From: a bacterium
Lineage (GTDB): Bacteria > Eisenbacteria > RBG-16-71-46 > CAIMUX01
DNA length: 64,000 bases
Reading direction: 5' to 3'
NCBI GenBank assembly: GCA_030431975.1
Contig: JAUIHP010000006.1
Coordinates: 124,001-188,000, forward strand
The notes under the pieces were generated by a model. The model was given only the letters and a program-made list of their open reading frames with translations. It was not told where the DNA came from and did no database searches. Positions 1 to 64,000 of the stretch are shown piece by piece (positions within the stretch are counted from its first letter, which is position 1; each line of letters starts with the position of its first letter). A program made the position numbers and the translations under genes.

Positions 1-1
1 C

Positions 2-82
2 GACCCCAAGCTCGACGACATTGTTGCTGAGTACATTCGCAACCTTCCTGTGACGAAGAACTCCGTCACGGCCCGGCGGTGA
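2..82 (+). CDS. 3' end of an unidentified gene (partial)
   Basis: Only the last 26 codons are in the window, read from position 2 to a TGA at 80-82. The visible tail is hydrophilic, begins DPKLDDIVAEYIRNLP and ends NSVTARR. There is no motif that would name it. The neighbouring lipoprotein gene runs towards it on the other strand. The frame is the only one open to the left edge that ends in a plausible protein tail, but such a short stretch could also be chance. Confidence 0.45.
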   Translation, partial: DPKLDDIVAEYIRNLPVTKNSVTARR

Positions 83-203
83 ATCTCCCTGGATGGTGGC
101 TGAAGCGGTACCGTTCAGGCAAGAACCGCGAACCCGGCGGTGCGAAGGACAGATGAAGGAGAATGCGGCGATCGCGAGGGTGCGACCGCCGCCGAGATCA
201 TGA

Positions 204-767
204 CTACCAGCCCGCTCGGCCCGGACGGTAGCGGGAGAAATGCTCCAGTTCGGTCGACAGCATGTTGCTGTCCGGATCCCAGGTACCGCCGACGTCCACC
301 CACTCCTCGGCGTCCTCATCCCACCAGTAGAGCGTGATGTCGTCGTACCGAGCGAGGCCAGTGCCGGAGAGGTCCACGTTCAGCGTGACCGGAGCGTCGA
401 ACTCTGCGCCGTGCGGACCCAAGTCGACCTGAACGTAGCCGAAACGAGTGTGGCTCATCTCATAGTCTGCCACGTAGTCGAGCGCGCCCGGCGGAACGAT
501 CAGCTCGAATGGCCCGCTCTCCAGGACGCCGCCGTCCCCGGGGATGATCTCAACCACCAGATGAATCAGGCTGTTGGTGATCGACCGAATCCGATCGAAC
601 AATCCTGTCGATGCATCACCACTTTCCGGGAACTCCGCCCACTGTGAGTCGGACGAGCTCGTACTGGGCGCGGTCGGATCCGAGTCCGTTGAGCAACCGA
701 CCATCCCGGAACCCAGGATGATGGCGGTGCCAACGACGGCGGTCAGGATGCGCTTACTTTTGAGCAT
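204..767 (-). CDS. ZU5-like domain lipoprotein
   Basis: Predicted outer-envelope lipoprotein of 187 residues. The chosen ATG at 767 has a GGGAG ribosome site seven bases upstream and begins a lipoprotein signal (MLKSKRILTAVVGTAIILGS, then a GMVGC lipobox). The frame stays open another 36 codons upstream, but those lack a signal sequence. After a Ser/Thr-rich linker, the second half (from about residue 75) has the pattern GGVLESGPFELIVPPGAL, then a beta-rich segment with APVTLNVDLSG and LYWWDEDAEEWVDVGG. This resembles ZU5-like or 'post-ZU5' beta domains often seen in secreted proteins of FCB bacteria. The molecular role is unknown. It lies just downstream of the Omp85-like gene on the same strand, separated by about 240 bases. 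Confidence 0.75.
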   Translation of the reverse strand: MLKSKRILTAVVGTAIILGSGMVGCSTDSDPTAPSTSSSDSQWAEFPESGDASTGLFDRIRSITNSLIHLVVEIIPGDGGVLESGPFELIVPPGALDYVADYEMSHTRFGYVQVDLGPHGAEFDAPVTLNVDLSGTGLARYDDITLYWWDEDAEEWVDVGGTWDPDSNMLSTELEHFSRYRPGRAGW

Positions 768-1003
768 TTCGCTCCCTTCTTGGTGCGACCTGGTTCTGGT
801 TACTATTCTCTCCGGTTGAATAGGGCAAGACCCGTGCCAGCACCGAATAGCAACGAGTTGCGTACGTGATAGCACCGACGCCCGGGCGCGATCACACGCT
901 CATTGCCAGCATCGTGGCCGGAAGGCGGACTTTTCTCCGTGAACGGCAACAGCTTGGAAGGAAGTGGCCGGGCCAGGCCACTTCGGGTGGGAATAGCTCC
1001 GAG

Positions 1004-2320
1004 CTAGAACGCTTCTCCGAGGGAGAAGTAGTAGCGAATGACCTCGCCACCCAGACCGACATCGAACCGTGCGTACAGCTGCTTCGTTGCATCGCCCAAC
1101 CGCAGGCGAGGGCCGCCACCGTAGCTCGGATGAACGTTGTCGAGGCGGAGATCCGAAGCCGTATCCGACACTCCGGCCAACCCGACGAATCCCGCCCAAC
1201 CGACACGCCAGAAGAGATGCTGCCGCCACTCGACCTGCCCGGAGGCTAGAACTCGGTCGCGGTAGCGACCTCGCCGGTACCCGCGCGTGTGGGCACGTCC
1301 ACCCAGCTCTGCCATGTGCCAGAACGGAGGTCGTCCCTTGGCCGCATAGAGGAACCCCTGGACCGCAACCTGTCGTTCAGTCCCGGCAGGAATGTAGCCT
1401 CGAACGTCCAGGTGGTAATTGTTGAAGTCGAAGTCACTACCGAAGAGTTCGTCGAAGAAGAGGCCAAAGCCCTGAACGTAGACCCCGCTCATCGCATGAG
1501 CGTTTCCTTTACGCCGATCCCAGTCGAAGATCCATCCCGCTCCGGAAGTCACTCCCTTCGTGGCGCCCCGAGGCGCCGCGTTGACCAATGCGCCGTCATC
1601 TTCGCGGTCGAGCAAAAGGAATCGCCGCACCTCCGCACGTGCGCCGAAGCGGAGTCGACCGACGACGGTGCGGAAGCATTCGAGATAGGCCCGTGTATCC
1701 TGCGGTTTGTACTTCTCTTCCGCAGAGTCCGGCGTGTCGGGACCGATGCCGAAGTACCGCTCGACGAGAGCATCGTGTTCGATCTTTGCTTTGAAGTGGA
1801 ACTTGGGCGACGTGTGGAAGGTCGCGCCGAGCGCGAGTTCGCCTTGACGTTTGAACGTCAGACGTCCGTCGAGTTCGATCTCACTGACCGGCGTGGAACG
1901 ATCGCAATCAGGCCAGGTGAAGTAGTAGCGGAGATCCCCCCCGAATCCCAAACCGCGGCTGTCCGAGTATGACGCTCTGGGTACCGCGAAGATTCCACCG
2001 GCGTAAAGGCGGGGCGGGAACCAATGAACTCGCCGAAACTCCCACGGCTCTGGATCGACAGAGGGAGCGGAGTCGACTTGCGTACCCGAAACTTCACTCG
2101 GCATCGTGCTCTCAGTCGAGGCGGGAACCTTTTCTTTGCTCGGTCCGCCTTCCGGACTGGGCTTCGGAATCGGTTCCGGGCTCGGCTCCTTGCCCTCGGC
2201 TGCGGCTACCCCGTGAATCCACAAACAGGACGCCGTCGCTGCAACGATCATCACAACGAACGTGAGCATGGATGTCTGCCCAGGAATCGCGATGGGAAGT
2301 CTGATGCGGAGCAGCCTCAA
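1004..2320 (-). CDS. Omp85/BamA-TamA-type outer membrane beta-barrel without POTRA domains
   Basis: Outer-membrane protein of about 438 residues. The N-terminus has basic residues then a hydrophobic run ending GVAAAEG, consistent with Sec export. A Pro/Glu/Lys/Ser-rich spacer (about 45-90) follows, then a barrel with alternating aromatic strands. Near residue 340 is the family hallmark ELGGRAHTRGYRRGRYRDR, matching the conserved (L/G)GG..RGY..GRYRD loop-6 motif of Omp85 barrels, and the last residue is Phe. No POTRA repeats are visible, so this is a barrel-only member, for which a lipid- or protein-translocation role is known in some relatives but cannot be assumed here. The start is taken as TTG at 2320 behind GAGGAG, whose spacing is short; an ATG at 2269 is the alternative. 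The gene follows the giant secreted protein by 13 bases, so the two are probably co-transcribed. Confidence 0.8.
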   Translation of the reverse strand: MRLLRIRLPIAIPGQTSMLTFVVMIVAATASCLWIHGVAAAEGKEPSPEPIPKPSPEGGPSKEKVPASTESTMPSEVSGTQVDSAPSVDPEPWEFRRVHWFPPRLYAGGIFAVPRASYSDSRGLGFGGDLRYYFTWPDCDRSTPVSEIELDGRLTFKRQGELALGATFHTSPKFHFKAKIEHDALVERYFGIGPDTPDSAEEKYKPQDTRAYLECFRTVVGRLRFGARAEVRRFLLLDREDDGALVNAAPRGATKGVTSGAGWIFDWDRRKGNAHAMSGVYVQGFGLFFDELFGSDFDFNNYHLDVRGYIPAGTERQVAVQGFLYAAKGRPPFWHMAELGGRAHTRGYRRGRYRDRVLASGQVEWRQHLFWRVGWAGFVGLAGVSDTASDLRLDNVHPSYGGGPRLRLGDATKQLYARFDVGLGGEVIRYYFSLGEAF

Positions 2321-2333
2321 GTCTCCTCTAGTT

Positions 2334-5300
2334 CTAGTTCATGACTACGAGGCGTAGTGTCCGTTCGAGCGAACCGACTCGGAAACGAGCCAGGTAGACT
2401 CCCGCGGGAACGGACTCACCCGAAGTGTCCCGTCCATCCCACGTCGCCCGGACGGCACCGTTCGAAGCCGGAACGGCAAAATCGCGAACGCGTCTTCCAG
2501 TCGGATCGTAAATCCCAATCCCGACGGTTCCTTCCACCTCCAATGCCATGGAGAGATCTGTTTCGAAGACGAAGGGGTTCGGCGTCGCCACCGGTTCATT
2601 CAGTCGAAGCTCCAGCGGCGGGATCTCGTCCGGAATCGAGTCCGTCTTCGTCACGACGAAACGGAGGCTCATGTTCTCGCCGATGGGCTGTAAGCGGACG
2701 GCAGACGGAATGGAAACAGGCTCGGTCCGTCGCCGCTCCCATTGCGTGACGAAAGCCCGAGCGTCCGCCGGGATACTTCCGGTGAAGTCGATCTCGACCG
2801 ATTCCGTCGGATCGAGTGCGGTCAGGGTCAGATCCCAGACGAGGACGTCCTCATCCGCCATGTAACGATATGCGTAGGCTCCGTCGGCCCCGAGAATTCC
2901 GAGGTTGAGTCCAACGCTCGCAGGCACCGGGGGGGCATGCCGATCCAGGCTCTCGTCGTTCTGAGAGAGTGCCCCCATCCGGAGCTGCGTCGAGCTTCGA
3001 TCGATCTGCCGGGCCTGTGCGCGGACCTGCCACAGAGGAAGCGGAGGAAGGTCGTCGACAGAGAACGGATCGGCCTCCGGATCGATGAGGAGCTGAACGC
3101 CTGCGGCATCGTCTGTCGATTGTGTGGCGACGAAGTAGCCTTGAAACGGTTGCAGCGAACTGACCGGCTCGAGCGCGGTGCCGTTCCAACCCCAGACCGC
3201 TGTTTCCAAACCCGGCTCGAGTCCGGTCAGGAAAGGACGAACGCCAGCCTCAGTCCGGACGGATAGCGCGGCCACCGGAATCGACGTCTGGAACGGATTG
3301 GCGATCTGGTGCCAACGAACCGCCTCTCCCGCGGGAAGTTCGATCTCATGAAGAGACGCAAGTCCCTGCCCGCTCCATCGTGCCTCGTAGGCGACGGACG
3401 ATTGCACCCAAACACCTTGATCGATGGCGATCGCCTGGGGCTCCGCATAACGATTCTCGACGGTCGACCACGAAAGAATCTGCGCACTGCCTTCACTTCG
3501 CAGAGCATCGAGAAACTCCGCCGAGTCGCTCGTGACGACTCCCGCCCCGATCAGATGGTTCCGTCCGGCCACGACCTGCAGGGACGGTTCGGGATCGATG
3601 ACTTTCGTACGCAGGAGGACGTCGCATCCCGCGACATTGAGCGGACAGATCCCCTCGCCCGCCTGAGTGGGGAGCACTGCCAACTCCCATTCCATCGACT
3701 GATTGGGTCCCAGCGCAAAGTCCGCCGTGCCGAAAGCAATAGAGTAGGGAGCACAGAGTTCCAGCCGACCTTGAAGGACTCCGCCACCTGCATTCCGAAG
3801 GTTGACGCGGCGGGTCACGCGTTCCCCGATTGCGACCAAACCGAAGTCAACCTCATCCTGTTCGATCGCGCAAAGAGGCGGACGAGCATCGACGCCCGCC
3901 CCGAGAAGGTCGACGTCGGAGCAGAGTCCGTCTCCGAAGGAAAGTGCGCAGTCGAGTTCGCCCAGACGGTTCGGCTGGTATCGCAACGTCCAACTCAACT
4001 CGGCTCCGCCGTCCAGCCGGAACGCAGCATTGCCGACGACTTCGACTTCGGCGCAGTCCGGCCGTAGTTCACCAACAAGCACGCCGTTGCCATCATTGCG
4101 AACCGTGATCTGTTGTTCCGCGACGAATCCGACCTCGACGCTGCCGAAGTCGACGACCGAAGGCGTGACCAGACACCGTGCGTCGTTGCTGGAACCACCG
4201 CGACCGGTAAGCAGCACCGGCGCGCATCGCTCTCCCACGTTGATCGTGCAAAACACTTCCGTGGGAGTTTGCGGAAGGAAGCGGATGGGGAAGTCCTGCT
4301 CTTCACGGGCCCCGAGAGAGTAGGATGTCGAGCCCACGATCTGGAACTCCGGGCAATCCTCCAAATCGAGGGTTCCTTCGAGGCGCCCTCCTCCGGCGTT
4401 CTTGACGGTGACGACCCGCTCCGCGCTCAAGCCGATCGGAACCACGCCGAAGTCGATGTCTCTTCCAGACAACTGACAGATGGGCTCCGGGGCCGGCTCT
4501 CCCCGCCCGCGGGCGGAAACGGAAAGACACTCACTGTCACCCACTTCAATTCGGCATTGGATCGGACCAGTGGACTGCGGTTGGAAGACGACACGAACCT
4601 TACGACTTTCGCCCGGCTCCAGGTTCACGTCCGACTCGCCGTCGAAACCGAAGTCCGGACAGGAGGATTGCAGCATTCCCCTTAGCTCGCCGGTCCCGAC
4701 GTTGCGAAGAACGAAGTCCAGCTCGGTCGACTCACCAACGATGACGCCGCCGAAGTCGAGGACCGAGGGCTGCGCCTCGCACTCGGGCGAAGGCGGATCG
4801 ACGCCGCGCCCCGTCGTCGAAACGACTCGGCAGAGTTCGCTTCCGAAGTCGAGATCGCAGAACTGAGATCCGGCAACACTTGGAACGAACTCAACGGTAA
4901 GTTGCGCACTCTCTCCGGCGCTGAGTTGAAACGCCGAGTCACCGATGAGTTGAAAGTCCGGGCACCCAAGCTGGAGAGCGCCGGAGAGGGTGCTGCCACC
5001 CGTATTTGCCACCGTCAGCGTTCGCCTCGCGGTCGCTCCTACTTCGACATCTCCGAAGTCCAAACTCGTGGGCTCGATCGCGCACTCCGGTGCCCGCACG
5101 GCTTCACCCGACAGATCCACCGTTCCGCACTCGCCGTCGCCGAACGTCGCGACGCACTGCTGAAGACCTTCCACGGAGGGTTCCATTCGGATCGTAAACT
5201 GGCGCGACTCGCCCGGCAGCAAACTGTAGGCCGAGGGTCCGATCCCGAAGAAGCCGATGCAGTCGGGTAGCTGAAGCGAACCTTCCAGCACGTTCGGACT

Positions 5301-8300
5301 GAGGTTCTGCAGAGTCACGATCTGATCGACAACCTGACCAATCTCGACAACTCCAAACTCCAGCCGGGACGGCGTCACCTGGCAGAGGACGGCATCAGAC
5401 GTCGTGGCCAGAAGCTGCACCGAAGAGCACAGAACTCCCAGGTCGACGTTGCAGATGTAATCCCCGGGGAGTTCCGACTGGAACTCGAACTCGACGAGGC
5501 GGCTTTCGTCCGCGCCCAGATCAAAGACGTCGGATCCCAACAGTTGAAAGTAGTCGCACCCATCCAGCACGATCTCACCCTGAAGCTGCGCCGCGCCGAC
5601 GTTGCGAAGAACGAACCCCGAACGAATCGGCTCCCCTTTGCGAGCCGTCCCAAAATCCACGATCTCGGCAGAGACCTGACACTCGGGTTGTGGAGGCGGC
5701 AGTAACTCGCCACTCAGCGTGAGCGAACCACAGCCCGAGCCGAGGCCGACGGCGCAGGTGTACGGGCCCGGCTCTTCCGGAGCGAAGGAGAAGGTGAACG
5801 TCACAGATTCTCCGCCCGGCAGTTCGTAGCCGGGCATGCCTTGCAGCGCGAAGGGACCACACCCCGGCTCGATGCTGCCCTCGAGCGTCGAACCTCCGGT
5901 GTTGGTCAGTGTGACGCTGAGTTCCGGGGTCACACCCCATTCGACTTCACCAAAATCCAGCGTCACGGCGTCGACCTCACAGTCCCCCGGCGCAGTCCCC
6001 GTCCCGCTTGCGTTCACCGACTCGCAAACGTCCGTTCCGAGGACGATCTCGCACATGTAGTCGGTGACCTCCTGCGGGAAGAACAGCACCGTGAACTCTG
6101 CACTCTCACCGGCTCCGAGCTCCGCCTGCGCCTCTCCGAGAAGCAGGAACCCGTCGCACGAGAGGGAAGGTTCGACCTGCAACAACCCTCCACCCTCGTT
6201 CGAAACCGTAAAGGCTGCCTGGACCTCCTCGCCGACCAGCACACTACCGAAGTCCAACGATGAAGCGTCGACGACGCAGGCCGGATCCTCGGTCGCGCTT
6301 CCTTCCGTCGACAGCGCGGAACACCCCGCCCCAGGAAAGACAAGACAGTCGAGGACACCTTCTTCGGTCGGTGTGTACAGAATCTCGATGTTGATCGACT
6401 CGCCGGGTCCCAAGTCATAGCTCGCAGCCCCGGAAACCGTCAGCTCGGGGCAGTCCGTCGATACGGTTCCGTCCAGTCGCCCGCCTCCGGTGTTGCTGAC
6501 ACGGAAGCTTCGTGTCCGACTTTCACCGACTTCGACCTCACCGAAACTCAGCGTCGCTGGGAAAACGTCACACTCGGGGACGGCAGTTCCGACACCTCGC
6601 GCCTCCAGTTCGGCACAATCCGAGTTTCCCAGGTCGATCGTGCAAATCTGCTCCGTTGCACTCTGCGGCTGAAAGAGGACTGTGAAGAGCTTTTCTTCTC
6701 CCGCACCGAGATCGAAGTCGGGAGAGGCTTCGGCGATCTGGAAAGCACTGCAGACCTCGGAGACCAGCCCCGTGAGTCGGCCGCCGCCTTCATTGCGAAC
6801 GTTGAACTGGAGCGACGCGGCCTCGCCGACCTGCACGTCGCCGAAGTCCAGGGACGATGGGGTGACGACACACGCCGGAGGCGGATCTCCGATCCCTTGG
6901 ACGGAAACATCGCAGTCCGTCCCCGACGCGATAAGGCAATCAAAGATCCCGGTCTGGTCCGGCGCGAAGACGACGACGATGGTGTCGGATTGGCCAGCGC
7001 CCAACGAGAATGCAAAGGCCTCCGCCTCGATGCGGAACTCGTCACAATCCTCGATCCAGTTACCCGCGAGGATACCTTCCCCGTCATTGAAGATGCGCAC
7101 CTCGGCGCTGGCTTCCGTACCCAAAAGGACCGGACCGAACTGAAGCTCAGCCGGCTCGACGCGACAGGCCGGAGGAAGGAATCCGGATCCCTGGGCCACA
7201 AGGTCAACGCAAGTTTCCGACCCGAGATCGATGACACACGAAGCCGGGTCGGAACCGGTGGGAGCAAAGCGAAGATCAAAGGACGTCTCTTCGTCCGGGC
7301 CCAACGAGTATCCGAGGTCGGACTGCAGAAAGAAGAACTCCGGGCAGTTCAGACTCAAGGTGCCCTCGAGCAGAGCACCGCCCAGATTGCGGATGGTGAA
7401 CGACAAGTCCCGTTGTGAACCGACGGCCACCTCCCCGAAGTCGAGAAGGTCCGGGGTGACTTCGCATTGCGCAGGCTCAAAAGCGTTTCCGGTGACGACA
7501 ACCGCGCAATCCGTCGTCGATCCAATGGAACACGAGACCGGGCCCGGCGCCGTGGGAGAGAAACGAACGAGAAAGCTGTCCGCCTCGCCCGCCGGAACAT
7601 CGAACGTAAGATCTCCCAGCACGTCGAAGTCACCACAACCGGCGTCGAAGGTCCCTGAGAGGGATCCGGTTCCGACGTTCGAAAGGACAAAGACCCGGGT
7701 ACTGTCCACTCCCAATGGTACGGCGCCGAAGACGAGCGTATCGGGCTCGACCACGCAAATGGGTTGCCCCACTCCGTCACCGGTGAGAGTGATGTCGCTA
7801 CAGGAGTCGGAACCGGTTTCGAGGAGACATTGCGTCGGCCCCTCCGTACTCGGAGCGTAGAAGATCTGGAAGCTCGCAGAGTCACCGGGCGAGACGGAAT
7901 AGATGCCGTCTTCCGGCTCGAAGCGCATGTCCGGACAACCAGAAAGTCCGAGCTGACCGTCGAGGACAGCAGTACCCGTGTTGCGAATGGTGAGGGTGCG
8001 CCCGGTTTCCTCACCGAGGTACACGGGCCCGAACGAGATCTGCTCGGGTACTCCACAGATTGGGGCGAAAACAGAAGTCCCCTGCACCGTGACATCAGGG
8101 CAAAGGTCAGAGCCGGTCTCGATCTGACAGTTCAGATCGAACTCACTCTGTGGGTTGAACTCGATGACAAAGACCCGCCCTTCTCCACCGCCGAGACTGT
8201 AGGTTGGATCTCCAACGATGTTCAGATCCGAACAATCTGTGGAAAGCGTTCCCGTGAGGAGGCTGCCCCCGGTGTTTTGCACCAACAGCGCCAACGGCTC

Positions 8301-8735
8301 GGTCTCGCCGACCTCTACATACCCGTAGTCGAGCTGCGTGGGAGTCACCAGGCATTCCGGCGCCAAGACACCACTGCCACGCGCGCCGACAGAACCGCAC
8401 AGAGGTTGATCCAGGTCGACAAGACAGAACTTGAGTCCGGTCGATTGCGGCGCGAAACGCACCCGCACGGCCATCGCCTCGCCTTCGAGAAGAGCGAAGT
8501 CCTGCTCTCCATCGACGAGTGAGAAGTCGTCGCAGTCGAGTGAGGTTCGCCCTTCGAGGAGCCCCCGCCCTTCGTTGCGAACGACGAACTCCAATGTGTC
8601 GGCCTGACCGATCTCCAGGATTCCGAAGACGAGTTCCGGAGGGCTGATATCGCAGTCCTGAGCGTCGGCAGTCGAGGCGAAAAAACAGAGGCCGAGTAGT
8701 AGCAGGCCCGCTACCGAGCGAAGCAATTTGGACAC
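2334..8735 (-). CDS. Giant secreted protein with 17 choice-of-anchor-D repeats and FlgD-like C-terminus
   Basis: A 2133-residue exported protein. GTG start at 8735 with GGAG seven bases upstream, then a clean signal peptide ending STADA|QD. I count 17 tandem units of roughly 95 residues, each opening with a Cys and a pattern like C.V.P..LDFG.V.VG, followed by L.NTGGG.L.G, a second Cys before the middle, and a third in a 'C.I..G...C' tail. These are choice-of-anchor-D/ASH-type Ig folds; the regular Cys spacing suggests a disulphide in each unit. After the repeats (from about 1640) is a region common in FCB secreted proteins (AGRNHLIGAGVV onwards). The C-terminus (about 2050-2133) has PNPF..., IGIYDPTGRRVRDF, WDGRDTSGESVPAGVYLARF, a FlgD-like Ig domain often linked to surface sorting. 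Function probably adhesive or structural; no enzyme motif seen. The long repeat block makes assembly collapse or recombination possible. Confidence 0.88.
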   Translation of the reverse strand: MSKLLRSVAGLLLLGLCFFASTADAQDCDISPPELVFGILEIGQADTLEFVVRNEGRGLLEGRTSLDCDDFSLVDGEQDFALLEGEAMAVRVRFAPQSTGLKFCLVDLDQPLCGSVGARGSGVLAPECLVTPTQLDYGYVEVGETEPLALLVQNTGGSLLTGTLSTDCSDLNIVGDPTYSLGGGEGRVFVIEFNPQSEFDLNCQIETGSDLCPDVTVQGTSVFAPICGVPEQISFGPVYLGEETGRTLTIRNTGTAVLDGQLGLSGCPDMRFEPEDGIYSVSPGDSASFQIFYAPSTEGPTQCLLETGSDSCSDITLTGDGVGQPICVVEPDTLVFGAVPLGVDSTRVFVLSNVGTGSLSGTFDAGCGDFDVLGDLTFDVPAGEADSFLVRFSPTAPGPVSCSIGSTTDCAVVVTGNAFEPAQCEVTPDLLDFGEVAVGSQRDLSFTIRNLGGALLEGTLSLNCPEFFFLQSDLGYSLGPDEETSFDLRFAPTGSDPASCVIDLGSETCVDLVAQGSGFLPPACRVEPAELQFGPVLLGTEASAEVRIFNDGEGILAGNWIEDCDEFRIEAEAFAFSLGAGQSDTIVVVFAPDQTGIFDCLIASGTDCDVSVQGIGDPPPACVVTPSSLDFGDVQVGEAASLQFNVRNEGGGRLTGLVSEVCSAFQIAEASPDFDLGAGEEKLFTVLFQPQSATEQICTIDLGNSDCAELEARGVGTAVPECDVFPATLSFGEVEVGESRTRSFRVSNTGGGRLDGTVSTDCPELTVSGAASYDLGPGESINIEILYTPTEEGVLDCLVFPGAGCSALSTEGSATEDPACVVDASSLDFGSVLVGEEVQAAFTVSNEGGGLLQVEPSLSCDGFLLLGEAQAELGAGESAEFTVLFFPQEVTDYMCEIVLGTDVCESVNASGTGTAPGDCEVDAVTLDFGEVEWGVTPELSVTLTNTGGSTLEGSIEPGCGPFALQGMPGYELPGGESVTFTFSFAPEEPGPYTCAVGLGSGCGSLTLSGELLPPPQPECQVSAEIVDFGTARKGEPIRSGFVLRNVGAAQLQGEIVLDGCDYFQLLGSDVFDLGADESRLVEFEFQSELPGDYICNVDLGVLCSSVQLLATTSDAVLCQVTPSRLEFGVVEIGQVVDQIVTLQNLSPNVLEGSLQLPDCIGFFGIGPSAYSLLPGESRQFTIRMEPSVEGLQQCVATFGDGECGTVDLSGEAVRAPECAIEPTSLDFGDVEVGATARRTLTVANTGGSTLSGALQLGCPDFQLIGDSAFQLSAGESAQLTVEFVPSVAGSQFCDLDFGSELCRVVSTTGRGVDPPSPECEAQPSVLDFGGVIVGESTELDFVLRNVGTGELRGMLQSSCPDFGFDGESDVNLEPGESRKVRVVFQPQSTGPIQCRIEVGDSECLSVSARGRGEPAPEPICQLSGRDIDFGVVPIGLSAERVVTVKNAGGGRLEGTLDLEDCPEFQIVGSTSYSLGAREEQDFPIRFLPQTPTEVFCTINVGERCAPVLLTGRGGSSNDARCLVTPSVVDFGSVEVGFVAEQQITVRNDGNGVLVGELRPDCAEVEVVGNAAFRLDGGAELSWTLRYQPNRLGELDCALSFGDGLCSDVDLLGAGVDARPPLCAIEQDEVDFGLVAIGERVTRRVNLRNAGGGVLQGRLELCAPYSIAFGTADFALGPNQSMEWELAVLPTQAGEGICPLNVAGCDVLLRTKVIDPEPSLQVVAGRNHLIGAGVVTSDSAEFLDALRSEGSAQILSWSTVENRYAEPQAIAIDQGVWVQSSVAYEARWSGQGLASLHEIELPAGEAVRWHQIANPFQTSIPVAALSVRTEAGVRPFLTGLEPGLETAVWGWNGTALEPVSSLQPFQGYFVATQSTDDAAGVQLLIDPEADPFSVDDLPPLPLWQVRAQARQIDRSSTQLRMGALSQNDESLDRHAPPVPASVGLNLGILGADGAYAYRYMADEDVLVWDLTLTALDPTESVEIDFTGSIPADARAFVTQWERRRTEPVSIPSAVRLQPIGENMSLRFVVTKTDSIPDEIPPLELRLNEPVATPNPFVFETDLSMALEVEGTVGIGIYDPTGRRVRDFAVPASNGAVRATWDGRDTSGESVPAGVYLARFRVGSLERTLRLVVMN

Positions 8736-8887
8736 GCGGTACTCCGAAAGGCGGCAGCGAAATCATGCGCGGTTGTGGGCAAACACGGGTTCAGAGCGTA
8801 AGACCCCGACAGCGGAAAGGTCAAGGCGACGCACCCGCCTCAATGCGTACAAATGTCCGCCATAAAGTTCTCCCGGGCGGATGGCCG

Positions 8888-9388
8888 ATGACTAACCTAA
8901 TGTCGGATGGAGCCGAACAGACTGCTCGCGTGGAGGGCGCGGAGGGCGAGGTGGAGTCGCCGGTCGATCGACGTCGTATTCCGACGCCGATCCTCTCCCG
9001 TTTCACCTTGTGGGGACGGCGAACCGTCAACTCCCATCCCGGAGCCCCCAGACGGAACTACTACGTCGACCGAACCGACGGGACGTTCCGGTCAGTGGCC
9101 CTCGGTGTCTGCATCTTCATCGCCATCGACGGTTTCGCGACGCTGCAAATCGTGTCCCACGGGGGCGGCGAGGCCAATCCCCTCATGGCCTGGGTTCTGA
9201 ACCATAGCTGGCAACTGTTCCTCGCCGTCAAAATCGCCGCGGCCATCAGCGCCCTGGTCCTGCTCCATTCCCACGGAAGGTTCCCGATCATCCGGAAGGT
9301 GGGCTTCTTCCTTCTCGCCGTGTACGGCGCCGTGGTCCTCTACCACCTGTACCTGCTGCTTCACATCGCAGCGGCCCACCTTAGTTAG
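8888..9388 (+). CDS. DUF5658-like small membrane protein
   Basis: Inner-membrane protein of 166 residues if started at the ATG at 8888; in-frame ATGs at 8843 and 8900 are alternatives and no start has a strong ribosome site. A charged cytoplasmic N-terminus of about 65 residues precedes three hydrophobic segments (about 68-88, 107-126 and 137-158). The core FIAIDGFATLQIV..GGGEANPLM and the following KIAAAISALVLL match the DUF5658 pattern (a D..T/L....G..E.NP.M signature followed by a K at the start of the second helix). The biochemical role of that family is not known. The gene is divergent from the giant secreted protein and its last four bases overlap the end of the convergent HAD phosphatase gene. 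Confidence 0.7.
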   Translation: MTNLMSDGAEQTARVEGAEGEVESPVDRRRIPTPILSRFTLWGRRTVNSHPGAPRRNYYVDRTDGTFRSVALGVCIFIAIDGFATLQIVSHGGGEANPLMAWVLNHSWQLFLAVKIAAAISALVLLHSHGRFPIIRKVGFFLLAVYGAVVLYHLYLLLHIAAAHLS

Positions 9389-10059
9389 CGGCCGGGGTAG
9401 GAAGACCGCGGGCGGAAGCGATAGAGCAAGCGTTCGAAAGTCTGGCTGGCCTTGACCGCAATGGGAAACGTATCTCCCCGCCATGCCGGAACTTTGACCG
9501 AACGAACTCCGGCCAGGTTGGCGGATGCGACATCGGTCAGGTACTGATCCCCGACCATCAGCCCATGTTCCGGTTCGACATCGAGAACACGGAGAGCCTC
9601 ACGCAGCAAGTCGCCATCCGGTTTGCGAACCGTAAAGCCTCCCGAAGAAAGGATTCGCGCGACTTCTTCCGGGCCCGGGTCGTCGAGTCCACTTTTCAGC
9701 ACACGGTAGCGTCGGTGTCCCTCCGCAGTTTGATACCCGCGTAGCGTCGGCCACTCGGGAAACATCGTTCCCAGCCGAACAAAGCGATCTTCTCCGCAAT
9801 TGGAAAGGACGGCCTGGACCACTCCACACTCTGACAATGCGTTCACAGTGGGAAGGAGAGCGGGATCAATCGCAGAACCGTGATAGGACATGAGGGTGCC
9901 GTCGACGTCCCAGATGATTCCGCGGATCTGCTCTCGTTCGACGAACTCCGGTGTGATGGATCGAATGTCGGGAAAGACAAAGGTCGGCTCGAGGCGATGG
10001 ACCAGCTTCTTCAACCGGGGCAGCGACTGTTTCGCCGTGGTCAGCCAGTCTCCGTTCAC
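9385..10059 (-). CDS. YqeG-like HAD-IIIA phosphatase
   Basis: A 224-residue cytoplasmic HAD-superfamily phosphatase. Motif I is IIWDVDGTL (nucleophile D51, general acid D53), motif II is the Ser in VLSNC, motif III the Lys in VRKPDGDLL, and motif IV is MVGDQYLTDVASANLAGV. The GDQ..TDV..AN..G sequence is the signature of the YqeG group (HAD-IIIA without a large cap). Some YqeG relatives are phosphatidylglycerophosphate phosphatases, but substrate cannot be read from the sequence. The start is GTG at 10059; the STAS gene ends 28 bases upstream, so it is the last gene of the moaB-led operon. Its 3' end overlaps the convergent DUF5658 gene by four bases. Confidence 0.85.
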   Translation of the reverse strand: MNGDWLTTAKQSLPRLKKLVHRLEPTFVFPDIRSITPEFVEREQIRGIIWDVDGTLMSYHGSAIDPALLPTVNALSECGVVQAVLSNCGEDRFVRLGTMFPEWPTLRGYQTAEGHRRYRVLKSGLDDPGPEEVARILSSGGFTVRKPDGDLLREALRVLDVEPEHGLMVGDQYLTDVASANLAGVRSVKVPAWRGDTFPIAVKASQTFERLLYRFRPRSSYPGR

Positions 10060-10087
10060 GATCCCGAGCCCGCTGCGTAGGAACCGT

Positions 10088-10429
10088 TCAAGACGAGATG
10101 GACGCAGCCGCTGCGGCGCGGTCTTTCACGATCTCGAAGACGGTATCGAGTTTGGTGTGCGCAAGTACGGTTCGAACCTGTGGCTGGATTCCCGTGAAAA
10201 GGATTCGAATCCCGGCTCTCCTCGCCGCTTTGTAAGCTTCAACGAGCATCCCGACGCCCATCGAGGTCGTGAGCCGAACTCCGATCAGGTCGATGACGAC
10301 GGGAGTCCCGTGTTCACGGGCAAGGCGCGCGACCTCATGAGGGAGTTTCTCCGCATCGGTGTCCAGGTCACCGTTCAGTTCCAACGCGACGTAGGCCTCT
10401 TCCTCGTGAACGATCAACTCCAATGCCAT
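10088..10429 (-). CDS. STAS-domain anti-sigma factor antagonist
   Basis: A 113-residue single STAS domain. The core VVIDLIGVRLTTSMGVGMLV matches the SpoIIAA-type motif, in which the Ser/Thr after the second strand (here T55/S56) is the site phosphorylated by an RsbW/SpoIIAB-type kinase. The rest (EAYKAARRAGIRILFTGIQ) is the usual helix and strand of the fold. Such proteins bind an anti-sigma kinase when unphosphorylated and free the sigma factor; related STAS proteins work in stressosomes or phospholipid-transport complexes. No partner kinase or PP2C phosphatase lies in the window, so the pathway is open. ATG at 10429 follows GGGGCGC. It sits between DUF3052 (gap 84 bases) and the YqeG-like gene (gap 28). 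Confidence 0.85.
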   Translation of the reverse strand: MALELIVHEEEAYVALELNGDLDTDAEKLPHEVARLAREHGTPVVIDLIGVRLTTSMGVGMLVEAYKAARRAGIRILFTGIQPQVRTVLAHTKLDTVFEIVKDRAAAAASISS

Positions 10430-10513
10430 GCGCCCCAGCCTTACGCCTCTTCGTTGGTGTCGGTGAATCTCAAACCGGGAATACTAGAGCAGAAGCGGCG
10501 TCCGCAGCCAGCT

Positions 10514-10927
10514 TCAACTGCGTCGCCGCGCAAAGCGGTGACCGGACCAGGTGGCGTCCACAGCGCAAACCTTGATATCGACAAGACCCGCCGCAAGTCC
10601 CGCCTCGCGGACCTGTCCCCCGCCGACGTCACTCTCCAGTTCGGAGCCCTTCTTTGGCCAGAAGATCCAGAGTCCACCGTCACCCAACGACGGGAGGAGC
10701 GGCTCGATGTCCGCGAGTTCCTTGGCGTGGCGGACGAAGAGGAAGATCTGGTCGGCCCGGGGGCCGCGTCGCCGTAGGAAACGGGTGTCTTCGGGAAGAG
10801 GTTCCAACAGGTCGAGAAAGCCTTGCGGAGGACGACGGAGAAGAATGGTCGTACCGGGCTTGATTCCCAGCTTCTTTGGCAGCGGCGTTCCGGAATATCC
10901 GGCGGGATTGTTTCGGGCGGGACTCAA
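10514..10927 (-). CDS. DUF3052 family protein
   Basis: About 137 residues. The N-terminal AGYSGTPLPKKLGIKPGTT and the C-terminal GLVDIKVCAVDATWSGHRF are characteristic of DUF3052 proteins, small cytoplasmic proteins of unknown biochemical function. I chose a TTG start at 10927 because it overlaps the stop of the preceding GNAT gene as TTGA, the same coupling style used elsewhere in this operon, and places the family's conserved AGYSGTPL near the N-terminus as is usual. An ATG at 10978 would add 17 residues that overlap the GNAT gene and look non-homologous. The family often occurs near acetyltransferases or metabolite-repair genes, but its role here is unknown. Confidence 0.75.
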   Translation of the reverse strand: MSPARNNPAGYSGTPLPKKLGIKPGTTILLRRPPQGFLDLLEPLPEDTRFLRRRGPRADQIFLFVRHAKELADIEPLLPSLGDGGLWIFWPKKGSELESDVGGGQVREAGLAAGLVDIKVCAVDATWSGHRFARRRS

Positions 10928-11511
10928 GAGATCCGCGAGTTCCAGTCCTCGCGCGTCAAAACGGAGAGCACGCCACAACCGCTCGAGAACGTGACTCCGG
11001 AAACCAGGATATTGCGAGCGACTTCGACGAAACCGAGGTCACGATGAAGTGCGAGTGAGACCTCGTTCTGTGAGTCCGCAAAGTAGAAGACCCGGCCCGC
11101 TCTCTCGAGAACCCAACGGACTCGCGCCTCCGTCAGTCGACGCCCCACCCGGCGCCTCCGGTAGCGCGGATCAACGACGATGCCGGACAGGTACCAGCCG
11201 GCCGGAGGTGTCCGGTACGGGCTACCGGACGGCGGTGTCACGACACGACTCTTGGCCACGCCGACGATTCCGGTGTCGGACTCCGCAACCAGGAGCTGAC
11301 CAATTCCCTGGGTTTGCCGCTCCAGCTGTTGTCGATGAAGGCGAAGCTGCCGGGACGGACGGTCCCTCTCCCGCTCTGCCATGAGGACCGAGATCGGGCC
11401 CAGATCCGTCTCGTCTGCCGGACGCACGGTCACCGGAAGAGGCGGATGAGGCTCTTCGACCACTTGGAACGCGGCGAACTCGGATCTCGTTTCGATCATG
11501 CTCGGGATCAT
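10924..11511 (-). CDS. GNAT family N-acetyltransferase
   Basis: A 195-residue acetyltransferase of the GNAT fold. The acetyl-CoA binding loop is visible as LSGIVVDPRYRRRRVGRRL (the R..G.G/A-type pyrophosphate loop, here RRRRVG), followed by the helix LTEARVRWVLERA and the terminal strand with ALHRDLGFVEVAR. A proline-rich N-terminus precedes the catalytic domain. ATG at 11511 is used; a second ATG (MIETRSEF) lies four codons in, and neither has a strong ribosome site. The gene starts 17 bases after the GNAT-YkgJ fusion and its stop overlaps the DUF3052 start. Substrate is unknown. Confidence 0.82.
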   Translation of the reverse strand: MIPSMIETRSEFAAFQVVEEPHPPLPVTVRPADETDLGPISVLMAERERDRPSRQLRLHRQQLERQTQGIGQLLVAESDTGIVGVAKSRVVTPPSGSPYRTPPAGWYLSGIVVDPRYRRRRVGRRLTEARVRWVLERAGRVFYFADSQNEVSLALHRDLGFVEVARNILVSGVTFSSGCGVLSVLTREDWNSRIS

Positions 11512-11528
11512 AGCGGATCGGATCCCGG

Positions 11529-12521
11529 TCAGTCCTGCGGCGGTTCTTTCGAATCGCGAAAGAGGCTGCGCAAGGCGACGCGCTGCCCGGGCGGTCCGAA
11601 AGCGGCCTGAAGGGCTGCGAGGCGATCTTCGATGGGACCGAGAGTCCAGCAGTCCGACTCCGGAAGCGTCTCGACCGGAGGACCCTCTTCCTCATTGAGC
11701 GGGCAGATGTCCCGAAACTCCGCGACCTCTCCACGATCCGTTTCGTCCAGCCACCGGAGGGGAAGCCCCTGCGTCCGGCAGACGTACGGTCGATCGGAGT
11801 AGATCCGACAGGCGCCCTGCGCATCCAGAAACGCGCACCCACCCACGGGACCCGCCGCTTCTCTTTCAAGAAGGGTGCGTTGACGACGACGGATGTTCTC
11901 GGCCTCGATCTCGAAGACCCGTAAGTCATCCTGACAGCACGAGGCGCAACCGCGTCGACACTGCAGGCGATCGCTCAACTTCTCATGCAATGAACCGGCA
12001 CTCTGGTCAACCTCTGCATAGAGTTCCTGAAGTGCGAGTAGGGGCGAGCGCAGTGGGCCGTGACGAAGGGATTGTACGAGGATGAGACAAGGGTTGGCCT
12101 CGCCCCAAAGTTGATTCTCCTCCAGCGGAAGGAATCCCAGCCGCAGATAGAACTCGCGAGTGGCGGCGTAGTTTTCGTCCGGCCGGCTGGGGCCGAGAGT
12201 CTTGACCTGAAGGAACTCCGTGGTGGGCGCGACCAGAGTTCGAACCGACTCTTCCACCAGTCGCCGCCCCCATCCGCGTCCGTGCTGATCGCGTCGCACG
12301 GCCAGGCAGTGAATCTCCGCAGAGCTGGGATTGTGTTGGCGTAGGCTGAGGAATCCGACGTTCTCACCATCCTGCTGCGCCATCAACGTCGGCAACTCGG
12401 TCGTTGCACGCGCGTAGTCGACAAGGGCGCTTTCGATTCCGAACCATTCGGGAAGCCCACGAAGCAGCTGCTCGCAAGCCCGTTCGTCACCGGGACGGAA
12501 AGGCCGAACGACTTGTGTCAT
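11529..12521 (-). CDS. GNAT acetyltransferase fused to a YkgJ-type Cys cluster domain
   Basis: A 330-residue two-domain protein. Residues 1-150 are a GNAT domain (AEIHCLAVRRDQHGRGWGRRLVEESVR is the acetyl-CoA loop; FYLRLGFLPLEE is the final strand). Residues about 180-310 are a YkgJ/UPF0153-type putative metal or Fe-S domain: CRRGCASCCQDDLRVF, then CAFLDAQGACRIYSDRPYVCR, the familiar 'C...GC..CC' and 'C.FL....C.IY..RP..CR' layout, plus two later Cys. YkgJ domains are thought to bind zinc or Fe-S by their conserved Cys; function is not established. The ATG at 12521 overlaps the stop of the upstream membrane-protein gene as ATGA. The frame continues far upstream, but that is antisense-like sequence overlapping neighbouring genes. 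A joined GNAT-YkgJ protein is an unusual arrangement. Confidence 0.82.
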   Translation of the reverse strand: MTQVVRPFRPGDERACEQLLRGLPEWFGIESALVDYARATTELPTLMAQQDGENVGFLSLRQHNPSSAEIHCLAVRRDQHGRGWGRRLVEESVRTLVAPTTEFLQVKTLGPSRPDENYAATREFYLRLGFLPLEENQLWGEANPCLILVQSLRHGPLRSPLLALQELYAEVDQSAGSLHEKLSDRLQCRRGCASCCQDDLRVFEIEAENIRRRQRTLLEREAAGPVGGCAFLDAQGACRIYSDRPYVCRTQGLPLRWLDETDRGEVAEFRDICPLNEEEGPPVETLPESDCWTLGPIEDRLAALQAAFGPPGQRVALRSLFRDSKEPPQD

Positions 12522-12850
12522 CCCGACCGAACCCGTCCGCGGACGCGATACTTTTCGCGTAGCCATAGATAGAGGGGTAAGCCGGCCGAGACGCCCAGGA
12601 ACAGCGAAACGATAATCGCCCATCCGCAGAACGGGACGCGTCTCTTCGGACCGTCCGTAGCAATGAAAAGGATCGTGGCGACGACCCCGAGTCCGACGTT
12701 GGCCAAAAGGAAGAGCACGAGTCCATCGGTCGCGTACGCTCGCAAAGCGCCGAGGTTTCCGCCGGTCCCCATCAACCAAACGACGACGGCCGCAACGGAA
12801 CAAGCCAGCCCTACAAAGAAGAGCACTGCATATCCGGAGCGCAGGGTCAC
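12518..12850 (-). CDS. Small three-helix membrane protein
   Basis: A 110-residue predicted inner-membrane protein with three hydrophobic segments (about 8-28, 42-62 and 75-96) and a basic C-terminal tail (REKYRVRGRVRSG). No recognised family. It is translationally coupled on both sides: its GTG start at 12850 overlaps the double-GNAT stop as GTGA, and its stop overlaps the ATG of the GNAT-YkgJ gene as ATGA. This tight packing supports it being a real gene despite its small size and lack of a name. It might anchor or serve the acetyltransferases around it, but that is only an inference from position. Confidence 0.72.
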   Translation of the reverse strand: MTLRSGYAVLFFVGLACSVAAVVVWLMGTGGNLGALRAYATDGLVLFLLANVGLGVVATILFIATDGPKRRVPFCGWAIIVSLFLGVSAGLPLYLWLREKYRVRGRVRSG

Positions 12851-13920
12851 GATCGGTTCCCGTCGAACTCCAACCGCAGAACGACTTCGCCTTCGTCGAC
12901 GTCACCGGTCGGGCGGAACCCGAGCGTTTCATAGAACGCCTGCGGACTCCCCTCGCCCGGAACCGCGCTGGTCTCGAGGCAGGTCGCCGCCGGGCGCGTC
13001 TTGACGTGATCGACCATAAGACGGATCGCCTTCTCTCCGTAGCCCAAACCCTGGAACCGATGGTCGATCATGAAGCGCCAGAGGAAGTACTCCGGCTTCT
13101 CCGCGTCGTCGTGCAGCATGAGGAAGCCGACCGGCGTGTCATCGGCACAAACTCCCCGAAACCAGGCGTGCTCCGAGAAGTGGGCCTGCGCGATCGAGAC
13201 CGAGTTGTCGGCAACGAAGTGTTTCTGGTCGGGTCTTACCGAGAGACGGAGGTAGTTGCCGAGGGTATCTTCGTCGATCTCTCTAAGCGTCACTGTCGAG
13301 TCACGGGATACGGAGATCTGCGCCTGAATCGGCGGCGCCGCTTCGGGTGACGGAGCTTCGTCCGTTGCTGCGTTCGTGGCCCCTTCGCTCTCAGTCGGCG
13401 CGTTCGTGGACGGCGCATTGCCGACCGACCCGCTCCCAGCGCTCACCGACGGTGAGTTCCGAGAAGAACCGTCATCCGTCGGCCCGTCTGCGATGAGACG
13501 TCGACCCATGCCGACGACATCGTCCGACTTGTATCCAAGCTTCTCGTAGAAATCGAGTACTGCCGTATTGCCGCGTCGAACCTGAAGGTTGACCTTCGGA
13601 CATCCCTGGGCCTTCAGTGCCTTTTCCGCCATCTCCATGAGACGCCGGCCGATTCCTCTGCGTCGATAATCCGGATCGACCGCAACGTAGTAAACCCAAC
13701 CCCGATGTCCGTCGTAGCCGGCCATGACCGATCCCACCGGTCGGTCTCCGTCGAGAGCGACCTGAAAGTGCTCGGGTTGCACCTGAAGTTTCCGCCGCAT
13801 GTCCTTGGCCGGATCGTTCCAGGGTCGGGTCAGTTCACAGCGGTCCCAAAGCCTTCGTACTCCGGCTTCATCGGCAAGGCGGAAGCTGCGGTACTCGAGA
13901 GTCGATACGGACTCGATCAT
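12847..13920 (-). CDS. Tandem double-GNAT acetyltransferase
   Basis: A 357-residue protein with two GNAT domains. The first (about 1-145) resembles YpeA-type enzymes: WVYYVAVDPDYRRRGIGRRL for acetyl-CoA, then NLQVRRGNTAVLDFYEKLGY. A disordered linker rich in Ser, Ala, Glu and Pro (about 150-205) follows. The second (about 210-357) resembles spermidine/BltD-like GNATs: LREIDEDTLGNYLRL near its start, FMIDHRFQGLGYGEKAIRL as the acetyl-CoA loop and FYETLGFRPTG near the end. Start chosen at ATG 13920, overlapping the moaB stop as ATGA; sequence upstream in this frame is moaB in another frame. The end is coupled to the small membrane gene (GTGA). Substrates unknown; YpeA-like and polyamine-type GNATs act on small amines or protein N-termini. 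Confidence 0.83.
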   Translation of the reverse strand: MIESVSTLEYRSFRLADEAGVRRLWDRCELTRPWNDPAKDMRRKLQVQPEHFQVALDGDRPVGSVMAGYDGHRGWVYYVAVDPDYRRRGIGRRLMEMAEKALKAQGCPKVNLQVRRGNTAVLDFYEKLGYKSDDVVGMGRRLIADGPTDDGSSRNSPSVSAGSGSVGNAPSTNAPTESEGATNAATDEAPSPEAAPPIQAQISVSRDSTVTLREIDEDTLGNYLRLSVRPDQKHFVADNSVSIAQAHFSEHAWFRGVCADDTPVGFLMLHDDAEKPEYFLWRFMIDHRFQGLGYGEKAIRLMVDHVKTRPAATCLETSAVPGEGSPQAFYETLGFRPTGDVDEGEVVLRLEFDGNRS

Positions 13921-14435
13921 GACTCGCGCAGCCTCGGCATGAGTTCGACCAGGCCACAAGGTTTCGTTCTCGAGTCGAGCTGCTTCGACAGTAGTCCGTC
14001 CCAGCCTTGCGCGCAGGCGTGAGCCGATCCGGGAAGACAGAACACATAGGTTCCGTTGGCGACTCCGGCCAGCGCACGCGAGTGAAGCGCACTGGTTCCG
14101 ATTTCCTGAAATGACATCCAGCGAAACGCCTCGCCGAACCCGTCGATGATCTTGTCGAGCAACGGCGCAACTGCGTCCGGCGTTCCGTCCCGGCCGGTCA
14201 CGCCGGTACCGCCCGTGGTCACGATGACGTCGCATTCCGAGTCCGCGATCCACTGCGAGACGGCAGCCCGAACCTGATAGATGTCGTCCTTGACGATCCT
14301 TCTTTCATGAAGAATGTGGCCCGCGCCTTCGATGCGCTCTGCCAGGAGAGAGCCCGACTTGTCGGTCTCCAGGTTGCGGGAGTCGGAGACCGTCAACAAG
14401 GCAATGCGAACGGATTGGGGGACCTCAGTATTCAT
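13917..14435 (-). CDS. moaB: Molybdenum cofactor biosynthesis protein MoaB/Mog
   Basis: A 172-residue MoaB/Mog protein, which adenylylates molybdopterin (Mog/MogA activity) in molybdenum-cofactor synthesis, or is an inactive paralogue in some bacteria. Family marks are [19 protein letters not shown] at the N-terminus, [20 protein letters not shown] in the middle (the GGTG..RD.T nucleotide/molybdopterin loop) and [19 protein letters not shown] near the end (the PGS motif). ATG at 14435 has AGGAGG with seven bases spacing. It heads a minus-strand operon of overlapping genes (13917 to 9385). No other moa/moe genes are in the window. Confidence 0.92.
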
Positions 14436-14756
14436 GGCTTCCTCCTCGCCTCAACATGGCCGAATCCAGCCCGAACGTGGACTTTCGCCACGTGAGCCGC
14501 GAACTCGGCAGCCTTTGCACCCGGTCGATCTTTCCCGGCCCCAGCGTCTTCGGCGACGCCTCGCGAAATCGGCCGGCGCCCACCGACGTACATCCCTACA
14601 TCACAGTGGGATACCCGACTCCTCGCAAGGGATGGCCCGGAGCCTCCGCACCTGGCGGGGTGGGTAAACCCTTCCGAGCGAGGGACGCCCGTCAGGCACG
14701 GATCTTTCTATGAACAGTCGACAGACGCAACCAGCAAGACACCACAGGGGGAAACC
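14436..14756. other. Divergent intergenic region between moaB and the histidine kinase
   Basis: Some 320 bases between two outward-reading genes, so it must hold promoters for both. I see no convincing -35/-10 pair, no clear palindromic operator and no coding-like frame. The last bases before 14757 (AGGGGGAAACC) form the ribosome site of the kinase. Confidence 0.5.
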
Positions 14757-16745
14757 GTGGTTCGAAGAAATCGAGTTCTCGGCATCAAGGCCCGCTTCAT
14801 CACGGCCTACTCCGTCTCGCTGCTCCTATGCTGTCTGCTTCTGACAGCGGTCCTGACCTGGCAACTTCGGAGCACGCTCTACGACGAGTTACGCATGCGT
14901 GGTTTGACCATTGCCGAGATCCTCGTCGATGCGTCCGCGCTCGCCCTCGAGAACGAAGCTCCTGTCGATCCGGAATGCACAGAAACCGCCAACGGCGCCA
15001 TGGTCCACCCCGAGAACGATCGGCTGCAGCAGAAGGCTCTGACCCTCATCGACGATGCAGACGTCGAGTACGTCATCATTCAGGATCAGACCGGCCAGGT
15101 TCACTTCGAGGTCAGTTCACCCAGTGTCGACCTCGGCAGTGTGCGTTCCGTTCTGGTCGCGGAAGCCTGGGATCTGAGCGCGTCCCATGTTTTCGAAGCG
15201 GCGGACGTCGACGGGAAGAGCCTGATCCACTTCGGCGTCCCCATTCCGAACGATGTAGGCACTGTCCGCGTCGGCATGTCGGGGGCGAGGCTGGCACGTG
15301 CCCTCGACCAGGCCTTCTGGACCAGTCTGATCCTTGGTATGGGAACACTGGTCGGAGGCGTCTTTCTTCTGATCTTCACGGCCCGATGGTCCCTCGCTCC
15401 TTTACGTGAGATGGCTCAGGCTACGCGCGCCATCGCTCAGGGTGATCTTTCCCAACGCGTCGAAGTTTCCTTTCAGGACGAAGTGGGAGAGCTGGCCCAG
15501 GCGTTCAATGAAATGTCCGAAAGCGTGGCCACGAGTCGACGGAAACTCGACGAGCAGTATCAGGAGTTACAGGCCTCCTACGCAGAGCTGCAAGAGGCCC
15601 AGAGCCGCCTCGCCCACTCTGAAGAAGCGCGGAAGGTCGATCGGCTTCGTACGGTGGGACAGATGGCCAGCGGGATCGCGCACAACTTCAACAACCTCAT
15701 GTCGGCCATCATCGGTCGTGTGCAGCTGCTCAAGCTGAAGTCCGAAACCGACCAGTTGAACCCGAGTGACCTGGCCCACAGCCTCGATGTCATCGAACGG
15801 GCCGGATTGGACGGAGCCGAAACCGTTCGGCGGATCCAGGAGTTCAGTCGCGGCGAGTCCCACGAAGGAATGTCCTCCGCCAATCTCAACGATCTCGTCC
15901 GGAGCGTCGTCGAGATCACGCAGCCTCGCTGGAAGGATCAGGTCGAGCAGGAGGGACACCGTATCGAGATCGATACGCAACTCTCCGACATGCCGAGCGT
16001 TCGCTGTGTGCCCTCTGAGCTTCGTGAGGTTCTGACCAACCTCATCTTCAACGCCATCGATGCCATGCCCGACGGCGGTGTCATCCGGATCGAGACACGA
16101 ACGGGCCTCGGTTTCGGAGAACTGCGCGTCAGCGACACCGGCGTCGGCATGTCCCGACAGGTTCTGGAGCGCGTCTTCGATCCATTCTTTACGACGAAGG
16201 GAGTCAAGGGAACCGGACTCGGACTCTCGACGGTCTACGGGATCATCAAGAGGCAGGGTGGCGAAATTTGGGCCGACTCGAAAGAAGGGAACGGCACGAC
16301 CTTCACCATCCGAGTTCCCTACGCGAAATCGAAACTACGTAGAGAGGAAGACGAGGGAATCATGGGAACGAAGGGTTACCGCATCCTGGTCGGCGACGAT
16401 GAAGACAACGTCAGAGAAACCCTGGTCGATCTGCTGCGGCTTCTCGGACATGAGGTGACGGAAGCTTCTTCGGGTCAGGGAACCCTGGACTCTTTCCAAC
16501 CGGATCGCTTCGACCTGATCATGACCGATCTCGGCATGCCCGATCTCAGCGGTTGGGAAGTCATTCAGGGGATTCGTGAACAGGACACTGCTGTTCCCAT
16601 CGTTCTGGCCACAGGTTGGGGAAGTCATCTCAACGCCGAAGACGCCCGGGAACGCGGCGCCACCCGAGTGCTTTCCAAGCCCTTCACGGTACAGAAAATC
16701 TCGTCATTGATCGCAGAGCTTCAGGGTGAGCTCGCCGCAGCGTGA
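14757..16745 (+). CDS. Hybrid sensor histidine kinase with C-terminal receiver domain
   Basis: A 662-residue membrane sensor kinase. GTG at 14757 follows AGGGGG. Transmembrane helix 1 is about 15-35, a periplasmic sensing domain spans about 36-185, helix 2 is about 187-209, then a HAMP domain (about 208-258) and a Gln/Glu-rich coiled coil (about 259-295). The H-box is MASGIAHNFNNLMSAI with phosphoacceptor H309. The ATPase domain has the N-box NLIFNAIDAMPDGG (N432), DTGVGM and TKGVKGTGLGLS. The receiver begins near 537 and has the acidic pair in GDDED, phosphoacceptor D591 in MTDLGMPDLSG and K641 in LSKPF. No separate DNA-binding output is fused, so the receiver probably passes phosphate on or modulates the kinase. 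Its stop overlaps a GTG of the TPR frame downstream, and the two genes are probably co-transcribed. Confidence 0.92.
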   Translation: MVRRNRVLGIKARFITAYSVSLLLCCLLLTAVLTWQLRSTLYDELRMRGLTIAEILVDASALALENEAPVDPECTETANGAMVHPENDRLQQKALTLIDDADVEYVIIQDQTGQVHFEVSSPSVDLGSVRSVLVAEAWDLSASHVFEAADVDGKSLIHFGVPIPNDVGTVRVGMSGARLARALDQAFWTSLILGMGTLVGGVFLLIFTARWSLAPLREMAQATRAIAQGDLSQRVEVSFQDEVGELAQAFNEMSESVATSRRKLDEQYQELQASYAELQEAQSRLAHSEEARKVDRLRTVGQMASGIAHNFNNLMSAIIGRVQLLKLKSETDQLNPSDLAHSLDVIERAGLDGAETVRRIQEFSRGESHEGMSSANLNDLVRSVVEITQPRWKDQVEQEGHRIEIDTQLSDMPSVRCVPSELREVLTNLIFNAIDAMPDGGVIRIETRTGLGFGELRVSDTGVGMSRQVLERVFDPFFTTKGVKGTGLGLSTVYGIIKRQGGEIWADSKEGNGTTFTIRVPYAKSKLRREEDEGIMGTKGYRILVGDDEDNVRETLVDLLRLLGHEVTEASSGQGTLDSFQPDRFDLIMTDLGMPDLSGWEVIQGIREQDTAVPIVLATGWGSHLNAEDARERGATRVLSKPFTVQKISSLIAELQGELAAA

Positions 16746-16816
16746 CGGCGGGAGACATCAACCGCGAACGAAATGGATCCCCGTGTATGAGCCCGTATCA
16801 AACTGAAAGGAACGCC

Positions 16817-18337
16817 ATGACTGCGACACACCCGGACACAAACTCTTCCGCTCCGGTAGACACGAAGCGGCGTTCATCCCGGATGTGGGGACTCGTTGCC
16901 GGCGTCGTCATAGTGGCGGTCGCTGGAGGCTTCCTCGGGATGAAGTCCAAGAAGTCTCCCTACAAGGTTTCGACGGACGATCCGCACGCGCGAGAACTTT
17001 GGTTGGAAGGAAACCAGTACGCGCTGCAATTCAATCTCGAACAGGCCGAGGTCGCCTGGTCCGAAGCCGTCGACGCGGACCCCGACTTCGCCCTGGCCTG
17101 GGCGCGCCTGGGATTCGTCCACACCCGAAGGGGAGAAGTGGAACGGAGTCGCGAGTGCATGGACCAGGCTCTCGAGCGCATCGACGAAGTCACGCCCTAC
17201 GAGCGACTGAAGATCCTTTCCATGGATGCCGGCCTTCGCAAGGACAAGAACGCCCAGCGACGGTACGACACTGAGATCGTGGAACGCTTTCCCATGGACG
17301 CGGAGGCGTGGTTGGCTCTCGCGGTCATGGAGATCGATGAAGGTCGGCCCGAGGTCGGAGTGCAACGCCTTCAGGATCTGATCGAGCACCAACCCGAGTA
17401 CGCTCTCGCCTACAACATGCTTGGTTACACCTGCGCACAACTCGGGCGCTGGGATGAAGCCGAGGATGCTCTGGAGAAGTACGCCTTCGTTCGCTCGGAG
17501 GAAGCCAATCCGCACGACAGTCTGGCCGAGATCTACGAGCAACGGGGACGCTATGAAGACGCGCACCGCGAGTACCGCCGCGCCCTCGAGGCGGACTCGA
17601 CCTTCGTTTGGTCGGCCATACACCTGGCCCGACTGATGGAGAGAACGGGTCGACCGAACGAGGCGGTTCGCTTCCTCGACGAGTTCCCCTTCCCTCCCTC
17701 GACGATGGCCGAACTGTCGAGACTTGAGATGCAGGCCTACATGCTGGCTTCATCGGGAAGCCCGGACGAAGCGCTCGAACTCACGACGCGCATGCGGGGA
17801 CTCGCTCCGAACTACAGCGGCATCTTCTACGTGTCGACGTTCGTTCACCACCAGGCAAAGAACCCCGATGGAGTCGCCAAGCAGCTCGAGCTCTGGTTGG
17901 CCAGCGAGAACGAACAGCACGGGGCGGATCCGGACTCCCTTCTTCTGGAGTCGGGTTATCCGTGGCGTGTCCGCTCCTTCATGGCCGAAGCGAAAGGCAA
18001 CTGGGACGCGGTTCTGGAAGCTGAGGATCAGTATCGGGAGAAGACTTCGACCATTCTCTGGTCGGCTCACCAGTACTCACGACTTCGGACGCTGATCGCG
18101 CAGGTCGAGTCGAATCGCTATGACGAAAGCATCCCGCTCGCGAATGAACTTCTCGACGACAATCCCCGAGACGTCCCCGTTCTTTTCTATCTCGGACTTT
18201 CCTATGAAGAGACGGGCCGGGTCGATCGGGCGCTGGCGGAGTACGAGAAGGTGCTTCAAGTCCTGAAGGACGCCGAACCGGACTATGAGTTTGTAGAGCG
18301 AACGCGAGACCGGGTCGCCGGGCTCCTCAGTTCGTAG
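16817..18337 (+). CDS. Membrane-anchored TPR protein
   Basis: About 506 residues. The ATG at 16817 is preceded by AAAGGA at good spacing; a GTG at 16742 overlapping the kinase stop (GTGA) is possible but adds a poor N-terminus. A basic stretch TKRRSSR precedes one transmembrane helix (about 24-41), so the rest probably faces the periplasm. It then carries repeated tetratricopeptide units: for example AEVAWSEAVDADPDFALAWA, YALAYNMLGYTCAQLGRWDE, YEDAHREYRRALEADSTF and VLFYLGLSYEETGRVDRALA. TPR arrays are protein-binding scaffolds; no catalytic domain is present. Position directly after the hybrid kinase suggests it may work with that sensor. It ends just before an inverted repeat shared with the convergent methyltransferase gene. 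Confidence 0.85.
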   Translation: MTATHPDTNSSAPVDTKRRSSRMWGLVAGVVIVAVAGGFLGMKSKKSPYKVSTDDPHARELWLEGNQYALQFNLEQAEVAWSEAVDADPDFALAWARLGFVHTRRGEVERSRECMDQALERIDEVTPYERLKILSMDAGLRKDKNAQRRYDTEIVERFPMDAEAWLALAVMEIDEGRPEVGVQRLQDLIEHQPEYALAYNMLGYTCAQLGRWDEAEDALEKYAFVRSEEANPHDSLAEIYEQRGRYEDAHREYRRALEADSTFVWSAIHLARLMERTGRPNEAVRFLDEFPFPPSTMAELSRLEMQAYMLASSGSPDEALELTTRMRGLAPNYSGIFYVSTFVHHQAKNPDGVAKQLELWLASENEQHGADPDSLLLESGYPWRVRSFMAEAKGNWDAVLEAEDQYREKTSTILWSAHQYSRLRTLIAQVESNRYDESIPLANELLDDNPRDVPVLFYLGLSYEETGRVDRALAEYEKVLQVLKDAEPDYEFVERTRDRVAGLLSS

Positions 18338-18342
18338 AGCGA

Positions 18343-18372
18343 AGCCCGTCAGTTCCTGGAAGGAGACGGGCT
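18343..18372. terminator. Bidirectional hairpin between convergent genes
   Basis: Perfect 8-base stem AGCCCGTC (18343-18350) and GACGGGCT (18365-18372) with a 14-base loop, placed exactly between the ends of the TPR and methyltransferase genes. A strong U-tract is absent, so it may act as a weak or Rho-assisted terminator in both directions. Confidence 0.5.
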
Positions 18373-18374
18373 CG

Positions 18375-19121
18375 TCAGTTTGCAGAGCGGGCGTCGACGA
18401 CGACCAACCGGTAGCCAAGTTCGAGGGACTCCTGATTTCGGAGATGTCCGAACCGGTGCTCCCACTGCCCGTTCTCCAGATCATGGCGGAGTCGCGCCAG
18501 CCCCGGACCGACGTCACGTAGCTTTGCGAAAGACGACATCCCGCTTCGCACCTCTTCCTGCAGATAGGCGTGCGGCCGTCTCCAGTAGGCGCCGAGAAAG
18601 CCATCCAGACAGTCGTATGGAACGGGAACGTTTTCGATTCGCTCTACGTTGAGCCAGTTCCCATAGTCATTCATCGTCGGGAAGATGTCGCGGTCGACGT
18701 CGAGGATTCCGGGAAAGTAGTCCAGTAGCCAGAAGTCGGTGAATTCCGGATCCCAGGTCAGGATCACGGCCCTTCGCGAGGCGACCCGGGTCATCTCCCT
18801 CAAGCCAAGCAGCTGATCGGACCAGTGATGAACGGTCAGAACCGCCATGCTTGCGTCAAACGCATTGTTGGGGAAAGGAAGTCGCGAAGCGACGCCGCAG
18901 ACCGCCGGAGCCGCTTCGGCAGGTCGTTGGCGGATCATCGTTCCCGACGGTTCGACGGCCGCTCTCGTCCGCCCCGAAGGCTCGTAGGAACCGGCGCCTG
19001 CTCCGACGTTGAGCACGTCATTCATGTCGGCAAGCGCCAACTCAATCCGAGTCGCAATTCGAGGATCAGGGACTCTTTGCTGCCGGTACCCGCGGCCGAT
19101 GCTGTCGTAGAGCTGCGACAT
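18375..19121 (-). CDS. Class I SAM-dependent methyltransferase
   Basis: A 248-residue methyltransferase of the UbiE/Methyltransf_11 type. The SAM-binding motif I is VLNVGAGAGSYEP, the acidic end of strand 2 is AAVEPSGTM, and motif post-I reads LPFPNNAFDASMAVLTVHHW, the classical 'LPF....FD.....HH' pattern. The C-terminal part (YFPGILDVDRDIFPTM, LGAYWRRPHAYLQEEVR) resembles small-molecule methyltransferases of unknown substrate. The gene begins 21 bases after the ankyrin gene on the same strand, so both are probably in one transcript. The ribosome site is weak. Confidence 0.87.
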   Translation of the reverse strand: MSQLYDSIGRGYRQQRVPDPRIATRIELALADMNDVLNVGAGAGSYEPSGRTRAAVEPSGTMIRQRPAEAAPAVCGVASRLPFPNNAFDASMAVLTVHHWSDQLLGLREMTRVASRRAVILTWDPEFTDFWLLDYFPGILDVDRDIFPTMNDYGNWLNVERIENVPVPYDCLDGFLGAYWRRPHAYLQEEVRSGMSSFAKLRDVGPGLARLRHDLENGQWEHRFGHLRNQESLELGYRLVVVDARSAN

Positions 19122-19142
19122 ACAGCTCTGTTTGTAACAGCG

Positions 19143-19928
19143 TCAGGAAGCGGCGTCCATCCTCACTTCCGGACACCCCTGCAGGAAGAAGACCATCGCC
19201 TGGTCCCCATGCGCTTCGGCATAGTCCATCGCCGTCTTCCCACTGCCGTCTCGATCGGAGAGGTCGATACCGGACTCGACAAGAAGTTGCGCAGAGCGTA
19301 GGCAAGCATCCTCCGATTGAGAGCCACGCCCATCCTCGCCCAGCTTTTCCAGAGACTCGAGAAGATGGCCAATCGCGCGGATCTGAAGAACCATCTCTTC
19401 GTTGCGAGAACCAGTCGCCGCGAGCAGCCGGTTCGTTCTCCGCAAGGGACCGGCTTCGATCATGTGCATGAGAGCATTGCGACGTAGGGCGTCCTTTGCT
19501 TTGACGTCGGCTCCAGCGGCGAGAAGAAGACTGATGACTTCTGGCGCGGTCGAAACCGGGGAACTGCAGGCACACATGAGCGGCGTCCGCCCGTCCAACT
19601 CCTCGTCGCCGCACCGAACCGGACAGTCCGCCGCGGCCCCGGCCATGAGAAGGGCCGCCACCGAGGTCTCGTCTCCGTTCAGCGATGCGGTGTGAAGAGC
19701 CGTCTCCCCTTCACCAGCGACGGCTTCGAGGTTCGGGTCCGCTCCTGCGTTCAGAAGCATCTCAACGATATGAGGCCGCTCGGACAGGACCGCCAGGTAG
19801 AGGAGGGAGTCGCCGTCCTCGTTGCGCTGGTCGGGATCAGCCCCCTCGCCCAGTGCCTTCTCCAACATTTCGATGTCGTTCTGTTCGATAGCTTCGGTGA
19901 GGGAGACCTTCTGGTCTGCGTCGAGCAT
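19143..19928 (-). CDS. Ankyrin-repeat protein
   Basis: A 261-residue protein of ankyrin repeats. ATG at 19928 has a strong AGGAGG seven bases upstream; the frame is open further upstream without a ribosome site. Repeats begin near residue 10: EAIEQNDIEMLEKALGEGAD, then DGDSLLYLAVLSERPHIVEM, GETALHTASLNGDETSVAAL, GRTPLMCACSSP and, after a less regular stretch, GKTAMDYAEAHGDQAMVFFL at the end. Ankyrin arrays bind proteins; in bacteria they are sometimes secreted, but no signal peptide is present, so this is probably cytoplasmic. Followed 21 bases later by the methyltransferase gene. Confidence 0.85.
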   Translation of the reverse strand: MLDADQKVSLTEAIEQNDIEMLEKALGEGADPDQRNEDGDSLLYLAVLSERPHIVEMLLNAGADPNLEAVAGEGETALHTASLNGDETSVAALLMAGAAADCPVRCGDEELDGRTPLMCACSSPVSTAPEVISLLLAAGADVKAKDALRRNALMHMIEAGPLRRTNRLLAATGSRNEEMVLQIRAIGHLLESLEKLGEDGRGSQSEDACLRSAQLLVESGIDLSDRDGSGKTAMDYAEAHGDQAMVFFLQGCPEVRMDAAS

Positions 19929-20066
19929 GGGAGAACCTCCTGGAGAGTAGTGGGGCCGACTCTCAGAGATGATCGGGTGCGGAGGTTCCGTTCTGTAGAT
20001 CGGGTTCGTCGTCGGGAAAATACGGGTGCCCGTCATTAAGGGCCGTCCGTGCCCTTTCCGCTATGG

Positions 20067-20103
20067 AGCCGGACCCTACACTTCGTCACGTAGGGATCCG
20101 GCT
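20067..20103. repeat. Inverted repeat (near-perfect hairpin)
   Basis: AGCCGGACCCTAC at 20067-20079 pairs with GTAGGGATCCGGCT at 20090-20103, a 13-base stem with one bulged A and a 10-base loop. It lies between the ankyrin gene and the multihaem cytochrome gene, downstream of the latter's stop. It could be a terminator without a U-tract or a repeat-family element. Confidence 0.55.
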
Positions 20104-20118
20104 CAACACGGGGTCCGA

Positions 20119-20173
20119 CTCGTTTCCTGCTCGTTTCCTGCTCGTTTCCTGCTCGTTTCCTGCCCGTTTCCGG
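20119..20173. repeat. 11-bp tandem repeat, five units
   Basis: Four exact copies of CTCGTTTCCTG (20119-20162) followed by one degenerate copy ending in CCGTTTCCGG. It lies in the roughly 315-base gap between the cytochrome stop (20245) and the ankyrin start (19928), together with the hairpin at 20067-20103 and a duplicated GGGCCTCCTACTT (about 20219 and 20238) that copies the end of the cytochrome gene. The rest of the gap looks non-coding. Confidence 0.8.
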
Positions 20174-20244
20174 GCGCACCCGGGACACGCCGGTACGTGG
20201 AATCACACCCCGGCGGGAGGGCCTCCTACTTGCGGCAGGGCCTC

Positions 20245-22587
20245 CTACTTCAGGCGCACGACCCTTCGCATGTCCGTCGCCTCGTCCCCGACGGTGGTCC
20301 GGACGAAGAAGATACCCGACCCCGCGTCGTTGCCGTTGGAGTCCCGTCCGTCCCACTCGATCCGCTGCGGACCGACGGTGTATTCCCGGTCACCGAGAAC
20401 ACGCAGTCGCCGGCCTTGCAGGTCGAAGACTTCGATCCGGACGGACGCGGATTCCGTCAGCCGGAAGGAGACCCCGAGGTCATCATGGAAGGGAACCGGG
20501 CCCACCGCGAAGTCGCGGAGCCGGTCTCTCGTCACGTCGATACCGGGCACGTCGACGTCGGCCACGATGATGTCCAACGTGTCAGAGACCATGAGCTCCG
20601 GAGGCGACTTGGAGAAGGTCGTCCACAGGTCGTAGAGCGTCGTTCCGGCATCATTGGTCGTATTCTCGTCGCGAAGGAATTCTGCGTACTCCTTGGACAT
20701 GGTCTGGTAATAGAGGTTGGCCACGACCTTGGCCGTCTCTGGCGGCAGGTTGTAGGTCGTGGTGTCCCAGTAGTGGCCGTCCGGATAACGCGGCACCGGC
20801 ATGCCGGCTTCCTTCGGCTTTCCGCCAAACGCGTCGTAGTCTGCGTTCGTGAATCCCCGGGCCGGGATCCGGTTGTCCTTGTAAATCGTGTCGTTGAGAA
20901 CGAAATGGAAGCTGGGCCCCTCGGGCAAGCCGAGCGTAGCAGCCCAGGACGGCGAGAGTCCGTGCTTCATCTCGTAGATGCGCGCATCACCGGAAGTGTC
21001 GAGGTCTCCGGAAAGCGAGTTGTAGTTGGCGGACTCGTGAAGCAGAGAACCCGACTCGTCAAAGGCGCGCAGATTGATCCACATGCGACGACCTTCCGGA
21101 TAACCGGTCGGCAACTTGTGCCCGGTCTGGTTCGTCACGGTCACTTCGGCGAGGAAACTGTCCGCGACGGACGCGACACCGACCTCGATCTCGGCCGCAT
21201 TCTGCAGCATGTACCGCGCGCGTTCGATACCCGCATCGATGGCGTTGCTGTTGACCTCGGCCGGGTAGAGGGCCCGCACCAACTTCGGGATGAAAGTGTT
21301 GCCGCCCGTAAGGTCATGCGTCGGCATGTCGGGGCGGATGGGAGCAAACTCGGAGTTGCAGCCGGCGGCTTCCGCGTCGCGCATGTGGCAGTCCTGACAA
21401 CTCGAGACGTAACCGTCAGCCTTGTTGCCCGCGAACTGGGGCGCGTAGATCCCCTGCGGCGTGTTGTAGTCGCTGGCCTGCCATTCATGGAACGTCCGCT
21501 CGATCGGAAGAGTCGAACCATGGTCAAGATTTGTCGCAGGGGCATCGAGCGGACCCGGCACGTACTCCTCGCCACTCACGCGATCGAACGCAGGGTTCGA
21601 TAGCGAGTGACAGGTTCCGCACATGTCGCTCGACTGGTGGTAGGGCGACTCCAACCAGGCGTGGTAGGCCTCCGGCGCCTGAAACGGCCCTCGGCGAATG
21701 GGAGCCGGATCGACGATGTAGGTCCCGTGACCCGGCACCGTCGGAATCTCGTCGAGTTGTTCCAGAACGTAGACGTCCTCCACCGGAGAGATTCCCTCTT
21801 CGTAAACCGGGTCGACCATCTTGTGACAGAAGTCGCACGAGACGCCGTCCCGATCCGCCGCGATGAGACCGGAACCGTCCGTCGGCTGACTCCTACCATC
21901 CAACCAACCTCCCGGCGTGTGGCAACGGATGCAGTAGTCACCGGAGGACGGAGCGTCCTGCTCGGCGATGGCCAGCGAGGCGAAGAAGAGCGGATCGCGA
22001 GCCGCGTGATGCATCATCGAGCCGAAGTAGGTGTGTCCCGGTTCGTTGTCCAGGTCGTAGCCGCCATGACAGGCATAGCAAAGATTGGACGGGTCGAGCT
22101 GCCGGTCGATGGCGAACGGCTGCGAGCCCGGCAGTTCGAAGTCTCGAAGAGTCGTTGCGACGAAGCCACCCGGCGTCTGCAGAATCGTGAAGTCACCGTC
22201 GCTTGTGTCCTCCCCGGTCTCGGAATCGAAGTCGATGGCAAGGACGCGAACCTGCGCCTCGGTGGTCGGGGTGTTCTGCATCGACCAGGTCGCAGTACCG
22301 GAGTTGGGGAGCTGACGAAGCACCATCTTCCAGTCCGCAGTAGCCGAGTCGCGGTAGAAAACCTGGATCTCGGCGATGCCGGTATCGTCGGTTGCGGTCC
22401 ACTGGACGTCGACTGGATCCCCGCCCGTGAGAGTCTCTCCGCCGTTCGGGTAGGTGACCGTCACGGTCGGCGGCGCGGCATTCGCAGAGGGGGCTGAAAG
22501 CAGCGCCGCGAAGCCAAGTGCGGCGCAGACGGTTGGGCCGAAGCCACGCCAGAGGCGGGCCCAAGTGGGAAAATATTGCCGGGTCAT
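20245..22587 (-). CDS. Secreted five-haem cytochrome c with Ig-like and FlgD-like domains
   Basis: About 780 residues from ATG 22587, which directly starts a signal peptide (MTRQYFPTWARLWRGFGP... ending SANA). An Ig-like domain follows (TVTYPNGGETLTGG, VDVQWTATDDTGI). Five CXXCH haem sites then appear in order: CYACH, CIRCH, CDFCH, CGTCH and CQDCH, indicating a periplasmic or surface c-type cytochrome. A beta-rich part with NQTGHKLPTGYPEGRRMW, shared by other exported multihaem proteins, comes next. The C-terminus (VRIEVFDLQGRRLRVLGD, WDGRDSNGNDAGSGIFF) is a FlgD-like Ig domain. Redox role likely, partner unknown. Start is ambiguous: an upstream in-frame ATG at 22722 has a much better ribosome site (GGAGG, 22730-22734) but would place 45 odd residues before the signal. 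Confidence 0.85.
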   Translation of the reverse strand: MTRQYFPTWARLWRGFGPTVCAALGFAALLSAPSANAAPPTVTVTYPNGGETLTGGDPVDVQWTATDDTGIAEIQVFYRDSATADWKMVLRQLPNSGTATWSMQNTPTTEAQVRVLAIDFDSETGEDTSDGDFTILQTPGGFVATTLRDFELPGSQPFAIDRQLDPSNLCYACHGGYDLDNEPGHTYFGSMMHHAARDPLFFASLAIAEQDAPSSGDYCIRCHTPGGWLDGRSQPTDGSGLIAADRDGVSCDFCHKMVDPVYEEGISPVEDVYVLEQLDEIPTVPGHGTYIVDPAPIRRGPFQAPEAYHAWLESPYHQSSDMCGTCHSLSNPAFDRVSGEEYVPGPLDAPATNLDHGSTLPIERTFHEWQASDYNTPQGIYAPQFAGNKADGYVSSCQDCHMRDAEAAGCNSEFAPIRPDMPTHDLTGGNTFIPKLVRALYPAEVNSNAIDAGIERARYMLQNAAEIEVGVASVADSFLAEVTVTNQTGHKLPTGYPEGRRMWINLRAFDESGSLLHESANYNSLSGDLDTSGDARIYEMKHGLSPSWAATLGLPEGPSFHFVLNDTIYKDNRIPARGFTNADYDAFGGKPKEAGMPVPRYPDGHYWDTTTYNLPPETAKVVANLYYQTMSKEYAEFLRDENTTNDAGTTLYDLWTTFSKSPPELMVSDTLDIIVADVDVPGIDVTRDRLRDFAVGPVPFHDDLGVSFRLTESASVRIEVFDLQGRRLRVLGDREYTVGPQRIEWDGRDSNGNDAGSGIFFVRTTVGDEATDMRRVVRLK

Positions 22588-22664
22588 GTTCGGGTTCCGC
22601 GTTTCGAAGGTGTGAGTGGTGGACAGGTTACCTAGGTCGGCTCCAGGCTCCATGAGGTGCGGAA

Positions 22665-22684
22665 ACAGTCCGTGCGGGGACTGT
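22665..22684. promoter_or_regulatory. Leader hairpin upstream of the multihaem cytochrome
   Basis: ACAGTCC (22665-22671) and GGACTGT (22678-22684) form a 7-base stem with a 6-base loop. It lies between the strong GGAGG/ATG at 22722-22734 and the signal-peptide ATG at 22587. If the true start is 22587 this is a leader-RNA hairpin; if 22722 is used it is coding. Role unproven. Confidence 0.35.
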
Positions 22685-22869
22685 AAATCTATGGTACCCA
22701 GAGCTTTGGATGAGTGGGACATCAAAGATCCTCCAAAGCCCTGCAAAAGGTCTGCACGGTGTTTGTAGGATTTTATCACAAGCGGGTCGGGGATCAGCTA
22801 GGCAGATTCCCCTATGTCTGAATCGAGTTCAGTAGTGGGGTTCGGACGGAGTCCCAGCGACTTGCCCTA

Positions 22870-22977
22870 ATGGCCATTGTCGAAGACATCCGGGCGGCGA
22901 GCGAAGACTCGGATGAAGATCAGCTTCAATCGGACATCGACGAAGCCGTGGCGTGGGTGCGTGCGCATTCTGCTTGA
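22870..22977 (+). pseudogene. Remnant of a PIN-associated antitoxin
   Basis: A 35-codon frame (ATG 22870, TGA 22975-22977) encoding MAIVEDIRAASEDSDEDQL... ending DEAVAWVRAHSA. Its stop region overlaps a GTG (22961) that opens a PIN-domain start, the usual overlap of antitoxin and VapC-type toxin genes. In this frame, sequence continues open about 16 codons upstream without a start. I read it as the C-terminal end of a decayed antitoxin gene. It is too short to prove. Confidence 0.45.
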
Positions 22978-23044
22978 TACCAACGTCCTGGTCTCAGGAC
23001 TCATCCAGCCGCAACCACAGCTGGACGTTACGGTGCGAGGATGA
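22961..23044 (+). pseudogene. 5' fragment of a PIN-domain toxin gene
   Basis: GTG at 22961 begins VRILLDTNVLVSGLIQPQP, the N-terminal strand and first catalytic Asp (LLDTNVLVSGLI) typical of PIN-family toxins. The frame then ends at TGA 23042-23044, after 27 codons, where an intact PIN protein would need about 130. Its end overlaps the tail of the convergent giant secreted-protein gene. So the toxin is a truncated, inactive relic, probably cut off by the rearrangement that placed 23028-28301 here. Confidence 0.6.
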
Positions 23045-26000
23045 TCTTACGGGTCAGGACTTCCCGTCCCACGTCGAGCCGCAGAAAGTAGATTCCAGCC
23101 TCGACCGGCCTGCCCTCGTTGTCCCGTCGATCCCAGCGAACGGTTTGATGCGCGGTTCCGCTCTCGGACCGGCGATCCCAAACCCGCTTCCCGGAAACAT
23201 CGAAGCAGGACAGCCGGTAGCCGCTTTCCGACAGAGGCAGGCGCAGATAGAACCTCGCCTCGTCCCCGATCGGATTGGGTTCGACGGACAGCGTCACGGA
23301 AGTGATTTCCCTCGGATCGGCCGGGAAATCGGGCGGGAAATCGGGCGGATCATCCGTGGGTCCCTGGCTGCGGATCTCGAGCCCATGCATTCCCGCAGGA
23401 AGATTCCAATCACCGACTTCCCAAAGCGATCGCCACGACGAGTCTCCGGCCTTGCGAATCTCGAGGCCACCCAACTCGGACCCGCCTTCGCCATACTTCA
23501 AAGGCCGAAACGATACGGTCAAAGGCACGCTCGAGTTGAGGCGTGCCGTCCAGATCGAGACGGAGTCGCCGGAGCGAACGTCGCCAAGAAGCACCGTGCT
23601 GCCGGGACCGACCCAATGAGCCAATACCGGCTCGCCCGGAGGGTCGGGCGGCATCACCCGATCCGTTCCTTCCAAACCATCTTCGCCGCCGGTCCCGAAC
23701 TCGAGGGTCATTCGTCGCGATCCGTTGTCCGCACTCAGGAAGGCACGCCACACGGGAACATCCGAATCGGATTCCGACCGGCTCGATTCGCCGAACTCTC
23801 GGAATGCCGGGCCACTCAGGTCACCAGCCCAGGAAGCCAACGTCGGGGCACGGAACTCACCCGCCTCGAACGAAGCGAGCAGGAGCGTCATCCGCTGCTC
23901 CGTTCGGTTCTCGATCCATGCGCCGTGCCACGCGGGCCAGATCTCCGGCTCGACGACGTAAGGGGCGGTCGGATTCCCGGGAGAGTCGTCATAGAGATAG
24001 AGCGGACTGACTCTGGGCGAGGTTCCACCAGTCGCACGTTCCAATGTCATGACGTTTCCCTGGTCGACGATGAAACAACGCGAGGGATCGGAAACAAGCG
24101 TGTAGGCGGCAGGGTTGCCCAGCATGTTCCACCCGGGCTCGACCGCGAGTGCGTAGGTGAAGCTGCCCTCGGGCGGAAAGTGTGTCTCCCCCTGCAGGCG
24201 CCAAGGACCAGGCTCGGACGCGATCACCATCCAATAGGCGCGACCGGGCTCCAGCGCCGCCGGACTCTCCGCCGTGACTCGACGATAACTTTGCGACGCG
24301 GGATCCCACGTCCCCATTCGCCAGGTACGCCCACCCGTCGCTCCGAGACGCGATGCGAGCAGCGTCCCGAACTCGTCCGCGTCGTCAAGATTCGTCGGCG
24401 CGGAAATCATTCGATAGGAACCAAACGGTGGCCAGGGGAAGCTGACCTCGTCACGAAGACGGAGTCGACGCGGGACGTCTGCGCTTCCGTGTTGTACGCG
24501 AAGGCCCAACTGGAGATCGACGTAGGAAAGGTAGTACTCGAGACCGCGTTCCGACAAATCCTGCGAATCGAAACTCGATGTCCAAAGTCCATCGAACTCA
24601 CTGAACGAACGAACCTGCCGGTACTCGACCTCGCCCCCACGCCGGTACCATCCCTGCAGCGACTCGACGGCGGACGTGGTCGTCGTCACTTGAATCTCCG
24701 GGCCTTCGGTACTTTGAACGACAGCCACCGTCTCGACCTTGGGTGCACACAGGCCCGGTTCGCAGAGTGAATCTTCACCGACAAAGACACCACTGCACTC
24801 GGTGATGTGACGAATGCGGCAGGACTCGTCCGGAAAGCAACACGCACCTTGGGGTACGCAGGTCAACGGTTCGCAATCGACGGCGTCACCCAGATAGTCT
24901 CCCAGGCAACCGGCCACGGTCGTCACCGAGCAGCTCGACTCGAGACAGCAGGCGCCGACGGGTTCGCACGTCACGTTTTCACACCGCGTGGCTTCGCTCC
25001 AGGAAAGGCCGCCTTCCGGTGTGCAGTCGCCCTGAGTCGTCAACGTGCAGCTTCCGTCGGCAAAACAGCAGGCCCCTCGCGCTTCGCAAGGCGTCGATTC
25101 GCAGATGGATCCGTCTCCGCCAAAGTCACCATCGCAAGCGGCTTCGAGCGTGAGACGGCACTCGCCGTTCAAGAAGCAGCAGGCGCCCAGGCCGGGACAT
25201 ACGATCTCTTCACAGAGCGTATCCGGAGACCAGTCAATTCCACCGCGCGAGGAGCACTCGGACTCCGAAAGAAGTTCGCATTCGCCGCTGGGAAGACAGC
25301 AGGCGCCGCGGGATACACAGACCACGTCCTGACATCCGATGCCGCGCGTCCACTCCAAGCCGCCGGAACCGTCGCAGGCATCGGAACTGCGGATGACGCA
25401 GGAACCATCCGAATAGCAGCAGGCTCCCAAAGGTTCGCGCACCGTCGCGGTCGCAAGTAAATCGTCGCACTCGGGGCCGAGTGACAGGCTGCACTGGAAG
25501 AGCCCTTCCTCGAACGCGGTCAGCTCGACTTCGAACGTGGCCGACTCCTGAAAGAGCAGTTCGTAGTCGCGATCGCCGATCACTTGGAAGCCGGTACAAT
25601 TCGCCTCCACCCGGCCGACGAGAGGTCCGTCACCGCGGTTGGTGATCGTGAACGACCGCCGTGCCGACGCACCGAGATCGACGACTCCAAAGTCGAGTTC
25701 CGAAGTCGAGATCTCGCACCGCGGTGGTTCTCCTCCCGAAGCCAGCAGCTCCAGATCCGGACAGGTCGACAAGTCGAGCTCACAGTAGAAGTCTCCGAAG
25801 CCTTTGGACTCGAACCGTACGCGAAACTCTTTGGTCTCCCCACGGCGTAGGCTGTATTCGCGATCTCCGATCACCGTGAAGAAGCCGCAGTCCCGCGGAA
25901 TCGAGCCCTGAAGCGTCGATCCGCCGGCGTTGCTGACGAAGAAACTGCGCTCGGCGGACGTTTCCGGAAGGACGACGCCGAAGTCGAGAAAGGTCGGCGA

Positions 26001-28301
26001 CACGACACAAATCGGACCCTCACCCCGCCCCGTCGCGGTGATGGATGAACACCGCGGTCCCGCACCGATCTCGCACTCGACCGAACCCGTGACGGATGGA
26101 GCAAACATGACGGTACGAACCGCACTCTCTCCCGGCCCCAACGAATAGTCGGCGTCTCCTGCAACAATGAACTCGGGACACGGACTGGACAGAGTTCCCT
26201 CGAGAGTTCCGCCGCCATCGTTCCGGATCGTCACGTCACGCGGGGCGACGACGCCGACTTCCACCGAACCGAAGTCCAGAGTCGCAGGCTCGATGGAACA
26301 GACGGGTGCGTCCTGCGACTCGGCCAGAAGATTCACGACTCCGCAGATTCCACCGAGGTCCAGTGAGCAGTCGAAGTTTCCACCCGCGCCAGGTGCAAAC
26401 TCCAAGTTGAAGACGACCGACTCGCCGGAGATCAGGTCGTAGGTCAAACCATCCGGGTGGTCCACGATGAAGAAACCCGGACACTCCGGAAGCACGTCGC
26501 CTTGCAGACGACTTCCTCCGTCGTTGGTCAGGCTCAGTTCCAACGTCCGTGTCTCTCCGACAAAGACCGTTCCGAAGTCGAGTTCGTCAGCGGACAATCC
26601 GCACTCGGGTGGGGACTCCACGGTGCCGACCACCGCGATTTCGGGGCAGGCTGCACCGGTCAGGATCCGGCAATCGACCGTTCCAAGTTCGGTAGCGGTG
26701 TAACGAACGCGAACCGCCAGCTCCTCGCCCTCGCCAAGGGCGTACGCGAGCGTCGACGTGGGTGGGTCGATGGATCCGGCAACGGCAAAAGTTAGTTCGT
26801 TGCAGGCCGAAGCAAATTCGCCTTCCAAGACCGCGCCGCCTTCATTGGCGATCCGTACGTCGAACTCGACGTGCGACCCCACCGGGACAAGATCGAGATC
26901 AACTGCCTCCGGCTCCAGGCGACAGATCGGACCCGGCACTCCGACGGCACGAACGAGAACCGCTTCGCAGCCCGCACCCTCCACGGCACAGACGGAGCCC
27001 CCGAGTTGGAGCGGGGTGAACTCGACAAGAATGGTCGCGGACTCATCCGCAGCCAGCGAATAGGACGGATCCCCGAGGACGGCCAGCTGCTGGCAGGAAC
27101 TGAGAAAACTCCCCTGAAGGAGCCCGCCACCCCGGTTTGTTACGACGAAGGAGTCAACGACAGAGGACCCGAGGGGAATGTCCCCCAAATTGAGAACGGA
27201 TGGGTCGATGTCACACTCCGGCGCGGGTACTGCGTTCGCGCGCGCGAGGAGCATCCCGCAGGGACCGAGATCGATCTCACACTCGAGTTCGCCTTCCAGT
27301 TCGGGGATCACACGGAGAGTGAAGGACTGAGACTGACCCGACTCCAGAGCGAAACCGGTCGTGCCCACGACGAAGAAAGGTGCGCACGACTCCAGGACGT
27401 TCCCCGCCAATGTTCCGCCGCCGGCGTTCTCGATGAGGAACTGTGCATCCGTCGGTTGCCCGAGGAATACTTCGCCGAACTCGACGATCTCCGGGGTAAC
27501 GGCACAAATCGGTTCGGGAGCGCCGATACCCGACAGGGCGAGCCCGTCGCAGTCGTCTCCCAGGTTCATCGTGCAGGAAGAGGGCCCTTCGGATACGGGA
27601 AGAAAACGAACCGTCAGTTGGGTCGACTCGCCGGCTCGAAGTTCGTAACTCGGATCCCCGATGACCCGGAAGTTGTTGCAATCCAGGGCGGCGCCGGCCA
27701 GAACGCCATCCCCGACGTTGGTGAGGGTCACCGTTCGGTTGCGGAACTGCCCGACTCCGATCGAGCCGAAGTCCAACGCCGGAGGATCGAGTTCGCATTC
27801 GGGAGGCGCAGAACCCCTTCCCAGAAGCGTGGGACCGTCACAAAGCGTTCCGCTCACTTCGCAGTTGTAATCCTCGATGGCTGAAGGAGTGAACCGAATC
27901 GAGAGTTCGGCCTCTTCGCCGGGGGCCAGGCTGAAGCTGCCGCTCGTGAGAAAACCGAACTCCGGACAGCTCTCGGAGAAGGCTTCCGATATCGACTTCG
28001 TTCCCGTATTGCGAACGATGAAGCTCAGGTCATAGGAGTCCTGCGCGGCGACACCACCGAAGTCCAGCACCGGGGGCTCAACCTCACAGGCGGAGAAGCA
28101 GGGATCCGGCAGGCACTCTGCTCCCGGGAGAAAGTCGCCACCCAAGTCTGCGCAGTCCCGCTCTTCGAGAAACTGACACTCGGTAGGCAGGCAACATGCG
28201 CCCGGATCGGCGGCAGCTATCGTGGCCAGTCCTGAAATCAGGATCAGAGTGATGACCGTCGTCGCGACGATAGCCAATGGATCCAACTGTCGAAGAGTCA
28301 T
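23028..28301 (-). CDS. Large secreted protein: anchor-D repeats, Cys-rich GACC repeats, FlgD-like C-terminus
   Basis: A 1757-residue exported protein (ATG 28301; hydrophobic signal with LILISGLATIAAA). One Cys-rich unit (GACCLPTECQFLEERDC) opens the mature protein. Nine choice-of-anchor-D units follow (for example CELDPPALDFGSIGVGQ and CSIEPATLDFGSVEVGV), each with three regularly placed Cys. Six GACC units come next (GACCYSDGSCVI, GACCLPSGECEL, GACCFLNGECRL, GACCFADGSCTL, GACCLESSCSVT, GACCFPDESCRI), each about 40 residues with six or so Cys. A beta-rich region (from about 1200) leads to the FlgD-like end (YRLSCFDVSGKRVWD, VEAGIYFLRLDVG). No enzyme motif; likely a surface structural or adhesive protein. 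It starts 10 bases after the HAD gene, so it may be read through from the mannoside operon. Confidence 0.87.
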   Translation of the reverse strand: MTLRQLDPLAIVATTVITLILISGLATIAAADPGACCLPTECQFLEERDCADLGGDFLPGAECLPDPCFSACEVEPPVLDFGGVAAQDSYDLSFIVRNTGTKSISEAFSESCPEFGFLTSGSFSLAPGEEAELSIRFTPSAIEDYNCEVSGTLCDGPTLLGRGSAPPECELDPPALDFGSIGVGQFRNRTVTLTNVGDGVLAGAALDCNNFRVIGDPSYELRAGESTQLTVRFLPVSEGPSSCTMNLGDDCDGLALSGIGAPEPICAVTPEIVEFGEVFLGQPTDAQFLIENAGGGTLAGNVLESCAPFFVVGTTGFALESGQSQSFTLRVIPELEGELECEIDLGPCGMLLARANAVPAPECDIDPSVLNLGDIPLGSSVVDSFVVTNRGGGLLQGSFLSSCQQLAVLGDPSYSLAADESATILVEFTPLQLGGSVCAVEGAGCEAVLVRAVGVPGPICRLEPEAVDLDLVPVGSHVEFDVRIANEGGAVLEGEFASACNELTFAVAGSIDPPTSTLAYALGEGEELAVRVRYTATELGTVDCRILTGAACPEIAVVGTVESPPECGLSADELDFGTVFVGETRTLELSLTNDGGSRLQGDVLPECPGFFIVDHPDGLTYDLISGESVVFNLEFAPGAGGNFDCSLDLGGICGVVNLLAESQDAPVCSIEPATLDFGSVEVGVVAPRDVTIRNDGGGTLEGTLSSPCPEFIVAGDADYSLGPGESAVRTVMFAPSVTGSVECEIGAGPRCSSITATGRGEGPICVVSPTFLDFGVVLPETSAERSFFVSNAGGSTLQGSIPRDCGFFTVIGDREYSLRRGETKEFRVRFESKGFGDFYCELDLSTCPDLELLASGGEPPRCEISTSELDFGVVDLGASARRSFTITNRGDGPLVGRVEANCTGFQVIGDRDYELLFQESATFEVELTAFEEGLFQCSLSLGPECDDLLATATVREPLGACCYSDGSCVIRSSDACDGSGGLEWTRGIGCQDVVCVSRGACCLPSGECELLSESECSSRGGIDWSPDTLCEEIVCPGLGACCFLNGECRLTLEAACDGDFGGDGSICESTPCEARGACCFADGSCTLTTQGDCTPEGGLSWSEATRCENVTCEPVGACCLESSCSVTTVAGCLGDYLGDAVDCEPLTCVPQGACCFPDESCRIRHITECSGVFVGEDSLCEPGLCAPKVETVAVVQSTEGPEIQVTTTTSAVESLQGWYRRGGEVEYRQVRSFSEFDGLWTSSFDSQDLSERGLEYYLSYVDLQLGLRVQHGSADVPRRLRLRDEVSFPWPPFGSYRMISAPTNLDDADEFGTLLASRLGATGGRTWRMGTWDPASQSYRRVTAESPAALEPGRAYWMVIASEPGPWRLQGETHFPPEGSFTYALAVEPGWNMLGNPAAYTLVSDPSRCFIVDQGNVMTLERATGGTSPRVSPLYLYDDSPGNPTAPYVVEPEIWPAWHGAWIENRTEQRMTLLLASFEAGEFRAPTLASWAGDLSGPAFREFGESSRSESDSDVPVWRAFLSADNGSRRMTLEFGTGGEDGLEGTDRVMPPDPPGEPVLAHWVGPGSTVLLGDVRSGDSVSIWTARLNSSVPLTVSFRPLKYGEGGSELGGLEIRKAGDSSWRSLWEVGDWNLPAGMHGLEIRSQGPTDDPPDFPPDFPADPREITSVTLSVEPNPIGDEARFYLRLPLSESGYRLSCFDVSGKRVWDRRSESGTAHQTVRWDRRDNEGRPVEAGIYFLRLDVGREVLTRKIILAP

Positions 28302-28311
28302 ACCGCCGTAT

Positions 28312-29160
28312 CTACGAAAGTCCCAACAGATGCACGAGACCGGCCAGGTCGGGAACCTCGTAGGCCGGTCGAACCCCAACCTCCAGAGTAACACCCGTAC
28401 CCGGACAGCGGCTGACCCGGTTGACCCAAACCGAAGTCCAACCCAGATCGTGGGCCGGAACATGGTCGTGGTAGAGGCTTTGGGCGACGTGAAGGATCTC
28501 GCCCGGCTGGAATCCAAGCCGGCGCTGGGCTTCGTGGAAATGGGCCAGTCCCGGCTTGTAGCCCTGAACCTGCTCGGCCGTGACGACTTCCGTGAATTCC
28601 GTTTGCAGATGCGCAGCCGAACCGGCGAAAAGAGCGTCATCAATGTTCGAGAGAATGACCAGTCCGTAGTGCTTCTGCAGGACTCGTAGGGCCTCGACGG
28701 TGTCGCCAAACGGTCGCCAGGCTGAGACCGAGTCCGGGAGCCGGGCCGCTTCCTCATTGGTCAATTCGAATCCGAGGTCCGAGCCCATGCGTCGCATGAT
28801 CTCGTAGAGAACGTCTCGATATTGGCGATACGAACCCGCCTCGAGTTCCGCCTCCAGGGCGGCATAGCGTTTCAGCGCGTCGGCGGCGTGGAGTATGCGT
28901 ACCCGGCCACTGTCTTCCGCGCGGGAACCTGACTTGGGATCGGGACCCGGATCGGGATCGGGATCAGGATCGGGATCGGGATCAGGTTCGGGATCAGGTT
29001 CGGTGTCCGGGTCGGCTCCAACCGTCGGGTCCCACGGATCCGAGATCTGGACGTCGCGATCCGCGAACGCCCTTCGAAATCCTTCGAGGATTCCCGACTC
29101 CCAGTCGATGAGGGTGCCGTAGCAGTCGAACGAGAGATAGCGGAAGCGTTTCCAGTCCAT
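28312..29160 (-). CDS. HAD-like hydrolase (haloacid-dehalogenase type II-like) with Pro-Asp insert
   Basis: A 282-residue HAD-superfamily hydrolase. Motif I is YLSFDCYGTLIDWE (nucleophile D12), the hallmark 'FD.YGTL.DW' of the type II dehalogenase-like group; motif II Ser is in LVILSNIDDAL; motif III Lys is in VQGYKPGLAHF; motif IV region is HVAQSLYHDHVPAHDLGW. Between the core and the cap (about residues 48-78) is an insert of alternating Pro and Asp/Glu residues, encoded by an imperfect hexanucleotide repeat. Such a flexible acidic insert is unlike family members and probably recent. Substrate not predictable; dehalogenase or phosphatase activity are both possible. It follows the GH38 gene by 17 bases and is probably in the mannoside operon. 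Confidence 0.83.
   Translation of the reverse strand: MDWKRFRYLSFDCYGTLIDWESGILEGFRRAFADRDVQISDPWDPTVGADPDTEPDPEPDPDPDPDPDPDPGPDPKSGSRAEDSGRVRILHAADALKRYAALEAELEAGSYRQYRDVLYEIMRRMGSDLGFELTNEEAARLPDSVSAWRPFGDTVEALRVLQKHYGLVILSNIDDALFAGSAAHLQTEFTEVVTAEQVQGYKPGLAHFHEAQRRLGFQPGEILHVAQSLYHDHVPAHDLGWTSVWVNRVSRCPGTGVTLEVGVRPAYEVPDLAGLVHLLGLS
28936..29003. repeat. Hexanucleotide microsatellite inside the HAD gene
   Basis: About eleven imperfect copies of a six-base unit (GGATCG/GGATCA/GGTTCG on the plus strand), all in frame, which encode the Pro-Asp/Glu run of the HAD protein. As the unit is a multiple of three, slippage changes the length of the acidic insert without breaking the frame. Confidence 0.85.
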
Positions 29161-29177
29161 AGGTCCCCGTGCGCGTT

Positions 29178-31997
29178 TCAGCGCATCAGCGAGAGTTCAA
29201 CGGTCACGATTCGGTGCGGAGCGACGGAGAGTTCGACGGCACGACCTGAGGTCTCGATCTCTTCTCGCCTATTTTCCAACGGATCACAGATCCAGACGCG
29301 GTCGAGAACGTGCCGAGTCACCAGTCGCGCGTCCGTCGGCTCGTCGAGCAGACTATAAAGACGGACGATGAGAGTTTCCCGCGTTTCGTGCTTCTTGATT
29401 GCCGTCACGGAAACGCCGGAGCTCTGACACTCCAGGAAACTGCCGTCCCCCGGCCGCGCGCCGTCGAGAACTCCCTGCATGACCAGAGGCGGCGTATGCC
29501 ACGCGGTGCTCGCACGCTTGACCTCGGCGTCTCTCCAGTCGCCCTTGAACGGAAGCAGGGCGTAGCGGAAGCGCTGCATTCCCGGACACTGCGCATTTGG
29601 AGTCGGAATGGTCGGACCCGCGTTCTGGTTGCGCCGGGCCGGAAAGTCGTCGCGAGAGAGCCAACCAACAGATCGAAGCAGCGTCAGATCGAGACCGACG
29701 TTCGTCCGCTCGTCCGTGGTTTCCGTTCGCGTCTCCACTTCCGGTAGTCCCCGGTTGAGAAGGGCCACACCGCCGAGGTCATCCTGCAGCAGCGTGAAGT
29801 CCTGTTGCGGATACGGACCCGGAGACGGTTGGACCCAGTCCTCACCTGCCGTCGGGCGGAGAGGACGCGGATTGGTATAGAAGTGACCGTCGGACCAGAC
29901 GGTTTGTGTCTCGAGCCCAAATGGGAAACGTGCACGGAGGCGATGGTCCCGGACCTGGTTGTCGAACTGCAGCTCGAAGTCGATCATTGGATTGCCCGCG
30001 TCGATACGAACGACCAGGCGAACCGCGCACTCGGCCTCTTCGTCCCGTCGGCTGCGGCGATCGGGTTGAATCTCCGTCGGCAACTTCCACTTCAGCTGCA
30101 CTTCGATCGCCGCGGCCAGATCGTTGGCGAAGAGCAGGCTGCGTTCGCCGGACAGAGAGCGAACGGTTCGGGTGTCCGTCTGTTCGGCCGGAGAGTAGTC
30201 GTACTCGTCACCGATGTCTTCGCGGTCTTCGAGAAGATGCAGTCCCGAGAAGACACGGTCCGTTTGCTTGCAGCGCAAGTCGATCGTGGCGTTCGCATGG
30301 ACCCGCACTTTCACGAACTCGTTTTCGAGGATCCACTCATGGGGTCTCGCATGGACGGCGGCGACAGCGGGCGCGTCGGATGCCGAACCTGCGGAGACTT
30401 CGGTCGCTCCCATGCGCTCTTCCGTCGTCAACCGGTGGAGCCGATGCCCGCAAGCCGGTAGCTGCTCCGCCCGAAACTGAATCCAGAGATAGCGATCGGT
30501 CAGATCGGTTTCGACCCGCGTCTTCAGCATCCGCTCACCGAAGTCCCGACGATAGATCGCAAAGCGCTCCAGCTGCTCGGAAGCGTGCAGCATCTTCCGG
30601 TAGTCGATTCCCCAGAACCGCTCGACAAACCAACTCTTCACGATGCGGAAGGGGACTTCGTGCCCTTCTTCGTCATAGAGACGCAGTGCGTTCGTGTCGG
30701 CGCAACAGGGCTGCAGTACGACGAGACGATCGACCACACTGCTTCGTGTTTGCGGAAGCGGGTTCGTCACGCACAGCACCGTCTCGTCGTCGTCCTCAGC
30801 ATGACGGGCAAAGGTCGGACACCAGGAGTCGATCAGTCCGGCCGCCGCTTCCTCCCCCGATTCGACGACCTCACGGAACCGCGGCATCATGTCCTCGTGG
30901 ACCTCATCGATGCTGCAGCCGCAGATGGAATCGTGAGGATGATTCTGCAGCAGCCTCTTCCACGAGTGCCGCAGCAGACCGGCCGGATACTCGTTTCCGT
31001 GGACGAAATGACCGTAGGCGGCGAGAGGCTCGAGTTGTCCGGAGAGCAAGGTCTGACAGCGATCATTCCACTGCTTGAGATACATCCGCGCCGACCAGAC
31101 GCCGGAAAGGATGTGGCTGAACTTTCCGCCGAGAAGCTCTCCGCGAAAGACCTTTCGCTCCGGGACGTTTTTGCGCACCGCGTCGACCACGGACTCGAGG
31201 CCGGTGTGCCGGAACTCCGTGTCCGGAAAGGCCGCGCGCAGTCGAGCCAGAGCCTTGCCGAAATCCTGCTGCGGCGGGAAGTGGTCACAGCCGTTGTTGA
31301 GAAGCGCTACGGTCCCGTTGGAACGCTCTCCCATGCGGGCAAAGAGTTCGCGAATCTTCTCCTCGGCCCGATCGAGATCGACCTCGCGTTGCGTGTGCGC
31401 GTGCCAGATCTCTTCGAAACCGAGCCCAGCTGCGTTGCAGTATCCCTGCCACTGCTGAATCGCGAGAACGCGACTTCCGTCCGGAGCCTCCCAGTCATAC
31501 TCCAAACCGAGATCGTCGAGTTCGTCCCCGTTGCCCCGTTGATAAACAAAGGAGTCGAATCCGGACTGACTGAGCAGCTGCGGAACCTGCGCCACGTGTC
31601 CGAAGGAATCTGCCATGTAGCCGGCGGTCTGCGCGCCTCCGAACCGGGAACAGATCTGCGTTCCGACGAGAAGATTGCGTACGGATGACTCCGCACTGAT
31701 AAGAAACTCATCGGGCAGCATGTACCAGGGTCCAATGGAGAGACGCCCAGCTTCAACCTGGGCCCGGATACGAGGCTCGTCCTCCGGATGGAGCTCGAGA
31801 TGGTCCTCGAGAATGATGGCCTGGCCGTCCATAAGGAAGTGTTCGAAGTCAGGGTCGCTCTCGAGAAGATCGAGCACCTCGCGAACGACGCGCGTGAGTT
31901 TGGTCCGGAACGTGGGGAAGCTGAGATACCACTCCCGGTCCCAGTGCGTGTGCGAAACGAGAAAGGCTTGGCGGGGATACGGTAGCGGCTTTGTCAT
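29178..31997 (-). CDS. GH38 alpha-mannosidase
   Basis: A 939-residue glycoside hydrolase family 38 alpha-mannosidase. The N-terminal (alpha/beta) domain has the zinc motif SHTHWDREWY (H16, H18/D20 in the numbering from ATG 31997) and the nucleophile motif TAGYMADSFGH (D130). Further catalytic-domain marks are QLLSQSGFDSFVYQRG and NGCDHFPP; the C-terminal half is the beta-rich mannosidase region. Overall it resembles MngB-type enzymes, which release mannose or cleave 2-O-(6-phospho-mannosyl)-glycerate. No signal peptide, so it acts in the cytoplasm on imported substrate. Its ATG overlaps the GH130 stop (ATGA), and the symporter lies upstream, which supports a mannoside uptake-and-breakdown operon. 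Confidence 0.93.
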   Translation of the reverse strand: MTKPLPYPRQAFLVSHTHWDREWYLSFPTFRTKLTRVVREVLDLLESDPDFEHFLMDGQAIILEDHLELHPEDEPRIRAQVEAGRLSIGPWYMLPDEFLISAESSVRNLLVGTQICSRFGGAQTAGYMADSFGHVAQVPQLLSQSGFDSFVYQRGNGDELDDLGLEYDWEAPDGSRVLAIQQWQGYCNAAGLGFEEIWHAHTQREVDLDRAEEKIRELFARMGERSNGTVALLNNGCDHFPPQQDFGKALARLRAAFPDTEFRHTGLESVVDAVRKNVPERKVFRGELLGGKFSHILSGVWSARMYLKQWNDRCQTLLSGQLEPLAAYGHFVHGNEYPAGLLRHSWKRLLQNHPHDSICGCSIDEVHEDMMPRFREVVESGEEAAAGLIDSWCPTFARHAEDDDETVLCVTNPLPQTRSSVVDRLVVLQPCCADTNALRLYDEEGHEVPFRIVKSWFVERFWGIDYRKMLHASEQLERFAIYRRDFGERMLKTRVETDLTDRYLWIQFRAEQLPACGHRLHRLTTEERMGATEVSAGSASDAPAVAAVHARPHEWILENEFVKVRVHANATIDLRCKQTDRVFSGLHLLEDREDIGDEYDYSPAEQTDTRTVRSLSGERSLLFANDLAAAIEVQLKWKLPTEIQPDRRSRRDEEAECAVRLVVRIDAGNPMIDFELQFDNQVRDHRLRARFPFGLETQTVWSDGHFYTNPRPLRPTAGEDWVQPSPGPYPQQDFTLLQDDLGGVALLNRGLPEVETRTETTDERTNVGLDLTLLRSVGWLSRDDFPARRNQNAGPTIPTPNAQCPGMQRFRYALLPFKGDWRDAEVKRASTAWHTPPLVMQGVLDGARPGDGSFLECQSSGVSVTAIKKHETRETLIVRLYSLLDEPTDARLVTRHVLDRVWICDPLENRREEIETSGRAVELSVAPHRIVTVELSLMR

Positions 31998-33109
31998 CGG
32001 CGATCGCTGCCTGTAGACAGTGCCGACGGATCTTCCAGTGTGGAAAGGACGCGCTCAATGCTTCCGGTGGCCCAGGCGACACAGGTGTCGGCCGCACCGT
32101 AATAGACGTCGACTTCGTCGCCGCGGACGATGGCTCCACTTGGAAACACGACGTTGGGGACCTGTCCGACCATTTCATAGACCTCTCTCGGCTCGAGAAT
32201 GTTTTCCCGCGTCCGACCCAGGACCCGGGACGGATCCTCCAAGTCCAGCAGCACGGCGCCAGCCTGATAGATGTGCGCACCTACGAAGTGTGTGGCCACG
32301 CCATGATAGAACAGCAGCCAGCCCTGGTCGGTGCGAATCGGTGGCGGTCCCGCACCGACCAACTCGTCCCAGTAGTGTGGGCGGCCCTGAAAAACGGGTG
32401 AGACTTGCTTCCAACTCAAGAGGTCGGACGAGGAGGCCAAAACAACCTCCGAACCGGATCGCGGCTGCCCGTCTGCCTGCTCCTGATTGGGGCGTTCCAG
32501 ACGCAGGTACTCTCCCCGGATCTTCGTCGGAAACAGAACTCCGTTCCTTCGATCCCCGTCCCCGTCGAGAGCAACCAACGACCAGTTTTCGAAGTCTTCC
32601 GTTTGCGCGGTCAGAAGTCGGCAGCCCCGATTCGTGTCCACAGCGAGTACGGCGTAGACGTGGCCGTCGATCGCCGTCAGCCGCGGATCGTAGACATGGT
32701 AGATCTCGAGCGACCGGGCTGCCTCGCGCAGACCACGGATCCAGATCGGCTGTGAAGCGACTTCAAAGTGTCCCGGTTCCGAGGCCGTGGCAGGGTAGAG
32801 ATAGGTTTCCCGGCTTCGTCCCTGCACGCGGAGAAGAAGCCGGTCGTGTCCGCGCCAGTGTATCGCCCCTGGATTGAAGACACTCGTGACGTCGGCGTGA
32901 CTGTTTCGTGGAGGCGGCACGTCTTCCCGCGTGAGCAGGACCCCTCGGCGTCGGAGAATCGGACCCCCGATGGATGGCGGCTTCGTCTCAGCCGACGCTC
33001 GCGGTTTCGTATCGGCCGACGCCCGCGGCTTCGTCTCGGCCGATGCTCGCGGTTTGGTTTCGGCTGACGCTCGCGGCTTCGCCCCGCTCGACGCTCTCGG
33101 TTTCGTCAC
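31994..33109 (-). CDS. GH130 glycoside phosphorylase/hydrolase with repetitive N-terminal tail
   Basis: A 371-residue GH130 family enzyme. The five-bladed propeller begins near residue 45. Family marks are SVFNPGAIHW, YHVYDPRLTAIDGH (D141 in the conserved acidic 'DPR.T' motif), DELVGAGPPPIRTDQGWLLFYHG and VYYGAADTCVAWAT. GH130 enzymes phosphorolyse or hydrolyse beta-mannosides such as Man-beta-1,4-GlcNAc or beta-1,2-mannans. N-terminal to the catalytic fold is a low-complexity tail of five KPRASAET-type octapeptides (residues 3-42). The GTG start at 33109 overlaps the symporter stop (GTGA), and the gene's stop overlaps the GH38 ATG. A later in-frame start after the repeat would give a normal-length enzyme, so the tail may be optional. 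Confidence 0.88.
   Translation of the reverse strand: MTKPRASSGAKPRASAETKPRASAETKPRASADTKPRASAETKPPSIGGPILRRRGVLLTREDVPPPRNSHADVTSVFNPGAIHWRGHDRLLLRVQGRSRETYLYPATASEPGHFEVASQPIWIRGLREAARSLEIYHVYDPRLTAIDGHVYAVLAVDTNRGCRLLTAQTEDFENWSLVALDGDGDRRNGVLFPTKIRGEYLRLERPNQEQADGQPRSGSEVVLASSSDLLSWKQVSPVFQGRPHYWDELVGAGPPPIRTDQGWLLFYHGVATHFVGAHIYQAGAVLLDLEDPSRVLGRTRENILEPREVYEMVGQVPNVVFPSGAIVRGDEVDVYYGAADTCVAWATGSIERVLSTLEDPSALSTGSDRR
32984..33103. repeat. 24-bp coding tandem repeat in the GH130 gene
   Basis: Five tandem 24-base units that encode KPRASSGA, KPRASAET (twice), KPRASADT and KPRASAET near the N-terminus of the GH130 protein. The units are in frame and nearly identical, so copy number may vary between strains without frameshift. 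They lie between the coupled start and the catalytic domain. Confidence 0.85.
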
Positions 33110-35196
33110 GGGAGGCTCTCTCCTTCTTCGATGAACCCGTCGTCCTTGTCGTCACGGACCGCGTGACGAAGACGACTCAGAAAGACCCGGACGTCCCGGA
33201 TCCCGCCGGTCGTCAACCACACGACCACGACGACGGAAAGAACGACGTCGATCCAAACCCGAACGTGCCAGTACTGGATCCAAAACCCGTTTGCCCAAGC
33301 CCAGCTGCCTTCGTCCGAGCCCTTGCTCAGAAAATAGGTCGTTCCGATCGCGAAGACGATCACCCAGCCAATGTTCCAAGCGTAGGTCAGGATGTAGAGA
33401 ATGCGGTCTCCGCGACTGAACTCCTTGCCCATGGCGAGAACGCGCCAGCCGCGTGACGGCAATTCTTCGGCTCCCGCTCCGGAACCCAATCCGTCGGCGC
33501 CTTCGGCGTCCTCGACGTCTTCCGGATCCGCATACCGGCCCCGATGAAGCAGCCGGTCGAGGTCGAAGCTTTCGCGATGCCGGATCCAACCGAGAAACGA
33601 ACCCACAATGTAGGCGATGGAACAGACCCACATCGCATAGCCCCAGAGAACCTGGCCGTTCGGAAGATTGGCCACGACCCACTCGGCCCAACGGATCGGC
33701 TGGTCCGGACCGGCGAAGTCGGCCAGCCCCCAGAAGGCGCGCCCGGTTTCTTCGAAGGATCGACGCGCCTGTTCGAGGATGAAACCTCCGAGCGTCAGCG
33801 TGACTCCCGAAACGCCGGCGAACCACGCGCCGGTGGTATTGCCCCATCGCGTGTAAAGCCCGCCGATGATGACCGAACCCGACCATCCCGCAAAGATGGC
33901 GCCGGTCAACGCGAAGAAGAGGAGGATGGCCTGACTCTGCTTGTAGAGCAGGCTGAAGAGAAAGATGAAGACAGCGACCCCGACGACGGCGAGGCGAAGG
34001 AACCGAATGTGAGCTGCCGGAGACAGCGGCGTCTTTCGGAAGGGCAGGACGACGTCCTGCACGAAGATGCTGCTCCAGGAATGCAGATACGTGTTGTGAG
34101 TGCTGACGAACGCTCCCAGCATGAGAGCCGCGAATGCACCCATCAACCCTGCGGGAAGAAGCCGGGCCAGAACGATGGGCGCGCGCATCTGGTTGCGGAC
34201 CGCCTCGTTCTCGATCGCGCTCAACGACTGCTCGACCCCGAGTCGGAAGTCCAGCCACTCCGGATGGTGCATGACCGTAAAGACGAGGATGGGGATCAAT
34301 CCCATGAACAGATCCATGGGTCGTCCGCGCCAAAGTCCCAGAACCAGCCCCATCTTCGCTTCGTGTGCTGACTTTGCGCTGACGCGATAGGCCTGCGTAC
34401 CCTGCCACGACATGGCTCCGTAGAACATCCCGATGAGCCCGATCAAGAAGTAGACGAAGTTGAAGTCCGCGACGTAGCCGGTGTCGAACGGGTTGATCTT
34501 GCTGTGGCCCGGAGGAACCTCGATGAGTACATCCACAACCTGTGGCCAACCGATGACCATGAGTAGGTAGACGCCGAGGATGACGAAGACCAGGTTCGCA
34601 AAAGCGCCCTGAATGAAGTCCGTGATCATGACGGCGATCTGACCGCCCGCGAGCACGAAATAAACTGCGGTCCCCAACAGAATGAACATGACGAGCGAGA
34701 AGGACGGCACTTCCATCCCGAGGATGCTCAGATTCTGCGGCAGCCCCATGAAGTAGATGAAGAAACGTGCACCGACGGCCGGAAAGATCCCGAAGTTGAT
34801 CAGTCCGGAGAGGAAGGCAACGGTCCCTGCGAAGATGCGGAACCGACGGCTGTAGCGACGCTCGAAGAACTCCGCAAGAGTCAGTGCTCTTGTTTGGCGA
34901 AACCGGTAGTCGACCCACCCAATGACTGCAACCAACATCTGAAAGAACGCCATCGAGAGGCCCCACCACCCAAGCGCGAAGCCGGACTCATAGCCCGCTT
35001 CCAGATTGGCGACGACGGTGATCGCTCCCAACCCGGCGATTCCGGCAGAGATGGTGATGAGGTAACGGCCGGCATGACGACCTGCAGCGAGGTAGTCGAC
35101 GACGCTCTTCATGTGTGTCTTGGTGAGGAGGACCGCTCCGAAGATGGCCGCGTACATCGCGATGAAGATGAGCCAGTCGAGAGGGCCTAGATTCAT
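33106..35196 (-). CDS. Sodium/solute symporter (SSS family)
   Basis: A 696-residue polytopic inner-membrane transporter of the sodium:solute symporter family (SSF). About 14 hydrophobic helices are visible. Family features are the N-terminal LDWLIFIAMYAAIFGAVL, the DYLAAGRHAGRYLITISAGI stretch with its conserved 'AGR..G', YESGFALGWWGLSMAF, GGQIAVMITDFIQGAF (the 'G...V..TD..Q' motif), and MSWQGTQAYRVSAKS. The C-terminal extension holds further helices and an acidic Asp/Glu/Gly-rich loop (about 575-600). Family members import sugars, amino acids, vitamins or inositol with Na+. Here the gene heads a coupled operon with GH130, GH38 and HAD genes, so a mannose-containing sugar is the likely cargo (inference). 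The ribosome site is weak. Confidence 0.9.
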   Translation of the reverse strand: MNLGPLDWLIFIAMYAAIFGAVLLTKTHMKSVVDYLAAGRHAGRYLITISAGIAGLGAITVVANLEAGYESGFALGWWGLSMAFFQMLVAVIGWVDYRFRQTRALTLAEFFERRYSRRFRIFAGTVAFLSGLINFGIFPAVGARFFIYFMGLPQNLSILGMEVPSFSLVMFILLGTAVYFVLAGGQIAVMITDFIQGAFANLVFVILGVYLLMVIGWPQVVDVLIEVPPGHSKINPFDTGYVADFNFVYFLIGLIGMFYGAMSWQGTQAYRVSAKSAHEAKMGLVLGLWRGRPMDLFMGLIPILVFTVMHHPEWLDFRLGVEQSLSAIENEAVRNQMRAPIVLARLLPAGLMGAFAALMLGAFVSTHNTYLHSWSSIFVQDVVLPFRKTPLSPAAHIRFLRLAVVGVAVFIFLFSLLYKQSQAILLFFALTGAIFAGWSGSVIIGGLYTRWGNTTGAWFAGVSGVTLTLGGFILEQARRSFEETGRAFWGLADFAGPDQPIRWAEWVVANLPNGQVLWGYAMWVCSIAYIVGSFLGWIRHRESFDLDRLLHRGRYADPEDVEDAEGADGLGSGAGAEELPSRGWRVLAMGKEFSRGDRILYILTYAWNIGWVIVFAIGTTYFLSKGSDEGSWAWANGFWIQYWHVRVWIDVVLSVVVVVWLTTGGIRDVRVFLSRLRHAVRDDKDDGFIEEGESLP

Positions 35197-35288
35197 GAAA
35201 GCATCTCTGGGGCACGACGAAGGAGATGGTCGAAGTCAGACTTCGACAGGACACTACGCGCTCCAGAGAATAGCAGATGTGGAAGAGG

Positions 35289-35804
35289 TTAGTCCTCGTT
35301 CCCCGAGTCCTTGCCGTAGTTGCTGGCCAAGCCGAGGAACTTGCCATTCGACGCGCGCACCAAATCGTCTTCGGCGGTGGCGGAGGTCAAAGAGGACGCC
35401 GTCGCTCCATCCTCACCAGGACTGTAGAGTTCGAAGTCCGTGTTGATCGGGTTGCCCCCGCCATCCGTGCGCGGACCTCCGGTGGGGTTGTCTACCTTGA
35501 CGTAGATGTAGAGATTGCCCCACGGATCCTTTCGACCGTCAAACCCCACTTCGGCAAGGCTGGTCGGGTAGTCACTGTAGCGATACTCGTGACCCTCGAT
35601 CGCAATCGAGATCGCTCCCAGGTCCGAGATAGCCTGGACGACACGAGCTTTGGAGATCGCGTTGGAATAGGCAAACGCGCCCGCCGCGGAGAGCACGCCC
35701 AGAATCGTGACGATGATGGCGAGCTCGACGACTCCATATCCGCTTCGCGAGTCCGGAAACGGGATCGATATCGGACTAGGCTGCAGCCTGAGTTTCGTAT
35801 CCAT
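35289..35804 (-). CDS. Type II secretion-like pseudopilin (GspG-like)
   Basis: A 171-residue class III pseudopilin. Start ATG at 35804 has GGAG seven bases upstream. A 22-residue leader ends SRSG, followed by YGVVELAIIVTILGVLSAAG: processing would be after G22 with Glu at +5, as required for prepilin peptidase. The C-terminal part contains DPWGNLYIYVKV and NTDFELYSPGEDG, the typical major-pseudopilin GspG 'DPWG..Y......F.L.S.G.DG' pattern (the calcium-binding loop in GspG). No other gsp genes are in this window, so it is an orphan or joins a machine encoded elsewhere. Its first codons overlap the end of the HAMP-protein gene by 29 bases. Confidence 0.87.
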   Translation of the reverse strand: MDTKLRLQPSPISIPFPDSRSGYGVVELAIIVTILGVLSAAGAFAYSNAISKARVVQAISDLGAISIAIEGHEYRYSDYPTSLAEVGFDGRKDPWGNLYIYVKVDNPTGGPRTDGGGNPINTDFELYSPGEDGATASSLTSATAEDDLVRASNGKFLGLASNYGKDSGNED

Positions 35805-36570
35805 CGTCTTCTCCGCGCGGCGCTTCGGTTTCGGCGTCGCCTCGACTCTCGGCGTTGTCGCTTTGCTCGGCACGGTCGGTACTGACGGTGCCGGCGACAC
35901 CGTCAGAGCGCTCAGCACGGTCGGTGTCGATGTTGCGGTCGCCAGCATCGGCTCTCGTAGCACCGACGAGCACCTTCATGCGAGACAGAGTCTCGCGGAC
36001 TCGAGCCGATCCGAGTTCGTCACCCGAACCGTCATTGGAAACCTGGAGTTGCTCGACCAGCCGTAGAAGCTCCTGGTCCCGCTGATCCAGGGCGGCCCGC
36101 TGAGCTCTGGCGTCATCGAGGGCCACATTGACTTCGTCGCAGAAGTCCAGAAGCAGATCCCCTTCCCGTAGCTGGATGCGCTGCGGAATCTCTCCGGTAC
36201 GCCACTCGCGGAGGGCCTTGCGGAATCGATGGAGCGGGCCGGCGATCTTGTGGGAAAGACGAATGGAATCCGCGGCCACCAGAATCACGACCAGTACCGC
36301 CGTCGTCCAGAAACTAGCGTGCAGATGGAGCAGGTGAGCCGCCGCCCGCACTGCCTGCTCGGACTGAACGTCGTTGTTGATCACCACGGCGATGGACGGG
36401 GTAAAGAGGACGAACGCGACAGCGAGGACGACGATGAGAATGTGTCGAAAGGAGTAGAGGAGCAGCTTCGATTGAAGCCTTTGATCGACGACAAACTGCT
36501 TCCGCTTGCGAAACGCAGTCAACCAATTCGAGCGTTGTTGCTGGGAAGCGCCGCCACCGTTCTCTTCCAT
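35776..36570 (-). CDS. HAMP-domain two-helix membrane protein
   Basis: A 264-residue inner-membrane protein. ATG at 36570 is preceded by GGAGGGG. Two transmembrane helices (about 43-62 and 86-103) flank a short periplasmic segment. Immediately after helix 2 comes SHKIAGPLHRFRKALREWRTGEIPQRIQLREGDLLLDFCDE, the P...G.I-type HAMP linker (about 105-150), then a coiled coil (about 150-175). The tail from about 200 is low-complexity and acidic, with the repeated TDRAE(R/Q)SD. There is no kinase, cyclase or methyl-accepting domain, so it is a signal-relay or scaffolding protein rather than a full receptor. Proteins of this type are found next to type IV pilin-like genes in deltaproteobacteria-like genomes, as here with the pseudopilin. 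Confidence 0.78.
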   Translation of the reverse strand: MEENGGGASQQQRSNWLTAFRKRKQFVVDQRLQSKLLLYSFRHILIVVLAVAFVLFTPSIAVVINNDVQSEQAVRAAAHLLHLHASFWTTAVLVVILVAADSIRLSHKIAGPLHRFRKALREWRTGEIPQRIQLREGDLLLDFCDEVNVALDDARAQRAALDQRDQELLRLVEQLQVSNDGSGDELGSARVRETLSRMKVLVGATRADAGDRNIDTDRAERSDGVAGTVSTDRAEQSDNAESRGDAETEAPRGEDDGYETQAAA

Positions 36571-36781
36571 AGCCCCTCCATCTTCGGGGAAAACTCAATG
36601 CAAGAACTCGAAACAATGCGGCGCGTTCCTGGAGAGTTATCGGGATAGAAAACGGCGATCTCAACCGGTTCGGCGAGACGGAGATCCCTCAACCGGGTTC
36701 AGGGGGCTCGTCACCGCCCAAACCTGGCGGGCATCGGGCGGATCGAATCCCCAATTGGCGCACGGCCTCCGCCGACAGGAA

Positions 36782-38311
36782 TCATCGCACCACCGCAAAC
36801 GAACGCGAAGAGTTCCGTCCAGCCCCGGTCGCCCGCCAGAAGTACCGCCCCGGAACGAGGTCCGACGCGTCCAGTCGAAGCAGATGTTCTCCGGGGAGAT
36901 ACCGCCTGTCTGCGACCCGAGCCACGATACGTCCGGCCGTGTCGACGACGTCCAACCGGATCCGTTGTGACGTCGCGACAAGAAGCTGCAACGCCGCTTC
37001 CTGCGACACCGGGTTCGGCGCCGTCCGATACAGTCGAAAGCTCGGTTCGCTCAAGCCACCCTGATCGCTCTCCGGGGTTGTCGGAGGTGTCGATGCCGGA
37101 TCGACGACGCCCTGGAACAGATAGTCCGTTCGCTGAAACCCGGTCAGGTAGAGATCGATCAGTCCGTCCCCCGTGAAATCAGCTGCCTCGACGTCGATCC
37201 CGTTTCCGGTCGGAAGCGTCTGAAAGAAGTCGGGCGTCGCATCTGTAAACACACCCGTCCCGTCGTTCTCGAAGATCTGATAGGTGCCGTCGAAGGCTTG
37301 TGCCGTCACGATGTCCAAGTCGCCGTCGCAGTCGATGTCGACGAAGTCACCGTCGACGGTGTTCTGCTGAATCGCGGGAAGATTGGCCGCGCTTACGTCG
37401 CTGAACACGCCCGTTCCGTCGTTGACCAGAAGGCGATTGAGCGAAGGGGCTCCCTGACCGAAGGTGACGTTGGCCAGAAACAGATCGAGATCTCCGTCGC
37501 CGTCGATGTCTCCGAGGTCCGCCTCACGCGTCTCCTCCCCGCTGCCGGGAAGAGGTAGCCGGCCGACTGTCGCGTCTGTAAACACGCCTGTCCCGTCGTT
37601 GAGGAGAAGTCGATTGCCGTTCTCGTTGCCTTCGACGATGTCACCATCCCCATCACCGTCGACATCGCCCCACTCCAGATCCTGGGTCACGTTGAGATTG
37701 ACGGGCAGGCGCGCTGCGGTCTCGTTCGTGAACTGGGCATTGCCGTCGTTGATCAGAACCACGTTCTGCCCGGCGTTACCGATAACGATGTCCGGAAACG
37801 AGTCCGCGTTGATGAAGGTGACGAGTACCGCATTCGAAGTCCCGGTCACTGGAATGCGGTCACCGGCGTCGGTAAAGACGCCCGTACCGTCATTGAGATA
37901 GAACTCGTTCGTCTGATCGTCTTCCGAGACAAAAATGATGTCGAGATCACCGTCGCCGTCGAAGTCGGCGATACCCACGTCTTCTGAGTCATGAAACGGT
38001 TGAGCGATCCGCGCCGCCGATTCATTCGTGAAGACGCCGTTGCCGTCGTTGATCAGGATGACGTTGGGCCGAAACTCGCTTGCGATGACCAGGTCGAGAT
38101 CCTGATCTCCATCGATGTCGGCCGGCTTCGCGTCCATGCTGTTGTTGCCCAGAGTTCCGAGCGGAAGATTCGTCGCACTGACGTCCTGGTAGGTGATCGG
38201 CTGCTGTGCGGCATCCGCTGCCGTGGGGACGATCGAACCGACAGCGAGCACAACCGAAACGGAAACGAACATGTGAGCGGAAACGTGGTGAGAGTGGGTC
38301 GAACGGGTCAC
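36782..38311 (-). CDS. FG-GAP/VCBS repeat secreted protein
   Basis: A 509-residue exported protein. GTG at 38311 has GGAAGGAG spaced eight bases and gives a signal peptide (VSVSVVLAVGSIVPTAADA). It has about six FG-GAP/VCBS calcium-binding blades with loops DIDGDQDLDLV, DFDGDGDLDII, DVDGDGDGDIV, DIDGDGDLDLF, DIDCDGDLDIV and DFTGDGLIDLY, each followed by a 'LLNDGTGVFTD' strand. This is a beta-propeller of the integrin-alpha/ASPIC-like type. The C-terminus (RLYRTAPNPVSQEAALQLLV, DVVDTAGRIVARV, LDASDLVPGRYFWRATG) is a FlgD/type IX-like sorting domain. It probably acts on the surface in binding; no catalytic residues seen. Starts 86 bases after the Reeler-protein gene. Confidence 0.88.
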   Translation of the reverse strand: MTRSTHSHHVSAHMFVSVSVVLAVGSIVPTAADAAQQPITYQDVSATNLPLGTLGNNSMDAKPADIDGDQDLDLVIASEFRPNVILINDGNGVFTNESAARIAQPFHDSEDVGIADFDGDGDLDIIFVSEDDQTNEFYLNDGTGVFTDAGDRIPVTGTSNAVLVTFINADSFPDIVIGNAGQNVVLINDGNAQFTNETAARLPVNLNVTQDLEWGDVDGDGDGDIVEGNENGNRLLLNDGTGVFTDATVGRLPLPGSGEETREADLGDIDGDGDLDLFLANVTFGQGAPSLNRLLVNDGTGVFSDVSAANLPAIQQNTVDGDFVDIDCDGDLDIVTAQAFDGTYQIFENDGTGVFTDATPDFFQTLPTGNGIDVEAADFTGDGLIDLYLTGFQRTDYLFQGVVDPASTPPTTPESDQGGLSEPSFRLYRTAPNPVSQEAALQLLVATSQRIRLDVVDTAGRIVARVADRRYLPGEHLLRLDASDLVPGRYFWRATGAGRNSSRSFAVVR

Positions 38312-38397
38312 GAAGTACTCCTTCCAGGTGCGCCGGCAGGCAGACAGACCGTGGAAGGAGTATACGTGCGGGCAACTCCGATGTTGCGCGGAGCGGT

Positions 38398-39216
38398 TTA
38401 GTTTCCGCCGTTTCCGATCCGCAGGATCTTGCCGAACGCCGGGACCGAGCCCGTGTCGAGTCGCACGAAGTAGGCGCCCGCCGGCACCTTGTCTCCTCGG
38501 TCGTCCCGGCCATCCCAGGAGATCGAATGGGATCCCGCCGCCTTCCAACCCTGCTCGACGGTCCGAAGGGTCTTACCCAGAACATCGAGAACTCGCACTC
38601 GAACATCCGCACCCTCGTCCAGAGCGAAGCGGATCGACGTGTCATCGACGAACGGATTCGGAGCGGCGGTGATCGTCGCCGCCTTCAAGCTGGCCAGAGG
38701 CGCATCGACATCACTCGGCACGGGCATGACCGTCAACGGTGTGACCAGCCAGTACTCGAATCGGCTCTTGATGGCCAACCCCGCGAACGTGACCGGCTCT
38801 TCGGTGTCGGGAGCGATCCAGTCAAAGATGATGTCGTTCTTGACCGTTGAGTTGATGTGGGTGACGGACGTCCCCTCGGGATCACACATTCCCAGTTTGG
38901 CCAACGCCGGCAGGTTGGTGAAAGACCCGACGTAAGTTCCCGGCTCGTCGCCGACGAAGGCGTAGAAGAGAAAGCCGATAAAGTCCTCATTCGGATTCGA
39001 GAACGTGATTTCCAGGGTCTGCCCGGGCGTGAAGGTCGGCGAAGAGGAACTGACGACCATGTCGTTTCCGATGCTGTTCCCCATACAGGCCGATGGCGGA
39101 ATGCAGCAACAAGGGGCCCCGGAACTGTTCGCATTCACCGCCGAGGGGGACAGCGAGACGACCGGAGCACAGGCCAGGAAGGCGACAAGAAACGAACGGG
39201 AGAGAGAGCGCAACAT
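38398..39216 (-). CDS. Reeler-domain secreted protein with FlgD-like C-terminus
   Basis: A 272-residue exported protein. ATG at 39216 follows GGAGG. The signal peptide ends near NANSSG. A Cys-containing short segment (PCCCIPPSACMG) is followed by a domain with NPNEDFIGFLFYAFVGDEPGTYVGSFTN and VTHINSTVKNDIIFDWIAP, the Reeler/Reelin-like pattern of a F.PG...I and FIGFL..A. The second half (PNPFVDDTSIRFALDEGADV, VRVLDVLGKTLRTVEQ, WDGRDDRGDKVPAGAYFVRL) is a clear FlgD-like Ig domain. The role is probably surface binding; Reeler domains are known mainly in animal matrix and defence proteins, so a bacterial function is not established. Same strand as the FG-GAP gene, 86 bases upstream of it. Confidence 0.82.
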   Translation of the reverse strand: MLRSLSRSFLVAFLACAPVVSLSPSAVNANSSGAPCCCIPPSACMGNSIGNDMVVSSSSPTFTPGQTLEITFSNPNEDFIGFLFYAFVGDEPGTYVGSFTNLPALAKLGMCDPEGTSVTHINSTVKNDIIFDWIAPDTEEPVTFAGLAIKSRFEYWLVTPLTVMPVPSDVDAPLASLKAATITAAPNPFVDDTSIRFALDEGADVRVRVLDVLGKTLRTVEQGWKAAGSHSISWDGRDDRGDKVPAGAYFVRLDTGSVPAFGKILRIGNGGN

Positions 39217-39529
39217 GGATCCTCCACAGGTGTGGTTCTGACAGCTCAGGAAAACGGAAGTGAGGCCGGCAATGAGGCATACGCTGTCGGCGCCACGGAG
39301 ACCACCCGACGTTCCGTCCCCGCCTCACGCGCCTGTAGTCGCGTGACTGAGGACGTTGATACGAGGAACGGCGCAGCTACGGCAAGGAAGCGAAAAATGG
39401 TATCATTGTCCCGCTCAGAAAACGCCGGGAACCTGGCCCTGCCAAGACTGCGGCTTCGCCACGGATTCCCGGAGACAGCCATACCCTGCGTCCAGGGTGC
39501 TTGCGGTAAAGGGGAGAGTACCGGGAGCC
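39217..39529. other. Divergent intergenic region between Reeler protein and polytopic membrane protein
   Basis: About 310 bases with outward-reading genes on both sides. It must hold both promoters, but I find no convincing -35/-10 pair, operator or coding frame. The last bases (GGGAGCC before 39530) are the ribosome site of the downstream gene. Confidence 0.45.
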
Positions 39530-41023
39530 ATGCGGGACAAGTGGTGGATCTTTGCGCTCGTGCTTGCCGGCGCCGCGACCGCGGCGCGTGCCTATCGCGT
39601 GCCGAACGACTGGGCCGAGGCCCACTGGCTGATCGGATACCAGTCCGGCTTCATCAAGCGCGGGCTCGTTGGGACTCTGCTTCAACCTTTCCTGCGGCGG
39701 CTGGAGTCTCCGGCGGCGGCCGAGTCCGTCATCCAGACCTGCGCCCTGATCGTTTCCGTACTGCTCGCCGTCACGCTACTGTGGTGCTGCGTTCGGATCG
39801 TACGACAGGTACAGCGACCCGAAGCGCTTTGGGTGTGTCTGGTCTTTGTCACCAGCTCGTACTGGGTGATGGCCGCACATCTCAATGGATACTTCGATCA
39901 CATCCTGATCCTGCTCACGATCGCGGCGGCCGCTGCCGCCCTGAGAGGATGGTCCTGGCTCGGCGTGGGTCTGCTGACGGTCGGAGTTTTCGTTCACGAG
40001 ACGATCCTGCTTCTGGGATTGCCACTGTTTCTCTACGTTCGAATGATTCAGGGGATGGCTGTCAGAACGAGTCGAGCCGCGGGTACGGCGACAGCTCTCT
40101 CAGGTACGGCGACAGCTCTTTCAGGTACGCCGATGCTGTCCCCGTTGGTCGGAAGCGGCTCGTTCCCGGCCTCCGCGGGCGTCGCGCCGGATTGCCTGGC
40201 GCCGACGTCCTTGACGACACCGTTGTCGACTTCGCCGGCCTCGATGCTGACTTCACTTCTTACTTCGTTGGCTGCTTCCTTGTGGGCTCGCCTACCAACC
40301 ACGCTTCGGGCACTTCTGCCGGCGGTGTTTCCTCTGCTCGCGTTTGCCGGTATCGCTGCGTATCACGCCACTCTCGAGGACCCGAACGAACTCAAGATGG
40401 CGCTTCATCTTCATATTCGTGAGTTCACTTTTGTCGAAGGAGGGCGAAGCGCCTACGTACCCCACGACTTTCTGACCCCATTCGCCGACTTTCTGAGCAA
40501 GCAGAGCGGAAGTTTTGGTTCGCGGATCTCCGATCCTGGTTCCTGGCTGAGAACGGTTCCGACCGTCATCTGTCTGTTGACGTTTGCCGTCACTCTTCGG
40601 CGGACGTCCGCGCCGTCGCAACGAATCCCTACCTTGTCGATGGCCGTGTTGGCAGCGCTACCGTTGTCGCTGTTTCTCATCGCGTGGGACCTGAGCCGTA
40701 TCTGGACGTACCCCATCATTGTCGCGTTCCTACTCATGTGGGTTCGGGCCGAACTGGGGGCAAGGGCGCCCGAGAGCGGCACCGCCGGAGGGAACACACC
40801 TGACGAAGATGGTTCCTTTCGGGGACCGAGCCGAACTCACCGTGTTCTGATTTGGTCCACGGGAGCACTGGCGTCGGGAGCTCAGGTCCTAGGGTCGACG
40901 CCCTTGATGGATGGGGAAGTCGATCCAGCGAATGCTTGGGTGCGGTTTGTCCAAGTCGCCATCATTGTCGCGTCGGTTGTTGGACTCGCGACAACACGCC
41001 AACCGCAGCGAGAGACACGCTAA
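39530..41023 (+). CDS. Polytopic membrane protein, unknown function
   Basis: About 497 residues from ATG 39530 (ribosome site GGGAGCC), with around 9-10 hydrophobic segments. The N-terminus has WAEAHWLIGYQSGFIKRGLVG and a YFDHILILL region, reminiscent of membrane proteins acting on lipid-linked sugars in which acidic loop residues sit between helices; there is no firm family assignment. Between helices is a low-complexity loop with a 21-base in-frame duplication (40082-40102 and 40103-40123, coding GTATALS twice), suggesting a length-variable segment. A later extramembranous stretch FVEGGRSAYVPHDFLTPF precedes further helices. It ends just before the antitoxin-like gene. Confidence 0.75.
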   Translation: MRDKWWIFALVLAGAATAARAYRVPNDWAEAHWLIGYQSGFIKRGLVGTLLQPFLRRLESPAAAESVIQTCALIVSVLLAVTLLWCCVRIVRQVQRPEALWVCLVFVTSSYWVMAAHLNGYFDHILILLTIAAAAAALRGWSWLGVGLLTVGVFVHETILLLGLPLFLYVRMIQGMAVRTSRAAGTATALSGTATALSGTPMLSPLVGSGSFPASAGVAPDCLAPTSLTTPLSTSPASMLTSLLTSLAASLWARLPTTLRALLPAVFPLLAFAGIAAYHATLEDPNELKMALHLHIREFTFVEGGRSAYVPHDFLTPFADFLSKQSGSFGSRISDPGSWLRTVPTVICLLTFAVTLRRTSAPSQRIPTLSMAVLAALPLSLFLIAWDLSRIWTYPIIVAFLLMWVRAELGARAPESGTAGGNTPDEDGSFRGPSRTHRVLIWSTGALASGAQVLGSTPLMDGEVDPANAWVRFVQVAIIVASVVGLATTRQPQRETR

Positions 41024-41143
41024 GTCCCAATCCCTGCTGATGGTATGCTTTTCGCATACGCTGCCTGTAAGGGGGCGGCGAGTCGCCGGATGAGCCCCTT
41101 CGAGGGCAATCAGCTCACCAAAGCACCGGTTCAGGAGGTTCCG

Positions 41144-42076
41144 ATGTTCACTCATGAGTTGAGAATGAAGGGTCCTGGTGCCAAAGGGCTGGTCGTCGAT
41201 GCAACAATGCTTCGTGATGTGCTTGCCACCTTGATCGACGGAAGCCAGCGCGCTCTTAAGATTCGGACCCAGGGGCGGAGCACCGCGCGAGGTAAGGCGC
41301 CCCAATGGATTCTGAAAGCGTCGGACTTCAAGGTGCAGGTCCGGTCAGGCTCCACTGTGCTTGATATCGATGCTCCGACTTTGCTTGAGGCCGATCCGCA
41401 AGATTTCGGTCAAACGGACTCGTTTCCAGAACTCGACCCGAACCTGACCGGTCTCGACTACTTCATCGGCTCCATCAGCGCCGCACTCGATGGGCAGAGC
41501 CGCACCGACGCCTACGACATTGACTTCCTCAAGCTCCTTCAAGGACTGAGCTCGGTCTTCGAAAAGGGAATCGATTCCATCGACATTGCCGGCTGCAACC
41601 AACCCGACAAACCGGTCCGCATAGTCCCGACGTCGCTGGAAAGACTCGATCGCTTGATCCAGGAGATTCCCCAGCCCCAACGTGTCCGTGTCGCAGGAAA
41701 GCTGGATACGATTCGACACACCGATCATACATTTACCTTGGTGCTGGAAACCGGAGAACGGCTCCGCGGGATCGCAGAGAAGTCCGACGACGCGACCCTG
41801 GCAAGACTGTGGTCCTCTCCAGTTCTAGTCTCTGGAACCGCCCATTTCGGCTCTTCGGGAAGGCCCCTTCGGATCGAGGCAGACTCAATCCAACCGGCGA
41901 CACCAGAGGACAAGCAGCTATGGTCTGACTTCCCCCAGCCTGGCTCGCGGCGTCTCGCCCCTGCAGAGCTCCGTCAACCCCAAGGCCCAAAGACAGGGCT
42001 CAACGCAATCATCGGGAAGTGGCCGGGCGACGAAACGGATGATGAGGTCGCAGCTTCCCTTGAGCAGATGTCATGA
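41144..42076 (+). CDS. Antitoxin-like protein paired with a PIN-domain gene
   Basis: A 310-residue protein. ATG 41144 has CAGGAGG with good spacing; the frame is open upstream without a better start. The N-terminal half is alpha/beta and unrecognised (VVDATMLRDVLATLIDGSQ). A middle segment with RVRVAGKLDTIRHTDHTFTL and the following LVLETGERLRGIAEKSDD looks like an OB- or beta-barrel fold. The C-terminus GLNAIIGKWPGDETDDEVAA has the 'GKWPGDE.DEE' motif that I know from antitoxins standing next to VapC/PIN toxins. Its stop overlaps the ATG of the PIN gene (ATGA at 42073-42076). Large N-terminal extensions on such an antitoxin are unusual. Family membership is inferred only from motif and position. 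Confidence 0.7.
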   Translation: MFTHELRMKGPGAKGLVVDATMLRDVLATLIDGSQRALKIRTQGRSTARGKAPQWILKASDFKVQVRSGSTVLDIDAPTLLEADPQDFGQTDSFPELDPNLTGLDYFIGSISAALDGQSRTDAYDIDFLKLLQGLSSVFEKGIDSIDIAGCNQPDKPVRIVPTSLERLDRLIQEIPQPQRVRVAGKLDTIRHTDHTFTLVLETGERLRGIAEKSDDATLARLWSSPVLVSGTAHFGSSGRPLRIEADSIQPATPEDKQLWSDFPQPGSRRLAPAELRQPQGPKTGLNAIIGKWPGDETDDEVAASLEQMS

Positions 42077-42306
42077 GCCCAGCCGCCGCGCTCGTCCTGC
42101 TTGATACAAACATCCTCGTTCACCTGATCCGCAACGACTCGGTGGCCCAACGCCTGGAAGCGGACCACCAGCTGACGGCAAGAAGAGAGCGCCCTCTGGT
42201 ATCCGAGGTCACCTCCGGAGAGATTCGAGCACTGGCTCTTAAGTGGGGCTGGGGCTCGGGGAAAGTCAGGGTGGATGCGAGCTCAGGCGAAAGCCTTCAT
42301 CCCTGA
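42073..42306 (+). pseudogene. C-terminally truncated PIN-domain toxin
   Basis: A 77-codon gene beginning MSPAAALVLLDTNILVHLIRN, the standard PIN N-terminus with the first catalytic Asp, and continuing VSEVTSGEIRALALKWGWGSG, the helix with the second acidic residue. An intact PIN toxin should continue about 50 more residues with the second Asp pair; here the frame switches to unrelated sequence (VRVDASSGESLHP) and stops at 42306. Hence the nuclease is likely inactive, while its antitoxin stays intact. Coupled to the antitoxin-like gene by ATGA. Confidence 0.75.
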
Positions 42307-42373
42307 CGAGGCCTTAGATTCGACCTCCAATCGCAGGCCCAGACGCAGATCACCCGTTGTTCACGAAAGCAGT

Positions 42374-42406
42374 TCGGGCGGCCATCGCCATCGCGAGGCC
42401 GCCCGA
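42374..42406. terminator. Hairpin between the PIN remnant and the MscS-like gene
   Basis: Perfect 10-base inverted repeat TCGGGCGGCC (42374-42383) and GGCCGCCCGA (42397-42406) with a 13-base loop, in the gap between two convergent genes. GC-rich stem, no obvious U-tract; candidate bidirectional terminator. Confidence 0.55.
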
Positions 42407-42456
42407 TCCATGAACTCCAACGAAACGAAGTTCGTCTCGACTACTGTCGAAACCGA

Positions 42457-43950
42457 CTACGCTCCCGACTCGATCTTCCCCCGCCATCGCTCGATCTGAT
42501 CCTTGGCGAAGTCCCGTCCTCCCCAGCCGAACGCGATCGCGGCAGCCACGGCGACAGAACCCAGAAGCAGACCGAAGGCGAGGTCGACGATCTCGCTGTC
42601 CGGAACGATGTAGCGCAGGGCCATGGCCCCGGTCACACCGATGATCGCGACCCGCGCGACGGTAGCCAACAGTCCGGAAGAGCGCATTCCGCTCGACTGA
42701 ACCGTGCCGGCAACGATGTTGGCCAGCCACAATCCAAGGCTGAAGATGATCAGACCGAAGATGACCTCACCGCCGAAGTAGGTCAGCTCGGAGATCAGCA
42801 TCGACAGTGAATGGAAGCCGAGCAGTGCTGCGGCTTCGGTACTTGCGAACAGTAGGATGGCCACGACGACGACGACGCCGACGATCTCGGATGGCGTCTT
42901 CCGTCCCTCCGCTGGCGTCGTCGATCCGAGCCCGAGCTTTGAGAGCACGGTGTCGAACCCAATTCCGGAAAGCAGGTTGGAAACCAGCCCGCCGACCAGC
43001 CGCGCCACGATGTAGGAAATGACCAGCAACAGCGCCGCAGCGAAGATCAACGGAATCGCTTCGAGCAGACGGCTGAGCATTTCGCTGGCCGGCACCGTAA
43101 CAGCGTCCAGCGCCAAGGCGTTGAGCGCGGCAATCAGCACAGGAATGAGCACCAGCGTGTAGACGATCGCGCCCACGACTCCGGAGAGCTGGCGGTTACC
43201 GAGTGCGCGCCCCAATCCGGCCGACTCTCCGACCTTGTCCAGGCCGGCCGCAGCCAAGAGGCTCGAAACGACTCGCTGCAGGATCCGGGCGATGAACCAA
43301 CCAATGAGGAAGATGAGCGACGCGCCCAGGATCTGGGGCAGGAAGTTCAGGAGCTTGTGAGTCAGATCCTGAACCGGCTGCAACAGGCCCTCCAGGCCCA
43401 TGACCCCGAGAATCGCCGGAGCGAAGAATAGGAAGGTCAGCCAGTAGGCTGCCTCAGAAAGAGACTTCGAGACCGGGACCGTCTTGTCGTCCTCGACACG
43501 CTCACCGAGCTTCTGATCGATGCCACTGGCGCCGAGCCCCCGGGCCACCACGGCACGAAGTAGCGCGGCCACCACCCAGGCCACCAGGAAGAGCGCAGCC
43601 GCCGCCAACAGATTGGTACCGACCGCGACGACGCGATCCAGGATTCCGCTCATCGGCTCGGTGACCAGAGTCAGGCCCAAAACCTGAAAACACCCCACCA
43701 GCACGACGATCATCAGTATGTAGTAGACGGCTTGGGCAATGGCGTTGCCCCAGTTGACATCGCTCTTGGTGTCTCCGGACAGCCACCGGCCCAACTTGTC
43801 ATCGAGGCTGGTCTTCTCCAGCAGCCGCCGAACTCCACTCGAAATCAGTCGGGCGACGACCCAACCCACGATGAGAACGGCCAAAGCTCCGAGCACGCTC
43901 GGCAGGTACTGCCCCAACGTCCCCAAGACTTGTTCACGGAAGTGATCCAC
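42457..43950 (-). CDS. MscS-like mechanosensitive channel protein with repeated TM-helix domain
   Basis: A 497-residue polytopic inner-membrane protein with about 11 hydrophobic helices. It contains repeats of the 'conserved TM helix' unit found in mechanosensitive-channel relatives: LGQYLPSVLGALAVLIVGWVVARL at the N-terminus, KLLNFLPQILGASLIFLIGW in the middle and LLEAIPLIFAAALLLVISYIV later, each followed by a basic amphipathic helix. It ends AIAFGWGGRDFAKDQIERW, similar to the start of the MscS beta domain but lacking the rest. So it is a channel-like protein without the usual MscS pore-plus-beta C-terminus. The ribosome site before ATG 43950 is GGAGGC. It is divergent from the sigma-factor operon. 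Confidence 0.8.
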   Translation of the reverse strand: MDHFREQVLGTLGQYLPSVLGALAVLIVGWVVARLISSGVRRLLEKTSLDDKLGRWLSGDTKSDVNWGNAIAQAVYYILMIVVLVGCFQVLGLTLVTEPMSGILDRVVAVGTNLLAAAALFLVAWVVAALLRAVVARGLGASGIDQKLGERVEDDKTVPVSKSLSEAAYWLTFLFFAPAILGVMGLEGLLQPVQDLTHKLLNFLPQILGASLIFLIGWFIARILQRVVSSLLAAAGLDKVGESAGLGRALGNRQLSGVVGAIVYTLVLIPVLIAALNALALDAVTVPASEMLSRLLEAIPLIFAAALLLVISYIVARLVGGLVSNLLSGIGFDTVLSKLGLGSTTPAEGRKTPSEIVGVVVVVAILLFASTEAAALLGFHSLSMLISELTYFGGEVIFGLIIFSLGLWLANIVAGTVQSSGMRSSGLLATVARVAIIGVTGAMALRYIVPDSEIVDLAFGLLLGSVAVAAAIAFGWGGRDFAKDQIERWRGKIESGA

Positions 43951-44453
43951 GGCTTGCCTCCTTTGTTAGATTTCGACGCGCAAAGACCTTACCGCCTTCC
44001 GCGTCGAGCCGCAGCGACCAATCTGATCCGGTCTGGGAACTCGCCGTGGCCCACGCCCCGCTGCCCCCTCGGCGCTGTCGACAACATGAGCTGCCCCTAA
44101 GTCACAGGTCAGACAAGGTTTTGCGTCGAGATTGGGGGGAAGATCGGCTTGGCACCTCCGGCGGAAGGCCGAAACCGGTGGACCGACCAGCTAGCAGAGG
44201 CCGGGCGACCTTCGACCGAGGCAGCTCGAGATCGAACAGGACATCCAGACCGATTGATCTGCTACGATCCAAGCGCTTGACTGGGCGCAAGAAAGGTTGC
44301 CGTTTCGTATAAGAATGTCAGTGACTGTGGACACAACCGCTGTGTCCCTAAAGACAACCGAGAGAAAAAACTGGACCGGCGGCGGTCCCGCCTCTAATAG
44401 TCCGGTCGGAGTCGAATCGTATCGGCACCTGCCATAGGACGAAGACAGGGCCC
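43951..44453. other. Large divergent intergenic region upstream of the ECF sigma gene
   Basis: About 500 bases between the MscS-like gene (leftward) and the sigma gene (rightward). Within it, 44277 (TTGACT) and 44308 (TATAAG) look like promoter hexamers but are 25 bases apart, too far for a standard sigma-70 promoter. Some short palindromes are present (see 44329-44347). I see no coding frame and no sRNA that I can support. A long leader on the sigma transcript is possible. Confidence 0.4.
44329..44347. promoter_or_regulatory. Small palindrome upstream of the sigma operon
   Basis: GGACACA (44329-44335) and TGTGTCC (44341-44347) form a perfect 7-base stem with a 5-base loop, about 107 bases before the sigma-factor ATG. 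It could be an operator for a dimeric regulator or a leader-RNA hairpin; no family match is recognised. Confidence 0.4.
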
Positions 44454-45071
44454 ATGAATCGTCGCTTTCCAAAAATCGATCCTTCAGACACGGACGAGGT
44501 CCTGGTCGAGAAGGCCCAGAACGCGGTGGAGGGAGACATGCGGGCCTTTGAAGCTTTGGTTGAACGCCACCAGGGCCACGTGACCTCGAACTGCCGATCC
44601 CTGTCGGGGTCCGAGACCGATGCCGATGACCTGGCGCAGGAAGTCTTCGTCAAAGCCTACTTCGGTCTGAAGAAGTTCGAGGGTCGCTCGAAGTTCAAGA
44701 CTTGGATCCAGCGGGTCAAGATCAATCACTGCCTCAACTTCCTGCGGAAGCGAAAGGGAAAGACGTTTCTCGACGTCGACGATCCCGTGACACAAACAGC
44801 GGATCAGCTGCAGGTCGGAGACACGGCGGACGAGCGATCCGAAGCAATGACAAACCAGGAGCTCGTACAGGAAGTACTGGCAGGCTTGCCCGACACCCTG
44901 CGCGTTCCGCTGACAATGTGCGACATGGATGGCTATGCCTACCAGGACATCGCGGACACGTTGGGTATTGGTCTCTCGGCAACGAAGATGAGGATCAAAC
45001 GAGGGCGGGAGGAATTCCGTCGCCGCTTCGAACAACTGTCTGAGAACGTTGAGTTTCTCGAGACGCGCTAA
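44454..45071 (+). CDS. ECF-type RNA polymerase sigma factor
   Basis: A 205-residue extracytoplasmic-function sigma factor. Region 2 is visible as AFEALVERHQGHV followed by DADDLAQEVFVKAYFGLKKF and FKTWIQRVKINHCLNFLRKR (core binding and -10 recognition). After a short linker comes region 4: EVLAGLPDTLRVPLTMCDMD and YQDIADTLGIGLSATKMRIK, the helix-turn-helix for the -35 element. There is no long region 3. The next genes (94-residue protein and MscS channel) lie on the same strand, so the sigma factor may control an envelope- or osmotic-stress response. No classical zinc-type anti-sigma (HxxxCxxC) is present nearby. Confidence 0.92.
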   Translation: MNRRFPKIDPSDTDEVLVEKAQNAVEGDMRAFEALVERHQGHVTSNCRSLSGSETDADDLAQEVFVKAYFGLKKFEGRSKFKTWIQRVKINHCLNFLRKRKGKTFLDVDDPVTQTADQLQVGDTADERSEAMTNQELVQEVLAGLPDTLRVPLTMCDMDGYAYQDIADTLGIGLSATKMRIKRGREEFRRRFEQLSENVEFLETR

Positions 45072-45097
45072 ACGATTGCCGTAGCTAGGACCAAGCC

Positions 45098-45382
45098 ATG
45101 GACGAGCACCGACCCAACGACTCCTTCGACAACATCGACTACGCAAACATCGATCCCGATACGATCGACACCGGAGAACCCATCGCGGAACTCAAGACTC
45201 TGAGTGGTATCTCTTCCGTCGGTCTTCTCAGAGGGATCCGCCGAAGCGTCAACCGTCGATCCCTCGCCGCCAACACCGTAGACTTCTCACTCATGGGCGT
45301 CGGTCAGATCTTCGTTTCCTACCTTAATGTCGTTATGGAAACCGTCTTCGGGAACAGAGGCGCAGGGGACAAGAATCGATGA
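45098..45382 (+). CDS. Small protein between sigma factor and MscS channel, unknown function
   Basis: A 94-residue protein. The N-terminal third is acidic (DEHRPNDSFDNIDYANIDPD), the middle basic (GLLRGIRRSVNRRSLAANTV), and the last third has a moderately hydrophobic stretch VDFSLMGVGQIFVSYLNVVM, possibly one amphipathic or membrane helix. No family recognised. The start lies 26 bases after the sigma gene; its TGA overlaps the ATG of the MscS gene (ATGA at 45379-45382), so it is translated with the channel. Because it follows an ECF sigma directly, an anti-sigma role is conceivable but no anti-sigma motif supports it. Confidence 0.7.
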   Translation: MDEHRPNDSFDNIDYANIDPDTIDTGEPIAELKTLSGISSVGLLRGIRRSVNRRSLAANTVDFSLMGVGQIFVSYLNVVMETVFGNRGAGDKNR

Positions 45383-46197
45383 ATGGATTCACGTTGCAGA
45401 CCGCCGCTCGCGATGTCGTAGACAACCTGGTCTCAGCAGTCGGTGATTTGGCGCCGCGGATTCTGACCGCGCTCGTCGTCATCATCATCGGGTACATCTT
45501 CGCCAAGCTGACCGAGCGATTCCTCCGCGGCCTCTTGCAGAAGCTGAAGTTTGATGCCGCCATCGAGAAGGTCGGAATCCAGGATTCATTGAAGCGAATC
45601 GGGCTGCGCGGATCTCCCTCCATCGGCATTTCCCGTATCGTCTATTTTCTACTCTTCGTCCTCTTCGTTCAGAGTGCGACGCAGTCCGTCGGCCTTCACG
45701 CGATCTCGGGCGCGATCCAGTCCTTCTTCAGTTACCTCCCGAACATCCTCGCGGCCCTGGTCGTCATCCTGCTCGGTAGTGTCATCGCCGAGTTCGCGTC
45801 CAAGACCGTCGCACAGTCGGCGCGCGAGTCCGGAATCGACTACGCGGAAACGCTGGGGCGCCTGGTCTCGGCGCTCGTCTTTTTCGTCGTTGCCATCATG
45901 GCCATCACGCAACTGCAGATCGAGACCGACATCGTCAAAGCAGTCGCGATCGTACTTCTTTCGGGAATGGCACTGGGCGGCGCGCTCACCTTCGGACTTG
46001 GGACGCGCGATATCACGCGGAACATCGTCGCCGGTTTCTACGCGCGGAAGCTCTTCGAGTCGGGACAACCCATCGAGATCGACGGAGAAAAGGGCAAGCT
46101 CATCTCGATCGCCCCGACACAGACCCTGATCGAGCAGGACGACAAGTTGGTTTCGGTGCCGAACGCCAAGTTGATGGACAGCGTCGTACGGCAGTAA
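45379..46197 (+). CDS. MscS-type mechanosensitive channel
   Basis: A 272-residue small-conductance mechanosensitive channel. N-terminal helix NLVSAVGDLAPRILTALVVI, then helices around 80-140, and the pore-lining third helix with ALTFGLGTRDITRNIVAGFY. This Gly/Ala-rich helix leads into the start of the beta domain FESGQPIEIDGEKGKLISIA and TLIEQDDKLVSVPNAKLMDS, the conserved MscS 'V.I......G.V..I....T.......D...V.VPN..L' signature. The usual alpha/beta C-terminal domain is missing, giving a short channel. It is translationally coupled to the 94-residue gene. It ends 13 bases from the convergent ppc gene. Confidence 0.87.
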   Translation: MNGFTLQTAARDVVDNLVSAVGDLAPRILTALVVIIIGYIFAKLTERFLRGLLQKLKFDAAIEKVGIQDSLKRIGLRGSPSIGISRIVYFLLFVLFVQSATQSVGLHAISGAIQSFFSYLPNILAALVVILLGSVIAEFASKTVAQSARESGIDYAETLGRLVSALVFFVVAIMAITQLQIETDIVKAVAIVLLSGMALGGALTFGLGTRDITRNIVAGFYARKLFESGQPIEIDGEKGKLISIAPTQTLIEQDDKLVSVPNAKLMDSVVRQ

Positions 46198-46210
46198 CGC
46201 ACAAGCGCCC

Positions 46211-49069
46211 CTACCCTGTGTTCTGCAGCCCCCGGGCAATACCCTTGACCGTCACGAACAACGCGGAGAGTAGGCGGTCATCGGTCCGCTCGGTCGCCCG
46301 CCACTTTCTGAGCAGGTGCACCTGCGTCAGGCTCATCGGGTCCACGTAGGGATTGCGCAGGAGTATGGCGCGACGAAGAACGTCGTCCGTCTCCAGCAAC
46401 TCGTTCCGCTCACGCACCCTCAGAATCAGCTCGCGGGTTTGTTCGAACTCCGTCTTCATGCCCGGAAAGAGTCGTGGTCCGGTTTCCGGCGCGAGCTCTG
46501 CATAGTGCTCGGCGATTCCCAGGTCGGCCTTGGCCAGAACCATTTCGACATCGGACAGCAACGTCGCGAAGAACGCGGACGACTTGGCAAGATCGCGCAG
46601 CGTCGCGACACCGAACTCCGACTCCGCAGCAGCCAAGCCGGATCCCACACCGTACCACCCGGGAAAGACGAGCCGACTCTGCATCCAGGAGAAAACCCAC
46701 GGAATCGCCCGCAAATCTTCGACGCCTTTCTGCTCGCGGCGCGACGGCGGACGCGATCCGATGTGGAGGCGTTCGATGACGTCGATTGGCGTAGCGGCCC
46801 GGAAGTACGGAATGAAATCCGGGTCCTCGTGGACCAGCGAACGGTAGGTCGATCGCGAAACCGTCGCGACGGTTCGAAAGACGGCCTCCGCCTCTTCCGA
46901 ATGCGTTACAGGATGTGTCGCGTCGTTGACCGTCGCCGTTCCGACGGCCGTCCCCAGAAGCTCGAGAGTACGAAGAGTGATTCCACGAAGACCGTACTTC
47001 GCGTGGAGCACCTCCCCCTGCTCGGTCACACGCAGCCGGCCGCGAACAGTTCCCGGCGGTTGCGAAAGAACCGCGGCGTAGGGCTTGCTGCCCCCGCGAC
47101 TGATGCTGCCCCCGCGGCCGTGGAACAGTCGAATCGGGATGTCTGCAGCGTCACCGACCCGAGTGAGTGCAACCTGACTTTCGTAGAGGGCCCACCGGGA
47201 CGCGGCCAATCCGGAGTCCTTGCTCGAGTCCGAATAGCCGAGCATCACGTACTGCGCACCTCGACGGCCGACGTGATCCCGATAGATTTCATCACCAAAG
47301 AGGCTTTGCAGCGTCCTCGGTCCCTCTTCCAAATCGCTGACGGTTTCGAAGAGCGGAGCCACGTCCAACGGAATGATATCGCCGTCGACGAGTCCCGCCC
47401 GGCGAGCCAGGAAGAGAACCGCGAGAGCGTCATCCGGTCCACGGGCCATGCTGATGATGTAGATACCAATGGCACGCGGTCCGAACTCCTGACGCGCGCG
47501 TCGAATCGAGCGAAACACTTCGACGGTCTTCCGCGTCTCGTCACTCCAACCCGGGACATCATGGGTGGGGATGGAGTCTTTGCGTAGTTCTTCGCCGAGG
47601 ATCCGTGTTCTTTCGTCGGCGTCACGGGTCGTGAAGTCAGGATCACCGAGAACTTCACCGACTGCGCGGCGATGGACCCAGGAGCCCTGACGCACGTCGA
47701 GTGTGGCCAGGTGGAAACCGAAGGCTTGCACACGACGGAGGAAGCGGACGACATGAAACCGTCCAGCCCGTGCGCCGCGCTCTGCGCGAAGGTTCTCGTC
47801 GATGAGCGTAAGGTCGGCGATCAGTTCTTCCGGGTTTCCATAGGCTCCGTCTTCGCCCGCACTCCGCGCGGTCCGGCGCAGACGTTCCGAGATCAGGCGA
47901 AGGAAATGCCGGTAGGGCATCTCACGAATCGCCGGCGGTACGCCGCCTGCGTCCAGTTGTTCTTCGACCTCGGCAATTCGCTCTTCAATCTGCGGTGAAA
48001 CAACGACAAGCTCGCGAGACTGCGTCAGTCGCTCGGCCAACTGGTACGCTTCCCGCCGGTAGCGGTCGAGAATGATCTCCCGCTGTCTCCGTAGGGTGGA
48101 CAGCATCGTCTCCGGTCCGACATTGGGATTGCCGTCCATGTCGCCACCGACCCACGAACCGAAACGTACAAATCGGGAGAGGTCGAGTAGACGTCCGGAG
48201 AACCGCAGGATTCGGCTGGTGGCGTTACGGGACTTTCGGAGTTCCCGTTCTTCCTCGGTCGGCTCCTCAACCTTGGCGGCAATCAACGAATCCGCTGTCG
48301 GGAAGTCCATATCGGCAATCTGCGGCGAGGGATAGACCCGCTCCAGAGCGAGTTCGATCTCTTCACAGAAGCGCGGAAGCACGGCATAGATCGCTTCGGT
48401 CAGATAAAAGGCGATCTGTTCGACTTCGTCCGACACCGCCGGCCGGTCGGGCAGATTCTCATCGGTCTGCCAAAACGTCGCGATCTCGGTGACGATCCGG
48501 TCGCGAATGGAGATATCGTCTTCGCTGGTTTGCTCCAGGCCGCCGAGCGCATCGATCAAGGCTCGCGCAATGCGCTGCTCCTTGCGAAGGATCTCGGGAC
48601 GTACCGCTTCGGTCGGGTGAGCCGTAAACACCGGTTCGATTCGTATCGATTCGAGAAGTTCAACGATCGCGTCCCGTGTCTGTCCCTCTTCCGCCAGTCC
48701 CTCGAAGAACGTTCGGAAGGAGCCACGTTGCGCCTGACTGGACGGTTGGCGATAGGACCGGCGGCGACGAATTCGGTGGATACGTTCCGCCTGGTTGACC
48801 AGCGAGAAGTAGGTCGAGAAGGCGCGGGCCAACCGCTGCAGCCGGTCCGTGTCCATGTCTTCGATGCGATCCCGCAGTTGCTGCTCGGCCGCTTCGTCGC
48901 CGGATCGTCGTGCGATCGCGTCCCGCCGCGCCGTCTCCACGTCCTCGTAGAAATCGCGCCCTTCCTGCTCGATGAGAACCTCACCCAGAAGTGCGCCGAG
49001 AATCCGAACTTCCTCGCGAAGTGGAATGTCCTTGTCCGGAAAACGAAGGTGCTCTTTGTTCGTCGCCAT
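46211..49069 (-). CDS. ppc: Phosphoenolpyruvate carboxylase
   Basis: A 952-residue PEP carboxylase that makes oxaloacetate from PEP and bicarbonate (anaplerosis). Signatures are VFTAHPTEAVRPEI (catalytic H151), FGSWVGGDMDGNPNVG, MLGYSDSSKDSGLAASRWAL, LFHGRGGSISRGGSKP (glycine loop) and the C-terminal ILLRNPYVDPMSLTQVHLLR, with RGLQNTG at the very end as in typical bacterial PEPC. Length is in the normal range. ATG at 49069 follows the SIMPL gene by only 4 bases, so the two are probably one transcript. Regulatory residues cannot be judged here. Confidence 0.95.
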   Translation of the reverse strand: MATNKEHLRFPDKDIPLREEVRILGALLGEVLIEQEGRDFYEDVETARRDAIARRSGDEAAEQQLRDRIEDMDTDRLQRLARAFSTYFSLVNQAERIHRIRRRRSYRQPSSQAQRGSFRTFFEGLAEEGQTRDAIVELLESIRIEPVFTAHPTEAVRPEILRKEQRIARALIDALGGLEQTSEDDISIRDRIVTEIATFWQTDENLPDRPAVSDEVEQIAFYLTEAIYAVLPRFCEEIELALERVYPSPQIADMDFPTADSLIAAKVEEPTEEERELRKSRNATSRILRFSGRLLDLSRFVRFGSWVGGDMDGNPNVGPETMLSTLRRQREIILDRYRREAYQLAERLTQSRELVVVSPQIEERIAEVEEQLDAGGVPPAIREMPYRHFLRLISERLRRTARSAGEDGAYGNPEELIADLTLIDENLRAERGARAGRFHVVRFLRRVQAFGFHLATLDVRQGSWVHRRAVGEVLGDPDFTTRDADERTRILGEELRKDSIPTHDVPGWSDETRKTVEVFRSIRRARQEFGPRAIGIYIISMARGPDDALAVLFLARRAGLVDGDIIPLDVAPLFETVSDLEEGPRTLQSLFGDEIYRDHVGRRGAQYVMLGYSDSSKDSGLAASRWALYESQVALTRVGDAADIPIRLFHGRGGSISRGGSKPYAAVLSQPPGTVRGRLRVTEQGEVLHAKYGLRGITLRTLELLGTAVGTATVNDATHPVTHSEEAEAVFRTVATVSRSTYRSLVHEDPDFIPYFRAATPIDVIERLHIGSRPPSRREQKGVEDLRAIPWVFSWMQSRLVFPGWYGVGSGLAAAESEFGVATLRDLAKSSAFFATLLSDVEMVLAKADLGIAEHYAELAPETGPRLFPGMKTEFEQTRELILRVRERNELLETDDVLRRAILLRNPYVDPMSLTQVHLLRKWRATERTDDRLLSALFVTVKGIARGLQNTG

Positions 49070-49073
49070 ACCC

Positions 49074-49790
49074 TCAGTCCACCAGGTAGTACTCGACCGT
49101 GGTCACGACACGAACCTTCTTGATGTGGCGCGTCTGATAGTCACGGTCATTGATGGAAAAGAGCCCCTGGCTGGCCTGCCGGATTTTCCCGAGTGAACTC
49201 CCCGAGTCCGCCGCGAATTTCTCCGCGACCTCGCGCGCGTTGCGGGTCGCCTCCTCCACCATTTCCGGTTTGAGTTCGTTCAGCCCTTCGAAGAGAAACT
49301 GCGGACGGGAGCCGTGATCGTCGCCGGAAACGGCGACACCCAGCCTGGCCAGTCGACTCATCTTGCTCATCGTCTCACGCACCCGATCGACCGATGAGGT
49401 GTAGACCGTGATCGCCGAGGAACCCTGATACCGGAACTCGATGTTCTGGGACCCACCGTATCTTTGGGCTTTGAGATCGTTCACGGAGGGAGCACCCACG
49501 GAGATCTCATCCGCAGTGAAACCCTCTTCTTCCAGAAACTCGAGAATGATGTCGTTCTTGGATTGGATGGCCGTGGAGAGACGCTCCAGGTCGTTGCTGG
49601 CCTCGTTGAAACTGATCGGCCAGATGGCGATGTCCGCGTTGACCTCTCTTTCGGATAGCCCTTTGACCGTGACGCTACGATCCAAAGCCCGGTTTGCGTT
49701 CACCGCGTTGACCATGGACCGGCCGAGGAACCCCAGCCCCAGGGCCAGAAGTAAGCCGACGGCCAGAGCCGCCGGGAATGAGTTGCGCAT
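49074..49790 (-). CDS. SIMPL (DUF541) domain protein
   Basis: A 238-residue envelope protein. ATG at 49790 is preceded by AAGGGAAG. An N-terminal anchor MRNSFPAALAVGLLLALGLG leads into the SIMPL/DUF541 domain: RSVTVKGLSEREVNADIAIW, DEISVGAPSVNDLKAQRYGG, YQGSSAITVYTSSVDRVRET, and VEEATRNAREVAEKFAADSG with KIRQASQGLFSI near the end. Proteins of this family are periplasmic or outer-envelope proteins with poorly known roles (YggE and BP26 relatives in oxidative stress). It precedes ppc by 4 bases, so the two are likely co-transcribed, with no clear functional link. Confidence 0.88.
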   Translation of the reverse strand: MRNSFPAALAVGLLLALGLGFLGRSMVNAVNANRALDRSVTVKGLSEREVNADIAIWPISFNEASNDLERLSTAIQSKNDIILEFLEEEGFTADEISVGAPSVNDLKAQRYGGSQNIEFRYQGSSAITVYTSSVDRVRETMSKMSRLARLGVAVSGDDHGSRPQFLFEGLNELKPEMVEEATRNAREVAEKFAADSGSSLGKIRQASQGLFSINDRDYQTRHIKKVRVVTTVEYYLVD

Positions 49791-49862
49791 GACTTCCCTT
49801 TCTTGCCCGAACAAAGCGCCCCGAGAGGTGTCCGGAATCGCCCGGAGGTACCACGATGTCAT

Positions 49863-49917
49863 CCGGAGTTGTCCGCCGGTCCCCGGAGTTGTCCGCCGGA
49901 CCCCGGAGTTGTGCGGA
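49863..49917. repeat. 20-bp tandem repeat in the SIMPL upstream region
   Basis: Two near-identical 20-base units of CCGGAGTTGTCCGCCGGWCC (49863-49882 and 49883-49902) and part of a third (49903-49917) lie in the 350-base gap between the SIMPL and PPOX genes. The rest of the gap holds the ribosome site for the SIMPL gene and the GGAGGT site of the PPOX gene; no coding frame is supported. Confidence 0.75.
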
Positions 49918-50141
49918 CTCATCCGGCGGAACCCAGAGATCCCGCGGTTGCCGGAGGTTTCCAGCGATATCCGGGCCGGTCTGCCCGGTCGTCCGAACGC
50001 GCCCAGGTTCGGGAATCACCATACACGGATGTTCGCCGACTCGCTATCTTCGCAACGGGTGGCGCCTCGATTCCTTGAGCGACGGGGCCATCCCGTTTAA
50101 GGTGAGTACTTCAGTCACCACCGTGGAGGTAACGTTCCAAC

Positions 50142-50687
50142 GTGTTCTACGACGAGATCGAGGACAAGCAGCGCGCCTTTATCGAAGAGCAGAAGATGTT
50201 CTTTGTCGCCACTGCTCACGTGAGCGGCCGCATCAACCTGTCGCCGAAGGGGCTGGACTGTTTTCGCGTCCTCTCTTCGAAGCGGGTACTCTATGCCGAC
50301 TACACCGGCAGCGGCAACGAGACGGCAGCGCATCTGCGGGCGGACGGCCGCATCACTTTCATGTTTTGCAGCTATGAACGAAATCCACTGATCCTTCGCC
50401 TCTACGGAACCGGCCGCTACGTGCGACCCGAAGACCCGGGGTTCGACGAGATGGCACGGGACATCTCTCCCCACTGGTCCGTCCGTCAGCTCATCGTCGC
50501 CGACATCACCTCCGTTCAGACCTCATGCGGATTTGGGGTACCGATGTATGACTTCGTCGGTGAGAGAGACACGTTGATTCAGGCCTCCGACAAGAAGGGA
50601 CGGGAAGGGATCGAATCCTACTGGTACGAGAAGAACTCCCGATCCATCGACGGCCTCCCCACCAGTATCGAACCGGCGCGCGAATGA
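50142..50687 (+). CDS. Pyridoxamine 5'-phosphate oxidase-family flavoprotein
   Basis: A 181-residue protein of the PNPOx-like split-barrel fold. Marks are KMFFVATAHVSGRINLSPKG (the typical 'F..TA...G..N.SPKG' opening), VLYADYTGSGNETAAHLRAD and RITFMFCSYERNPLILRLYG, the flavin-binding core. The fold is shared by FMN-dependent oxidoreductases, F420-binding proteins and haem-utilisation proteins; cofactor and substrate are not known. GTG at 50142 has GGAGGT 11 bases upstream. Its stop overlaps the ATG of the GNAT gene (ATGA), so they are coupled. It is not PdxH itself. Confidence 0.85.
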   Translation: MFYDEIEDKQRAFIEEQKMFFVATAHVSGRINLSPKGLDCFRVLSSKRVLYADYTGSGNETAAHLRADGRITFMFCSYERNPLILRLYGTGRYVRPEDPGFDEMARDISPHWSVRQLIVADITSVQTSCGFGVPMYDFVGERDTLIQASDKKGREGIESYWYEKNSRSIDGLPTSIEPARE

Positions 50688-51169
50688 GTTCCAAGAAACC
50701 GTTCGAACTCGAGATCCGGGAGATGACTGACGACGATCGAGTCACCGTCGCAGAGCTCAGCGTCCATGTCGACCAGGCTCCCTGGGTTCCGCCGATCACC
50801 GAATCGCTTCAACTGCTCGACCGAACCGACGAGGTTCAGGGCGTGCTTTTCGAAGTCGATGGCACGGTCGTTGGGTTCTGTCTCGTCACCGACAGTCAAA
50901 GCGAGACGGCCAGCATCGGTGGATTCCTCATTGGCGCCCAGTATCAAGGCAACGGCTACGGCAGCGTCGCGGTCGGTAAGGTCTGTGCTTTCATTTTTGA
51001 AGGTCACCCCAAGGTGAACACGATTCTCTTGACCGTGCGGGAAGGGAACGAGGCTGCCCGGCGCCTGTACGAGCGGGCAGGGTTCGAGACGACGGAGACG
51101 TACCATCACGGAGAGCGGGTCTTTGCACTCGACAAGTCCGTGTGGGCCCGGCGGCAGGGAGATCGCTAG
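50684..51169 (+). CDS. GNAT family N-acetyltransferase
   Basis: A 161-residue GNAT enzyme. The acetyl-CoA segment is IGGFLIGAQYQGNGYGSVAV (Q.NGYG in place of R..G.G), followed by NTILLTVREGNEAARRLYER and GFETTETYHHGERVFAL, the closing beta strand and helix. Its GTVVGFCLVTDSQSETASIG shows the usual strand-3/4 region. The ATG overlaps the stop of the PPOX gene. It ends 7 bases from the convergent larger GNAT gene. Substrate unknown. Confidence 0.83.
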   Translation: MSSKKPFELEIREMTDDDRVTVAELSVHVDQAPWVPPITESLQLLDRTDEVQGVLFEVDGTVVGFCLVTDSQSETASIGGFLIGAQYQGNGYGSVAVGKVCAFIFEGHPKVNTILLTVREGNEAARRLYERAGFETTETYHHGERVFALDKSVWARRQGDR

Positions 51170-51176
51170 TAGGCGG

Positions 51177-52004
51177 TCACCCGGCCATGTCGTCTCTGTG
51201 AAGCATCCGCTCCTCGTAGTCTATCGCGTGCACAAATCCCAGCGACTCATACAGCCGGATGGCGGCTTCATTGTTTCTGGCAACGTTGAGGCCGACGTGA
51301 TCGCAGTCCTCCAGAAGGTCGAGACAGAGCCGCGCACACAGTGACCGGCCGACTCCCTGGCCGCGCACCTTCGGGTGTGTGGTCACATTTCCGAGGACGC
51401 CGACCCGTTCCGCCTTGGAGTAGACATGGATCCCGGCGACTCCGAGTAGCGATTCCCCCTCACGCCAACCGAAGTACTTCCCGGTTTCCAGCATTCGCGG
51501 ATCAAAAGCATTGTCCGGATAGGACTCGCGGTAGAGCACTTCCAGCGCAGGAAGGTCTGAGAGTTGGAGACGCGAGACCCGGTCGGCGCGTTCCGGGCTT
51601 TCCTTCGTCCACTGTTGTTCGAGTTCACTGCGTGACTTGCCTGCATCGGGGAGGTACATCTTCTGGTACTCGCCGAAGGTTTCCGAAACGTAGACGTCTT
51701 CGATTCCATCGATGAATCCCGGGCAGATGTGCGCGTAGAGACGGTCGGGCAACTTTGGGCCGACCTGCCGTAGGAGCTCTGCCCCCAAGTCCCGATCCCG
51801 CCCAAAGCACAGCAGGACGACGAAACCGGGCGCTTGATAGAGCAGGGCCAGAACGGACAGATCTCCCCGGTCTTCCAGTCCCCACCACGTCGTCGAGGGC
51901 CAAAAGAAAGGATCCAGGTCTCCCAGCTCATAGAGATGGATCGATGGATCTTTGAGCACGAAGTCTCGAATCCGGTCCGGGTCACGTGTCTCGATCAGGT
52001 TCAT
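51177..52004 (-). CDS. Two-domain GNAT-family acetyltransferase
   Basis: A 275-residue protein; ATG at 52004 has GGAG spaced five bases. The N-terminal half (MNLIETRDPDRIRDFVLKDP, IHLYELGDLDPFFWP, APGFVVLLCFGRDRDL) is the extra N-terminal GNAT-like subdomain seen in two-part GNATs. The C-terminal half has the CoA-binding LGNVTTHPKVRGQGVGRSLC and the closing NNEAAIRLYESLGFVHAIDY. The frame is open far upstream, but that sequence is antisense to the Ada-AlkA gene and is left out. It is divergent from that repair gene with 90 bases between them, and could share a regulatory region with it. Confidence 0.83.
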   Translation of the reverse strand: MNLIETRDPDRIRDFVLKDPSIHLYELGDLDPFFWPSTTWWGLEDRGDLSVLALLYQAPGFVVLLCFGRDRDLGAELLRQVGPKLPDRLYAHICPGFIDGIEDVYVSETFGEYQKMYLPDAGKSRSELEQQWTKESPERADRVSRLQLSDLPALEVLYRESYPDNAFDPRMLETGKYFGWREGESLLGVAGIHVYSKAERVGVLGNVTTHPKVRGQGVGRSLCARLCLDLLEDCDHVGLNVARNNEAAIRLYESLGFVHAIDYEERMLHRDDMAG

Positions 52005-52094
52005 ACGCTCCGTTTCGCTGCTTGGCGGACGATCCAAGACTGCAGGTCCGAAAACAGCCAGCCGACTGTGCCGGCTCGTGGCATCATACGTCTC

Positions 52095-53690
52095 ATGCAA
52101 GGATCGAAGAAAAGGAATGCGGTCGGCAAAGAACGCGCCGCCGCCTCGCGGCGCCGAGCTATGAAGGGCGCGACGGGATCCAAAAGCACGCAACCGAACC
52201 CGAGCGCTATCGTCAAGAAGGGCGCAGCCCGTTTCGAGCCCGCTCTCACGACACCGAGTTCGTCGGAGGTTGGCTCCGCGGTCGGTCAAGGGCCGACGGT
52301 TGACGGAGACCGTTGTTACGCGGCACTTCTCGCTCGGGACGCGCGCTTTGACGGCCGCTTCTTCACCGCGGTTCACACGACCGGGATCTACTGCCGTCCG
52401 ATCTGCCCGGCGAAGACGCCGAAGAAGCAGAATGTCACCTTCTACCTGTGTCCGGCCGCAGCCGAAGCCGCCGGGTTCCGGCCGTGTCTTCGGTGCCGGC
52501 CCGACTCCGCACCCGGATCTCCCGAGTGGAGAGGCACGAGTTCGAGCGTTTCCCGCGCGCTCCGCCTGATCGACGAAGGCACACTGGAGGACGGCGGCGT
52601 CCCCCGTTTGGCCGAACGACTCGGGATCGGCGAACGACATCTTCATCGCCTGTTTCTCAAACACCTCGGCGCGTCTCCTGTCGCGGTCGGACAAAGTCGA
52701 CGTGCACACATGGCACGGCAGCTTCTGGAAACCAGCCGTTCGACCGTGGCCGAGATTGCGTTCGCGTCCGGCTTCGGAAGCGTCCGCCGTTTCAATGATG
52801 TGTTTCGCAGAACCTTCGGCCGGACACCCAGCGAACTGCGCGGACCTGCCGTAGAGTCTCCCTTGGGTACCCACCTGCGCATCCGCGTGCGGCCTCCCTA
52901 CGACTGGAACACGTTGACCGCATTCCTCGAGCCCCGTTGTCTTCCCGGAATCGAAAGTGTTTCCGAAGGGCGATATGTTCGGAACGTGCAGACGCCCGAA
53001 GGCGAGCGCGGCCGCATTGAAGTCAGCTTCGACGAGAAGCAGCACTGTTTGGAAGTGGCTACAGACTTGTCTCCCAGCCTGTCGCTGATGGGATGGATGT
53101 CGCGCGTCCAGGACCTTTTCGATACGCAAACGGAGACCGAAGCGGTCGAGGCTCACCTTCGGGGAACTGAGTACGACCGGCTCTTTCGACTGGGACGTGG
53201 AGTTCGAGTTCATGGAGCGTGGAACGGCTTTGAACTCGCCGTTCGTGCCATCCTCGGGCAGCAGATTACGGTCGCCGGTGCGACCACTCTCGCCCGCCGA
53301 CTCATCGAACGGTGCGGGGGCTCGCTGCGCCCGGAAGCCGTGGCCGAGGCCGACCTCACCGCCTTTGGGATGCCGACAAAGCGCGTGGAGACGCTACAGC
53401 GACTCGCCGCGCACGTCGCGGCCGGCGAGATCGTGTTGGAACCTTGGACAGACCCGGAGGAAACGCGGATGCGGTTGGCCGAGATTCCCGGAATCGGTCC
53501 ATGGACCGTGGAATACATCGCCCTGCGAGCGCTCCGCGATCCCGATGCGTTCCCGGCGTCCGACCTCGGCCTTCGCAAGGCGCTCGGCAACGGAACCGCA
53601 TTGCCGACGAAAGAGGTCGAACGAATCGCCGAAGCCTGGCGTCCCTGGCGCGCCTATGCCGCGCAGCACCTTTGGCTCTCTCTCGAATGA
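52095..53690 (+). CDS. Ada-like regulator fused to AlkA 3-methyladenine DNA glycosylase
   Basis: A 531-residue alkylation-damage response protein. After a basic, disordered N-terminus (about 1-70), an Ada methylphosphotriester-repair zinc domain spans about 72-140, with C100, C104, C131 and C134 in YCRPIC and CLRC; C100 corresponds to the methyl-accepting Cys38 of E. coli Ada. An AraC helix-turn-helix (about 150-245; LAERLGIGERHLHRLFLKHL, IAFASGFGSVRRFNDVFRRT) follows, then an AlkA N-terminal domain (about 255-365) and the HhH-GPD glycosylase (about 370-531) with IPGIGPWTVEYIALRAL and catalytic D490 in PASDLGLRKAL. One protein thus senses damage, activates transcription and excises alkylated bases. 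The start is uncertain: ATGs at 52095 and 52161 both have weak ribosome sites. The coupled ogt gene lies 17 bases downstream. Confidence 0.9.
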   Translation: MQGSKKRNAVGKERAAASRRRAMKGATGSKSTQPNPSAIVKKGAARFEPALTTPSSSEVGSAVGQGPTVDGDRCYAALLARDARFDGRFFTAVHTTGIYCRPICPAKTPKKQNVTFYLCPAAAEAAGFRPCLRCRPDSAPGSPEWRGTSSSVSRALRLIDEGTLEDGGVPRLAERLGIGERHLHRLFLKHLGASPVAVGQSRRAHMARQLLETSRSTVAEIAFASGFGSVRRFNDVFRRTFGRTPSELRGPAVESPLGTHLRIRVRPPYDWNTLTAFLEPRCLPGIESVSEGRYVRNVQTPEGERGRIEVSFDEKQHCLEVATDLSPSLSLMGWMSRVQDLFDTQTETEAVEAHLRGTEYDRLFRLGRGVRVHGAWNGFELAVRAILGQQITVAGATTLARRLIERCGGSLRPEAVAEADLTAFGMPTKRVETLQRLAAHVAAGEIVLEPWTDPEETRMRLAEIPGIGPWTVEYIALRALRDPDAFPASDLGLRKALGNGTALPTKEVERIAEAWRPWRAYAAQHLWLSLE

Positions 53691-53707
53691 AGAGGAAGGA
53701 GCGACCC

Positions 53708-54229
53708 ATGTCCGATACCCATCGAGTTCTGCCGACGCCGATCGGCCCGCTTTGCCTAGTCGGGGAGGGTGGGAGCGAAACGCTGCACGCCATCCTGTTT
53801 CCGCGCGGGGACGGAGAGCCGCAGGTTCCAGCCAACACCGCCGAGTCGGCGAGTGCATTTTCCACGGCCGCTCGTCAGCTTGAGGAGTACTTCGCCGGCA
53901 AGCGGAGGACGTTCGAGCTTTCGTTGGATCCACAAGGTACCGAGTTTCAACGGAAAGTATGGACACAGCTCTCGCGCATTCCGTTCGGGGAGACGATTTC
54001 CTACCGCGTGTTGGCGCAGCGTGTCGGGAACGCCAACGCGTCCAGGGCAGTGGGTGCCGCCAACGGGAAGAATCCGATTCCGATCGTCATTCCGTGTCAT
54101 CGCGTCATTGCGAGCGACGGGTCCTTGGCAGGGTTTGCCGGAGGCTTGGCTGCGAAGGAGAGGCTCCTGGCGCACGAAGGTGTGTTCATTGCGAACCCGG
54201 AGAGTCAGACCTCGCTGTTGCCGGAGTGA
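53708..54229 (+). CDS. ogt: Methylated-DNA--protein-cysteine methyltransferase
   Basis: A 173-residue suicide enzyme that takes alkyl groups from O6-alkylguanine in DNA. The active-site motif is PIPIVIPCHRVIASDGSLAG with acceptor C130. Other marks are FQRKVWTQLSRIPFGETISY and GNANASRAVGAANGKNPIP, and the end GFAGGLAAKERLLAHEG. An N-terminal lobe (about 1-75) with the PTPIGPLCLVGE start completes the usual layout. ATG 53708 has AAGGAG spaced seven bases, 17 bases after the Ada-AlkA gene, so both form an adaptive-response operon. Confidence 0.93.
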   Translation: MSDTHRVLPTPIGPLCLVGEGGSETLHAILFPRGDGEPQVPANTAESASAFSTAARQLEEYFAGKRRTFELSLDPQGTEFQRKVWTQLSRIPFGETISYRVLAQRVGNANASRAVGAANGKNPIPIVIPCHRVIASDGSLAGFAGGLAAKERLLAHEGVFIANPESQTSLLPE

Positions 54230-54281
54230 GGTCCTACGGATTCACAAGCTGCAGCGATAGAGTCACACCTGTTCAGCCTCC

Positions 54282-55109
54282 TCACCGCTCCTCGTCCGGC
54301 TTAACAACGAGCGTCCACGTGGGCAGACCTTGACCGTTCTCGTAGGCCACGGCCCCAATGATCTCTACGGCGGATTCTTCATCGACGTCTGGAGTCTCCA
54401 GAACGAGATTCGTGTAGATGCTGTCGAAATCCGGCGCGTCGATCGGCCGGTGGATCACGATCAGGCTATCCGTCTCGACAATTCTCGCTTCGGGACTGCT
54501 GACACTGAGCGGCCGTAACATCCGCGGAGGTTCCCACGACGGAACGCGTCGGTCCGGCCAGGTGTATCGGCGCATCGCAGCGTAGTTACCGAAGGCAATC
54601 CAACGGACTTCCGGCGACATCCGAACGGTCACTTCCACCTGGGCGGCTTCCGGAAGAGTGATGGAATCGTGCTCGATCCAGACGTCACGGCGGTCGCCGT
54701 TCGTTAGGATCAAGTCGCCTTCCGACATCGGACTTTCGGCAGGTCGGGCGGGCGGATAGAGGTATCCCGCCCACTCCTCATTCGCCTGAAGCTCAATGAC
54801 CCTCGGCTCAGCGGGCTCGATCGCACGGACCACCATCGTTGATCGCGCTGGTGACGACCACAGGGCGATGAACGGACCATACAGCTTGTTCATGCCGCTG
54901 AATCTTGCGGTCCGAATCCGGAGCGAGAGCGAATCGTCGCCGCCGTTGACGATGATGTAGAACGGTTGCCCATCTCGCCAGAACTCCTGCATTGACAGGC
55001 CAGGCTGGCGAATGCTCATGGGAAACGTGTGTGCCGACGCGGACCCTGTTAGGACAGCCGTGATGAGAAGGCACAACAGGATCGGGCGTCTACAACTCAT
55101 CTCAATCAT
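54282..55109 (-). CDS. Secreted protein of unknown function
   Basis: A 275-residue exported protein. Two close ATGs (55109 and 55100) precede a signal peptide SCRRPILLCLLITAVLTGSASA, after which the mature protein begins HTFPMSIRQPGLSMQEFW. It is beta-rich with features such as FYIIVNGGDDSLSLRIR and DLILTNGDRRDVWIEHDSIT, probably an Ig-like or jelly-roll fold. I recognise no family. It lies 110 bases upstream of the DUF5916 gene on the same strand and may be downstream in its transcript. No membrane anchor or lipobox. Confidence 0.65.
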   Translation of the reverse strand: MIEMSCRRPILLCLLITAVLTGSASAHTFPMSIRQPGLSMQEFWRDGQPFYIIVNGGDDSLSLRIRTARFSGMNKLYGPFIALWSSPARSTMVVRAIEPAEPRVIELQANEEWAGYLYPPARPAESPMSEGDLILTNGDRRDVWIEHDSITLPEAAQVEVTVRMSPEVRWIAFGNYAAMRRYTWPDRRVPSWEPPRMLRPLSVSSPEARIVETDSLIVIHRPIDAPDFDSIYTNLVLETPDVDEESAVEIIGAVAYENGQGLPTWTLVVKPDEER

Positions 55110-55219
55110 TCGCGGCCAGTCGCCATGGTTTTGGGGAACACTCTGACATTGGAGACCCGCTGCCGAAGGCCGCCAAATGCCTCATTGATCTAGACCCTGA
55201 CAGATTCCCACTCCACCGT

Positions 55220-57934
55220 TCAAAGTGAGAACCATCGGCTGACCTTGATAAGGAAGATATTGTGCGGATGGATCTCGAACAGGTCTGACACGTCGTCGCG
55301 GAGCGAAAAGTCGCCGTTGGATGAGAAGCCGGTCCGACCCTGCGACCACACGAGGTAGAGCAGAGAGCCGGGACTAAACTCCCACCGGGCCACCAGGTTC
55401 GAATTGAAGTCCCGGAAGTTGAAGTCCGGATCGAAAAAGACATAGTCAGGATCTGTTCCGCCGGTCTCCCGCACCTCGTAGCGCCCGTCGACCAAACGAA
55501 TCTGCTCGCCGTCCAACCGAAGGATCCGGTCTTCGACATCGTCGGCACGGGGATCGCGGATTCGCTTGAACTCCGAGTACTTCCCCGCCGAGACGAACGG
55601 CTGCGCATAGAATTGGATGGAAAGGTCCGGGGTCGCGGCATAGTCCAACCGGACCGTCATCACTGCGGTGTTCTGTTCCAGACGACCAAGGACGTACCGT
55701 GCCTCCCCCGCGTCACTGCCCGCTTGGGCGGTGGCACGCGTCACCCACTGGAGTTCGGGCTCGGCCCGGGAAACCGAGGGATTCAGAGTCACCCGAAGCA
55801 CGTCGTTGGGCCGAAAGCCGAGATCGATCCAGGCCTCCTGGTCCTGTCCCGTGTCCTCGTCACGCCACCGCCCGAAGGCGCCGACCTCGAAGAAGAAGCG
55901 GCGGCGATCGTCGGAGCGAACCCACGCGTCGAGTGACCAGATCCCCGGCCATTCAGACGATGGTCCTCCGCGAAGCTCGTGGTGCGATAGGAAAGGGAAG
56001 TCCCGGGTGATGCTGGCACCGGTCGACCAGTTGCTGCGAAATGTCAGGTTCGCATTCGTGTTCACCGAGTTCGAAGTATTCGTCCCGTGGAAATCGTAGT
56101 TCGTCCATTGGTTGAAATTCCAACGGATGTGGCGGAAAGCGGAGACGGGTTTTTGACTGCGGAAACCGACCCAGCTGAACTGGTTGATCTCGTCGCTCCG
56201 TCGAAGAAAGCCGAGGTCGTTGGTTTCGAATCCGGGAGAACGCCAGGCGACTCCCGTTTCGTAGAGCACCGAACTGTTCCCGCTGCGGCCTCCACGAACG
56301 GATCCGGCGATGCCGGAGAGGGATGTCCGTGTCGAGTCGACGGAAACATGAGAGGCATCCGGGCGCTGGTAGAAGCGGGCGGGGGCGGTCTGTGTCCGTA
56401 GGATGGCGCGCTCATCCCCCCGAACCTGGCTGAAGGCCACCGTGCCCGACAGATGATAGGTGCGATCATTCCACGTGTGCCGACCGTCCACGCCGCCGGA
56501 GTACGCTGCGCTGTGCAAGAACTCCAACTCTTCGTCGTCGATGCTGCGATTGACGGCCGTGAACATGGCACCGAGAGACGATTGACCTTCCCGGAAGTCT
56601 TTTGCCGTTCGGCCGACGAAGTAGTTGGTCAGCGGCTCGACGACTTCTTTGCGCCGGGCTCCATCGAAATCGAGTTCGGCCTTCTCCTCCGCCGTGACGC
56701 TCTCCATGAGTCCGATCGACCAGCCGTTCTTCGTCTTGCCGGTGAGCTTGGCCGCGCCAAGAATGCTCGTGTTCTCGGGAACTTCAACGTACTCGCCTGG
56801 GATGGCATCCGGAAAATGGCCAGGAGAACGACCGATGCGCCGGGAGTAGAACAGCCGGTCGCTCGTGAAGCTGCCCCCCGCGTTGTTGCGAGCCAGTCGG
56901 AAGTCGAGAATGTTGCTGCCCTCGATAAAAAAGGGGCGCCGCTCGCTGAAGAACGTCTCGAAGGCGGAAAGGTTGACCTCGGAGGGGTCCGCTTCGACCT
57001 GACCGAAGTCCGGGTTGATCGTGAAGTTGACCGTGAGGTCGCTGGTCAAACCGACCTTCCCGTCCAGGCCCAGCGATACGCTCTCGTCGCTGCCCGTGGC
57101 GAAGGGATTGTCCCCGTCCTGGGCGAAGCGTTCAGCCTGCGCGGAAGCATAGGGAAGCAGTTCGATTTGCCTCTGCGGCCGCAGCCCTTCGATTCCGTGA
57201 AGCTCTCCGAATGAACTGACCCATCCCGGTGCATCGCTGGGGACAAGCTGCCACGTCGAACGTTCTTCCTTGCGATAGAGGCGCCTCGTCGACTGAATGC
57301 CCCAAACCTGCTGATGGTCGTCACCGAAACGGAGCTGGCTCAGCGGGATCTTCATCTCGGCGGTCCAGCCCTCATCGTCAACGTTCGTCTCCGCAAACCA
57401 GACGGGATCCCAGGTCGAATCCCAGTTGTCACCGTCCTGGGAGACGAACTCGTCTCCGCGCACTCCCGAGACGGAGACCGTGAACGAAAAGGCCGTGCGG
57501 TTGTCGTTGTAGCTGTCGATGTTGATCTCGACCCAGTCACCCGGAAACCAGTCGCGCCTCGCGACCTGGCTGCTGATCTTTTCCGGCTCAGAGTCTTGGG
57601 CACGGAAGGCGACGTAGACCGCTTCGTCGTCATAAAGGATCTTCATCGACGTTTCCTGAGAAGGCGGTTCGCCGGAATGAGGATCGTTCTGGAGGTAGTC
57701 TCCGCTCCAGGGCACCGCCCGCCATGCCGGATCGTCAAGGATCCCGTCGATCCGGGGCGCGTTCGTCCCGACCCGTTCCGTCGTGTAGATGCGACGTTCC
57801 GGCGACGTCGAACCGGGTTCCGCCTGCGCTTCCGATCCTGAGTTCGATTCTTGACTCAGAACCGGTGTCGACAGAGAGGCGACGAAAGCGATCGCCGAAA
57901 CCAGGATGAAGTGCGTCGTGGCTCGAGGAAACAT
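55220..57934 (-). CDS. DUF5916 outer-membrane protein with N-terminal CBM9-like domain
   Basis: About 904 residues; ATG 57934 has GGAGG. Signal peptide with ILVSAIAFVASLSTPVLSQ. The first domain (about 50-230) resembles family-9 carbohydrate-binding modules: PRIDGILDDPAWRAVPWSGD, KILYDDEAVYVAFRAQDSEP and EMKIPLSQLRFGDDHQQVWG. From about 260 to the end is the DUF5916 beta-barrel, with LGLDGKVGLTSDLTVNFTIN, PDFGQVEADPSEVNLSAFET and FFSERRPFFIEGSNI. The last residues are WFSL, with aromatic barrel-closing strands. The family is common in Bacteroidetes-like bacteria and thought to bind or import carbohydrates or peptides; substrate here is unknown. Confidence 0.88.
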   Translation of the reverse strand: MFPRATTHFILVSAIAFVASLSTPVLSQESNSGSEAQAEPGSTSPERRIYTTERVGTNAPRIDGILDDPAWRAVPWSGDYLQNDPHSGEPPSQETSMKILYDDEAVYVAFRAQDSEPEKISSQVARRDWFPGDWVEINIDSYNDNRTAFSFTVSVSGVRGDEFVSQDGDNWDSTWDPVWFAETNVDDEGWTAEMKIPLSQLRFGDDHQQVWGIQSTRRLYRKEERSTWQLVPSDAPGWVSSFGELHGIEGLRPQRQIELLPYASAQAERFAQDGDNPFATGSDESVSLGLDGKVGLTSDLTVNFTINPDFGQVEADPSEVNLSAFETFFSERRPFFIEGSNILDFRLARNNAGGSFTSDRLFYSRRIGRSPGHFPDAIPGEYVEVPENTSILGAAKLTGKTKNGWSIGLMESVTAEEKAELDFDGARRKEVVEPLTNYFVGRTAKDFREGQSSLGAMFTAVNRSIDDEELEFLHSAAYSGGVDGRHTWNDRTYHLSGTVAFSQVRGDERAILRTQTAPARFYQRPDASHVSVDSTRTSLSGIAGSVRGGRSGNSSVLYETGVAWRSPGFETNDLGFLRRSDEINQFSWVGFRSQKPVSAFRHIRWNFNQWTNYDFHGTNTSNSVNTNANLTFRSNWSTGASITRDFPFLSHHELRGGPSSEWPGIWSLDAWVRSDDRRRFFFEVGAFGRWRDEDTGQDQEAWIDLGFRPNDVLRVTLNPSVSRAEPELQWVTRATAQAGSDAGEARYVLGRLEQNTAVMTVRLDYAATPDLSIQFYAQPFVSAGKYSEFKRIRDPRADDVEDRILRLDGEQIRLVDGRYEVRETGGTDPDYVFFDPDFNFRDFNSNLVARWEFSPGSLLYLVWSQGRTGFSSNGDFSLRDDVSDLFEIHPHNIFLIKVSRWFSL

Positions 57935-58153
57935 GGATGCCTCCGGTGGATCTGAAACGGACCGGGCTCTGCGCTGAGGCCGCGCGAGGATAGCAGGACG
58001 ACCCACCCTTCGAAATGACTCATGTTCTTGACCGCACATCCGCAGGCTATGAAGATATGGTCTATCGGTCCGCGCCCTTAGTGCACCGGACAAGCAGCAA
58101 GTGCCCGTGCCCGTGGCGACAGCCGCGGCCGGTCACGAATCGAAACTGGAGCC

Positions 58154-59251
58154 ATGACCCAAACCACCCAGGAAGCCCCACGCATGTCCTCTTCTTCCAT
58201 GCTCAACGAAGGCGAAATCCGCGAACTCGTCGCGACTCACGGAGCCGCCGTGAACGAAGGACGTCCCATCAAACAACTGATCGAGGACGGTGAACTCTCG
58301 AGGCTGAACGGCTGCACGGTGCTCGAGGGCAAGGTTTCCGATTCTGTTTTCGGCGACCCGCTGAAGACGTCTTCCGGTCAACCGCTGCGCCTGATGTTCC
58401 GCAACAACCGCATCTCGACGCACGATGTAAACCGGGGAGCGATTCCGTTCAAGGATCAAGTCCTGGCCTTCAACCATGATCACATGCACCGCCTGGTCCG
58501 AAACGTCCTCGGGTCTTCTCAGTTCGACGTGGACGGACTGGCACCCTCTTCCACGGTGATTCCGGCCGAGAACCTTCGTTTGATCATGCTGGAGAACGTC
58601 CTCCGCCTTTACATGGCGGAAAGTTCGACCTCGACGTCCCTGTACCAGCACTGGCTGGCCGCGAAAGAGGAAGGGAAGACGACGATCAACTATGCAGGCC
58701 ATGAGCTCGACGTCACTTCCCTGGAGCCCAACGGAGTTCTCCCCTACCTCATGGACACTCCGAGCACGAAGGAGAAGGTCGACCGCACCACCGACGCCAG
58801 GTATCTCATCGAGAACGGCATCTGTACCGCGGGCCAGTACGCCCAGATCCGCAACGCTTCGCTGATGGCGTTTGGAATCGTCACCCACCACCTTTCCCAG
58901 AAGGGAATGGTTCTCGTCGACACCAAGACCGAACACGGCATCAACACGCAGGGTGAGATCGTCGCAGCCGACGAGCTGTACACCATGGACTCGTCCCGTT
59001 TTTGGAGGATCGACGACAACGGTGAACTGATGGTTCGTGACGGCAAGCCCGTGTCCTTCTCCAAGGAGTTCGCGCGCGGAATGGTGAAGGAGCAGGGCCA
59101 GCAGTTTTCGGAGGACCAGGCCAACGAGATCGCCGTGCGATATATCCAGGGCCTGCAGCATCTGACGGGTGAGGCCTTCGAGCCGGACTTGCGGCCGAGG
59201 GATCAGAGGATCGTCGAGTCGACGAACCTCATCCTCGATTCGCTCCTGTAG
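58154..59251 (+). CDS. purC: Phosphoribosylaminoimidazole-succinocarboxamide synthase (SAICAR synthetase)
   Basis: A 365-residue purine-synthesis enzyme that joins aspartate to CAIR. Family marks are CTVLEGKVSDSVFGD (phosphate/ATP loop), FRNNRISTHDVNRGAIPFKD and QVLAFNHDHMHRLVRN (active-site region), and LVDTKTEHGINTQGEIVAAD with ELYTMDSSRFWRI (the conserved 'D.K.E.G......ADE..TPDSSR.W'). It is longer than the usual ~240-residue bacterial enzyme, in the size class of larger SAICAR synthetases. ATG 58154 has GGAG close upstream. Its end faces the integron-like cassettes. No other pur genes nearby. Confidence 0.93.
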   Translation: MTQTTQEAPRMSSSSMLNEGEIRELVATHGAAVNEGRPIKQLIEDGELSRLNGCTVLEGKVSDSVFGDPLKTSSGQPLRLMFRNNRISTHDVNRGAIPFKDQVLAFNHDHMHRLVRNVLGSSQFDVDGLAPSSTVIPAENLRLIMLENVLRLYMAESSTSTSLYQHWLAAKEEGKTTINYAGHELDVTSLEPNGVLPYLMDTPSTKEKVDRTTDARYLIENGICTAGQYAQIRNASLMAFGIVTHHLSQKGMVLVDTKTEHGINTQGEIVAADELYTMDSSRFWRIDDNGELMVRDGKPVSFSKEFARGMVKEQGQQFSEDQANEIAVRYIQGLQHLTGEAFEPDLRPRDQRIVESTNLILDSLL

Positions 59252-59422
59252 TCTGCAACTCAGGTCCACCGGCAACTGGCCCGCGGCAACCAGCAAGCCC
59301 CCACACCCATGGATGCTTCGACCGGCGTCTCGCGGTCGCGGGCCTCCCCGACCGATTGAGTGAATCGTGACCAGGGGGCTCGTGCGCTGCAATCCGCTAC
59401 TTGATCGAACACTGAATGGCGA

Positions 59423-59475
59423 GGGTTGAGCTGCAACCGCCGGAGACGAACTAACGCTCCAGTCCGATGTTAGGT
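59423..59475 (-). other. Degenerate attC-like site at the end of the cassette array
   Basis: On the minus strand, ACCTAAC (59475-59469) matches the RYYYAAC simple site and contains the stop codon TAA of the upstream cassette gene. It is followed by CGTTAG and, nearer purC, by GGTTGCAGCTCAACCC (59438-59423), which resembles the conserved GGGTTGCAGCTGA arm of the other two sites. The middle is shortened or mutated, so this is a decayed terminal attC. Confidence 0.5.
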
Positions 59476-60567
59476 TGAGAACTCCCGGTATGCGGCTCGC
59501 CCCTCCTGAAACAACGTCGCCTGAAACAGCGGGTCAGACCATACGGGGTCAAAGTCAGGGTCAACGCGAGCGAGCCCGAGGTAATACGGCGTCTCGCGGA
59601 TGGCGAGCCTCAGGTACCTGATGGTTCCCAGGAGATCCTGCTTCTGCGCCGCTACACAGGCGAGGTTGTAGTTCACGACACCACCCATCGATTCATCTTG
59701 AAGTTCAAAGAAGGCGCTCTCTGCTTCGTGGATCCGTCGCTTCTTCAAGAGCGCCAGTGCTCTGTCCTTTCGAAGATCGAAGGATTCAGGGTGTAGGGCT
59801 AGCCCTTCCTCAGCCACCTCAAGCATCCGATCGTAGCTCTCGTCAGCATCGTGCGTGTCGACGGCTGACTCACCATCGAGAAACCAAGTATCACTCAAAA
59901 GGTGGAACACGACCTCCTCGTGGAACCCAGACGCAATGCAGCTATCGAGGGCGGCAATCGCGCCGCGAAAGTCACCGCTGCTATGTAGTCGCTGGGCCTC
60001 GCGAAGTGACTTGCTCGATGGGATAGCCTTGCGTCGGGGCGTGGCCCGCGTAACGTTTCGCGTCTGACGAAGAGGAGCGCCTGTGAGTACTCGCTTCTGA
60101 AGTTTGGTGCGGTGGTCACTGTGTTCGCGATGAAGAACGGAGAAGACTGCCTCGTCGAGTGCATCGACGATCCGCGCAGTTAGACTCGGACCAAGCGTAC
60201 GCGCTTTCATCTCCGTGGCCTGCAGGTGCCGGATCATACTCGGAAGATCACGAGCATTCTGCACGACCAGGATCAAGGGCTTACCAAGTGCATGTGCTTC
60301 GCCCACTTCGACCAAAACGTTCGGATTGCTTCCGTCCAGAAACGCAACGACAGCGTTCGAATAGGCAATGCTCCCTTCGATCTGAGGCAGCCACTCGCCA
60401 TGGCGAACCACGCGGTACGTGACTGCCTGCAACCGTCCAAAGGCACGCTCAATCGCATTGGAAAGCGGACCCTCGACATACTCGGTGTATCGCTTTTGGG
60501 CTGGCAACGACACGAAGATCGTCCGAGCTAGATGTCGTTCTGATGGTTGCGACCTTTGCCTAGGCAT
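59470..60567 (-). CDS. Cassette gene A: NDT/TIR-like domain plus TPR protein
   Basis: A 365-residue cytoplasmic protein. ATG 60567 has GGAG seven bases upstream. Residues about 12-145 match the nucleoside-deoxyribosyltransferase/TIR-like fold: ARTIFVSLPAQKRYTEYVEG at the start, then IEGSIAYSNAVVAFLDGSNP and NVLVEVGEAHALGKPLILVV. The 'NP.V..E.G.A.ALGK' motif, with E87 at the catalytic-Glu position of NDT enzymes, is typical of TIR-like and NDT-like effectors that act on NAD or nucleotides. From about 185 are TPR-type helix pairs (LREAQRLHSSGDFRGAIAAL; AEEGLALHPESFDLRKDRAL; NLACVAAQKQDLLGTIRYLR). The stop codon lies inside an attC-like core. A defence or signalling effector is likely from its architecture; activity is unproven. 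Confidence 0.75.
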   Translation of the reverse strand: MPRQRSQPSERHLARTIFVSLPAQKRYTEYVEGPLSNAIERAFGRLQAVTYRVVRHGEWLPQIEGSIAYSNAVVAFLDGSNPNVLVEVGEAHALGKPLILVVQNARDLPSMIRHLQATEMKARTLGPSLTARIVDALDEAVFSVLHREHSDHRTKLQKRVLTGAPLRQTRNVTRATPRRKAIPSSKSLREAQRLHSSGDFRGAIAALDSCIASGFHEEVVFHLLSDTWFLDGESAVDTHDADESYDRMLEVAEEGLALHPESFDLRKDRALALLKKRRIHEAESAFFELQDESMGGVVNYNLACVAAQKQDLLGTIRYLRLAIRETPYYLGLARVDPDFDPVWSDPLFQATLFQEGRAAYREFST

Positions 60568-60647
60568 GGCAGTCTCCGTTCCTCTGGGCGGACCATCGTG
60601 CACAAATCTGCGCAAATCGGAACTAGCGACTCACTCACGAGACTTCG

Positions 60648-60759
60648 ACCTAACGTCTTTCCGGGTTCAGCTGCAGCCCGACCCCGAAGGGGGATTGGCG
60701 CGAAGCTTTGAAGAAGCGGCGTGACAAGAGGGTCTGTCAGCTGCAACCCCTGTTTAGAT
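60648..60759 (-). other. attC-like recombination site between cassettes A and B
   Basis: A 112-base imperfect palindrome. On the minus strand it ends with GTTAGGT (60654-60648; GTTRRRY core) and begins near ATCTAAAC (60759-60752), a degenerate R'' site that follows the stop of gene B. The inner arms are GGGTTGCAGCTGAC (60749-60736) and GCAGCTGAACCC (60674-60663), complementary except for one extra base, as in attC extrahelical bases. It is strongly similar to the site at 61272-61382. Confidence 0.75.
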
Positions 60760-60768
60760 TGAAGAAAC

Positions 60769-61218
60769 CTATTCACCTGGCACCTTGTAGCCAGCGAGTC
60801 CACGAAGATACTCGTAGGCCGTCAGGACCATACGTTCTAAATCTAGCTTCCACTCCGCCTGGTTCTCCTCAAAGTACGGCTCCCGCGGCAGGTGGAGGAT
60901 TGCCCCGATCTGACCATAAAGCTTCCCCAGGTCGGAGACATCCTTGTCCGTTAATTGGATGCCGAGTGACTCGGACGCGTACGAAAGGTACGAAGGATCC
61001 AGCGCTGAAAGAGCACGATGGAAATCCTTCGGCCTGTAGATTTGAAAGTCCCTTCGCTCGGGCTGCCAGTCCCTGAGTGATAGCAGGATCTCGAAGAACA
61101 AGCCTTCGATGCAGAACCGCAATTCTAGGGCGCAATAGAAGTAGAGGTGCGTATCCGCAGAGACCGTCAAGTCGTTCAGATGAGACCACACCCTATCGAG
61201 GATCGCCTCGCGATCCAT
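60769..61218 (-). CDS. Cassette gene B: unknown 149-residue protein
   Basis: A 149-residue protein from ATG 61218, which has GGAGG eight bases upstream; a longer open frame upstream runs into the attC-like site and is not used. It begins MDREAILDRVWSHLNDLTVS, is mainly alpha-helical by pattern (YFYCALELRFCIEGLFFEIL; WKLDLERMVLTAYEYLRGLA), and is mildly acidic. No family recognised. It sits between two attC-like sites, which is typical of cassettes carrying orphan genes. Stop TAG lies just before the attC R'' site. Confidence 0.7.
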   Translation of the reverse strand: MDREAILDRVWSHLNDLTVSADTHLYFYCALELRFCIEGLFFEILLSLRDWQPERRDFQIYRPKDFHRALSALDPSYLSYASESLGIQLTDKDVSDLGKLYGQIGAILHLPREPYFEENQAEWKLDLERMVLTAYEYLRGLAGYKVPGE

Positions 61219-61271
61219 CCACACGTCCTCCAGAGGCGGGAACGGAGACGGGTTCACATTCTTGTTTGTCA

Positions 61272-61382
61272 ATCTAACGTCTCTGGGGTTCAGCTGCGAC
61301 CCGGCCCCGTAGGGGCCTTGGCGCGTCACTTGGCACAAGTGGCGTGACAAGAGGGATCGTCAGCTGCAACCCTTTGTGAGAA
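61272..61382 (-). other. attC-like recombination site between cassettes B and C
   Basis: A 111-base imperfect palindrome. On the minus strand it ends with GTTAGAT (61278-61272; GTTRRRY core) and opens near TTCTCAC (61382-61376), a degenerate R''. Inner arms GGGTTGCAGCTGAC (61372-61359) and GCAGCTGAACCC (61297-61286) match exactly those of the neighbouring site, again with one extra base on one side. Central parts such as CCCTCTTGTCACGCC are also shared, so the two sites belong to one attC family. Confidence 0.75.
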
Positions 61383-61401
61383 CGCTTCGACGGTAAAGTG
61401 T

Positions 61402-61788
61402 TCACGGTACTGCACTCGTAGTTGCGTTGACCCAATCGCGGAGAGCCTGCTCCCCCATCTGCACATTCGCTGGCGGGGCCAGAGGAAGATGACTGCCATC
61501 CTTAATGGCCGCGCCGGCAGTGCCCTCCTTGAAACAGGATGACGAGTGGGTATCCAATGTAAAGGCAGAAAGTGTTATTCCCTTGGATAGGACGAAGGAG
61601 CGGAAGAAGTGAAGCGCGGGCACGACGCAGTTCAGCCAGTCCTCGAAATCGTCGTCGTGCGCGAAAGCAGGATATCGGAAGGTAGAGCCGCCGATATGTT
61701 CCCAGCCGAATCGTTCAAAGGCCGATCGAATCCTGGTACGGTCGTTTCGGTCGAGGTCGGTCACATCGTATGTTGCTGTAATCGGCAT
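61402..61788 (-). CDS. Cassette gene C: unknown 128-residue protein
   Basis: A 128-residue protein from ATG 61788 (AGGAG and AAGGAA nearby). It starts MPITATYDVTDLDRNDRTRI and continues RSAFERFGWEHIGGSTFRYP, a strand-helix-strand start with an alternating polarity like small ferredoxin-like folds (Cas2/VapD-type), though catalytic residues are not evident. The rest (FEDWLNCVVPALHFFRSFVL; QALRDWVNATTSAVP) is helical. No family recognised with certainty. It is the first cassette after gpmA in the direction of reading, between an attC half-site and the 61272-61382 attC-like site. Confidence 0.68.
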   Translation of the reverse strand: MPITATYDVTDLDRNDRTRIRSAFERFGWEHIGGSTFRYPAFAHDDDFEDWLNCVVPALHFFRSFVLSKGITLSAFTLDTHSSSCFKEGTAGAAIKDGSHLPLAPPANVQMGEQALRDWVNATTSAVP

Positions 61789-61812
61789 TTCCTTGACTCT
61801 CCTTGCGCGTCG

Positions 61813-61838
61813 TTCTAACACGCTCTTCAGCCGAACCC
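61813..61838 (-). other. attC/attI half-site at the gpmA boundary of the array
   Basis: Minus strand GGGGTTCGGCTGAAGAGCGT followed by GTTAGAA (61819-61813) resembles only the right half of an attC site (L' arm plus core). It lies directly after the gpmA stop (61840-61842) and before cassette C, so it marks the left boundary of the array. Weak by itself. Confidence 0.45.
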
Positions 61839-61839
61839 C

Positions 61840-62586
61840 TTACTTCTTCTTCGCCTGATTCGCCACAGAATCAATCGCCTTCGCAATCTCGTCCGGATCC
61901 CCCAGGTACCGATGCCGGATCGGCTTCAGATCCGCATCCAACTCATAGACCAACGGAACTCCTGTCGGAATGTTGAGCCCGACGATGTCCTCATCACTGA
62001 TCCCGTCCAGATGCTTGACCAACGCCCGAAGACTGTTTCCATGCGCGGTAATGAGCACCCGCTTCCCCGAACGGATGACGGGTCCGATCTCTTCTTCCCA
62101 AACCGGAAGAAACCGCTCGACGACGTCCTTCAAACACTCACTGGCGGGCTGCGCTTCAGGGCCGAGGTCGGCGTAGCGTGGATCGAACTTGGGATGCCTC
62201 TCGTCAGTCGGCTCGAGCGCCGGTGGCGGCGTTGCGTAGGAGCGCCGCCAAACCAGGACCTGTTCGTCGCCGTACTTCTCGGCGGTTTCGGCCTTGTTCA
62301 ACCCGGCGAGGGCTCCGTAGTGCCGTTCATTCAGGCGCCAGCGACGAACGACCGGGATCCACATGAGATCCATCTCATCGAGGGTCATCCATAGCGTGCG
62401 AATGGCCCGCTTCAGCAACGACGTGTAGGCGATGTCGAAGCTGAGCCCTTCCGCTTTCAGGAGTTCACCGGCGGTCTTCGCCTCGGCGCGCCCTTTGTCC
62501 GTCAGGTCGACATCGACCCATCCGGTAAAACGGTTCTGCTGGTTCCAAACGCTCTGGCCGTGGCGCAAGAGAACGACGGTGTACAT
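61840..62586 (-). CDS. gpmA: 2,3-bisphosphoglycerate-dependent phosphoglycerate mutase
   Basis: A 248-residue glycolytic enzyme that interconverts 3- and 2-phosphoglycerate. The phosphohistidine motif is [20 protein letters not shown] (H9), with E87 in [17 protein letters not shown] and H182 in [28 protein letters not shown] and the C-terminal [13 protein letters not shown] are typical of dPGM. Length matches the family. It reads towards the cassette array, whose half-site begins two bases after the stop codon, so expression through the cassettes from this gene is possible. Confidence 0.95.
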
Positions 62587-62844
62587 TCATGCCTCCCGGA
62601 TCTTCGTACGCGCGGGATCGCGGTACCGACTGCTGGATTCGCTTCGATGTTACATCACCGCAATGGAACGTGCTCAGCGACAATAGGGCGCTCGCACTTT
62701 CCCCGCTCCAGCCTGGAAACGGGTGGCGCGCCTGGGAACCACGGGAACGCACAGGGAACGCACGGCAACCGCTCGGATCATCTCGGCCCAACTCGACTTC
62801 GACTCTTCGGGGAACGCTCCCTGTGACGACGCAAGAGGCCGACG

Positions 62845-63132
62845 CTAGTCGTGGGCGTAGCCGCCGCCTCCGCCGGACCGGGGACGGGGCTGCCTTTCCC
62901 GCGCCTCGTTGACCCGGACGGACCGGCCTCCGAACGGGCTACCGTTCAACGCCTCGATGGCTTTGTGCGCTTCCTCGTCGTTGGGCATTTCGACGAAGCC
63001 GAATCCTTTGGAACGGCCTGTGTCTCGGTCGAGAATGACGCGGGCGGACGACACTTCACCGTGCACCTCGAAGACTTCGCGGAGTTCACCATCGTCCGTC
63101 GTGTATGGAAGATTGCCAATGTAGATATTCAT
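62845..63132 (-). CDS. Small RRM RNA-binding protein
   Basis: A 95-residue protein with one RNA recognition motif. RNP2 is NIYIGNLPY at residues 2-10 and RNP1 is KGFGFVEM (about 42-49), with the usual aromatic residues for RNA stacking. The layout resembles cyanobacterial and delta-type Rbp proteins, which have a single RRM and a glycine-rich tail (here RPRSGGGGGYAHD). Such proteins often respond to cold and bind mRNA. The gene is on the same strand as gpmA with a 258-base gap (62587-62844), which I find empty of genes. Confidence 0.92.
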   Translation of the reverse strand: MNIYIGNLPYTTDDGELREVFEVHGEVSSARVILDRDTGRSKGFGFVEMPNDEEAHKAIEALNGSPFGGRSVRVNEARERQPRPRSGGGGGYAHD

Positions 63133-63350
63133 CGGTCAGCTCGGTTCTGCGCCGCTGGCGAATCGACGGTTCCGGGCGTGGCGCCAGTCCCGCAACCGTT
63201 CCCTCTCTACGGATCGGGGACTCAACGTCAATTCTCGCCAACGAGTCGCACGCACCGTCCGACACCGCGGGAATCACAACGACGGTCGAATCCCCCTCAA
63301 CGAGTGTCCGCCCGGCGACGGCTCTCAGTCCAGTGTGGAAATCGATCGTG

Positions 63351-64000
63351 TCAAAGAAGAACAAGTGACGTTTGGCGTCCGTCGATGTACTTCATGCCTT
63401 CCGGTCCAAGATAGGCGTCTTCCTCGAGCATGATGAGAACGTCGCGACCCCACTCGGAAACGTGGCACTGCGTGTTCAGTTCGATCGACCAGGCCGTGTC
63501 AGCCCAAACGCGATAGTCTCCCGAGCCCGAGACTCCGTCCTGTTGATCCCACAGACCAACCGTGGCTCCGGCGGCGTGTCCGTGCACGCCGAGCGGATGC
63601 GTGTAGATGCTCGGCCGAAGCCCGGCCTCCATCGCCCGCCTGCGTGCGGCGGCCAGCACCTCGTTTCCCGTTCGACCGGGATGGAACTCTTCGAGCAGCA
63701 GATCCTGAACGCGATTGCACGCCGACATGGCTGCCCGGAGCCCCTCGGGAGCTTCCGACTCTCCCGGCAACAAGACGTAGGCGTGCTGCTGTGTGTCGGT
63801 GTGCAGCCCCATGTAGACGATCCCAAGATCGACATGAACGAGGTCGCCGGGCTGGATGACCTCCTCTTTATGCTTGTCCTGGAAGGCGCGGTCTTTGTCG
63901 GCGGGAAGCGCTCGCTGCAACTCCACGGTGGGATGAAACCAGGCATGGAATCCGAGCGCCCGGATCTTTTCCCGGTACCACCAGACGAGATCGGCCGTCG
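63351..64000 (-). CDS. M24-family metallopeptidase (partial, cut by the window edge)
   Basis: The C-terminal 216 codons of a gene extending beyond 64000. The sequence is of the M24 (aminopeptidase P/creatinase) 'pita-bread' fold: VHVDLGIVYMGLHTDTQQHA holds the first two Asp ligands, IYTHPLGVHGHAAGATVGLW the His, and WSIELNTQC a Glu ligand. The upstream part (WWYREKIRALGFHAWFHPTV) fits the preceding helix region of such proteins and shows the frame is continuous with the window edge rather than starting at the GTG at 63926. Substrate is unknown; Xaa-Pro peptidase activity is a family guess. The stop is at 63351-63353. Between it and the RRM gene (63133-63350) I see nothing else I can support. 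Confidence 0.85.
   Translation of the reverse strand, partial: TADLVWWYREKIRALGFHAWFHPTVELQRALPADKDRAFQDKHKEEVIQPGDLVHVDLGIVYMGLHTDTQQHAYVLLPGESEAPEGLRAAMSACNRVQDLLLEEFHPGRTGNEVLAAARRRAMEAGLRPSIYTHPLGVHGHAAGATVGLWDQQDGVSGSGDYRVWADTAWSIELNTQCHVSEWGRDVLIMLEEDAYLGPEGMKYIDGRQTSLVLL

Follow-up and report, generated by a model that had tools for sequence, protein, structure and literature searches.

An apparently lineage-private run of eight genes joining moaB, three GNAT proteins and a yqeG-like gene in an Eisenbacteria genome

Results

Organisation of the eight-gene unit

Eight genes follow one another on the minus strand between positions 14435 and 9385 of the window, by which we mean the whole 64,000-nt stretch of DNA analysed here. 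Open reading frames and domain searches place all eight where a preliminary description had put them, and the domain searches bear out its count of four GNAT domains in three proteins. From the 5′ end they are:

13917..14435, minus strand: moaB (172 aa; TIGR02667); overlaps the next gene by 4 nt (ATGA)
12847..13920, minus strand: double GNAT (357 aa; YpeA-like and spermine/spermidine-acetyltransferase-like GNAT domains); overlaps the next gene by 4 nt (GTGA)
12518..12850, minus strand: DUF2834 small membrane protein (110 aa; GTG start; PF11196); overlaps the next gene by 4 nt (ATGA)
11529..12521, minus strand: GNAT-YkgJ fusion (330 aa; PF13508/PF00583 and PF03692); 17 nt before the next gene, with no overlap using an ATG, GTG or TTG start
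10924..11511, minus strand: single GNAT (195 aa; PF00583); overlaps the next gene by 4 nt (TTGA)
10514..10927, minus strand: DUF3052-like protein (137 aa; TTG start; PF11253 below cut-off); 84 nt before the next gene
10088..10429, minus strand: STAS-domain protein of the anti-sigma-factor-antagonist type (113 aa; PF01740, TIGR00377); 28 nt before the next gene
9385..10059, minus strand: YqeG-like HAD phosphatase (224 aa; GTG start; TIGR01668 below cut-off)

The unit is bounded by a divergent histidine kinase gene and a convergent DUF5658 gene, with a gap of 321 nt on the 5′ side of moaB. Stop and start codons overlap by 4 nt at four of the seven junctions (moaB/double GNAT, double GNAT/DUF2834, DUF2834/GNAT-YkgJ and GNAT/DUF3052), and there the ATGA, GTGA and TTGA overlaps described earlier are indeed found. 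The label ‘eight-gene overlapping operon’ thus fits the same-strand, coupled anatomy but not the three junctions with gaps of 17, 84 and 28 nt. Outside the unit, 4-nt overlaps were seen at 4 of 25 same-strand pairs in the window, as called by a crude gene caller that put the DUF2834 start in the wrong place and failed to call DUF3052, STAS and YqeG; such overlaps are therefore not rare in the window. In place of these three genes the caller chose a plus-strand gene (9896-10777), which we rejected: it has no Pfam match, whereas homologues exist for the genes on the minus strand. Neither Rfam, at its gathering threshold, nor a tRNA scan gave any match in the window. The GC content of the eight genes is 0.59-0.63 against 0.61 for the window, so that base composition gives no support for a recent foreign island.

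Transcription

A scan for sigma-70 promoters gave no promoter-like sites, against a chance expectation of 1.1. Terminator-like sites numbered 4, no more than the 5.3 of shuffled sequences; both scans have low power. Taken with the eight same-strand genes, the four overlaps and the bounding genes, the lack of such signals above shuffles supports the earlier idea of one coupled unit well, and the eight genes likely form a single transcription unit, as judged from sequence. An alternative is that this is a mere same-strand run with at least two promoters, STAS and yqeG being, for instance, expressed apart from the upstream six. The 84 nt in front of STAS and the 28 nt in front of yqeG favour it, as does the yqeG of a same-family genome (below), which stands alone, and the scan is blind to promoters of other than sigma-70 type. 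The promoter and terminator counts speak against it, although weakly in both directions, and we regard it as unlikely.

Clustering of GNAT genes

The genome holds 37 Acetyltransf_1 domains. In simulations that scattered 36 GNAT genes over a genome taken to have 5000 or 5500 genes, 0.4-0.5% of trials put three of them within a run of four genes and 3.0-3.4% within a run of eight, both figures being uncorrected for the choice among many families. The improbability of three GNATs within four genes under random placement was counted against a lineage-private grouping.

The moaB and double GNAT proteins

The moaB product scores above the curated equivalog cut-off of TIGR02667 (246.7 bits against 222.4) and is the sole stand-alone MoaB/MogA-family protein found in the genome. 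There are three PF00994 matches in total, the others being, by our own reading, a CinA-like and a MoeA-like protein. On another contig a MoeA-like ORF is followed by a MoaC-like ORF (names read from translations). The window protein is unlike the moaB proteins of its order-mates, and in a tree it clusters with those of three genomes outside the class (G062, G063 and G067; support 97/89 and 100/96). None of the other seven families occurs in the 15.6-19.9 kb fetched around these relatives.

The double GNAT protein comprises a YpeA-like domain (residues ~1-146), a low-complexity linker (~147-205) and a spermine/spermidine-acetyltransferase-like GNAT (~206-354). Domain 1 scores above the YpeA equivalog cut-off (PRK03624, 191.9 bits against 124, profile 5-144 of 147), an assignment that covers this domain only. 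The structure model has pLDDT values, by blocks, of 83-97 over residues 201-350 and 25-41 over 141-200, and the fold matches are to YpeA (2pdo/4qus) and to 9dsb/2fl4. No polyamine family scored above its cut-off for domain 2 among the best 25 of 32 NCBIfam families. The intact double GNAT was found in this genome only. The strain tables of PMC6199490 include ypeA among expressed candidates.

The GNAT-YkgJ fusion

This protein carries an N-terminal GNAT (PF13508/PF00583) and a C-terminal CxxCxxCC cysteine-cluster domain, which scores above the Pfam gathering cut-off (PF03692, 36.6 bits against 23). According to Pfam, metal binding by the PF03692 cysteine cluster is putative. A genome of the same family but another genus (G001, estimated contamination 5%) has a YkgJ domain 60% identical over 159 aa, fused to a different GNAT; the pairwise BLASTP match between the GNAT halves of the two fusions is not significant. 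A separate GNAT joined to the same YkgJ domain hints at a true partnership between GNAT and cysteine cluster. We offer only tentatively, as a rather doubtful suggestion, that the YkgJ-type domain might sense metal or redox state as a portable module, joined more than once to acetyltransferases in this family, which would give metal- or redox-gated GNATs.

No GNAT gene was apparent near stand-alone YkgJ relatives in three loci (L223-L225; read by eye and by tblastn with the window GNATs); the YkgJ search also gave seven weaker matches (44-63 bits). Among plasmid records none of 1055 matches covers 80% of GNAT-YkgJ, and the best 15 of the 1055 cover its GNAT half only; none of 95 pattern matches in viral contigs was confirmed. 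In the literature searched we found no account of a GNAT or other acetyltransferase fused to a cysteine cluster. A single-sequence structure model of the fusion was unusable (mean pLDDT 34.7).

The remaining genes

The DUF2834 protein (PF11196, 39.4 bits against a cut-off of 22.9) and the single GNAT (PF00583, 46.2 bits; 40% identity to the class relative with the best E-value) match their families. The DUF3052-like protein scores 21.5 bits against a gathering cut-off of 22.7 (PF11253, profile 71-124 of 125), and is likely a distant DUF3052 relative rather than a filed member; its best class relative is 52% identical (G014). The STAS protein (PF01740, 50.9 bits) scores above the cut-off of the anti-sigma factor antagonist superfamily (TIGR00377, 56.3 bits against 53.45). 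The last gene falls below the TIGR01668 cut-off (64.3 bits against 89.1) and is described here as a YqeG-like HAD protein.

Neighbourhoods in other genomes

Matches are scattered among the 47 genomes of the class (own genome included): moaB in 33, DUF3052 in 20, GNAT in 21, STAS in 40, YqeG in 18 and GNAT-YkgJ in 7. Of the 18 with YqeG, only one, from the same family (G002), has a near full-length match. Neighbourhoods were read for all moaB and GNAT-YkgJ matches, and for the best loci only, many with 1.5 kb of flank, in the double GNAT, GNAT, DUF3052, STAS and YqeG searches. In tblastn of 252 loci outside the own genome, no two non-GNAT families occur together, and the sole locus with a non-GNAT and a GNAT family pairs a 31% MoaB-like match with a GNAT match that is weak and over 5 kb distant. 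In the loci covered, no separate lineage shows these families next to each other. Class searches, larger regions and tblastn across loci gave no sign of a moaB-GNAT neighbourhood that is conserved, and this candidate was rejected. The meaningful link between GNATs and moaB implied in the preliminary description finds no support in the neighbourhoods read elsewhere, and its suggested check of gene order, applied to this subset of all matches, met the order solely in this genome.

The same-family sample consists of G001 and G002, neither of the same genus, so that genus-level conservation lies beyond its reach. In G002 (68% complete) this end of the unit and what follows it are conserved: YqeG (51% identical), DUF5658 (51%) and a repeat protein (37%) stand in the same order, although insertions have added CrcB-like and DUF190-like ORFs. 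Upstream of yqeG stands a divergent flippase/glycosyltransferase-like ORF (these names were read from translations), and none of the other seven genes is present there.

Discussion

Given that the homologues are scattered and the grouping is absent from the relatives examined, we interpret the unit as a lineage-specific shuffle and not a conserved pathway. It is probably a lineage-private, translationally coupled unit of eight genes, in which genes for ordinary enzymes were placed upstream of an old yqeG and expression rather than a pathway is shared. The yqeG-like gene would have kept its ancestral place beside DUF5658 and the large repeat protein, and seven further genes from unrelated sources would have come to stand upstream of it. 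The G002 synteny and the scattered homologues are observed; we infer the sequence in which the changes happened, and that genes were gained here rather than lost from G002. Transcription would start in the 321-nt gap upstream of moaB, and the overlaps seen in the sequence may couple translation of neighbouring genes. MoaB would most likely serve molybdenum-cofactor synthesis with MoeA and MoaC encoded elsewhere, and the substrates of the three GNAT proteins are most likely small molecules or proteins that differ between them; beside this reading we set the resemblance of double GNAT domain 2 to spermine/spermidine acetyltransferases.

The eight genes could instead form one functional module, with the GNATs modifying a substrate or protein tied to molybdenum-cofactor synthesis or an acetylated metabolite, under regulation by DUF3052, STAS and the phosphatase. 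Such a module would fit the close coupling between moaB and the double GNAT and between the single GNAT and DUF3052, as well as GNAT clustering in excess of random placement. However, no pair of these families lies side by side in the loci read in other genomes, MoeA-like and MoaC-like genes lie elsewhere in the genome, and the closest moaB relatives found lack the other seven families nearby. We consider this reading very unlikely.

The apparently lineage-private unit is a clear example of a gene grouping in which tight start/stop coupling by itself is no proof of a common pathway. If GNAT and YkgJ are true partners, the fusion would offer a way into the function of the poorly characterised YkgJ/CxxCxxCC domain, which might switch acetylation in response to metal or redox state.

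Comparison with known systems

The window moaB matches the E. coli-type MoaB family full-length, and its best solved relatives by sequence are 1r2k and 1mkz, which we take to be E. coli structures; here, however, the gene is coupled to a double GNAT and not to other moa genes. GNAT-YkgJ shares its cysteine-cluster domain with the YkgJ/CxxCxxCC proteins (PF03692), but its three top-scoring relatives from outside the family stand alone (173-176 aa), whereas the window copy is the C-terminal domain of a GNAT. Domain 1 of the double GNAT is 45-47% identical in structural match to the YpeA family (2pdo, 4qus, 4qvt), but here a linker, modelled as disordered, joins it to a second GNAT domain from a different family. 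That second domain has the fold of the Enterococcus faecalis spermine/spermidine N-acetyltransferase (9dsb, 2fl4) at 24% identity, yet falls in a separate, widespread family whose pattern is EYFLWRFM and GEGSP. The tandem GNAT proteins of the clavulanic acid pathway (2wpw/2wpx) likewise have two GNAT domains per chain, but are only 16-17% identical in structural match, and the double GNAT differs from them in its long linker.

Structure and domain content of the unit

Reading of gene coordinates, junctions and domains bore out the preliminary description of an eight-gene unit with three GNAT-containing proteins. It is delimited as follows.

Start 14757, divergent: histidine kinase gene (domain matches HAMP, HisKA, HATPase_c and Response_reg), the upstream bound
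14435 to 9385, minus strand: moaB, double GNAT, DUF2834, GNAT-YkgJ, GNAT, DUF3052-like, STAS and YqeG-like genes
End 9388, convergent: DUF5658 gene (Pfam match), the downstream bound

From moaB onward the junction gaps are -4, -4, -4, +17, -4, +84 and +28 nt, and the ends of the DUF5658 gene and yqeG overlap by 4 nt. By eye, GAGGAGG lies directly 5' of the moaB start and no clear ribosome-binding sequence of this kind is seen at the overlapped starts, which fits translational coupling. A scan of 8700-14900, which has little power, returned no sigma-70-like sites (1.1 expected) and four terminator-like sites (5.3 expected), and hence gives no sign of internal signals. Elsewhere in the window 4-nt overlaps occur in 4 of 25 same-strand pairs, as delimited by a crude gene caller, which an antisense ORF misled at DUF3052, STAS and YqeG. 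This plus-strand ORF (9896-10777, 293 aa) has no Pfam match and is most likely a shadow ORF.

MoaB (TIGR02667, NCBIfam), the YpeA-type first half of the double GNAT (PRK03624) and the STAS protein (TIGR00377) all score above cut-off, and Pfam and NCBIfam also assign DUF2834, GNAT plus CxxCxxCC (YkgJ) and the single GNAT. The DUF3052-like protein falls just under the Pfam cut-off and the YqeG-like HAD protein under that of TIGR01668. In a structural model of the double GNAT the second domain (residues 201-350) is confident, with pLDDT of 83-97 by blocks, the first (residues 1-140) is weaker at 38-79 and the linker reaches 25-41. All 21 added alignment rows, including two YpeA-like ones (L160 and L162), were placed on the second domain, so that the first was in effect modeled without an alignment. 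Foldseek retrieved YpeA structures (45-47% identity) and the Enterococcus faecalis spermine/spermidine acetyltransferase (24%).

The genome holding the window encodes 37 Acetyltransf_1 domains, four of them in the unit. When 36 GNAT genes were placed at random 20,000 times, assuming totals of 5000 and 5500 genes, three fell within four genes in 0.4-0.5% of placements and within eight genes in 3.0-3.4%; these figures are uncorrected for the family having been chosen after it was seen, and indicate a mild excess over random placement. Elsewhere in the window, a PNPOx-domain gene (50142-50687, plus strand) overlaps a further GNAT gene (50684-51169, plus) by 4 nt, and converging on the latter is a gene (51177-53213, minus) whose 678-aa product carries a GNAT at its C terminus.

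Conservation of the genes and their neighborhood

The class search (E ≤ 0.001) covered 47 genomes including our own, with none from the same genus and two from the same family. Counting our own, matches were found in 7 genomes for GNAT-YkgJ, 33 for moaB, 20 for DUF3052, 21 for GNAT, 40 for STAS and 18 for YqeG, the last near full length only in G002 (same family) and elsewhere mostly as short HAD-part stretches. DUF2834 had no match across 252 non-own loci. The double GNAT matched in 49 of 59 genomes including our own in a relatives search, and among the matches listed none but our own spanned both domains; the nearest, in G033, begins at residue 136. A scan of a named genome collection gave 65 loci, 23 with the first domain only and 42 including the second (cyanobacteria, Chloroflexi, Zixibacteriota, Gemmatimonadetes and others). 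Residues from both domains are listed for four of these 42. In L127, L128 and L130 they belong to separate pieces in different frames, the second-domain homologue being followed downstream by a weak GNAT; in L134 a single 423-nt stretch, too short for both domains, was reported against each.

The link between the GNAT genes and moaB, which the preliminary description found unexplained, is not supported as a conserved system. Two non-GNAT families of the unit never occur together in the 252 loci outside our own genome (1.81 Mb, with overlap among some of them), and the sole locus with such a family and a GNAT match is L239 (from G009), where a MoaB-like match (31%) and a weak match to GNAT are separated by more than 5 kb. 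Surroundings were read for all class moaB and GNAT-YkgJ matches and for the best loci of double GNAT, GNAT, DUF3052, STAS and YqeG; absence of co-occurrence is not proof here, because many loci had flanks of 1.5 kb and several of the contigs are short.

Probable separate histories of moaB and yqeG

Proteins encoded at loci labeled Gemmatimonadetes (G062), Latescibacteria (G063) and Alphaproteobacteria (G067) cluster with the window MoaB, at 55-66% identity to it; those of G062 and G063 are practically one sequence. In a 41-row tree this group has support of 97/89 and 100/96 and contains no class rows. Midpoint rooting puts 18 class rows of family f10 in the same half as the window MoaB, and rows of its own order and of G001 (same family) in the opposite half. 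Across the 32 class rows, four changes of the label are required, and well supported branches force at least two of these. The pattern could be explained both by horizontal acquisition and by differential loss. None of the other seven families was found near moaB of G062, G063 or G067 in the stretches fetched. Our genome has three PF00994 proteins, and the others read from their translations as CinA-like and MoeA-like, making the window MoaB its only stand-alone one; the MoeA-like ORF is followed by one read as MoaC-like. On a plain reading of these sequences, MoaB would serve in Moco synthesis.

At the other end, G002 keeps the order and orientation of YqeG (51% over 215 aa), DUF5658 (51% over 107 aa) and the large repeat protein (37% over 938 aa), with two small inserted ORFs (CrcB-like and DUF190-like by translation); upstream of yqeG stands a divergent ORF, flippase/glycosyltransferase-like. 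It follows that the yqeG end is old and that the remaining seven genes were either gained here or lost from G002. The repeat protein (2334-8735, minus strand, 2133 aa) shows many similar repeats by eye and has a C-terminal ending that we take to be FlgD-like.

The GNAT-YkgJ fusion

The YkgJ half has its closest relative (60% over 159 aa) in G001, from another genus of the family, and that relative too makes up the C-terminal half of a protein with a GNAT. The GNAT half of the G001 protein best matches Acetyltransf_3 (69.4 bits), and BLASTP gives no significant alignment between it and the GNAT half of the window protein. The latter half has stand-alone relatives in G003, G004 and G009 (48-53%). 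In G003 (locus L112) about 0.8 kb separates this relative from another GNAT gene (7599-8114 and 8928-9395).

At 1e-8 the YkgJ alignment matched in at least 12 of 385 genomes including our own, with only nine first-look candidates scored in many genomes. Beyond our own and G001, three matches are strong (G180, G091 and G371, 190-212 bits) and these are stand-alone proteins of 173-176 aa; fusion status was read for these three, the seven others being weaker. Stand-alone YkgJ proteins of three distant genomes (L223:5869-6390, L224:5731-6261 and L225:5976-6503) have in common with the window domain the pattern RPYVCRTQGLPLRW and a GP-E-LQ-like tail, and by eye they would form a distinct subfamily.

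That one family contains two such fusions, each to a different GNAT, suggests that fusion happened twice or that the GNAT was replaced once. Under either there is a hint of a functional GNAT/YkgJ partnership, based on two proteins, one of them from a genome (G001) with 5% estimated contamination. The fusion is the part of the unit most deserving specialist attention, and the unit as a whole is best accounted for as a coupled grouping of ordinary enzymes private to the lineage.
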